From assembly GCA_030524785.1 (NCBI GenBank), contig JAUNFZ010000021.1:1-32407 (forward strand): a DNA stretch of 32,407 nt. Reading direction: 5' to 3'. Below the pieces are notes generated by a model that ran no database searches, was not told the origin of the DNA, and saw nothing but the letters and a program-made list of their open reading frames with translations. The position numbers were made by a program, and so were the translations under genes. This stretch comes from Eubacteriales bacterium. GTDB lineage: Bacteria; Bacillota; Clostridia; Lachnospirales; Lachnospiraceae. This document shows, in pieces, positions 1 through 32,407 of this stretch (positions are counted from its first letter, which is position 1; every line of letters starts with the position of its first letter).

Positions 1-1
1 G

Positions 2-619
2 GGCGCGAAAGAGAGCCAAAGTGCAGGGGGCCGTTTGGAAACGCCGGGCGTGTTTGCCCAGGATAATTCAAAATTGATTCTGCGCGCAGAGGGCCGAAGC
101 GGTAAGTGGCTGAGCAGTCAGCTGCGCAGCCGGTTTTCGCTGGAACTTGAAATGGAGGCCGGAGGCTATGCAATCGCCCTTACATCGATTGCTGATACCC
201 AGGAAGGGTTTGAACGGCTGCTGGCGGCTCTTAAACAGCTTGACAAAGAGCTTGATCAGGAAACGGACAGAGCGGATAATGAAATAAAGAGAGAGGTCTT
301 TGAAGAACCGGACAGGGCGCCTGGCGGCGGGAACGCCTGCAGTTGGGAAATGATGTTAAATCCCTGCATCCTTACGATGGCAGAGGCGGATGCATATCCG
401 AAGGAGAATGTTTTGACTGCCGGGAGCGTGGGCAGAGTATGCGGGGAATATATTTATCTGTACCCGCCGGGAATACCGCTGATTGTGCCGGGGGAGCAGA
501 TCAGCGAAGCACTCATCCGCTGCCTGGAGGCCTGCCGGAGGGAGGGACTATCTTTGCAGGGCATGCAGGATCATTCCGGAAAAACGGTAAGTGTATTGCA
601 AAGGAGAGAGAAATTCTGA
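2..619 (+). CDS. Orn/Lys/Arg decarboxylase, C-terminal part (5' end outside window)
   Basis: The reading frame is open from base 2 with no stop upstream, so this is the 3' part of a longer gene; the TTG at 35 is an internal codon, not a start. The end of the protein carries the conserved C-terminal domain of group III PLP-dependent ornithine/lysine/arginine decarboxylases, recognisable by a Pro-Lys-Glu run followed by G-x-V-G-x-x-x-G-E-Y and Tyr-Pro-Pro-Gly-Ile-Pro near residues 120-160 of the visible part. The PLP lysine would lie upstream and is not visible. Such enzymes make cadaverine, putrescine or agmatine; which substrate this one uses cannot be told. The stop overlaps the start of the MATE gene (TGATG), implying co-transcription. 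A decarboxylase of this family (YaaO) also sits near holB in B. subtilis. Confidence 0.88.
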   Translation, partial: GAKESQSAGGRLETPGVFAQDNSKLILRAEGRSGKWLSSQLRSRFSLELEMEAGGYAIALTSIADTQEGFERLLAALKQLDKELDQETDRADNEIKREVFEEPDRAPGGGNACSWEMMLNPCILTMAEADAYPKENVLTAGSVGRVCGEYIYLYPPGIPLIVPGEQISEALIRCLEACRREGLSLQGMQDHSGKTVSVLQRREKF

Positions 620-2019
620 TGAACATGCTGAAGATAAGCGAAGCTATGCGAAACGGGGAGACGATATCTGTAAAGACACAGATGAAGCTGGTGGTTTCCC
701 TGTCGGTTCCGGCTATTTTGGAACAGCTTGTCATGACGCTTATGAGTTATATTGATACGGCTATGGTGGGGAGCCTTGGATATGAGGCCACGGCGGCGAT
801 TGGCGTTGTGGCCAGCACCGTCTGGCTGCTGAACGGTATTGTAAACGCTGCCGCGGTAGGGTTTTCCGTGCAGGTAGCCCAATATCTGGGAGCCGGCCGC
901 GAACAGGACAGCCGCAACGTGCTCTGCCAGGCGATTCTGTTTAACGCTGTGTTTGGAGTAGGACTGGCGGTTTTTGCGGTGGCTTTTGGACAGATTCTGC
1001 CGGGACTTTTGGGGGCCGGGCAGTCGGTTCGGCCCTATGCCAGAGATTATTTCTGCGTGATCGGCGCTTTGCTGCCTTTTAATATGGCCTGTGCGATGTA
1101 TTCCAGCATTTTCAGATGCAGCGGGAACGTACTGCTTCCCAGCCTGATGAATGTGGGAATGTGTCTTTTGGATATTGTCTTTAATTTCTTCCTCATATAT
1201 CCGTCCAGGCAGATTGGCGGCTTTACCGTGTGGGGAGCAGGTTTGGGCGTAAAAGGGGCGGCTCTCGGCACAGGTCTTGCGCAGGTCTGCGTCGGTTTGG
1301 CTTTGCTGGTCCTCCTTGTCAGGAAGCAGGGGCCTCTGCGCCTGCGGGGAGGGGAAAAATGGCGCTTTACCAAGGTCTGTATGCACAATGCATTTGTGCT
1401 GGCGACGCCGGCTGCCCTGGAACGCACAACCCTGTGTCTGGCGCAGATAGTGATGACCTCTGTGGTGACGGCCATGGGGCCGGTTTCCGTAGCCGCCAAC
1501 TATGTGGCGGTGCAGACGGAGAGCATCTGTTATCTTCCGGCTTACGGCGTGGCGGCTGCGGCTACGGCGCTGGTGGGGCAGAGCATCGGGGCCGGACGGG
1601 CCGATATGGCCAAACGGTTTGCCTATGGCACTACGGCGGTAGGCTTTGCTCTGGTGACAGTTACAGGCACGCTGCTCTTTTTGTGCGCGCCTTCACTGAC
1701 GCGGCTTTTGACGCCGGAGACCGAGGTGATAAATCTCAGTACCCGTGTGCTTCGGATTGTGGCTTTTTCGGAACCGCTGTTTGCCGTCAGCATTGTTGTG
1801 ATCGGCGCGCTGCGGGGAGCCGGGGACGGAAAGGGTCCTTTTCTCATCAATCTGTGCAGCATGTGGGGAATCCGGGTGCTGACCGTACTGCTTTTCACAC
1901 GCTCTTACGGGCTGGTGGGAGTTTGGGCGACAATGACCGTGGAGCTTGTGTGCAGGGGTTGCTTTTTCCTGGTTCGTCTTGTCAGGGGACGATGGGTTCG
2001 TACAGCGGCGCTTTCATAG
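619..2019 (+). CDS. MATE family multidrug/cation efflux transporter
   Basis: A 466-residue, strongly hydrophobic protein with about twelve predicted membrane segments, the usual size for MATE (NorM/DinF-like) exporters, which pump organic cations out in exchange for Na+ or H+. Two homologous halves can be seen: both begin with a Pro-Ala-x-Leu-Glu-type segment (near residues 31 and 245) in helices 1 and 7. The open frame extends upstream inside the decarboxylase gene, but the start at 619 is preferred because it follows an AAGGAGAGAG ribosome site at 601-610 and overlaps the previous stop by one base. Coupling to an amino-acid decarboxylase suggests export of an amine or a related compound, but this is inference; substrates of MATE proteins cannot be read from sequence. 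Confidence 0.9.
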   Translation: MNMLKISEAMRNGETISVKTQMKLVVSLSVPAILEQLVMTLMSYIDTAMVGSLGYEATAAIGVVASTVWLLNGIVNAAAVGFSVQVAQYLGAGREQDSRNVLCQAILFNAVFGVGLAVFAVAFGQILPGLLGAGQSVRPYARDYFCVIGALLPFNMACAMYSSIFRCSGNVLLPSLMNVGMCLLDIVFNFFLIYPSRQIGGFTVWGAGLGVKGAALGTGLAQVCVGLALLVLLVRKQGPLRLRGGEKWRFTKVCMHNAFVLATPAALERTTLCLAQIVMTSVVTAMGPVSVAANYVAVQTESICYLPAYGVAAAATALVGQSIGAGRADMAKRFAYGTTAVGFALVTVTGTLLFLCAPSLTRLLTPETEVINLSTRVLRIVAFSEPLFAVSIVVIGALRGAGDGKGPFLINLCSMWGIRVLTVLLFTRSYGLVGVWATMTVELVCRGCFFLVRLVRGRWVRTAALS

Positions 2020-2035
2020 CGCCCCATTTCTTTTT
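2007..2035 (+). terminator. Intrinsic terminator overlapping the MATE stop codon
   Basis: A perfect 6-bp stem (GGCGCT with AGCGCC, loop TTCAT) spans the last codons and stop of the MATE gene and is followed by a T-rich run ATTTCTTTTT. The stem is short, so its efficiency is uncertain. It separates the decarboxylase-MATE pair from the pot operon. Confidence 0.55.
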
Positions 2036-2087
2036 AGCCTTTCACGTTTTGTATATAAAAAAATACAATCTTAAGTACCATTGATAA

Positions 2088-2115
2088 TTGACAAAAAGTT
2101 TATTATAGGTATAAT
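2088..2115 (+). promoter_or_regulatory. Sigma-A promoter of the regulator-potABCD operon
   Basis: TTGACA at 2088-2093 and TATAAT at 2110-2115, both matching consensus, are separated by 16 bp. The promoter lies about 80 bp before the XRE-cupin start and reads toward potABCD. Confidence 0.85.
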
Positions 2116-2134
2116 TTTCTCAGAATCAAAAGTT

Positions 2135-2161
2135 TAGTAAAAAATGATTTTAAGTTTACTA
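2135..2161. promoter_or_regulatory. Candidate operator: inverted repeat downstream of the pot promoter
   Basis: A perfect 7-bp inverted repeat, TAGTAAA at 2135-2141 and TTTACTA at 2155-2161, lies about 20-45 bp after the -10 box in an AT-rich leader. Its place between promoter and regulator gene suits autoregulation by the XRE-cupin protein. The assignment is positional only. Confidence 0.4.
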
Positions 2162-2195
2162 TGAGGCATAACTTTCAGAAAGGAGAAACCGGCCG

Positions 2196-2753
2196 ATGGA
2201 AGTAGATTATGTAAACAGACAGATAGGCGAAAGAATCAGGGATCTGCGCAACCGAAACGGGCTGACCCAGCAGGAGCTGGCGGACCGGGCAGAGCTGACA
2301 AAGGGCTTTATTTCACAGCTTGAGAGAGGTCAGGTTTCTCCCTCGGTGGTGACACTTCTGGACCTGATTGAGTGTCTGGGGACCACGGCTTCCGATTTTT
2401 TTAAAGAAGCGGTGGATGAACAGATTGTGTTTTCGGAAAAAGGTTTTTTTGAGAAAATAGACGAGGCGGGCAACAGCATCCAGTGGCTTGTTCCCGTGGC
2501 GCAGAAGTACCAGATGGAACCGCTTCTGGTGGTGGTGCAGCCCCATCAGAGCCTGGAGGAGGATAAGCCCCACGACGGAGAAGAATTTGGCTATGTGATT
2601 TCAGGAAGGCTGAATCTGTATCTGGGGGATCAGGTTTATCATGTAAAATCCGGGGAAAGCTTTTATTATCCGGCAAAGCGGAAGCATCGCCTTGAAAATC
2701 CGGGCAGTCGTCCGGCGAAATTTATCTGGGTGAGCACGCCGCCGATGTTTTAG
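2196..2753 (+). CDS. XRE-family regulator with C-terminal cupin domain (PuuR-like)
   Basis: A 185-residue protein with an N-terminal Xre/Cro helix-turn-helix (residues about 10-65, including a Gly-Leu-Thr-Gln-Gln-Glu-Leu-Ala first helix and a Ser-Gln-Leu-Glu-Arg-Gly recognition helix) and a C-terminal cupin barrel (about 110-182, with a G-E-E-F-G-Y-V core and P-x-x-x-x-H motif). This architecture is that of the PuuR/SutR-like regulators in which the cupin senses a small ligand. AAGGAG at about 2179-2184 precedes the ATG. The gene is first in the operon and its stop is 22 bp from the potA start, so it very probably controls polyamine uptake in response to intracellular polyamines; the ligand is inferred from context. 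Confidence 0.9.
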   Translation: MEVDYVNRQIGERIRDLRNRNGLTQQELADRAELTKGFISQLERGQVSPSVVTLLDLIECLGTTASDFFKEAVDEQIVFSEKGFFEKIDEAGNSIQWLVPVAQKYQMEPLLVVVQPHQSLEEDKPHDGEEFGYVISGRLNLYLGDQVYHVKSGESFYYPAKRKHRLENPGSRPAKFIWVSTPPMF

Positions 2754-2775
2754 AGAAATTGTGAGGGAGTTATTG

Positions 2776-4215
2776 ATGGAGCAGAAAGAAAATATTATTG
2801 AACTGAGACATATTACCAAAACCTTTGAGGATGGATTTCACGCGGTATCAGACTTTAATTTGGAGGTAAAGCGCGGCGAATTTGTGACCTTTCTCGGGCC
2901 GTCGGGATGCGGCAAAACGACTACCCTGCGGATGATCGCAGGATTTGATATTCCTACGGAGGGAGAGATACTGCTGAACGGAAAACCGATCACAAAGCTG
3001 CCTCCGAATAAGCGCCCTATCAATACGGTGTTCCAGAGGTACGCCCTGTTTCCTCATATGAATATTTTTGAAAATATTGCTTTTGGGCTGAAGCAGAAAA
3101 AAGTGCCGGATCATGTGATCGAAAAAAAGGTGAAAAAGGTTTTGGAGCTGGTGGATCTGGAAGGGTTTGAAAAGCGCCGTGTCTCTACGCTCTCCGGAGG
3201 GCAGCAGCAGAGGGTGGCGATTGCCAGAGCGGTGGTAAACGAGCCGGAAATACTGCTTCTGGACGAGCCTCTGGGGGCGCTGGACCTGAAAATGAGAAAA
3301 GAGATGCAGCTTGAGCTGAAGGCCATGCACAAGGAGCTTGGAATCACCTTTATCTATGTGACCCACGACCAGGAAGAAGCTCTTACCATGTCCGATAAGA
3401 TTGTGGTAATGTCTGAGGGAAAGACTCAGCAGATCGGCACGCCGGAGGACATCTACAACGAGCCGAAAAATGCTTTTGTGGCAGACTTTATCGGCGAGAG
3501 CAATATTTTTAACGGCATTATGACAGGCCGCCTGAAGGCGCGCTTCTGCGGCGGAGAATTTGCCTGTGTGGATGATGTGGAGGAGGGAACCCACATTACG
3601 GCGGTAGTACGCCCGGAGGATGTAATTCTGACGGCGCCGGAGGACGGAACCATAAGAGGCGTGGTGACTTCTGTGATTTTTAAGGGGATGCATTATGAAA
3701 TTGCTGTGGAGTCGGGCAAAAACGAGATGGTTGTTCAGTCTGTGAAAGCGGCGAAGCCCGGAGAGCTTGTGGGCATGAAGGTGGATCCGGACAACATTCA
3801 TATTATGATTGCGGAGGATCACACCAACATTTTTGCGGTGGAGATCAATAAAAGCCACCGGCTGGAATATAACGGAACAGTGCTGGATACCAGCCTGACA
3901 AAAATCATCAGGGGAAGCAGAAGGTCGGAGGACGGAACCCTTCTGGACGCTGCCGGAGAAGAAATAGATCCGAGAAGAATCCGGGTGATAGCCGCCATCG
4001 GGCCCGGGGACATTAAATTGACGGATCATCAGGATGAAGGGCTGGTGCAGGGATATATCAGCAATCTGATCTACAAGGGCGATCACTACAGCTACGTGAT
4101 ACATACGGATATGGGTCAGGACTTTGTGGTGAACGACGAATATCTGTGGAATATGGACGACCAGGTGGGGCTTATTATGCCGGTTGAGAAAATGACTTTT
4201 TCGGTGAAAAGATAA
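2776..4215 (+). CDS. potA: Spermidine/putrescine ABC transporter ATPase PotA, with extra C-terminal TOBE-like repeat
   Basis: A 479-residue ABC ATPase that energises polyamine import. The nucleotide-binding domain covers about residues 10-245: Walker A GPSGCGKTT at 41-49, signature LSGGQQQ, Walker B LLLDEPLGALD and a switch His in VTHDQEEA. A TOBE_2 regulatory domain follows (about 277-350). About 130 further residues end in a second block (about 400-479) with the same pattern as the first: hydrophobic-x-P/G-x-D-hydrophobic-x-L-T, then G-x-hydrophobic-S-x-hydrophobic-hydrophobic-hydrophobic-K-G-x-H-Y. Typical PotA is 350-380 residues, so the tail is an addition. The ATG at 2776 is preferred over the upstream GTG at 2761 because GAGGGAG lies 6 bp before it. 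First of four contiguous pot genes. Confidence 0.93.
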   Translation: MEQKENIIELRHITKTFEDGFHAVSDFNLEVKRGEFVTFLGPSGCGKTTTLRMIAGFDIPTEGEILLNGKPITKLPPNKRPINTVFQRYALFPHMNIFENIAFGLKQKKVPDHVIEKKVKKVLELVDLEGFEKRRVSTLSGGQQQRVAIARAVVNEPEILLLDEPLGALDLKMRKEMQLELKAMHKELGITFIYVTHDQEEALTMSDKIVVMSEGKTQQIGTPEDIYNEPKNAFVADFIGESNIFNGIMTGRLKARFCGGEFACVDDVEEGTHITAVVRPEDVILTAPEDGTIRGVVTSVIFKGMHYEIAVESGKNEMVVQSVKAAKPGELVGMKVDPDNIHIMIAEDHTNIFAVEINKSHRLEYNGTVLDTSLTKIIRGSRRSEDGTLLDAAGEEIDPRRIRVIAAIGPGDIKLTDHQDEGLVQGYISNLIYKGDHYSYVIHTDMGQDFVVNDEYLWNMDDQVGLIMPVEKMTFSVKR

Positions 4216-4227
4216 GGAGGAGAACAG

Positions 4228-5025
4228 ATGGGCAAACTTTCATTTTCACGAAAGAGTCTGGGCATCCCCTATGCGCTCTTTCTGGCGCTGTTTGTGGTGG
4301 CGCCGCTGGTTGTGCTTCTTTATTATGGGTTTACGAATGGGCAGGGTCAGTTTACACTGGCGAATCTGACCGGATTTTTTACAAACCCCAATACGCTGGG
4401 AACGCTGTGCTACAGCTTTGCGGTTTCGGTGACAACCACCGGGGCCTGCCTATTGTTGGCTTATCCCACGGCGTATATTCTGGCAAAGAGCAAAATCAGG
4501 GCCAAGTCAGTGGTGCTTATGATTTTTATTATGCCGATGTGGATCAATTTTTCTCTGCGTATCACGGCGCTCAAGGAAATCCTTACGCTGATTGAGGGAA
4601 ATCTGGCCTTTTATCCCTTTGCGAACGCGGTGATCGGCATGACTTATGACTTTCTTCCGTTTATGATTCTTCCGATCTACAATACGCTTGTAAAGCTGGA
4701 TGAATCGCTTTTGGAGGCGGCCAGAGATCTGGGGGCTAATGAGACGGAGGCATTTTTTAAGGTGACGCTTCCGCTTTCCGTGCCGGGAATCGTCAGCGGC
4801 GTGGCGATGGTATTTTTGCCGGCTATGACGAATTATGTGGTGCTTGATATGTTGTATAACAGCACTTACATTATGGGAAGCCTGATCGGCAGCTATTTTG
4901 CGGCTTATAACTGGCACGGCGGTTCTATGATCGCGCTGATTCTGCTGGCGATCATCTGCCTGTTTACACTGTTCACCAAGGGAATGGAGGAAGAAAATAA
5001 TCCGAGGGGAGGTGCGCTGCTGTGA
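4228..5025 (+). CDS. potB: Spermidine/putrescine ABC transporter permease PotB
   Basis: A 265-residue inner-membrane permease with about six transmembrane helices. The EAA loop that docks on the ATPase is seen as E-A-A-R-D-L-G-A followed by P-L-S-V-P-G-I near residues 170-190. It pairs with PotC to form the import channel for spermidine or putrescine. AAGGAGGAG precedes the ATG, 12 bp after the potA stop, and the 3' end overlaps the potC start, so translation is coupled. The order A-B-C-D is the classical pot order, which supports PotB over a generic permease. Confidence 0.93.
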   Translation: MGKLSFSRKSLGIPYALFLALFVVAPLVVLLYYGFTNGQGQFTLANLTGFFTNPNTLGTLCYSFAVSVTTTGACLLLAYPTAYILAKSKIRAKSVVLMIFIMPMWINFSLRITALKEILTLIEGNLAFYPFANAVIGMTYDFLPFMILPIYNTLVKLDESLLEAARDLGANETEAFFKVTLPLSVPGIVSGVAMVFLPAMTNYVVLDMLYNSTYIMGSLIGSYFAAYNWHGGSMIALILLAIICLFTLFTKGMEEENNPRGGALL

Positions 5026-5828
5026 TGAAGAAAGTATGGAAGGCCGTAATCATTGTGTTTGTATTGCTGTTTTTGTATCTTCCGATTCTGGTTCTGGCGG
5101 TTTACAGCTTTACGGACGCCACGCAGCTTGGCGCAATCCGGGGATTTTCCATGCACAATTACGTTACGCTGTTTACCACGCCGGAACTGCGCAATATGAT
5201 TCTGGGAACGGTGGCTCTGGCCTTTTCTTCAGCCGTTCTCGCATCAGTGCTGGGAACAGCGGGCGCCATCGGAGCTTTTTACAGCGGGAAAAAGACTTCT
5301 TCTGCGATTACGGCCATGAACCAGGTGCCGGTGGTAAATGCCGACGTGGTTACAGGATTTTCCATCTGTATCCTGCTGGTGGTGGTTCTGGGTGTGAGCA
5401 AGGATACTTTTATACCGCTGATCGTGGGCCATGTGACGCTGTGCGCACCCTTTGTATTCCTGTCGGTCACTCCCAGGCTGAAGCAGATGGATGCCAGTAT
5501 CTATGAGGCGGCGCTGGATCTGGGGGCCACTCCGGCGGAGGCTCTGCGAAAGGTTGTCATTCCCCAGATATTTCCGGGAATTGTGTCGGGCTTTGCGCTG
5601 GCGGTTACGCTTTCTTTGGACGACTATTTTGTGGCGACTTATACGAAACCGGCCACCTTTGATACCATCAGCACCTATGTGGTAAACGCCACAAAGGGAG
5701 CCCAGACGACGATCAAGACGGCTCTGTGGGCGCTGTCCACCGTGATTTTCCTGGTGGTAATCCTGCTGGTGGTGCTGATGAACCTGCGGGCGGGCAGTAA
5801 AGAAAACTCAGAAAGGGCAGGGGTATGA
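5022..5828 (+). CDS. potC: Spermidine/putrescine ABC transporter permease PotC
   Basis: A 268-residue permease with about six membrane helices and an EAA motif (E-A-A-L-D-L-G-A then P-Q-I-F-P-G-I near residues 160-190). It is the second half of the polyamine channel. Two starts are possible: GTG at 5022, overlapping the potB stop as GTGA, or ATG at 5025; the AGGGGAGG site at 5005-5012 is 9 bp from the GTG and 12 bp from the ATG. The GTG is kept for its better spacing, without certainty. The 3' end overlaps potD by four bases. Confidence 0.92.
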   Translation: MMKKVWKAVIIVFVLLFLYLPILVLAVYSFTDATQLGAIRGFSMHNYVTLFTTPELRNMILGTVALAFSSAVLASVLGTAGAIGAFYSGKKTSSAITAMNQVPVVNADVVTGFSICILLVVVLGVSKDTFIPLIVGHVTLCAPFVFLSVTPRLKQMDASIYEAALDLGATPAEALRKVVIPQIFPGIVSGFALAVTLSLDDYFVATYTKPATFDTISTYVVNATKGAQTTIKTALWALSTVIFLVVILLVVLMNLRAGSKENSERAGV

Positions 5829-7327
5829 TGAAAAGGAATATAGGGAAATTGTCTGCCGTAATTCTGAGCACTGTGCTGTTCTGGACGATGGCTGCAGCGA
5901 CAGGCAGCGCACAGGCAGACGGCGCAGATTCACAGGAGGTCACTCTGCGGATCTGCAGCTGGGAAGAATACATTGACCTGGGAGGATGGGACGAGGAAGA
6001 AACCATCGACCTGGAAAGCGGAGATATTATTGGCAGAAATTCCATGGTGGAAGATTTTGAAAAATGGTATTACGAGACTTACGGCAGAAAGGTGAAGGTA
6101 GAGTATTCTACCTTCGGCACCAACGAGGATCTCTACAATATGCTCACGCTTGGAGATGTGTACGATCTTGTCTGTCCGTCGGAATACATGATTATGAAGC
6201 TGATGGCGGAGGGCAGGCTGACGCCGCTTTCAGAGGAATTTTTTGATGCGGAGGATGAGAATAATTACTACATCAAAGGGGTATCTCCCTATATCCGCTC
6301 TGTTTTTGAGGAAAACGAGATCGCAGGAGAGCCCTGGAGCAGATATGCCGCCGGATATATGTGGGGGATTACGGGCATTGTTTACAACCCGGAACTTGTA
6401 AAAGAGCAGGACGCCTCAAGCTGGAAAATTTTAGACGACCCGAGTTACCGCCGGCAGGTGACGATTAAGGATAACGTAAGGGATTCCTACTTTGCAGCGG
6501 TGGGAGCGCTGAAATCAGATTTGCTGCTCTCGGAGGAGTTTCGGGCACAGCCGGACTATAAGAAAAGGCTGGAGGAAGAAATGAACGACACTTCCCCGGA
6601 AATGATTGCAAAGGTGCAGGAGTATCTGCAGGATGTGAAAAACAACGCTTATTCCTTTGAGACAGACTCCGGGAAAGCCGATATGGTGACGGGAAAAGTG
6701 GCGGCGAACTATCAGTGGTCAGGGGACGCGGTGTACACCATGGACCAGGCGGACGAGGATGATTTTACGCTGGCCTTTGCTGTGCCGCAGGAGGCCACAA
6801 ACATTTATTTTGACGGCTGGGTGATGCTTAAAAGCGGAGTGGAGGGTAATGACGCAAAGCAGCACGCAGCGCAGGCGTTTATCAATTTCACCTCGAGGCC
6901 GGACAATGTGATCAGAAATATGTACTATATCGGTTATACATCAGTGATCTCCGGCGGGGAGGATGGACGCATATTTGAGTATGCAGACTGGTGCTATGGC
7001 GCCGGGGAAGATGAAGAAGACGTGACGGAGTACGATATTGCGTACTTTTTCACGGAGGAAGAAGACAGCGAAGATTATGTGATTACCGCGCCGGCAGATC
7101 AGGTGAACCGTCAGCTCTCGGCCCAGTATCCTTCCCGGGAGGCTATTGCCAGATCTTCCATTATGGTGTATTTTAATGAGGAACAGAATGAAGCGATCAA
7201 CGAAATGTGGATCAGCGTCCGCTGCTTCAATCTTTATGACGTGCCGGTGTGGGCGTGGGTTGCGGCGGCAGCCGTTCTTGGAGGAATTGTTGTTTTTGCG
7301 GTGAGAAATGTGAAAAGAAGCCGGTAA
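5825..7327 (+). CDS. potD: Spermidine/putrescine-binding protein PotD, with C-terminal membrane anchor
   Basis: The 500-residue protein has the polyamine-binding-protein fold: an early I-C-S-W-E-E-Y-I-D motif, a Phe-Glu-Lys-Trp-Tyr helix, a G-D-V-Y-D-L-V-C-P-S-E-Y-M binding segment and a Trp-Gly-I-T-G-I-V-Y-N hinge. PotD of other bacteria has about 350 residues. Here an N-terminal signal sequence of about 32 residues ends near Ala-x-Ala and lacks the lipobox cysteine. A hydrophobic helix (about residues 472-493) followed by a basic Arg-Asn-Val-Lys-Arg-Ser-Arg end looks like a C-terminal stop-transfer anchor. The mature protein has many acidic stretches. ATG at 5825 overlaps potC by four bases; ATG at 5828 is an alternative. 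It captures polyamines outside the membrane for PotBC. Confidence 0.92.
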   Translation: MMKRNIGKLSAVILSTVLFWTMAAATGSAQADGADSQEVTLRICSWEEYIDLGGWDEEETIDLESGDIIGRNSMVEDFEKWYYETYGRKVKVEYSTFGTNEDLYNMLTLGDVYDLVCPSEYMIMKLMAEGRLTPLSEEFFDAEDENNYYIKGVSPYIRSVFEENEIAGEPWSRYAAGYMWGITGIVYNPELVKEQDASSWKILDDPSYRRQVTIKDNVRDSYFAAVGALKSDLLLSEEFRAQPDYKKRLEEEMNDTSPEMIAKVQEYLQDVKNNAYSFETDSGKADMVTGKVAANYQWSGDAVYTMDQADEDDFTLAFAVPQEATNIYFDGWVMLKSGVEGNDAKQHAAQAFINFTSRPDNVIRNMYYIGYTSVISGGEDGRIFEYADWCYGAGEDEEDVTEYDIAYFFTEEEDSEDYVITAPADQVNRQLSAQYPSREAIARSSIMVYFNEEQNEAINEMWISVRCFNLYDVPVWAWVAAAAVLGGIVVFAVRNVKRSR

Positions 7328-7343
7328 GGCGGGAGAGAGCTTT

Positions 7344-8597
7344 ATGAGAATGATGCTGGTTGGAGCAGGAGCTGTGGGAGAAAGCATCCTGAAGATATTA
7401 AAAGAGAGAGACCCCAGGGGCGCATGGCTTACCTATGCGCTCGTCTCTGATTATGACCTGAAAAGGGCGCAGGAAGTGACGGCGATGCTTGGGGGCGATA
7501 AGCGCTTTGAGGCCTGTGCGGTAAACGCCAGGGACCGGGAGGAGATAAAGCGGATCATCCGGGAGCACAGGATTGACTTTGTGATGGATGCGGCGCCGCC
7601 TTTTGCCAGCAATATGATTTTCGACGCCGCCTTTGACACCGGATGCAATTATGCAAGCATGGGCACCTGGTCTGTGCCGATGGATCATCCGGCTTACGGG
7701 CTGGGGATAGAAAACAGCTATACGGAGCCGATGACGAAGTACAATTTTGACCGCCATGAGGCATGGAAGGAAAAGGGGCTTATGGCGCTTATCTGTATCG
7801 GCATTGACCCCGGGGTGGTAAATGTATTTGCAAAATATGCGGCCGAGGAGCTTTTGGATGAGCTCTGGGAGGTGCATGTAAAGGACGGCGGAAACCTGTC
7901 TGTGCCCGGGGCGGACCCGGACGACATCATGTTCGGGTTTAACGTATGGACAGTACTGGACGAGGTGATGAATCCGAATGTGGAGTATGATGAGGACAGA
8001 GGCGGATTTTTTGTGGAAAAGGCTTTTGCCGGACAGGAAACCTTTGAGATGCCGGAGGGCGTCGGGAAGAACACACTGGTAAAGGTAGAGCACGAAGAAG
8101 TTGTAACGATGCCCCGCTATCTGAAGCAGTACGGACTGAAAAAGGCGACATTTAAAATCAGCCTGGATGAAAACCTTATCACGGCTCTGAAGGTACTTGA
8201 CAGGTTGGGGCTTCGGGACATCCATCCGGTACAGGTGGGAAATGTGACGGTAGTGCCCCGGGACGTAGTGGCGGCCTGTGCGCCTCAGCCGAAGGATATC
8301 GGAGACGAGATGGTTGGAAAAATGGTGGTGGGCGTCCACTGTATTGGACAGAAGGATGGAAAAAGAAAAGAATACTTTCTCTATCAGCCCTTCGACAACC
8401 AGGAATCCATGCGGCGCTTTGCAAGTCAGGCGGTGACGGCGCAGACAGGGTTTGGAGCGGCGCTTGCCCTGGAGCTGATTGGACGGGGAATATGGAAGGA
8501 CGCCGGCGTATTTTCGCCCGAATACTTTGACCCCAGGCCATATCTGAAACTTATGGAAGAAAGTGGATACGAATATAAAATTCTGGAACTTACGTAG
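7344..8597 (+). CDS. Saccharopine dehydrogenase-family oxidoreductase
   Basis: A 417-residue protein with an N-terminal Rossmann fold (G-A-G-A-V-G at residues 7-12) and the long mixed C-terminal domain of the saccharopine dehydrogenase family, including a G-I-D-P-G-V-V-N segment typical of this family. Members join or split amino acids through a secondary amine, such as saccharopine or carboxy(nor)spermidine. The gene follows potD by 16 bp with its own GGGAGAG site and is probably in the same operon. The polyamine context makes carboxyspermidine-type chemistry attractive, but a partner carboxyspermidine decarboxylase is not in the window. The exact reaction is unknown. Confidence 0.8.
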   Translation: MRMMLVGAGAVGESILKILKERDPRGAWLTYALVSDYDLKRAQEVTAMLGGDKRFEACAVNARDREEIKRIIREHRIDFVMDAAPPFASNMIFDAAFDTGCNYASMGTWSVPMDHPAYGLGIENSYTEPMTKYNFDRHEAWKEKGLMALICIGIDPGVVNVFAKYAAEELLDELWEVHVKDGGNLSVPGADPDDIMFGFNVWTVLDEVMNPNVEYDEDRGGFFVEKAFAGQETFEMPEGVGKNTLVKVEHEEVVTMPRYLKQYGLKKATFKISLDENLITALKVLDRLGLRDIHPVQVGNVTVVPRDVVAACAPQPKDIGDEMVGKMVVGVHCIGQKDGKRKEYFLYQPFDNQESMRRFASQAVTAQTGFGAALALELIGRGIWKDAGVFSPEYFDPRPYLKLMEESGYEYKILELT

Positions 8598-8604
8598 CTA
8601 TTAT

Positions 8605-8634
8605 TTGACAGGAGCCTCTGTTTCATAGTATGAT
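8605..8634 (+). promoter_or_regulatory. Sigma-A promoter of the gmk-like/holB/ricT operon
   Basis: TTGACA at 8605-8610 and TATGAT at 8629-8634 with an 18-bp spacer. Transcription would begin near 8641, just before the ribosome site of the kinase gene. Confidence 0.8.
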
Positions 8635-8669
8635 AAAGGGTGCGAAAATACGCAGTTCAGAGGGCTGAA

Positions 8670-9278
8670 ATGGGAAAAATATTCTATATTATGGGGAAAA
8701 GCTCCACGGGGAAGGACACTATTTTTGAGAAAGTAGCGGAAAACCCGGAGCTGAATTTAAAACATCTGGTAATGTATACCACCAGGCCGATTCGCGCAAA
8801 GGAGAAGGACGGCAGAGAATATTATTTTGTGGATGATGATGCGGCGGCAAAGCTGCAGCGTCAGGGAAAAGTGATAGAGATGCGTTCTTATCAGACTATG
8901 CACGGCGTCTGGAAATATTTCACGGTGGATGATGAGCATACCGATCTTGAGCACAATGATTATATTGCCATCGGCACGCTGGAATCCTACGCGAAACTGA
9001 AAGAGTATTACGGGGCGGACAGGATTGTTCCGATTTATATTGAAGTGGACGACGGAAACCGGTTGGAGCGTGCACTGAAGCGGGAGAAAAAGCCCCAGAA
9101 CCGGAAGTTTGAGGAAATGTGCCGGAGATTTCTGGCGGACGCAGAAGATTTTTCCGAGGAAAACCTGAGAAAAGCAGGGATTGACAGAAGATTTGCCAAC
9201 GATAATGACCGCGAGGAATGTATGCGGGAAGTAGAAGAATTTATCCGAGGCTGTCAGGAAGGAAAGGTAGAGCCATGA
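8670..9278 (+). CDS. Guanylate kinase-like protein
   Basis: A 202-residue P-loop kinase of the guanylate kinase superfamily. The P-loop reads G-K-S-S-T-G-K-D-T (residues 9-17), not the usual G-P-S-G-x-G-K-x-T. The GMP-binding segment T-T-R-P-I-R-x-x-E-x-D-G-x-x-Y-x-F-V is clear, so phosphate transfer to a nucleoside monophosphate is likely, but a housekeeping GMP role is uncertain because the P-loop diverges. The start at 8670 follows AGAGGG at 8659-8664; the GTG at 8640 sits at the promoter -10 region and is rejected. The end overlaps holB by four bases. In B. subtilis the comparable place before holB is occupied by thymidylate kinase. Confidence 0.85.
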   Translation: MGKIFYIMGKSSTGKDTIFEKVAENPELNLKHLVMYTTRPIRAKEKDGREYYFVDDDAAAKLQRQGKVIEMRSYQTMHGVWKYFTVDDEHTDLEHNDYIAIGTLESYAKLKEYYGADRIVPIYIEVDDGNRLERALKREKKPQNRKFEEMCRRFLADAEDFSEENLRKAGIDRRFANDNDREECMREVEEFIRGCQEGKVEP

Positions 9279-10270
9279 TAGGATTTGATCAGATCATCGG
9301 ACATAAAGATGTGGTGCAGCATTTGCAGAGCGCCATCAGGGCAAATAAGGTTTCGCATGCATATATCCTGAATGGAGAAAAGGGCTCCGGGAAAAAGACG
9401 CTTGCCCGGGCATTTGCGGCGGCGCTGGAATGTGAGGATGATGAGAAAAGGCCCTGCGGAAAATGCCATTCCTGCCGTCAGGCGGAGAGCCAGAATCATC
9501 CCGATATTACGGAAGTAACCCACGATAAGCCAAACAGCATCAGCGTGGACGACATCCGCCGTCAGGTGGTGGAGGACGTTTCTGTGCGGCCTTACAGCAG
9601 TCCCTATAAGGTGTATATCATCAGCGACGGCGAAAAAATGACGCAGCAGGCGCAGAACGCGCTTTTAAAGACAATTGAGGAGCCGCCCTCCTACGTTGTG
9701 ATTATCATTCTTACCACAAACGCATCAGCGCTTCTGCCGACGATTCTGTCAAGATGCGTGATGCTCAATACAAAGCCGGTTCCCGATTCTCAGGTGAAAC
9801 GTTATCTGATGGAACACGCACAGATTCCGGACTATCAGGCGGATATCTGCGTGGCCTTTGCCCAGGGAAATATCGGGAAGGCGGTGCAGCTGGCTTCGTC
9901 GGAGAATTTTAATGAGATTAAAGCGGCGGCGATTCATCTGCTGACCCATATAAAAGAGATGGATATCACAGAGATTACGGCGGCGGTTAAGGCTGTGTCG
10001 GAATTTAAGGTGGACATCAGGGATTATCTGGATATTCTTGCGGTATGGTACCGCGACGTGCTGTATTTTAAAGCGACAAACGACGCCGACGGCATTATTT
10101 TTAAAGAGTATCTGCGGCCGATTCAGGAACAGACAAGGCGCAGTTCCTACGAGGGAATCGAGCAGATTCTTGAGGGTATACACAAAGCGAAAGCCCGTCT
10201 GACGGCGAATGTGAATTTTGATCTGACCATGGAGCTTTTGTTCCTGCTGATAAAGGAGAATGGAGAATAG
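9275..10270 (+). CDS. holB: DNA polymerase III delta' subunit (clamp loader)
   Basis: A 331-residue AAA+ clamp-loader subunit that helps load the beta sliding clamp on DNA. It shows a P-loop-like G-E-K-G-S-G-K-K (34-41), a four-cysteine zinc site (C53, C61, C64, C67), the I-I-S-D-G-E-K-M-T-Q-Q-A-Q-N-A-L-L-K-T-I-E-E-P-P segment spread over the Walker B and sensor region, and the S-R-C sensor motif. The start overlaps the previous stop as ATGA; a longer upstream frame exists inside the kinase gene but is not needed. The next gene begins one base after the stop. Order and sequence agree with Firmicute holB. Confidence 0.94.
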   Translation: MIGFDQIIGHKDVVQHLQSAIRANKVSHAYILNGEKGSGKKTLARAFAAALECEDDEKRPCGKCHSCRQAESQNHPDITEVTHDKPNSISVDDIRRQVVEDVSVRPYSSPYKVYIISDGEKMTQQAQNALLKTIEEPPSYVVIIILTTNASALLPTILSRCVMLNTKPVPDSQVKRYLMEHAQIPDYQADICVAFAQGNIGKAVQLASSENFNEIKAAAIHLLTHIKEMDITEITAAVKAVSEFKVDIRDYLDILAVWYRDVLYFKATNDADGIIFKEYLRPIQEQTRRSSYEGIEQILEGIHKAKARLTANVNFDLTMELLFLLIKENGE

Positions 10271-10271
10271 A

Positions 10272-11186
10272 ATGACAAAAATAGTAGGAGTGAGATTCCG
10301 CACTGCGGGAAAGATCTATTATTTTGACCCGAAAGGAATAGACATTAAGCGCGGAGAACACGTAATTGTGGAGACTGCCCGGGGCATGGAATATGGCCGC
10401 GTGGTTATGGGAACCCGCGAGGTGGAAAATGATGAGGTGGTGCAGCCCCTAAAGCCGGTGCTGCGCGTTGCAACGGCGGAGGATGACGAGAGAGTAAAGC
10501 GCAACCGGGAAAAAGAAAAAGAGGCGCTTGTCATCTGCCAGCAGAAAGTGCAGAAGCATAATCTGGCAATGAAGCTTATCGACGCGGAGTACACCTTCGA
10601 CAACAACAAAGTGCTTTTTTATTTTACGGCGGATGGGAGAATTGACTTCAGAGAGCTGGTTAAGGACCTTGCGGCGGTATTTAAGACAAGGATCGAACTT
10701 CGCCAGATCGGCGTGCGTGATGAGACGAAGATTCTGGGAGGCGTGGGAATCTGCGGCCGGACTTTGTGCTGTCATTCCTATCTCTCGGAGTTTGTGCCGG
10801 TGTCCATTAAGATGGCAAAGGAACAGAACCTTTCCCTGAATCCCACAAAGATTTCCGGCGTTTGCGGCCGGCTGATGTGCTGCCTGAAAAATGAGGAAGA
10901 TACGTATGAATACTTAAACAGCCGCCTGCCGAATAACGGCGATTATGTAACCACTGCCGATGGATTTAAGGGTGAAGTTCACAGCACGAACGTGCTGCGG
11001 CAGACGGTTAAAGTGTTGATAGATGTGGAAGATGAAAAGGAACTGCGGGAGTATCCGGTGACGGAACTGAAATTTAAGCCCCGCAGGAAAAAGGAACGCA
11101 AAAAAGAGGCCAGACAGGATCGGGAACTGGCTCAGCTGGAAGAAATGGAGAAAAAAGAGAGGAAATCAAAACTGGATGAAGACTGA
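10272..11186 (+). CDS. ricT: PSP1-domain protein RicT (YaaT)
   Basis: A 304-residue PSP1-domain protein. Six cysteines in two clusters (C161, C166, C167 and C198, C203, C204, in C-G-R-x-x-C-C arrangements) match the Fe-S ligands described for RicT, a partner of RicA and RicF in the Y-complex that affects RNase Y activity, competence, biofilm and sporulation in B. subtilis. A highly charged Lys/Arg/Glu tail (about 270-304) extends beyond the core. The start at 10272 is chosen because GGAGA lies at 10262-10266; an in-frame ATG at 10260 would place the ribosome site directly on the codon. It lies between holB and a TrmN6-like gene, as in B. subtilis, but without yabA. Confidence 0.93.
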   Translation: MTKIVGVRFRTAGKIYYFDPKGIDIKRGEHVIVETARGMEYGRVVMGTREVENDEVVQPLKPVLRVATAEDDERVKRNREKEKEALVICQQKVQKHNLAMKLIDAEYTFDNNKVLFYFTADGRIDFRELVKDLAAVFKTRIELRQIGVRDETKILGGVGICGRTLCCHSYLSEFVPVSIKMAKEQNLSLNPTKISGVCGRLMCCLKNEEDTYEYLNSRLPNNGDYVTTADGFKGEVHSTNVLRQTVKVLIDVEDEKELREYPVTELKFKPRRKKERKKEARQDRELAQLEEMEKKERKSKLDED

Positions 11187-11913
11187 ACTTTATCCCGGAG
11201 AGAGAATTGACGAACTGCAGCGCAATGGATACCGCATCATTCAAAACAGCGACGGATTTTGCTTCGGCATGGACGCCGTGCTGCTCTCGGGCTTTGCCAG
11301 AGTGAAGGAGCGGGAATGTGCCATTGATCTTGGCACCGGCACAGGAATTATTCCAATTCTGCTGGAAGCAAAAACGGAAGGGACGCATTTTACCGGCCTG
11401 GAGATACAGGAAAGAAGTGCGGACATGGCGCGGCGCAGCGTGCAGCTGAACGATTTATCGGATAAGATTTCCATTATACAGGGAGATATCAGGGAGGCCG
11501 TGTCCATATTTGGAAGGGCCTCCTTTGACGTGGTGACTTCCAACCCGCCCTATATGACGGGAAGCCATGGCCTGGTAAATCCTGATATGCCAAAGGCAGT
11601 CGCCCGCCACGAGATTCTCTGCACGCTGGAAGACGTGGTGAGCCAGGCGGCACAGCTTTTGCGGGAAAACGGCCGTTTTTATCTGGTGCACCGCCCCTTC
11701 CGGTTGGCGGAGATCATGAATGTAATGATAAAACACAGACTGGAACCGAAACGGATGAAGCTGGTCTATCCATATATAGACCGGGAACCAAACATGGTGC
11801 TCCTGGAGGGATTAAAAGGCGGCAGGAGCCGCATTACCGTGGAAAAGCCGCTGATTGTCTATAAAGAGCCAGGGGTTTACACCGACGAGATTTACGATAT
11901 CTATGGATATTAG
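11176..11913 (+). CDS. tRNA1(Val) adenine-37 N6-methyltransferase family (TrmN6/YabB-like)
   Basis: A 245-residue Rossmann-fold SAM-dependent methyltransferase. Motif I is D-L-G-T-G-T-G (51-57), and the N-P-P-Y catalytic motif (123-126) marks N6-adenine or glutamine methylation. The N-terminal Gly-Phe-x-Phe-G-x-D-A-V-L-L block is typical of the TrmN6/YabB family that modifies A37 of tRNA1(Val). It overlaps the end of ricT by 11 bases. The specific tRNA target is inferred from family and neighbourhood only. Confidence 0.9.
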   Translation: MKTELYPGERIDELQRNGYRIIQNSDGFCFGMDAVLLSGFARVKERECAIDLGTGTGIIPILLEAKTEGTHFTGLEIQERSADMARRSVQLNDLSDKISIIQGDIREAVSIFGRASFDVVTSNPPYMTGSHGLVNPDMPKAVARHEILCTLEDVVSQAAQLLRENGRFYLVHRPFRLAEIMNVMIKHRLEPKRMKLVYPYIDREPNMVLLEGLKGGRSRITVEKPLIVYKEPGVYTDEIYDIYGY

Positions 11914-12003
11914 GAAGACCGAAACAGGGCCGCGGCAAGACACGGCCTCGCCGTTCACCAGCGAATTGCGGCCGAATCGGGCTGCAGAAGGGAAGCAGGC
12001 AGA

Positions 12004-12840
12004 ATGAAGGGAAAATTGTATTTGTGTGCAACGCCGATAGGAAATCTGGAGGATATTACACTGCGGGTGCTGCGCGTTTTGAAAGAGGCGGATTTGATTG
12101 CGGCGGAGGATACGAGAAACAGCATTAAGCTGCTCAATCATTTCGACATTAAAACGCCTATGACAAGTTATCATGAATATAACAAAATAGATAAGGCAAG
12201 AGACTTGATACACAAGATGCAGGAAGGAAAAAATGTGGCGCTGATTACCGACGCGGGCACACCGGGCATCTCAGATCCTGGCGAGGAACTGGTGCGAATG
12301 TGCTACGAGGCGGGAATTGAAGTAACGTCCCTGCCGGGGGCCTGCGCCTGTGTGACGGCGCTGACGCTTTCCGGTCTTTCGACCCGGCGGTTCTGTTTCG
12401 AGGCATTTCTGCCCCCGGAGAAAAAGGAACGCCAGGCGATTCTGCAGGAACTGGAAAGAGAAACGCGCACGATAATTCTATATGAAGCGCCCCATCGCCT
12501 GGTGCGGACACTGGAGGAACTTAAGCAGAGCTTTGGAAGCCGCCGCATTTCCGTATGCCGGGAACTTACCAAAAAGCATGAGACCACAGTTCAGACGACT
12601 GTGTCAGAGGCATTGCAGTATTATCGCGAACATCCCCCCAAGGGCGAATGTGTGCTTGTAATGGAAGGAAAAAGCCGCAGCGCTGCGGCCGCCGAGGAAC
12701 GGGAAAAATGGGAGGAAATGACAATACAGGAACATATGGAATATTATCTTTCGCAGGGGATGGAGAAGAAGGAAGCCATGAAACAGACAGCGAAGGACCG
12801 GGGCGTATCTAAGCGGGAAATTTACAGCGCGCTGCTGTAA
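12004..12840 (+). CDS. rsmI: 16S rRNA (cytidine-1402 2'-O) methyltransferase RsmI
   Basis: A 278-residue tetrapyrrole-methylase-fold enzyme. RsmI hallmarks are T-P-I-G-N-L-x-D-I-T near the N terminus, A-E-D-T-R near residue 36, and I-T-D-A-G-T-P-G-I-S-D-P-G near residue 80. It 2'-O-methylates C1402 in the ribosomal decoding centre. The length fits the family. AAGGGAAG precedes the ATG. The 90-bp gap before it holds no gene and no clear promoter, so rsmI is probably the last gene of the operon starting at 8605. Confidence 0.95.
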   Translation: MKGKLYLCATPIGNLEDITLRVLRVLKEADLIAAEDTRNSIKLLNHFDIKTPMTSYHEYNKIDKARDLIHKMQEGKNVALITDAGTPGISDPGEELVRMCYEAGIEVTSLPGACACVTALTLSGLSTRRFCFEAFLPPEKKERQAILQELERETRTIILYEAPHRLVRTLEELKQSFGSRRISVCRELTKKHETTVQTTVSEALQYYREHPPKGECVLVMEGKSRSAAAAEEREKWEEMTIQEHMEYYLSQGMEKKEAMKQTAKDRGVSKREIYSALL

Positions 12841-12880
12841 GAAGGCAGGGTTGGCGGCTTTTTTGCTTCAGCGGAGGATC

Positions 12881-12890
12881 GGGGGGGGGG
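12881..12890 (+). repeat. Run of ten guanines upstream of spmA
   Basis: An uninterrupted G10 tract lies between a GGAGG at 12873-12877 and the spmA start. It is the longest such homopolymer I noticed in the window. Runs like this slip during replication and may alter leader translation or folding. Confidence 0.9.
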
Positions 12891-12899
12891 AAGATTCAT

Positions 12900-12935
12900 A
12901 TGCGGGCCGAACTGCACATAGAATATGGAGAGTAA
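12900..12935 (+). CDS. Possible 11-codon leader peptide before spmA
   Basis: ATG at 12900 opens an 11-codon frame ending at TAA, 20 bp before the spmA start. The only ribosome-site candidate is the purine-rich end of the G10 tract. A leader peptide would make spmA translation sensitive to the length of that tract, but this could easily be chance. Confidence 0.2.
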   Translation: MRAELHIEYGE

Positions 12936-12955
12936 GTGTTCAGACGGAAAAGCAA

Positions 12956-13711
12956 ATGAATTTTCTCTGGGGCAGCATGATTTTAACCGGTATTTTATAT
13001 GGGGCCTTTCACGGAACAATGCAGGAGATTGGCGACGCCGTGCTGGCCTCCTCAAAGGAGGCTGTTGCGCTGTGTATCACCATGACGGGCGTGATGGCTC
13101 TGTGGACAGGACTTATGAAGATTGCGGAGGAAAGCGGCATGGTGGCGGGGCTGACCCAAAAGCTTGCCCCTTTCGTCCGTTTTATGTTCCCGAACATTCC
13201 GGAAAATCATCCCGCCAGAGAACATATCAGTATGAATATCATTGCTAACGTGCTGGGGCTTGGCTGGGCGGCGACGCCGGCAGGGCTTAAAGCCATGGAG
13301 AGCCTGGCGGAACTTGAGGAGGAGCGGCGGCAGGCGAATGTGGGGGCAAGGATGCAGGGAGCAGAAGCGAAGCATCAGACTTTTGAAGAAAAGTTAGGAA
13401 TTGAGCGGCAGAAAAGGTATCCGGGAGGGCAAAGCGCCGGGCAGACGGGGCGAAAATCAGGCAGGCCGCGGTATATACCACATATAAAAGCCATGCCCGG
13501 CGGCGTTGCCAGCAACGAAATGTGTACGTTTCTGATTTTAAATATTTCGTCGCTGCAGCTTATACCGGTAAATGTAATCGCCTACCGCGCGCAGTACGGC
13601 AGTGTGAATCCGACGGCAATCGTCGGGCCGGGGATTGCGGCGACGGCGGTGAGCACGGGAGTGGCGGTGGTGTTTTGTAAAATGATGGATAAAAGAAAGC
13701 GGAGAGCGTAA
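12956..13711 (+). CDS. spmA: Spore maturation protein A, with an extra internal segment
   Basis: A 251-residue membrane protein of the nucleoside-recognition (Gate) domain family. SpmA works with SpmB in dehydrating the spore core. Family features are the opening M-N-F-L-W-G-x-M-I-L segment, G-L-G-W-A-A-T-P-A-G-L-K-A-M (101-114) and S-N-E-M-C-T-F-L-x-L-N-x-S-S-L-x-L-I-P (186-204). B. subtilis SpmA has about 196 residues; here a basic, polar insertion of about 50 residues (about 131-182) interrupts the loop between those two motifs. The start at 12956 is chosen by homology; its ribosome site (GACGGAAA) is weak. spmB does not follow. The last 468 bases, from codon 97, recur twice downstream. 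Confidence 0.9.
   Translation: MNFLWGSMILTGILYGAFHGTMQEIGDAVLASSKEAVALCITMTGVMALWTGLMKIAEESGMVAGLTQKLAPFVRFMFPNIPENHPAREHISMNIIANVLGLGWAATPAGLKAMESLAELEEERRQANVGARMQGAEAKHQTFEEKLGIERQKRYPGGQSAGQTGRKSGRPRYIPHIKAMPGGVASNEMCTFLILNISSLQLIPVNVIAYRAQYGSVNPTAIVGPGIAATAVSTGVAVVFCKMMDKRKRRA
13244..13711 (+). repeat. spmA 3' repeat, copy A (in the intact gene)
   Basis: This 468-bp segment, from GCTAACGTGCTGGG (codon 97) to the stop, recurs at 16320-16787 with the same length and as a shortened form at 18749-18850. Copies A and B differ by about ten amino acids, mostly in and around the extra segment. Homology stops abruptly at GCTAAC on the left. Confidence 0.93.
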
Positions 13712-13730
13712 GAACTCCGCTTTCTTTTAT
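13689..13730. terminator. Bidirectional intrinsic terminator at the spmA end
   Basis: A perfect 16-bp inverted repeat, ATAAAAGAAAGCGGAG (13689-13704) and CTCCGCTTTCTTTTAT (13715-13730), with a 10-base loop containing the spmA stop codon. The A/T flanks give a T-rich tail in both directions. Confidence 0.8.
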
Positions 13731-13810
13731 GGGAATACTCATTTTAATCATTAAATCAGTTCTGGTATATCATGACATGCTAGCTATTGAGATAAAATCT
13801 TGCGTTTCTC

Positions 13811-13838
13811 TTGTAAATAACAAAAAAATGATTATAAT
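13811..13838 (+). promoter_or_regulatory. Promoter of the first AlbA_2/GHKL gene
   Basis: TTGTAA at 13811-13816 and TATAAT at 13833-13838 with a 16-bp spacer, 34 bp before the start codon. The DUF4143 gene's promoter has the same -35 variant TTGTAA. Confidence 0.65.
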
Positions 13839-13872
13839 AATTGTTAGATTAGAATTGGCTGGAGGATGTTCT

Positions 13873-15207
13873 ATGTTCATGGAAAACAAGACGACGGAAT
13901 TCAAAAGAGAGTATGTTGATGATATTAAAAATACAATTGTCGCCTTTGCAAATTGCGACGGCGGAACACTCTATATTGGTGTGAATGACGACGGAACAGT
14001 TTGTGGTGTTGACAATGTTGATGATACTATGTTACGTGTAACGAATGTAGTTAGGGATGCTGTGCGTCCGGACATTACTATGTTTGTGGAGTGCCGCAAT
14101 GATATGATGGCAGAAAAGCCTGTTGTAAGCGTAATTGTCCAACGTGGTACAGCGCGGCCATACTATTTGCATGGGAAAGGAATTCGTCCGGAAGGCGTTT
14201 ATGTTCGTCAAGGTGCGTCTACAGTTCCGGCGACGGATGCGGCTATTTTAAATATGATTAAAGAAACCGGCGGCGACAGTTACGAAGCAGCCCGTTCGCT
14301 TGATCAAAATCTTACTTTTCATAAGGCTGCGGATTTTTTCAAAAAGAGAGAGATGGAATTTAGAAAAAACCAAATGCGTACACTTCATCTAATTGGAGAG
14401 GATAATATGTACACGAATCTGGCTTTTTTGCTATCGGATCAGTGCACACATATGATCAATCTGGCTGTTTTTGAGGGCAGCAAAAAATCCGTATTTAAAG
14501 ACCGCCGAGAATTGTCAGGCTCTCTTTTGGAGCAGTTAGAAGAAGCTTTCGATTATATTGACCGTTATAATCGTACTCGTGCGGAATTCTCTGGATTGGA
14601 TCGGTTAGATATGCGGGATTATCCGCCAGAGGCAATTCGTGAGGCATTGCTGAATGCTATTGTTCATCGGGACTATTCCTTTAGTGGCGCCACTCTTATC
14701 AGTATTTTTGATGATAGAATTGAATTTGTAACAATCGGAGGCTTGGTAAAAGGTATTACATTGGATGATGTGAATTTGGGTGTATCTGTATTACGTAACC
14801 AGAATTTAGCGAATATTTTCTATCGTCTGCGACTGATCGAGGCGTATGGTACAGGGATCCTTAAAATTAATGAGTGTTATGGTGATTATTCTGTAAAACC
14901 TGTGATAGAAACAACAAACAATGCCTTTAAGATTACTCTTCCGAATACAAATTTCCATGAAGAAGAACAAAAGCTTCAGAATTCTTCTAAAATAGGAGGA
15001 TCTACCAGTGTAACGAAAAAACAAGAACGAATTGATGTGGTCATAGCGTTATGCCGTAAGAAGGGTTTCGTTATTCGAAGCGATGTAGAAATGGCGCTTG
15101 GTGTATCTCAATCTACAGCAATCCTGCTTCTGCGAGAATTGACAAATGATGGTATACTGATTAAAAAGGGAAAAACTAAAAATCTGCGATACTATGAGAA
15201 CAAATAA
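13873..15207 (+). CDS. AlbA_2 (Schlafen-like) DNA-binding / GHKL ATPase-like protein with C-terminal winged helix
   Basis: The 444-residue protein belongs to the COG2865-type family. An AlbA_2 domain covers about residues 6-125 (T-x-E-F-K-R then I-V-A-F-A-N-x-D-G-G-T-L-Y-I-G-V, and G-V-Y-V-R-x-G near 108-114). A GHKL-type ATPase-like domain covers about 250-345 (R-E-A-L-L-N-A-I-V-H-R-D-Y at 256-268 and E-A-Y-G-T-G-I at 323-329). A winged-helix domain ends it (about 385-440). GGAGG at 13861-13865 selects the ATG at 13873; upstream in-frame codons would be in the promoter. Such proteins are frequent on accessory DNA, and their function is poorly known: transcription control and phage defence are both proposed. 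Base composition is much lower in GC than spmA. Confidence 0.88.
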   Translation: MFMENKTTEFKREYVDDIKNTIVAFANCDGGTLYIGVNDDGTVCGVDNVDDTMLRVTNVVRDAVRPDITMFVECRNDMMAEKPVVSVIVQRGTARPYYLHGKGIRPEGVYVRQGASTVPATDAAILNMIKETGGDSYEAARSLDQNLTFHKAADFFKKREMEFRKNQMRTLHLIGEDNMYTNLAFLLSDQCTHMINLAVFEGSKKSVFKDRRELSGSLLEQLEEAFDYIDRYNRTRAEFSGLDRLDMRDYPPEAIREALLNAIVHRDYSFSGATLISIFDDRIEFVTIGGLVKGITLDDVNLGVSVLRNQNLANIFYRLRLIEAYGTGILKINECYGDYSVKPVIETTNNAFKITLPNTNFHEEEQKLQNSSKIGGSTSVTKKQERIDVVIALCRKKGFVIRSDVEMALGVSQSTAILLLRELTNDGILIKKGKTKNLRYYENK

Positions 15208-15303
15208 AAAGGCATTTGCAAGAAAAATGATGGAAAAACAGTAAGGGTATTTATTCTCCGGATAAGAGAATTTTAACTTTGTTATAGAAGAGAGGCGGAT
15301 GAT

Positions 15304-16278
15304 ATGGCAGTTCACATTTTTTGTGTTACAGAGGAAAATTATGAAATATGCATCAGGTGTGGCTTGGTTGGTTTGCCTGAACCTAAAGAAGGCCGAGGTA
15401 GGAACAATATATTTGACGGTCTGCTTTCGAGAATGTCAGCAATACGGGAATCAGATTACATTTTATTATATATCATTGGGAAAAAACAATTGCAGGGTTT
15501 GTGGCAAGCAGAGGGGAGAGCTTTTTATGAAGAGACAATCGTATGGCCAGACAGAATATATCCGTTTCGGTGTAAAATCAAAACAACTCCGTATCATTTT
15601 GATAAAGCATTAAAACTAAATGATATTAATGATTTACGAAGTACTGGAAAAATTTGGACATGGGCGTTGCAAAGGACAAGCGGTGCAAATGCAATGTTCT
15701 CCATTTCTGATAAAGAATTTGATGTTTTGCTGAGAGAATATATGAAAATAAATCCGTTTACTATTTCTAAAGGCATTATTCGCGAACCGTATCCATTTCG
15801 TGAGTACAATCTTAAAGATTATGTACATATTGAAAAAGGACAGCCGCAGTATGAATATTCTGTTATGACACTTCTTAATGATGCTTTTGCAAATGGAGAG
15901 TATACTGATATTTTTGGAAATTATACAGACTATCTGAGTTATGTGCCGACAAACTTGGGAAAAGAAATGGATTTGTTGCTAATATTTGGAGATCCATTTG
16001 AAAAAGCGCAAATTGCTTCATATGATATTATAGAAGTGAAACGTTCTGAATTTGATGAGAAGGCATTAATACAGTTGATTGATTATGAATCGTGGTTTTT
16101 ACAAAAGAAAGTGTCGGGGGATTTAAATATGGTTCGCACGACTGCAGTAGCGAGAACTTTCTCAGAAGTTGTGGTTGATTATGTGAGAAAACGAAAGCAA
16201 TTTGAGGATAAGCCGATAAAATTATTGCAATATAATTATGCTTCAAATGGACGGTTAGAATTGCGGCAATTATTATAA
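15304..16278 (+). CDS. Putative EVE-like/PUA-fold domain fused to PD-(D/E)XK nuclease domain
   Basis: A 324-residue protein I do not recognise as a named gene. The N-terminal part (about 1-125) resembles EVE/PUA-like modified-base readers: a first strand H-I-F-C-V-T-E-E-N, then D-Y-I-L-L-Y-I and G-L-W-Q-A-x-x-x-x-F-Y with a following Y-P-F-R-C-K-I strand. The C-terminal part (about 175-310) has the spacing of a PD-(D/E)XK nuclease: E184, D223 in E-M-D-L-L-L-I, E244-V-K246, then Q257 with Y261. Such a fusion would fit a type IV-like restriction enzyme that cuts modified DNA. AGAGGCGG precedes the ATG by 5 bp. It lies 96 bp after the AlbA_2 gene in the same cassette. The motifs are seen; the function is inferred. 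Confidence 0.6.
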   Translation: MAVHIFCVTEENYEICIRCGLVGLPEPKEGRGRNNIFDGLLSRMSAIRESDYILLYIIGKKQLQGLWQAEGRAFYEETIVWPDRIYPFRCKIKTTPYHFDKALKLNDINDLRSTGKIWTWALQRTSGANAMFSISDKEFDVLLREYMKINPFTISKGIIREPYPFREYNLKDYVHIEKGQPQYEYSVMTLLNDAFANGEYTDIFGNYTDYLSYVPTNLGKEMDLLLIFGDPFEKAQIASYDIIEVKRSEFDEKALIQLIDYESWFLQKKVSGDLNMVRTTAVARTFSEVVVDYVRKRKQFEDKPIKLLQYNYASNGRLELRQLL

Positions 16279-16304
16279 ATCGTGATGGTTTTAAAAAATT
16301 TAGT

Positions 16305-16318
16305 CCTAACTTGACACC
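16305..16318 (+). repeat. Cassette-end motif, copy 1
   Basis: CCTAACTTGACACC lies two bases before spmA copy B. The identical 14-mer precedes copy C at 18734-18747, and CCTAACTT alone ends the array at 20884-20891. It shares CTAAC with the left limit of the spmA repeat. Confidence 0.75.
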
Positions 16319-16319
16319 G

Positions 16320-16787
16320 GCTAACGTGCTGGGCCTTGGCTGGGCGGCGACGCCGGCAGGGCTTAAAGCCATGGAGAGCCTGGCGGAACTTGAGGAGGAG
16401 CGGCGGCAGGCGAATGTGGGGACAAGGATGCAGGGAGAAGGAGCGAAGCATCAGACTTTCGAAGAAAAGTTAGGAATTGAGCGGCAGAAAAGGTATCCGG
16501 GAGAGCAAAGTGCTGGGCAGACGGGGCGAAAATCCGGCAAGCCGCGGTATATGCCACATATAAAAGCCATGCCCCTCGGAGTGGCCAGTAATGAAATGTG
16601 TACGTTTCTGATTTTGAACATTTCGTCGCTGCAGCTTATACCGGTAAATGTAATCGCCTACCGTGCGCAGTACGGCAGTGTGAATCCGACGGCAATCGTC
16701 GGGCCGGGGATTGCGGCGACGGCGGTGAGCACGGGCGTGGAGGTGGTGTTTTGTAAAATGATGGATAGAAGAAAGCGGAGAGTGTGA
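16320..16787 (+). pseudogene. Truncated spmA, copy B (3' part only)
   Basis: It encodes SpmA residues 97-251 with about ten substitutions, no frameshift and its own stop, but lacks the first 96 codons. An in-frame TTG at 16311, inside the cassette-end motif, could open the frame, yet no ribosome site precedes it. Most changes fall in the 130-183 segment that is also the extra insertion of intact SpmA. The coding frame is preserved, suggesting recent origin or exchange with the intact gene. Confidence 0.92.
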
Positions 16788-16801
16788 GGCCCTCCGTTTT
16801 T
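16772..16801 (+). terminator. Terminator after spmA copy B
   Basis: The stem AAAGCGGAG (16772-16780) pairs with CTCCGTTTT (16792-16800), with one G-U pair, and is followed by T. It is the diverged counterpart of the 16-bp stem at intact spmA, so the terminator belongs to the repeated unit. Confidence 0.65.
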
Positions 16802-16952
16802 GATTTATTTTTTGCCAAAAATGAAATAAACCAAGAGATTATTGGTATACAAATAGATTCTGAAAGATTATAATACAAATAGCAGTTGAATTATGAAAGA
16901 AAAAATTGAAGTATTTATTGAAATAAGAGTTGTATAATTGAAGGGGGATATA

Positions 16953-18692
16953 ATGACAAGTAACGAAATATTAGATTTGCTAAAATATGGGGAACGGCTT
17001 ACGTTGGAATGTAAAAAAGCTGAAGGCGGCCTTCCAAATGCGCTTTGGGAAACGTATTCCTCATTTGCTAATACCAGTGGTGGGGTAATTTTGCTTGGTG
17101 TAGAGGAGCATTTAAAAGAAACAGAGTTGGAAAAAAGATTTACTTTTTGTAATTTGAGTAATCCCGAAAAGATGATAAAGAGTTTCTGGGATACCGTTAA
17201 TAGTAAAAAGGTGAGTGCAAATCTCTTACTGGATGAAAACGTTGGAATCTGTCAAATAGCCGGGTGTAACATTATATGGATAGAAGTTCCTCAGGCAGAT
17301 TATCGGTATCGCCCTGTATATTTAAATGAAAATCCACTGAAAGGAAGTTATAAGAGAAATCACGAAGGAGATTATCATTGTACGGAAGCGGAAGTAAAGG
17401 CAATGCTAAGGGATGCTTCTGATTTTGGGATTGATGGTTCTCTCCTGGAAGGATTTACAATGGATGACATTGATGAAAATACTCTAAAGACATACAGGAT
17501 TGAATATGAATTGCATAATCCGGAACATGTGTGGAATGGATCGGAGGATAAAGATTTTTTAAGAAACTTGGGAGGTTATACGGTTAATCGAATAACAAAG
17601 CAGGAGGGACTTACTGTGGCCGGACTGTTAATGTTTGGAAAAGGATTGGCTGTCAGAGAGCGGTTTGACAATATTCGTATGGACTATATTGATCAGACGA
17701 ATTTGATAGGAGAAAGCAGATGGAGTGATCGGTTAACCTATGATGGAAGTTGGGAGAATAATCTCTATAATTTTGTGAAACGAGTATTACCAAAACTGGT
17801 CAGCAATATAAAAAGACCGTTTCAGTTACAAGGGATGATTCGGCAAGACGATACAGCAGTTCACAAGGCTGTACGGGAAGCTGTGATTAACATGATTATC
17901 CACGCTGATTACTACGGCACCGGAATTTTGAAAGTTGTGAAACAGGATAATGGATTCTTCTTTTCAAATCCGGGGAATTTGAAGCTGCCTGTACAGGCGA
18001 TATATGAAGGTGGACATTCCATTGCAAGAAATCCTAAAATTCAAAATATGTTTCGTATGATCGGATTAGGTGATAATATTGGTTCGGGATTTCCTGCCAT
18101 TTTAAAGGCATGGGGAGAAGAAAAATGGAGACAGCCAGATTTATATGACGATCAGGAATTGCATCAGGTAGAACTGAAATTGTGGACAATATCATTAATG
18201 CCGACAGAATGTACAGAGTTTTTAAATAATAAATTTGGAATTAATTATTATCATTTATCATCAAAAGAACAAATTATTCTGGCGACGGCATATCTTGAGG
18301 GGAAAGTATCAAACAGTCGCTTGCAAACAGTACTGGGGGAGCATTCTGCTGAGGTGGGAAAATATTTGTATCACCTGGTTGAAAAAGAAATGTTGATTCC
18401 TGAAAGGAAAGGACGGTGGACAACCTATTATATTAATAACGAATATATAATACAGCCGGAACAAATGACAATACAGGATATGCCTGTACGGGAGACGGTT
18501 TTGAATGAAACGGATCAGAAAATTTATAACTATGTCAGAGCAAATGGAATGATTACTTCGCAACAAGTGGTTGAGATAACTGGAATTTCAACATTGCAGG
18601 GCGCCTCTGTTGCGTTGAATAGAATGATAAAAAAAGGCTTACTTTTAAAACGGAGGAAAGGACGGCATATTTATTACCAGCTATTGGAATGA
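16953..18692 (+). CDS. AlbA_2 / GHKL ATPase-like protein with two C-terminal winged helices
   Basis: A 579-residue member of the same broad family as the gene at 13873, but only distantly similar. The AlbA_2 domain lies near residues 10-150 (L-T-L-E-C-K-K, then S-S-F-A-N-T-S-G-G-V-I-L-L-G-V). The ATPase-like domain has R-E-A-V-I-N-M-I-I-H-A-D-Y with N-P-G-N-L and G-x-G-D-N-I-G-S-G-F-P. The C-terminal quarter has two winged-helix-like blocks, the last with a T-S-Q-Q-V-V-E-I-T-G-I-S recognition unit. AAGGGGG at 16941-16947 fixes the ATG at 16953 over the upstream TTG. It is the only cargo between spmA copies B and C. Role unknown: regulation or defence. Confidence 0.88.
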   Translation: MTSNEILDLLKYGERLTLECKKAEGGLPNALWETYSSFANTSGGVILLGVEEHLKETELEKRFTFCNLSNPEKMIKSFWDTVNSKKVSANLLLDENVGICQIAGCNIIWIEVPQADYRYRPVYLNENPLKGSYKRNHEGDYHCTEAEVKAMLRDASDFGIDGSLLEGFTMDDIDENTLKTYRIEYELHNPEHVWNGSEDKDFLRNLGGYTVNRITKQEGLTVAGLLMFGKGLAVRERFDNIRMDYIDQTNLIGESRWSDRLTYDGSWENNLYNFVKRVLPKLVSNIKRPFQLQGMIRQDDTAVHKAVREAVINMIIHADYYGTGILKVVKQDNGFFFSNPGNLKLPVQAIYEGGHSIARNPKIQNMFRMIGLGDNIGSGFPAILKAWGEEKWRQPDLYDDQELHQVELKLWTISLMPTECTEFLNNKFGINYYHLSSKEQIILATAYLEGKVSNSRLQTVLGEHSAEVGKYLYHLVEKEMLIPERKGRWTTYYINNEYIIQPEQMTIQDMPVRETVLNETDQKIYNYVRANGMITSQQVVEITGISTLQGASVALNRMIKKGLLLKRRKGRHIYYQLLE

Positions 18693-18733
18693 TTATTCAA
18701 GTTGAAGTATTGATTGATGAATTATTTTTTAAC

Positions 18734-18747
18734 CCTAACTTGACACC
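18734..18747 (+). repeat. Cassette-end motif, copy 2
   Basis: CCTAACTTGACACC, identical to 16305-16318, again directly before a partial spmA copy. Confidence 0.75.
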
Positions 18748-18748
18748 A

Positions 18749-18850
18749 ACCAACATGCTGGGCCTTGGCTGGGCGGCGACGGCGGTGAGCACGGGCGTGG
18801 CGGTGGTGTTTTGTAAAATGATGGATAGAAGAAAGCGGAAGGCGAATTAA
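18749..18850 (+). pseudogene. spmA remnant, copy C (internally deleted)
   Basis: The first about 27 bases match the start of the repeat and the rest match its last about 75 bases. The join is at GCGGCGACG, which occurs twice in intact spmA (13268-13276 and 13637-13645), 369 bp apart. One copy is lost together with everything between, an in-frame deletion of 123 codons by short-repeat recombination or slippage. The normal stop has changed (TAA to AAT) and the next codon TAA ends the frame. Confidence 0.9.
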
Positions 18851-18924
18851 AAAAGAGCTGGCGTTTGCGGAAAACAGATGCGATTATCCTGCACAGTGGA
18901 TATGAAAAAATCATATTTTCAAAT

Positions 18925-18980
18925 AAAATCAGCCGAAAAATCAATCGTAAAAATTTGCGATTGTTTTTTCGGCTGATTTT
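18925..18980. repeat. Long palindrome (23-bp arms, one mismatch)
   Basis: The arms 18925-18947 and 18958-18980 match at 22 of 23 positions around a 10-base AT loop; the core is CAGCCGAAAAA with TTTTTTCGGCTG. It can act as a bidirectional terminator, since T runs occur on both strands, or be a relic of a small mobile element end. It separates spmA copy C from the broken AlbA_2 gene. Confidence 0.75.
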
Positions 18981-19358
18981 GCATATCGTATTTATATAAA
19001 TCAAAAGCATACAAGAGAAACGATACAGCAACGATAGAAGCAGATACGCTCGAATTTTCAAGGCTTATATTAGATGGAAAAAATGTTAGATTTGAAGAAT
19101 TGCCATGTAAAGATCAGCAATTATCTTTTGAAGTTTTGCGCCGTAAGCTAAAAGAAAGTATTCAGATTTAATTTGACAGAAGATGAAAAAACAATTTACA
19201 AAATCATGAGTAAGACAATATTGAAACCAATAAGTGAAATTGCACCATATATACCTTTTGGCAAATCAAAAACAACACAGTTACTGAAAGATATGGAACA
19301 AAAAGGAGTGATAACGGTTAAAGGTAAGGGCAGAGGGACTAAATATATAATAAAATAA
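18977..19358 (+). pseudogene. Remnant of a third AlbA_2-family gene (internal deletion, frameshift)
   Basis: Two pieces in different frames remain. The first (18977-19171) encodes the end of an AlbA_2 domain, with A-Y-K-R-N-D-T-A-T-I-E-A-D and L-I-L-D-G-K-N-V-R-F-E-E-L-P followed by D-Q-Q-L-S-F-E-V-L; this pattern is known from the COG2865-like family. It ends at a TAA. The second (about 19173-19358, shifted by one base) encodes a C-terminal winged helix of about 60 residues with no ribosome site of its own. The N terminus and the ATPase-like middle are missing. The last part could still be read as a small protein from TTG 19173, but this is unlikely. Confidence 0.75.
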
Positions 19359-19507
19359 TGAGGAGTGCGTAAGCTCCCCGTCATTTGTCTTATGAAAATA
19401 GGCAGCGAGACAAGATGTTCGTTTGCAAAATGTGTAGATATAACAAAAAAATCATTCGAGAAACGTGATAATATTGAAAAATATCATTTGGAAAATGTGA
19501 TTTTAGA

Positions 19508-19536
19508 TTGTAAATTAGATTACAATTGGATATAAT
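19508..19536 (+). promoter_or_regulatory. Promoter of the DUF4143 ATPase gene
   Basis: TTGTAA at 19508-19513 and TATAAT at 19531-19536 with a 17-bp spacer, 35 bp before the start codon. Confidence 0.7.
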
Positions 19537-19548
19537 AAAGTACAAAAG

Positions 19549-19560
19549 CTTTCGCGAAAG
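19549..19560. promoter_or_regulatory. 12-bp palindrome between promoter and ribosome site
   Basis: CTTTCGCGAAAG is a perfect palindrome just after the expected transcription start and touching the AAGAAGG ribosome site of the ATPase gene. It is a candidate operator or translation-blocking hairpin. Confidence 0.4.
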
Positions 19561-19571
19561 AAGGTGTGCGC

Positions 19572-20888
19572 ATGTACAGAGATGCGATAAAGCAGTTAGA
19601 AAAATGGAAAAATATGTATGATAGAAAACCGCTGATACTCAGAGGGGCAAGACAGGTTGGCAAGACATGGCTGATGAAGGAGTTCGGAAGATTATATTAT
19701 CAGAACTGTGCATATGTCAGCATGGATGAAAACGAGAGGATGACAGAGGTATTTCGAGAGGCTTTTGATATTGACAGAATCATAGCTATGATTGAAATTG
19801 AAGTGGGATTTAAAATTAATCCTGAAAATACATTGATTATTTTTGATGAAATTCAGGAGATACCGAGAGCATTAAAGTCATTAAAATATTTTCAGGAAAA
19901 TGCACCGCAATATCATATTATTGCGGCGGGGTCTCTACTAGGAGTTGCGTTGCATCAGGGCACGTCATTCCCGGTGGGAAAAGTTGACTTTTGTGATCTG
20001 TACCCACTGACATTTCATGAATTTTTGCTTGCATGTGGCGAAGACAGACTCCTGGAGGCACTTGACAACAATGATTTTGATACGATGCATGTATTTCGGA
20101 CAAAGTATATAGATTATCTGAAATACTATTATTATGTTGGTGGAATGCCCGAGGCAGTGCTGAATTTTATTACAAGAAAAGATTTGAAAAGCGTTCGGGC
20201 AATTCAAAATAAATTATTGTATGCATACGAAAATGATTTGTCAAAACATGCGCCGCAGGAAATTGTTACGCGAATCCGGATGCTTTGGAATTCTATCCCG
20301 GCGCAGCTCGCCAAAGAAAATAAAAAATTTATATATGGCTTGGTTCGTGAAGGGGCAAGAGCGAGAGAATACGAGGTGGCAATTACATGGCTTCTGGATA
20401 CGGGTTTGGTATATAAAATCAACAGAGTAAAAAAGCCGGATTTTCCATTAAGGGCATATCAGGAATTTTCGGCGTTTAAGCTGTTTGTATTGGATGTTGG
20501 GCTGCTATGTGCAATGGCTCATCTGGATGCAAAAATTATATTAGAAGGCAACCGGCTTTTTGAAGAATTTAAAGGGGCTTTAACAGAACAGTACGTTCTT
20601 CAGCAATTGATAGTTGAGCCGGAAAACGATATTTTCTACTGGACAGCAGAAAATGCAACGGCAGAGTTAGACTTTTTGATTCAGTATGAAGAAAAAATCA
20701 TTCCAATGGAAGTAAAGGCGGAGGAAAATCTTCGTGCAAAAAGTCTTAGACTGTTTACCGACAAGTATAAGATGAGGTATGCAGTAAGGAGTTCCATGGC
20801 TGATTACCGGAAGGAGGAATGGATGATAAATTTTCCGTTGTATAATATCGGAAACTTAAATCGATATTTAAAAACTTTTCAGCCCTAA
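19572..20888 (+). CDS. AAA ATPase with DUF4143 C-terminal domain
   Basis: The 438-residue protein has an AAA_14-type P-loop domain (Walker A G-A-R-Q-V-G-K-T at 25-32; Walker B I-I-F-D-E-I-Q near 95) and the DUF4143 domain at the C terminus. The latter ends in a nuclease-like core, E-L-D-F-L-I then P-M-E-V-K. These proteins are common, highly mobile and of uncertain role in Clostridia and Bacteroidota; no substrate can be named. The ATG at 19572 is chosen because AAAGAAGG lies 7 bp before it; a GTG at 19566 is in frame but too close. It is the last gene of the array; its stop codon is part of the CCTAACTT motif. Confidence 0.9.
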   Translation: MYRDAIKQLEKWKNMYDRKPLILRGARQVGKTWLMKEFGRLYYQNCAYVSMDENERMTEVFREAFDIDRIIAMIEIEVGFKINPENTLIIFDEIQEIPRALKSLKYFQENAPQYHIIAAGSLLGVALHQGTSFPVGKVDFCDLYPLTFHEFLLACGEDRLLEALDNNDFDTMHVFRTKYIDYLKYYYYVGGMPEAVLNFITRKDLKSVRAIQNKLLYAYENDLSKHAPQEIVTRIRMLWNSIPAQLAKENKKFIYGLVREGARAREYEVAITWLLDTGLVYKINRVKKPDFPLRAYQEFSAFKLFVLDVGLLCAMAHLDAKIILEGNRLFEEFKGALTEQYVLQQLIVEPENDIFYWTAENATAELDFLIQYEEKIIPMEVKAEENLRAKSLRLFTDKYKMRYAVRSSMADYRKEEWMINFPLYNIGNLNRYLKTFQP

Positions 20889-20981
20889 CTTAATTTACCC
20901 ATCAAATCAGGTTCTGGCTATCAAAACCTGGTAAAATTTTAAGATCTTTTGTAGATAAATCTGAGTGAATGGAGGTCAAAA

Positions 20982-21413
20982 ATGGAATATAAATTTTATG
21001 GATGGGAGCAGGCGGACGTTTCTCCGACCGCCCGCGAATACATGGACATAGAAACGCCCCGGGCGCTGTACGATCTTCTGTCCGGTATCTGGTGCCGCAG
21101 CACCTGCGCGCCCCGGATGCAGCAGGAGTGGACAGAGGAAAATAAAACTCTGGGCCAATGTTCTATTACCGCATTTTTGGCACAGGATATTTTTGGCGGC
21201 AAAGTGTACGGAATTTTGCGGCCGGGCGGAAATTATCACTGCTACAATGTGGTTGGAGACTGCAAGTTTGATCTCACCAGCGAGCAGTTTGGGGACGAGG
21301 TGCTGGATTACGGGGACAACCCGGAGCAGTTTCGGGAGGTGCATTTTGCAAAGGAAGAAAAGCGCCTGCGCTATGAATATCTGAAAAGGGAACTGGAGAA
21401 AAGGGAAAAATAA
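20982..21413 (+). CDS. YunG-like protein of unknown function
   Basis: A 143-residue soluble protein resembling the YunG family of Firmicutes. The core reads W-C-x-x-S-x-C-A-P-R-M, then T-L-G-Q-C-S-I-T-A-F-L-x-Q-D-I-F-G-G and H-C-Y-N-V-V, followed by D-L-T-S-E-Q-F. The pattern of one Cys in G-Q-C, a His in Y-H-C-Y-N and an Asp in F-D-L-T recalls a papain-like Cys-His-Asp arrangement, but activity is not established. GGAGG at 20971-20975 precedes the ATG. Its higher GC content places it in the chromosomal backbone, right after the cassette array. Confidence 0.75.
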   Translation: MEYKFYGWEQADVSPTAREYMDIETPRALYDLLSGIWCRSTCAPRMQQEWTEENKTLGQCSITAFLAQDIFGGKVYGILRPGGNYHCYNVVGDCKFDLTSEQFGDEVLDYGDNPEQFREVHFAKEEKRLRYEYLKRELEKREK

Positions 21414-21434
21414 GAATGTGGAATATCTTTCAGG

Positions 21435-21481
21435 GCAGCTGTTCCGGCACAGGCGTCAGAAAGCCGTGAGGGAACAGCTGC
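21435..21481. other. 11-bp inverted repeat between yunG-like and lacI-like genes
   Basis: GCAGCTGTTCC (21435-21445) and GGAACAGCTGC (21471-21481) are perfect arms around a 25-base loop, between two convergent genes. There is no T run on either side, so it is not a standard terminator. The rest of this 135-bp gap holds no supported gene. Confidence 0.5.
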
Positions 21482-21548
21482 GCGCAGATATAATAAATAG
21501 ATTGGCTGGCGGCCCCAAGACTGACGTTTCGGATGAGGCGGCGTCAGA

Positions 21549-22634
21549 CTACAGGGGCGTTTTTGCGCCGGTCTCCATTAAAAGCGGCATGGAGAAGAAG
21601 GCGCCGCTTCCAAGCTGAGCAGTATTCTGCGGTGCGGAGGACTGGCGTATAATCAGCTCTGTGTTGTGCAGAATATGCTGCGTATGAGCCACGGAGGAGG
21701 TCATGTGCTCATTTAATATTTCTCCGGCGGTGTAGCCGATCTGAAAACGCGGCTGACTGACCGTGGTGATGGAGGGGCTGCTGATGGTAGAAATATCAAT
21801 ATTGTCAAAGCCTACGACCACCAGATCCTCGGGGACGTTCAGACGGTATTGCTGAGCGGCTTTGATGACTGCGGCTGCAATCAGGTCTGAGGATGCAAAG
21901 ATGGCATCGGGCGGATTGCCGGAGGTGAGCATTTGACAGGCGGAAGCGTAGGCCATATCATAATTGATTTCAGCAAGGCTGACGCACCATCCCGGATAGG
22001 CGGAAAGTCCCGCCTGATGAATGAAGGAGTCGTAGCCTCTCTGGCGCTCCTTTGAATATTTGTATGTTGTCGGGCCGTTGATAAACGCAATTTTGCGTCT
22101 GCCCTGGGAGTAGATATGCTCCATGGCGCTGAACGCGGCCTTATAATCGTTGATGCTGACATAGGAGTGATCCTCGGAGAGATATTCACAGCATTGAACT
22201 AACGGGATAGAATCTCCGATCTGGTGATACTGTTCCGGCCTGGACAGAGGGGAGCACAGGATAACGCCGCTGATATGAAGGGATTTTGCAAAACTCATGA
22301 AAGAACGAATTTCTTCATCGGTGCTCAGCGTTTCCTGGCTGATCAGTGTCCGGTAATTATGGTTTGAGGCGGAAGCCTCGATGCCGCGGATAACTTCACT
22401 GTAAAAAGGATTGCTGATTTGAAATACATTAACTAAGAGCAATTTTGAGGTGCTCTTATTTTTTTGCGCAGAAGAACGTCTGGGAACATAGTCCAGCTCC
22501 TTCATTGTGGAACGGACAAGCTCAACGGTCTTGCTGTTGACCAGCTCCGGGTGATTCAGCACCCGGGATACGGTGGCCGTAGAAATGCCGGCTTTTTCGG
22601 CGATAGTAAAAATGGAAACGTTACTGTTTTTCAT
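21549..22634 (-). CDS. LacI-family transcriptional regulator
   Basis: A 361-residue regulator with an N-terminal LacI helix-turn-helix (residues about 8-30: T-I-A-E-K-A-G-I-S-T-A-T-V-S-R-V-L-N) and hinge helix, and a periplasmic-binding-protein-like effector domain to about 340 (G-F-D-N-I-D-I near 275, the T-T-V-x-Q-P segment near 295). The last 20 residues, rich in Ser/Phe/Met, exceed the usual length of about 335-345. GGGAGGA lies before the start on the minus strand. It faces the sugar transporter operon across 346 bp containing palindromes of the LacI-operator kind, so it likely represses that operon until a sugar or glycoside binds. Confidence 0.92.
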   Translation of the reverse strand: MKNSNVSIFTIAEKAGISTATVSRVLNHPELVNSKTVELVRSTMKELDYVPRRSSAQKNKSTSKLLLVNVFQISNPFYSEVIRGIEASASNHNYRTLISQETLSTDEEIRSFMSFAKSLHISGVILCSPLSRPEQYHQIGDSIPLVQCCEYLSEDHSYVSINDYKAAFSAMEHIYSQGRRKIAFINGPTTYKYSKERQRGYDSFIHQAGLSAYPGWCVSLAEINYDMAYASACQMLTSGNPPDAIFASSDLIAAAVIKAAQQYRLNVPEDLVVVGFDNIDISTISSPSITTVSQPRFQIGYTAGEILNEHMTSSVAHTQHILHNTELIIRQSSAPQNTAQLGSGAFFSMPLLMETGAKTPL

Positions 22635-22672
22635 GAGTCCTCCCTGGAATATTTTTCTAACCTGCTGTTTAT

Positions 22673-22701
22673 ATCATACTATAAATTGAAGTTGGGGTCA
22701 A
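22673..22701 (-). promoter_or_regulatory. Promoter of the lacI-like gene
   Basis: On the minus strand TTGACC (22701-22696) and TATGAT (22678-22673) are 17 bp apart, about 40 bp before the start codon. Confidence 0.75.
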
Positions 22702-22773
22702 AAGTATTTACTCCCGTTACTTCTGTAATTTAATGTAACATAGAATGAAAAATAATGCAATAAAATTCATAAA

Positions 22774-22783
22774 TTTCATGAAA
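22774..22783. promoter_or_regulatory. Candidate LacI operator, distal
   Basis: TTTCATGAAA is a perfect palindrome and the core of the longer proximal site at 22932-22947. It lies between the two divergent promoters. Confidence 0.5.
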
Positions 22784-22798
22784 GTAAATCAAAAATTC

Positions 22799-22811
22799 GT
22801 GAATATTTCAC
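22799..22811. promoter_or_regulatory. Second palindrome in the divergent region
   Basis: GTGAATATTTCAC, a perfect inverted repeat with 5-bp arms, lies 16 bp from the distal TTTCATGAAA site. It shares the TTTCA half-site and may be a weaker operator. The remaining 22812-22870 stretch is AT-rich with no other signal seen. Confidence 0.35.
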
Positions 22812-22871
22812 AAAAAATACTGTGGAAATTTAGAAAAAAGGCCAAAAAGAGTGATATAAGAGAGAAAATAG

Positions 22872-22898
22872 TTGACAAAATTACTGAAACAATATTAA
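22872..22898 (+). promoter_or_regulatory. Promoter of the sugar transporter operon
   Basis: TTGACA at 22872-22877 with TATTAA at 22893-22898. The 15-bp spacer is short, so the -10 assignment is tentative, or the promoter may be intrinsically weak. Confidence 0.5.
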
Positions 22899-22931
22899 AA
22901 TTGCAAGTGTAAGGAAGATGTAATGTTAAAA

Positions 22932-22947
22932 AACTTTCATGAAAGTT
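22932..22947. promoter_or_regulatory. LacI-family operator, proximal
   Basis: AACTTTCATGAAAGTT, a perfect 16-bp palindrome, lies about 35 bp after the -10 region and 33 bp before the binding-protein start. The length and CpG-free centre differ from CcpA sites, but size and position suit a repressor of this family blocking transcription. Confidence 0.7.
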
Positions 22948-22980
22948 AATGCAAAACAAAACAGAAACGGAGGACAAAAA

Positions 22981-23931
22981 ATGAAAAAGAAAGAAGTTGT
23001 TTTATCACTTGCGCTGGCTGGAGTAATGGCAATGGGAACATCCGTGTTTGCGGAGGATGCAGCAGAAAAGAAGTCATTAAAAATCGGCATGTCATGGGCG
23101 ATCCTGGACGATGGACAGACAAATCTGACAAATGCGATCAAGAAATGCTTCGATGAAAATTATCCTGATTACGAGATCGAATATACGCTGACGAATGCGG
23201 ACGGAGATATCGCTACTCTGATAAGCGACGTGGAATCACAGATTGCGAAAAATCCGGATATGATTTACATTATGAACTCCGTGGGCGACACAGGCATTAT
23301 TCCTGCGATCGAAGCCTGCGTGGAGGCTGATATCCCGGTGGGCATCGGCGTGGCGATTGAGGGCGAAGCGCCTTATACATATCTGTATGAAGGATTCAGC
23401 CAGTATGCGTGCGGACAGATGCAGGCGGAATACATGGAGAAAATCTACGACGAAAATACGGAGTATAAGGTAGCCTGCATCACAGGAGACGCAGGAAATA
23501 CTGCGGGCCAGGCGAGGACGCAGGGCTTTAAAGAGAATTTCGTTGACAAGTACGATAATGTAGAGCTTGTCATCGAGGGCGAGGGCAACTGGAGTACGGA
23601 TGATTCCCAGGGACTTGCGGAGGACTGGCTGATTTCCCATCCTGAGATCAATGTGATTGCCTGCGTAAACGACGACGAGGCTCAGGGCGTAATCAACGCC
23701 TGCCAGGCTGCCGGCAGAGAGGATGTAATTATTCTTGGAATCGACGCCAACGACGTTGGAAAAGGAAATGTGGAATCCGGCGATCAGGCGGTTTCCGTTG
23801 GGATTGATTTTTACAGCGTGGCTTCTGCCTGCGCGGACGCTATGGTGGAATGTGCCGAAGGAAAGATGGAAGGAACCGGCAACGAGGTGCTGCTTACGAC
23901 AGAAAATCTGTACACTCTGGAAAGAGAGTAA
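22981..23931 (+). CDS. Sugar ABC transporter substrate-binding protein (CUT2/RbsB type)
   Basis: A 316-residue binding protein of the Peripla_BP_4 group. A signal sequence (residues 1-22, with a basic M-K-K-K start and a V-F-A cleavage site) has no lipobox cysteine, so it may be secreted or held otherwise. The mature part begins with L-K-I-G-M-S-W-A and shows an A-C-V-N-D-D-E-A-Q-G-V and G-I-D-A-N-D-V-G pattern typical of ribose/galactose-type binders. GGAGGAC precedes the ATG at 22981; the upstream ATG at 22939 lies inside the operator. First gene of the operon controlled by the LacI-like protein. Its ligand is unknown; downstream genes suggest a glycoside or its sugar. Confidence 0.9.
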   Translation: MKKKEVVLSLALAGVMAMGTSVFAEDAAEKKSLKIGMSWAILDDGQTNLTNAIKKCFDENYPDYEIEYTLTNADGDIATLISDVESQIAKNPDMIYIMNSVGDTGIIPAIEACVEADIPVGIGVAIEGEAPYTYLYEGFSQYACGQMQAEYMEKIYDENTEYKVACITGDAGNTAGQARTQGFKENFVDKYDNVELVIEGEGNWSTDDSQGLAEDWLISHPEINVIACVNDDEAQGVINACQAAGREDVIILGIDANDVGKGNVESGDQAVSVGIDFYSVASACADAMVECAEGKMEGTGNEVLLTTENLYTLERE

Positions 23932-23948
23932 AAAAACAGCAAAGAAGC

Positions 23949-23974
23949 GGAGCCGGGAAACCGGCTCCTGTTTT
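23949..23974 (+). terminator. Intercistronic terminator/attenuator after the binding-protein gene
   Basis: Perfect stem GGAGCCGG / CCGGCTCC with a GAAA tetraloop followed by TGTTTT. It lies between the binding protein and the ATPase gene, as in many ABC operons where it keeps binding-protein mRNA in excess. Confidence 0.75.
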
Positions 23975-24010
23975 AAAATGGCAGAAAAATGTCGTATATG
24001 AGGAGAGATC

Positions 24011-25501
24011 ATGCAGGAAAAAAATGTACTGGAAGTAAAAGAATTGTCCAAAAGTTTCCTTGGAGTTATGGCGCTGCATCACGCGGAACTTTCCGTGAAG
24101 GCAGGAGAAGTCCATGCGGTGATTGGGGAAAACGGAGCCGGGAAAAGTACAATGATGAATATCATCATGGGCGATCTGAAAAAAGACAGCGGAACGATCT
24201 CTTTGAAAGGAAAAACGGTGGAGTTCCGGTCTCCGGCAGATGCAATTGCGGCGGGAATCTCCATGATTCATCAGGAGATCAGCCTGGTTCCTACCCTGTC
24301 GGTGGCGGAGAACATATGGCTGCACAGAGAAGACCGCTTTATGAGAGGCCCCTTTATCAATTACGCTGCAAGAAACGAGGCCGCAGGAAAGCTGCTGGAA
24401 AAAATGGGGATCGGAATAAATCCGACGGCGCTGGTGAGTGAACTTACGGTTGCTCAGGCGCAGCTGGTAGAGCTTGCCAGGGCAATTTCCTCCAATGCGG
24501 AGATTATCATTATGGATGAACCGACCTCCTCGCTGTCTGATAAAGAGACTGCTATTTTGTTCCGCGTGATGCGGGACCTGAAAAAAGAGGGCGTGGCGAT
24601 TATCTTTATTACCCACAAAATTGAGGAGCTGATGGAGATCTCTGACCGGGTGTCGGTATATCGGGATGGCTGCTATATCGGAACAAGAGACTGTGCGGAT
24701 ACGACGAAGGACGAGCTGATCGGCATGATTATCGGCAGAACGCTGACAGAGCAGTATCCCAAAATTCAGGCCAAAATAGGGGCGCCGGTGCTTGAAGTGA
24801 GACACTTAAGCGGACCGGCCTACACAGATATCAGCTTTACCGTGCACGAGGGCGAGATACTGGGCTTTTCGGGTCTTGTGGGAGCGGGACGAAGCGAGAT
24901 TATGCGTGGGATTTTCGGGATTGATAAAAGGCTTGGGGGCGAAATTCTGATTGACGGCGAGAAGGCGGAGATTCATTCTCCCCGGGACGCGGTGCGGCGG
25001 GGAATTGCCATGGTGACAGAGGACAGACGGGATATGGGCATCATCCAGACGGGCAGCGTAAAAGAAAATATCTCAGTCTCCACCCTCTCGGAATTTTGCG
25101 GCAGCCTGGGAATGGTAAATGTGCGGGAAGAACAGAAAGCTGTTGGCGAAATGATGGAAAAGCTTTCTGTGAAAGCGGCAAACATGAATATGCTGATCAC
25201 TTCTCTGTCGGGAGGAAATCAGCAGAAAGCAATTATCGGAAGGTGGCTGATGACAGAGCCGAAGCTTTTGATTCTGGACGAGCCCACAAGGGGTATCGAT
25301 GTCGGGGCGAAGGCGGAAATTTACCGGCTGATTGGAAAACTGGCGGAGCAGGGAATGGCAATTATTCTGGTTTCTTCAGAAATGCCGGAAATACTTGGTA
25401 TGAGCAGCAGGATATTTGTGGTGCGCGACGGTTCTCTTGTGCTGGAGTGCGATGCAAAAGAGGCGTCCCAGGATCTTCTGGGAAAACATGCCCTTGGTTG
25501 A
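24011..25501 (+). CDS. Sugar ABC transporter ATPase (RbsA/MglA type, two nucleotide-binding domains)
   Basis: A 496-residue protein with two fused ABC domains, as in all CUT2 systems. The first has Walker A G-E-N-G-A-G-K-S-T (39-47), signature L-T-V-A-Q-A-Q and Walker B I-I-M-D-E-P-T-S-S-L. The second has the degenerate P-loop G-L-V-G-A-G-R-S-E, signature L-S-G-G-N-Q-Q-K and L-L-I-L-D-E-P-T-R-G-I-D-V-G. It powers the permease encoded 13 bp downstream. AGGAGAG lies before the ATG. Confidence 0.94.
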   Translation: MQEKNVLEVKELSKSFLGVMALHHAELSVKAGEVHAVIGENGAGKSTMMNIIMGDLKKDSGTISLKGKTVEFRSPADAIAAGISMIHQEISLVPTLSVAENIWLHREDRFMRGPFINYAARNEAAGKLLEKMGIGINPTALVSELTVAQAQLVELARAISSNAEIIIMDEPTSSLSDKETAILFRVMRDLKKEGVAIIFITHKIEELMEISDRVSVYRDGCYIGTRDCADTTKDELIGMIIGRTLTEQYPKIQAKIGAPVLEVRHLSGPAYTDISFTVHEGEILGFSGLVGAGRSEIMRGIFGIDKRLGGEILIDGEKAEIHSPRDAVRRGIAMVTEDRRDMGIIQTGSVKENISVSTLSEFCGSLGMVNVREEQKAVGEMMEKLSVKAANMNMLITSLSGGNQQKAIIGRWLMTEPKLLILDEPTRGIDVGAKAEIYRLIGKLAEQGMAIILVSSEMPEILGMSSRIFVVRDGSLVLECDAKEASQDLLGKHALG

Positions 25502-25514
25502 TGAGGAGAGGACA

Positions 25515-26510
25515 ATGAATAAAAAGAAAACGTTTGATTCGGAAAAACTGATGCAGCTTATGATGGATAATAAAGCAGTGATTATTCTGATTATTTTTGT
25601 GGCGGTCGTAAGCTGTCTTACCGGAGATTTCTTTACCATGAGAAATATCTCCAATATTTTTCGCCAGATCTGTGCAAGCTGTGTGCTTGCGCTGGGATTT
25701 ACGCTGGTGTTGGGTTCCGGCGCCATCGACCTGTCCGTAGGTTATATGCTGGGTATGATTGGAATTGCCACGGCATTGATGGCGGTGAACAACGTTCCCG
25801 CTCCGGTCGTTATCGTCAGCGCGATTCTCATCGGCGGCGTCTGCGGCTTCTGCAATGCGTTTCTTACGCTGACCTTTGAGCTGGCGCCCTTTATTGTGAC
25901 GCTGGCCATGGGTATGGTTTATCAGGGAATCAATCTGCTGATGTGTCATTCTAAGAGTATTGCAAACCTGCCGGACTGGTACAAATTTTTTGGAAATGGA
26001 AAAGTGGGCCCCATTCCCTTTGCGATTCTTTTGATGCTGGTGATGGTATTTATCGTGATGGTTCTGGTACAGAAAACAAAATTCGGAAGATATGCGCTGG
26101 CCTGCGGCGGCAACCGGAAAGCGGCCAGGGTTTGCGGGATTTCCACAGAGAAAATCACCTATGCGGTGTACATATTGACGGGCGTCTGTGTCGGCATTGC
26201 GGCGCTGCTTTTAACAGGGCGTACGGCCTCAGCCCAGACGACGGCGGGAGCCGGTATGGAGATGGACTGCGTAGCCTCTGTTGTAATTGGCGGAACGCCT
26301 ATGGAGGGCGGTAAAGTAAACGTGTTTGGAACACTGATCGGCTGTCTTCTGATCCAGGTAATCTCCAATTCTCTGAATCTTTTAGGAGTAGATTCCAACT
26401 GGCAGAAGATTGCCAAGGGAGCCGTGATTATTGCGGCGATTATCCTGGACCGCCAGGGCTCGAAACTTTTAGACCGCATCCGGGTAAGGAAAGTGCAGGC
26501 GGAAGCCTGA
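25515..26510 (+). CDS. Sugar ABC transporter permease (RbsC type)
   Basis: A 331-residue membrane protein with about ten predicted helices and the CUT2 permease signature: G-S-G-A-I-D-L-S-V-G near residues 70-80, and C-G-G-N-R-K-A-A-R-V-C-G-I then a G-A-G-M-E-M-D-x-V-A-x-V-V-I-G-G segment. It forms the channel with the preceding ATPase. The ATG at 25515 follows GAGGAGAG; the longer in-frame upstream frame overlaps the ATPase and is not needed. Confidence 0.93.
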   Translation: MNKKKTFDSEKLMQLMMDNKAVIILIIFVAVVSCLTGDFFTMRNISNIFRQICASCVLALGFTLVLGSGAIDLSVGYMLGMIGIATALMAVNNVPAPVVIVSAILIGGVCGFCNAFLTLTFELAPFIVTLAMGMVYQGINLLMCHSKSIANLPDWYKFFGNGKVGPIPFAILLMLVMVFIVMVLVQKTKFGRYALACGGNRKAARVCGISTEKITYAVYILTGVCVGIAALLLTGRTASAQTTAGAGMEMDCVASVVIGGTPMEGGKVNVFGTLIGCLLIQVISNSLNLLGVDSNWQKIAKGAVIIAAIILDRQGSKLLDRIRVRKVQAEA

Positions 26511-26534
26511 TAAAGAAAACGGAGGTTATTCATC

Positions 26535-27419
26535 ATGAGTGTGATAAAGAATTTATTTCATGTTTCCCTGCAGGCGCGCAATTGGGATGAGGCGCTGGAA
26601 TTTTACTGCGGCAAACTGGGGTTTGAGCAGATGTTTGAGCTGAAAGTGGGCCAGTTTAAGGATATGCTGCAGCTGGGAGAACATAACGAGGACGACGAAA
26701 ATCACTGGCTTACTTATCTGAGAGTAGCGCCGGATGAGTACATTGAAATGTTTAATGCGGTAATCAATCCGCCGGAGTTTAAGACACAGCCTCTGGGAAA
26801 CCATGAGGATACGGCGCTGCACTCTTTTGGATTGGGGTGCGAGAATGTAAAAGACACCGAGGATAAGCTTCGCGCCATGGGAATTGAGGTAAAAGAGGGA
26901 TATTTTGAGGATCCTTCAGGGGTAAAAATCCGCATTGTGGAACGTAAAGGCCACGATTCAAAAAAGGAGCGTCTCTTTACGTCGCTGGCGGGACTTTCTC
27001 TTTATGTAAATGATCTGGAGAACATGACTGCCCATCTGAGGGCCATGTGCTTTGAACTGAAGGAGAAGGATGAAAAAAGAGCGGTATTCACCCTGGGAGA
27101 ATTTGGTCAGTACGTGGAACTTCTGCAGTCGGAAACGCCGGTTAAGGTGTATGACGACGATCTGCTGGGCCATTTTGCCCTTCAGATTTATAAAGTGACA
27201 GACACAGTGAAGGCCTGGGGAGAAAACGGCGTATACTGCTGCCCTCAGCCTTTCATGAAAGAAGTGCAGGTGCCGGCGGACGATACGGCGAAGGGAAATA
27301 TAGGCCTGGATGGATGCGAGATCATCTGGATGGTCTGCCCGGAGGGCAATAAGATTGAAGTGATGGTAGAGCCAGGGGATACAATGCAGCAAAAATACGA
27401 AAAATCCCACGAATATTAA
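26535..27419 (+). CDS. VOC (glyoxalase/dioxygenase) superfamily protein, two modules
   Basis: A 294-residue protein of two glyoxalase-like halves. The first has a plausible set of metal ligands: H9, E71, H96 and E136. In the second half the first His is missing (G-L-S-L in place of F-H-V-S-L), while H-F-A-L-Q-I and N-K-I-E-V-M remain, so it may have lost metal binding. VOC proteins include isomerases, lyases and dioxygenases; the substrate is not evident. GGAGG at 26521-26525 precedes the ATG, 24 bp after the permease. Placement between a sugar transporter and a glycoside-cleavage set suggests a step on the sugar or aglycone. Confidence 0.82.
   Translation: MSVIKNLFHVSLQARNWDEALEFYCGKLGFEQMFELKVGQFKDMLQLGEHNEDDENHWLTYLRVAPDEYIEMFNAVINPPEFKTQPLGNHEDTALHSFGLGCENVKDTEDKLRAMGIEVKEGYFEDPSGVKIRIVERKGHDSKKERLFTSLAGLSLYVNDLENMTAHLRAMCFELKEKDEKRAVFTLGEFGQYVELLQSETPVKVYDDDLLGHFALQIYKVTDTVKAWGENGVYCCPQPFMKEVQVPADDTAKGNIGLDGCEIIWMVCPEGNKIEVMVEPGDTMQQKYEKSHEY
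27250..27261. promoter_or_regulatory. Operator-like palindrome inside the VOC gene
   Basis: CTTTCATGAAAG is identical to the central 12 bases of the proximal operator at 22932-22947. It encodes Pro-Phe-Met-Lys-Glu here. It may be an auxiliary operator for looping, or chance. Confidence 0.35.
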
Positions 27420-27449
27420 TGCTTCAGGGCATAGAGGGCGAGGAGGATA

Positions 27450-27461
27450 CTCCATATGGAG
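27450..27461. other. 12-bp palindrome before the oxidoreductase gene
   Basis: CTCCATATGGAG, a perfect palindrome in the 87-bp gap between the VOC and oxidoreductase genes. No T run follows. It may be an mRNA hairpin or processing point; no function can be assigned. Confidence 0.35.
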
Positions 27462-27506
27462 GCATGAAACGCCGCCGGAATAAAGAGAAAGGAAGGATGA
27501 TATTTT

Positions 27507-28646
27507 ATGAGAGAACTGAGAGCGGGCGTGATCGGCGTTGGATTTATCGGGGCCGTGCATATTGAAGCGATCCGCAGGCTTGGAAATGTGAAGATTGCGG
27601 CGCTGTGCGACGCCAACGGCGCAGAGGAAAAAGCGGGGCAGTTTGGCATAGAAAAAGCCTATACGGATTTCAGAAAAATGATTGACGAATGTGAACTCGA
27701 TGCAATTCATATCTGTACGCCTAATTTTACACATTACGAAATTGCAAAGTATGCCATTGAACACGGCGTAAACTTTATCTGTGAGAAACCCTTTACGACG
27801 ACGACAGAACAGGCGAGGGAGCTGATAGCGCTGGCGAAGGAAAAGAATGTGACGGGAGCGGTAAACTTTCACAACCGTCTTTACCCGATTCCCAACGAGA
27901 TGCATCAGATGGTGCGGGAGGGAGAGGTTGGCGATCTCTTTTCCGTACACGGAGAGTATATTCAGGACTGGCTTCTCTATGAAACGGACTACAGCTGGCG
28001 GCTGGAAAAAAGCCAGGTCGGAAAAACAAGGGCGATTGCCGACATTGGTTCCCACTGGATGGATCTGGCAGAGTTTGTCACATGCATGAAGATAACGCGG
28101 GTCAACGCAAAATTCAGAACGGTTTATCCTGTGCGCAAAAAGCCCGTAGGTCAAATCAATACTTTTGCGCATGCCCAGGGAGAGCAGAAGTATGAAAATA
28201 TGCCGATTGATACCGAGGACGAGGCAGTGGTAATGTTTGAATTTGAAAACGGCGCCATCGGAAGTATGCTGGTTTCCATGGTATTTGCGGGGAGAAAGAA
28301 CACGACGACCCTGAGCGTGGCGGGAAGCAAAAAAGCGCTGAAGTGGGATTCGGAGGATTTAAACAACCTGTGGGTAGGCCATCGTGACAGACCAAACGAG
28401 ATTGTGACGAAAGACGCCTTTCTTCTGCATCCGCGTGCAGCCAGGCTGGGAGCTTATCCGTCGGGACATATCGAAGGCTTCGGAGACGCTTTTAAGAATG
28501 TGTTCCGCCAGTTTTACGACAGCCTGCTGACGCCAAAGGGAGATTACGAATATGCGCGTATGGAGGACGGACTGCGGGAAATGCTGCTGTGCGACGCTGT
28601 GTTTGAGAGCGCAAAAAGCGGAGCATGGGTTGCGGTGCAGGAATAA
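27507..28646 (+). CDS. Gfo/Idh/MocA family oxidoreductase (DgpA-like candidate)
   Basis: A 379-residue NAD(P)-dependent sugar dehydrogenase. The Rossmann motif G-V-G-F-I-G lies at 10-15, the E-K-P catalytic lysine motif at 93-95, and D179-I-G-S-H183 provides the active-site Asp/His pair. In C-glycoside catabolism (DgpA, CarA) a member of this family oxidises the sugar C3 hydroxyl to a 3-oxo group before the C-C bond is cleaved. Its place just before a DUF6379/TIM-barrel set supports that role, although inositol- or other sugar-type activity cannot be excluded. GGAAGG at 27491-27496 precedes the ATG. Confidence 0.85.
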   Translation: MRELRAGVIGVGFIGAVHIEAIRRLGNVKIAALCDANGAEEKAGQFGIEKAYTDFRKMIDECELDAIHICTPNFTHYEIAKYAIEHGVNFICEKPFTTTTEQARELIALAKEKNVTGAVNFHNRLYPIPNEMHQMVREGEVGDLFSVHGEYIQDWLLYETDYSWRLEKSQVGKTRAIADIGSHWMDLAEFVTCMKITRVNAKFRTVYPVRKKPVGQINTFAHAQGEQKYENMPIDTEDEAVVMFEFENGAIGSMLVSMVFAGRKNTTTLSVAGSKKALKWDSEDLNNLWVGHRDRPNEIVTKDAFLLHPRAARLGAYPSGHIEGFGDAFKNVFRQFYDSLLTPKGDYEYARMEDGLREMLLCDAVFESAKSGAWVAVQE

Positions 28647-28654
28647 CGACGTTT

Positions 28655-28743
28655 GGCGCACACTGAAAAACAGAAGGCGGCCGCCCGGCGTGCCAGTTCA
28701 CGGCAGCGGCGCACACTGAAAAAAACAGGAGGCGGCTGTCCGG
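28655..28743 (+). repeat. Imperfect direct repeat between oxidoreductase and TIM-barrel genes
   Basis: Two units begin GGCGCACACTGAAAAA and end in GGCGGCYGYCCGG (28655-28688 and 28708-28743); the second has two extra A and a few changes. They fill most of the 134-bp gap. No gene is seen there. Confidence 0.75.
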
Positions 28744-28780
28744 GAGAAAAAGTCGGGCGGATTGCCGGAAAGGAAAAAGT

Positions 28781-29710
28781 ATGAAACTGGGATTTGTAAG
28801 TTCCATCCTGCAGGATGAGAGCTTTGAGGAGGTAATTGACTTTGCGGCTGCTTACGGATTTTCCTGTGTGGAGATGGCCTGCTGGCCAAAGGGAAAGGCG
28901 GAGCGGCGGTATGCAGGCGTGACGCACATTGATGTGGATGCGCTGGATGATGAGAAAACTGCTTATATAAAGAACTATTGCCGGGAGAAAGGCGTAGAAA
29001 TATCGGCTCTGGCATACTATCCGAATACACTGGATGCGGATCTGCAGAAACGAAAGTTTGTTACGGCGCATCTTCGGAAAGTAATCAGGGCTTCGGCAAA
29101 GCTTGGCGTGGGGATGGTTACGACCTTTATTGGGAGAGTAGAAAACGCTACGGTGGAAGAAAATCTGAAAATTGCCGCAGAGGTATGGCCCGGGATTTTA
29201 ACGGAGGCCCGGGAGCTGGGCGTGAAGATTGCCATCGAAAACTGCCCGATGCTGTTTGGGCCGGAACAGTGGCCGGGAGGACAAAACCTTTTTACAAGTC
29301 CGGAAAACTGGAGAAAGATCTTTGAGATTCTTCCGGATGAGAACTTGGGCATCAACTATGACCCGTCCCATTTTATCTGGCAGATGATGGATTACATTCA
29401 GCCGATCTATGATTTTAAGGACAAGATCTTCCATGTTCATATCAAAGATATGAAGCTTTATCCGGAAAAACTGCGGCGTGTGGGAACCATGGCTTATCCG
29501 CTGGAATATATGTCGCCCAAAATTCCCGGGCTTGGGGATGTAAACTGGGCGAAGTATGTCAGCGCTCTGACCGATATTGGCTATGATGGATACGTCTGCC
29601 TGGAAATTGAGGATAAGGCCTTTGAAAAAACAAGAAAGGACGTTTACGCATCTCTTCTGCAGTCGAAAAGGTATATCGAAAATTATCTGATAGATGCTTC
29701 GAAGATATGA
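28781..29710 (+). CDS. Sugar phosphate isomerase/epimerase-like TIM-barrel protein
   Basis: A 309-residue protein of the xylose isomerase-like TIM-barrel (AP_endonuc_2) superfamily. Four expected metal ligands are visible: E153 (A-I-E-N-C), D194 (N-Y-D-P-S-H), H220 (H-V-H-I-K-D) and E275 (C-L-E-I-E-D). Close relatives are isomerases or epimerases of keto sugars such as IolE/IolI and hydroxypyruvate isomerase. In this operon it may isomerise or further break down a 3-oxo sugar released from the glycoside. A purine-rich AAAGGAAAA lies before the ATG. It is not closely similar to the second TIM-barrel gene at 30229. Confidence 0.85.
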   Translation: MKLGFVSSILQDESFEEVIDFAAAYGFSCVEMACWPKGKAERRYAGVTHIDVDALDDEKTAYIKNYCREKGVEISALAYYPNTLDADLQKRKFVTAHLRKVIRASAKLGVGMVTTFIGRVENATVEENLKIAAEVWPGILTEARELGVKIAIENCPMLFGPEQWPGGQNLFTSPENWRKIFEILPDENLGINYDPSHFIWQMMDYIQPIYDFKDKIFHVHIKDMKLYPEKLRRVGTMAYPLEYMSPKIPGLGDVNWAKYVSALTDIGYDGYVCLEIEDKAFEKTRKDVYASLLQSKRYIENYLIDASKI

Positions 29711-29767
29711 CTGGAAACAAAACTGCCGCCGCAAAAGGGCGGGGCAAAGCGCAAAGGAGGAAAAAAT

Positions 29768-30196
29768 ATGTTTATGTCACAGTTTGCACAGTGGGACAAA
29801 TATATGCTGTGCGATGAACCGATCTGTAATGTGGAAGCGGGAGGCGTTATATACGGATATGAATTTAAGATTCATTATCCCACCTACCGCGGAACATACC
29901 TAAGCTGTATTGAAGATTTGTATTTTGAACTGGACGGAAAGAGGATTCCTGATGAAACCGTACAGTTTCGGCTGAACGGAAAGCAGTTTCTGCTTTCAGA
30001 GCTGGAGGATCTGTTCCAGGAATACTGGTGGATTCGGGACGACGCAGTGATTCGCGTGGTGAATCTGGAAGGACTTGAAGCGGGAAGTACACATACTGTC
30101 CATGTCCATATGCAGCACCGTATCCCATACACCGGCTACGAGGGAGAATACGGCGTGGAAATTTCAGACTGCACAAAGGAACTGACCGTCAGATAG
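29768..30196 (+). CDS. DUF6379 protein: candidate beta subunit of C-glycoside deglycosidase (DgpB/CarC-like)
   Basis: A 142-residue soluble, mainly beta-strand protein with no catalytic motif I can see. It resembles the small subunit of C-deglycosylation enzymes (DUF6379), with the features F-D/E-x-x-x-I-C-N-V, G-Y-E-F-K-I-H-Y-P-T-Y-R-G and the strand R-V-V-N-L-E-G-L. In known systems this beta subunit forms a complex with a TIM-barrel alpha subunit that cleaves the C-C bond of 3-oxo-glycosides. AAAGGAGG at 29753-29760 precedes the ATG. It is flanked by two TIM-barrel genes, 32 bp from the second. Confidence 0.75.
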   Translation: MFMSQFAQWDKYMLCDEPICNVEAGGVIYGYEFKIHYPTYRGTYLSCIEDLYFELDGKRIPDETVQFRLNGKQFLLSELEDLFQEYWWIRDDAVIRVVNLEGLEAGSTHTVHVHMQHRIPYTGYEGEYGVEISDCTKELTVR

Positions 30197-30228
30197 AAGC
30201 GGGTCGAAGGAAATAGGAGGAAAAAACT

Positions 30229-31182
30229 ATGGCAAAGGATATCAAAATTGGCTGTACAATTTACAGCTTCAGTTATTTTTATGATCTGCGGCTGATGGAT
30301 TTGGAGGAAATTCTGAAGAAAACTCATGAGATGGGCTACGAAGGAATTGAAATCGTGGCTGCTCAGATGACCCCGGAATATCCGAATATCTCGGACGAGT
30401 GGATTGAGATGTTTAAGGGACTGCTGGACAAATATAATCTGCACCTTGTCTCCTGGAGCGCCTATGTGGACATGGGCATACATAAGGACCGGGATCTGAC
30501 GGACGAGGAAATTATAGAGCATACGACCCGGGATATGATTATTGCAAAAAAACTGGGCGCTGATCTGGTGCGTACTCAGCACGCGATCGGACCGAAGAAC
30601 TTCAGGGCAATGCTTCCGGTGTGCAAAAAGCTTGGGATGAAGCTCTGCGTGGAGATGCACGCGCCGCACCATCCCCGGGTGCCGGTATGGCAGGAGCTTT
30701 TAAAAATTATGGCGGAGCCGGAGAGCGAGGGCTGGCTGGGAGTAGTTCCAGATTTCTCTATTTTCCAGTATGCGCCCCATCCGCAGATGATTGAAAACTA
30801 TATCCGGGATGGCTTTAGAAAAGATAAACTTAAAAAGGCTGTGGAGCTGAATACGGCTGGAAAATCTGCGCAGGAGATCATTGCCTCAGACGAATTTACG
30901 GAGAATGAAAAGACCATGATTGAGGATATTGTGGGACATTATCAGCCTAAAACAACGCTGGAGGATTTAAAGCAGTTGATCCCTCTGTCTCCTTATATTC
31001 ACGGCAAATTCCATTATCTCGATGAAAATAATCACAATCCGAGTATTCCCTATGAAGAAATTATTCCGGAAGTACAGAGATTGGGCTTTAAAGGCTATAT
31101 TGCCAGCGAATATGAGGGATGGGACGAGGCCTGCATTGAGCAGTTGGAGCGTTATGTGAAACTGCTGAACAGTCTGTTTTGA
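30229..31182 (+). CDS. TIM-barrel protein: candidate alpha subunit of C-glycoside deglycosidase (DgpC/CarB-like)
   Basis: A 317-residue protein of the xylose isomerase-like superfamily. Candidate metal ligands are E142 (C-V-E-M-H), D175 (V-P-D-F-S), H262 (K-F-H-Y) and E294 (S-E-Y-E-G); this Glu-Asp-His-Glu set is known to bind Mn2+ in the alpha subunit. It directly follows the DUF6379 gene, as dgpC follows dgpB, which is why I prefer it over the first TIM-barrel as the partner. GGAGG at 30216-30220 precedes the ATG. The aglycone and sugar specificity are unknown. Confidence 0.78.
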   Translation: MAKDIKIGCTIYSFSYFYDLRLMDLEEILKKTHEMGYEGIEIVAAQMTPEYPNISDEWIEMFKGLLDKYNLHLVSWSAYVDMGIHKDRDLTDEEIIEHTTRDMIIAKKLGADLVRTQHAIGPKNFRAMLPVCKKLGMKLCVEMHAPHHPRVPVWQELLKIMAEPESEGWLGVVPDFSIFQYAPHPQMIENYIRDGFRKDKLKKAVELNTAGKSAQEIIASDEFTENEKTMIEDIVGHYQPKTTLEDLKQLIPLSPYIHGKFHYLDENNHNPSIPYEEIIPEVQRLGFKGYIASEYEGWDEACIEQLERYVKLLNSLF

Positions 31183-31203
31183 TCTGACAGAGAAGAAACC
31201 ATG

Positions 31204-31239
31204 TGCGGGCATGGGCCGGTGAGACGGTCTGTGCCCGCA
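31204..31239 (+). other. Stem-loop between the TIM-barrel and hydrolase genes
   Basis: Arms TGCGGGCA (31204-31211) and TGCCCGCA (31232-31239) enclose a 20-base loop with further short pairing. The following TTAATAAAA is not a T run, so this is more likely an mRNA-stabilising or processing hairpin than a strong terminator. Confidence 0.45.
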
Positions 31240-31263
31240 TTAATAAAAGGAAAGGAGTTTTGC

Positions 31264-32407
31264 ATGAACGAGTGGAAACAGTTATGGGTGAAACCGCGTC
31301 CAATCACGGATCCGGCGGGCAATTATAATGGATTTCAGCCTTCGGTGACGACGCTGAAAGCGGGATGGCGCCATCCAAAGGGAAGCGTATCTCTGACCTG
31401 CGACGTCGTCTGGGAGAGGGACTCTGCGGTGACTTTGCGGGACGGCACGACAATTTATACAGACATTTACCGCCCGGCAGGAGAGGAAAAAGTACCTGTG
31501 GTGATCTCCTGGAGCCCCTATGGAAAATCGAACATTGATCTGCCCTGGGCTTATGATGAGGGCGACCTCTCTCATCTTCAGAAAGAGGAGGGCGTTGATC
31601 CGGCATTATGGTGCGCCCATGGGTATGCGGTGGCCCACCCGGATGCAAGAGGGGCGTATATGTCGGAGGGCAATATTTACCACTGGGGTGTAAATGAAGG
31701 CCGGGACATTTATGATTATATTGAATGGCTGGCACAGCAGCCGTGGTGCAGCGGCGCCATCGGAATGGCCGGAAATTCGTATCTTACGATTGCCCAATGG
31801 TTTGCAGCGGATCAGAAGCCGCCGCATCTGAAAGCGATCGCTCCCTGGGAGGGGCAGACCGACGCTTACAGGGAGGTGATCCTGCGGGGCGGCATCGTGG
31901 ACAACGCGTTCCCGCGCCAGGCGATTTCAGTAATGCACAGCAATAATTACGTGGACGATATGGCCTCTATGGCTGAGGAATATCCGGTGATGAACAGCTA
32001 CTGGGAAAATAAGCGCGCTGTTCTGAAAAACATTGAGATACCGGTTTATATTGTGGCGAGCTATACAAATCCCATCCATACGCCGGGCACATTCAGGGCG
32101 TACAGGGAACTGGCTTCGAAAGAAAAATGGTTCCGCATCCACAATTCCACAGAGTGGGTGGATTTTTACCGGAAAGAAAATCAGCAGGATCTGATGAAAT
32201 TTTTTGACCGCTACTTAAAGGGCGCAGAAAACGGCTGGGAAGAAACTCCCGCTGTGCGGTATACGGTCTTAAACCCCGGCGGAGAAGACGCCGTGGGACT
32301 GACCGGAGAAGCTTTTCCGCCGGCGGATGTGCAGTATAAAAAGCTGTATCTCAGCTGTGCCGATATGACGCTTTCGGAGACAGCCGGCAGTGAGGAGACA
32401 ACCGACA
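31264..32407 (+). CDS. CocE/NonD family (X-Pro dipeptidyl-peptidase-like) hydrolase, 3' end outside window
   Basis: The open frame runs to the last base, giving 381 visible residues. It shows the alpha/beta-hydrolase features of the CocE/PepX S15 family: D-G-T-T-I-Y-T-D-I-Y-R-P near residue 60, D-A-R-G near 127 and the nucleophile elbow G-N-S-Y with S172. The catalytic Asp and His and the jelly-roll C-terminal domain would lie later; a start of that C-terminal part is perhaps visible. The family hydrolyses esters or X-Pro peptides; in this operon it may remove acyl groups from plant glycosides. AAAGGAG lies before the ATG. Confidence 0.85.
   Translation, partial: MNEWKQLWVKPRPITDPAGNYNGFQPSVTTLKAGWRHPKGSVSLTCDVVWERDSAVTLRDGTTIYTDIYRPAGEEKVPVVISWSPYGKSNIDLPWAYDEGDLSHLQKEEGVDPALWCAHGYAVAHPDARGAYMSEGNIYHWGVNEGRDIYDYIEWLAQQPWCSGAIGMAGNSYLTIAQWFAADQKPPHLKAIAPWEGQTDAYREVILRGGIVDNAFPRQAISVMHSNNYVDDMASMAEEYPVMNSYWENKRAVLKNIEIPVYIVASYTNPIHTPGTFRAYRELASKEKWFRIHNSTEWVDFYRKENQQDLMKFFDRYLKGAENGWEETPAVRYTVLNPGGEDAVGLTGEAFPPADVQYKKLYLSCADMTLSETAGSEETTD

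Follow-up and report, generated by a model that had tools for sequence, protein, structure and literature searches.

A tandem array of small cassettes behind repeated 3′ ends of spmA in a Lachnospiraceae genome, probably derived from large serine recombinase elements

How can a gene stay open while further copies of its own 3′ end, with accessory genes between them, stack up behind it? The question is raised by a 32,407-nucleotide stretch of Eubacteriales DNA (the window), in which the last 468 bp of spmA are repeated. Copy 1 (13244–13711) and copy 2 (16320–16787) are identical at 443 of 468 positions, and in the third copy (18749–18850) the start of the segment is joined to its last ~72 bp, the middle being deleted at a GGCGGCGACG direct repeat. 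The accessory DNA (13.5–21.0 kb) has a G+C content of 32–43% versus 49–57% at 9.0–13.5 kb. An earlier note on this DNA had described the repeat, the deleted copy and the AT-rich genes between the copies, and these observations are all confirmed. The breakpoint inside spmA falls at codon 97, provided that the start is the ATG at 12956. Directly before each extra copy in the window stands a motif of about 24 nt, TTTAGTCCTAACTTGACACCAGCY, which we call END and whose common part is TTTARYCCTAACTTGACACC plus a few bases. We divide the array into three putative cassettes, E1 to E3, with the following features.

12956–13711, + strand: spmA, open; from the core at 13247 on, read as the left end of E1 (open reading frame, repeat, sub-threshold Gate match, homologs)
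13247–13248, + strand: putative crossover dinucleotide AA of the left junction, identical to the unoccupied site 1 (from intact versus END-joined copies)
13692–13727, + strand: terminator-like hairpin with a 13-bp stem, overlapping the spmA stop codon (sequence; similar hairpins at several other copies)
13729–15207, + strand: E1 cargo, 492-aa protein with AlbA_2 (Schlafen-like) and HATPase_c_4 domains (Pfam E 2.7e-22 and 5.4e-16)
15304–16278, + strand: E1 cargo, 324-aa protein (open reading frame; nuclease-like EVK motif by eye only)
16299–16322, + strand: END of E1, TTTAGTCCTAACTTGACACCGGCT, with core AA at 16323–16324 (motif comparison)
16320–16787, + strand: second spmA 3′ copy, left end of E2 (443/468 identical)
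16938–18692, + strand: E2 cargo, 584-aa protein with AlbA_2, HATPase_c_4 and winged-helix domains (Pfam)
18728–18751, + strand: END of E2, TTTAACCCTAACTTGACACCAACC, with core AA at 18752–18753 (motif comparison)
18749–18850, + strand: third spmA 3′ copy, internally deleted, left end of E3 (repeat comparison)
19060–19360, + strand: possible decayed coding remnant in E3 (by eye)
19566–20888, + strand: E3 cargo, 440-aa AAA_14/DUF4143 ATPase, PADLOC candidate PDC-S01 (Pfam; PADLOC E 2.5e-187)
20881–20891, + strand: possible degenerate END, AGCCCTAACTT, closing E3 (sequence; weak)

After the possible END of E3, the window contains no further spmA 3′ end. The hairpin at the end of spmA was considered as a second element end and rejected because hairpins also occur near the stop in the relatives L038 and L041, where END was not found; the stop-finder of this survey overshot in many rows, so the survey is used qualitatively only.

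The gene presumably is spmA. Its product has a sub-threshold Gate domain in Pfam (E 8e-5) and no match in NCBIfam, and no family model used gives the name, which is supported by relatives where the gene stands before one that we likewise take to be SpmB-like. Homologs were found in 83 of the 115 genomes searched, the window's own counted; that genome (2.75 Mb, 114 contigs, 92% complete) has three matches, all at this array (E 0.001). In the array genomes examined, spmA is open, G451 excepted. A chance repeat or an assembly error as the source of the copies was rejected, as the single-contig genome G003 (4.58 Mb) has the same structure; this recurrence, together with END-joined spmA tails in the named isolates Drancourtella massiliensis An770 and Lachnospiraceae bacterium 3-2, makes an assembly error unlikely.

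Occupancy varies among relatives. Seven other genomes of the same genus were listed, with an spmA match in four. G001 has a single spmA and no extra copy; G002, G003 and G006 have one extra 3′ copy each, behind END; and G448, G453 and G454 have several different cassettes behind spmA. END also precedes extra copies in G400/G458. This range, from zero to several cassettes, is what the earlier note had proposed to look for, and the codon-97 breakpoint likewise recurs, in other genera in L081/L117, L107 and L123, and also in L114. Its single insertion point has to be given up: END is fused to spmA at at least three points, namely codon 97 (site 1), IIA|Y (site 2) and NISSLQ (site 3, only L083), a fourth at AGLKAM (site 4) has a degenerate END in L178, L179 and L185, and other genes are targets as well. 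Cassettes recur in part. The one directly behind spmA in G003 relates to E2, with its 584-aa AlbA_2 protein, at 82.9% DNA identity (window positions 16569–18780 against positions 2986–5208 of L033, reverse complement), while the cassettes of G002 and G006 have other cargo than those of the window and G003. L182 and L193 carry the same three-gene cassette (94% identity across 2 kb) at different sites of spmA genes whose 5′ parts share 45–73% identity in 60-nt windows. High identity begins there at the spmA stop codon, not at the core, and the spmA 3′ parts differ by ~20%; thus, cargo and 3′ end did not move together in this case, which may reflect later recombination or a route by homologous recombination.

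END was also sought more widely. In a loose scan of 397 genomes of the family (at most 2 mismatches), END matched 27 times in 16 genomes and the reversed control 40 times in 34 genomes (table count), so that the match numbers prove nothing and the case rests on context. That context consists of runs of four successive matches (G128, G214), of two matches in G162 and of the gene tails that follow them, and a gene-tail junction or array is legible in 8 of the 16 genomes (G000, G128, G162, G208, G214, G226, G350 and G400). An exact scan of an 84,980-species collection found 33 stretches, against an arithmetic estimate of ~7–8 chance matches (36 bits, 257 billion bases, both strands); the reversed control belongs to the loose scan only. 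In 24 of the 33, as judged from translations read by eye, END is joined to the 3′ part of a gene: spmA (14), an S8 protease (4, two from one genome), an M23 peptidase (3), and a SpoVAC-like gene, ParB and a helicase (1 each). The other nine, six of them from Shewanella, have no gene 3′ part joined to END. The six Shewanella stretches, L097, L098, L118 and the viral L121 were set aside as chance. END positions 1–19, 21 and 23 are biased by the search pattern. In a phage record, H1 (MT837168.1), the match extends to 16 bases from the record's end.

The names of the other targets vary in firmness. The SpoVAC-like protein scores 139.5 bits with TIGR02838 (cut-off 164), the Csp-like germination protease matches CspBA at E 6e-60 with 203 bits (cut-off 1250), the protein being partial, the M23 target has a Peptidase_M23 match in L093, and the ParB and helicase targets were named by eye. 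These genes can be stacked too. Besides the S8 3′ end in the gene itself, G214 contains four that follow END, and two 46-bp pieces lie at other places; for the SpoVAC-like gene of G162, there are two additional copies joined to END, along with two shorter pieces.

In some relatives, END lies beside genes for large serine recombinases (LSRs). In L072, L122 and L123, three LSR genes in a row are followed by END after 6 to ~390 bp; the first gene is cut in L123, and a short resolvase-like reading frame lies in between in L072. In L104, END follows ~3.6 kb behind two LSR reading frames, the first cut by the locus end. Among 22 loci examined, LSR genes precede END in L104, L122 and L123 and LSR pieces in L089, L092, L108 and L110, and neither precedes it in the remaining 15, some of which have little upstream DNA; L072 is a further locus with three genes. 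Three L122 proteins and one L123 protein have Resolvase and Recombinase matches, and two L122 LSRs match the CcrB model at 122.8 and 58.7 bits, far below its cut-off of 900. When an LSR of L123 was used to search for related loci, the sole match was the record that it came from. In the window's genome (92% complete), no LSR of this kind was found, the best match being 23–28% identical and on another contig. The window cargo contains no LSR, let alone three in tandem as in LSR-triplet elements, and no integrase or transfer gene by Pfam, PADLOC, PHROG or NCBIfam.

The opposite end of such an element can be seen in G451, where, on contig C40, an element cuts spmA at site 2 and the gene is not restored. 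In G454, a relative of this element occupies site 2 of a spare copy, with the full spmA untouched and only an LSR piece left. The left ends of both read TA-TGAATRATTTATAATAGGACTAAA. On contig C54 of G451, END is found with two LSR genes and an spmA tail, and the C40 and C54 ends, although on different contigs, likely belong to one element. Put together, the opposite end and END form 24 nt, TA and 24 nt, with TTTAGTCCTA and TAGGACTAAA equidistant in a 10-bp inverted repeat; an in-register run that long was reached in 5 of 200,000 shuffles of one half. Symmetric halves around a central dinucleotide are the usual layout of an LSR attP, and we took the symmetry into account when placing the core. 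Independently of symmetry, the crossover is placed at or after base 25, since intact and END-joined copies do not share base 24 in L033 (G and T) or in the S8 gene. Position 26, which the search pattern leaves free, is A in 30 of 30 chosen junctions, site-4 joints left out. The window has AA as its core, site 2 has TA, the SpoVAC-like gene GA and the S8 gene CA; the site-4 junctions (L178, L179 and L185) do not fit an NA core. END is found directly behind LSR genes in some relatives and matches half of a symmetric site, so that the earlier description of the cassettes as integrase-free applies to the window and not to those relatives, and the window cassettes look like recombinase-less derivatives of such elements. 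The putative P′ arm motif is absent from the window at up to 1 mismatch, the window having the END half only, and is joined to spmA only in L108/L179 and L147/L186. A cassette without the P′ arm has as its own junction an attR-like P/B′ hybrid, and to our knowledge such hybrid sites are not readily integrated by known LSRs.

The 3′-end copies within each genome were compared with each other. Across 13 within-genome pairs (the spare copy L178_12594 without END before it), dS ranges from 0.03 to 1.02 and dN/dS from 0 to 0.31, with 129 synonymous and 91 nonsynonymous changes in sum. The L081 pair has a dS of 0.45 and a dN of 0.025 over 98 codons; the window pair has a dS of 0.127 and a dN of 0.032 over 155 codons, its dN/dS of 0.25 coming from 24 changes and being less clear. 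Most segments are 40 codons long, so single dN/dS values are rough. Duplication in place would let differences pile up freely in the dead copy, so the low dN/dS disfavours it. The values fit two functional lineages brought together, and the divergence between the copies is mainly purifying. In L083, the END-joined tail is directly followed by the SpmB-like gene (in NCBIfam only PRK10519, below cut-off), which makes the right copy the native one there and, by geometry, the left copy imported. The left copies of NTase cassettes (L178_11298, L179_12052 and L181_3382) are 86–88% identical to each other. L178_11298 is closest to L181_3382 and L179_12052 (88 and 87%) versus 84% to its own intact gene; for L179_12052, its own intact gene falls below the best six matches listed, at 79% or less; and L181_3382 is slightly closer to L192_134 (89%) than to the other NTase left copies.

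From these comparisons, we consider it probable, at roughly 0.6, that the array from 13247 to ~20891 arose by tandem accretion of three small cassettes derived from CcrB-like LSR elements. The parent elements would integrate by CcrB-like LSRs, typically three in a row, with the 24-TA-24 site as the likely attP. A cassette would begin at an NA core inside spmA, continue with an imported spmA 3′ end that includes the stop codon and then with the cargo, and close with END, half an attP; the imported 3′ end, whose divergence took place mostly in another lineage, would have replaced the parent's left end. Insertion at the core would split the host gene, the 3′ end at the left of the cassette would complete it, and the host's own 3′ end would remain behind END as a spare fragment. 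Integration would use an LSR supplied in trans, the left copy probably being the imported one, and cassettes may also be distributed and rearranged when their 3′ ends undergo homologous recombination with one another. That spmA is restored by a carried 3′ end, as the earlier note had it, agrees with the open genes of the array genomes examined and with spare ends that mostly diverged as functional sequence; it does not extend to the G451 element, which cuts spmA unrestored, and the restoring tail is carried only by the recombinase-less form.

Because the window cassettes have no P′ arm and the tail did not travel in L182/L193, confidence is split between an LSR acting in trans, homologous recombination and scars; the latter two readings share the origin proposed above, so their odds overlap with it. 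Traffic by RecA today, with flanking 3′-end repeats excising a circle that inserts at any spmA 3′ end and END a mere fossil, is somewhat unlikely. It would suit cassettes that contain no recombinase and are flanked by repeats of roughly 130–470 bp, and the identity of L182 and L193 begins at the spmA stop, just where host 3′-end homology would stop. However, copies within a genome are often only 80–90% identical, a poor substrate for RecA, and END lies exactly at the joint, with the A at position 26 in every one of the chosen junctions (site-4 joints excluded). Nor are the cassettes likely to be immobile scars, left when disruptive LSR elements were mended via an intact spmA and lost their left end. 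The cut spmA of G451, the relative in a spare copy of G454, the LSR pieces in several cassettes and the deleted third copy of the window all speak for scars, but related cassettes occur across different hosts, sites and array positions, and a genome with several stacked copies would have had to be mended several times independently.

Two further readings have far less to recommend them. It is hardly credible that the repeats come from tandem duplication in place or from an assembly artefact: the copies are ~95% identical in the window and ~98% in G003, but the structure recurs in a single-contig genome with END at the joints, and dS reaches 1.0 at low dN/dS in other genomes. Very improbably, the divergent tyrosine-recombinase-like proteins that often come first behind spmA, as in L034, L035, L178 and L179 are the integrases. 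They adjoin the restored gene, and that of L034 reaches Phage_int_SAM_1 at E 3.5e-4, just below the cut-off; yet they are absent from the window cargo, the L035 protein has no Pfam match and by eye seems to lack catalytic residues, and no PDB or PHROG match was found. A group II intron or IStron end and an integron attC were dropped on general knowledge alone. Accretion of LSR-derived cassettes is the reading we prefer.

PADLOC was applied to 10 cargo proteins, four from the window, and named PDC-S01 (the window's 440-aa ATPase), PDC-S05 (a RhuM protein), JetD, ThsA-like and NsnB, one each. Three AlbA_2 proteins had only weak pAgo-type matches, the 584-aa one also a weak SoFic match, and PADLOC gave no match for the window's 324-aa protein, which also lacks Pfam, PHROG and NCBIfam matches, or for a 497-aa protein of L104. 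The label "defence-like" is a fair one for these candidate genes as judged by their sequences, and phage defence is the probable reason why such cargo is retained. In G128, the cassettes behind the LSR triplet carry a hydrolase, MATE and AraC (by eye).

SCC and SCCmec elements of staphylococci insert into a single gene by Ccr LSRs, form tandem arrays and have recombinase-less forms, and their att lies at the very 3′ end of rlmH and has a short repeat. The spmA array is like them in its insertion into one gene and its stacking, and two L122 recombinases match CcrB far below the cut-off, but the array uses internal sites and tails of up to 468 bp, its target is spmA rather than the 3′ end of rlmH, and its cassettes hold no LSR in the role of the ccr genes. 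The elements skin and SP-beta, like gin, interrupt their genes. According to PMC5595907, the gin element, which sits in gerE of Bacillus cereus, encodes three serine recombinases, and gerE is rejoined during sporulation; a sporulation target and three recombinases are shared with our case, whereas spmA is open while occupied and gerE is interrupted. Nearer in arrangement are the Dehalococcoides ssrA islands, which, according to PMC3146451, are stacked in tandem behind one gene, have a CcrB-like recombinase and show a conserved 15-bp motif before each 3′-end repeat, much as in the spmA array and the loci with END behind LSR genes; 15 of them, without an integration module, are discussed there as possible cis-mobilizable elements, with mention of SCCmec. 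They differ in their tmRNA target, 20-bp repeat, one large and one small recombinase and dehalogenase cargo (PMC3146451). Streptococcal ICEs (PMC4701971) have serine-integrase triplets near att and disrupt mutT, traG and hsdM with 2–8 bp direct repeats; three LSR genes near att, insertion inside genes and short direct repeats are common to them and the END-LSR elements, and the gene-restoring tail of the spmA cassettes is not described for them in the passages covered. CIMEs (PMC5704250) are integrase-less and accrete in tandem at one att site with attL and attR kept; the window cargo, too, is free of integrase and transfer genes, but the spmA cassettes lack the P′ arm. Among open PMC papers, we recognised no description of an arrangement like the spmA array. 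The earlier note's suggestion of novelty is therefore to be narrowed: this kind of arrangement has precedents in serine-recombinase islands that stack on 3′-end repeats, some of them lacking an integration module, and what appears new is the internal sites in spore genes and the long gene-restoring tails.

A broader picture can be offered tentatively and with more doubt than belief, in which, among gut spore-formers, helper elements with CcrB-like triplets would move recombinase-less defence cassettes via half-attP/half-gene sites, largely in sporulation and germination genes restored by the carried 3′ end, with the spare tails serving as decoy landing sites that absorb later insertions; G454 would be an example, the element in its spare tail being a larger one with decayed LSR genes and the full spmA staying intact. 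If true, gut Lachnospiraceae would have a gene-cassette platform comparable to SCC, marked by a recognisable tag, landing in predictable genes and carrying small, defence-like cargo. With END as a tag, cassettes and candidate defence genes are easier to find, and the system raises testable questions about the role of each recombinase of the triplet, recombination at hybrid P/B′ sites and the switching of targets with the gene kept. Spore genes that are occupied yet open contrast with those interrupted by skin, gin and SP-beta.

The early position behind restored spmA, the predicted sporulation gene probably kept open by a 3′ end carried on the cassette's left, is often taken by very divergent tyrosine-recombinase-like proteins of 335-360 aa, plus one 191-aa partial, in which the catalytic set seems incomplete by eye:

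L034 5465-6496, one protein
L035 3845-4852, minus strand, one protein
L178 4135-4710 and 5378-6460, two proteins
L179 7733-8815, minus strand, one protein

In the related genome G451, the only long spmA match found (L147 / L186, G451:C40) is cut by an element at residue ~174, and this genome may be without an intact spmA.

The ~24-nt cassette-closing motif END also flanks a row of cassettes in L072 (G128:C45), where the row follows a triplet of large serine recombinase genes and a short resolvase-like ORF. These cassettes have a left end of ~150 bp in common, in which no gene tail was recognised on reading, and a truncated tyrosine-integrase-like gene is joined to the last END, as judged by eye. 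Within E3, the third cassette of the window, lies a 27-bp inverted repeat (18925-18980; 93% complementary, 2-nt gap).

Three genomes have apparent type I-C-like cas genes, judged by eye, on the right-hand side of spmA or of the array behind it (L033, reverse complement, 6973-14766; L184; L192). In G003, spmA is directly preceded by JetC/JetD-like genes (L033, reverse complement, 88-2386), akin by BLASTP to L083 genes just before END, where the JetD call comes from Pfam and PADLOC.

Three target genes have AlbA_2/HATPase_c_4 (Schlafen-like) proteins or similar pieces as repeated downstream cargo:

Window 13729-15207 and 16938-18692, AlbA_2/HATPase_c_4 cargo (Pfam)
L034, AlbA_2/HATPase_c_4 cargo (Pfam)
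L033, L075, L089 and L093, similar proteins or pieces (BLASTP similarity)

These cargo proteins possibly represent an unrecognised defence family.
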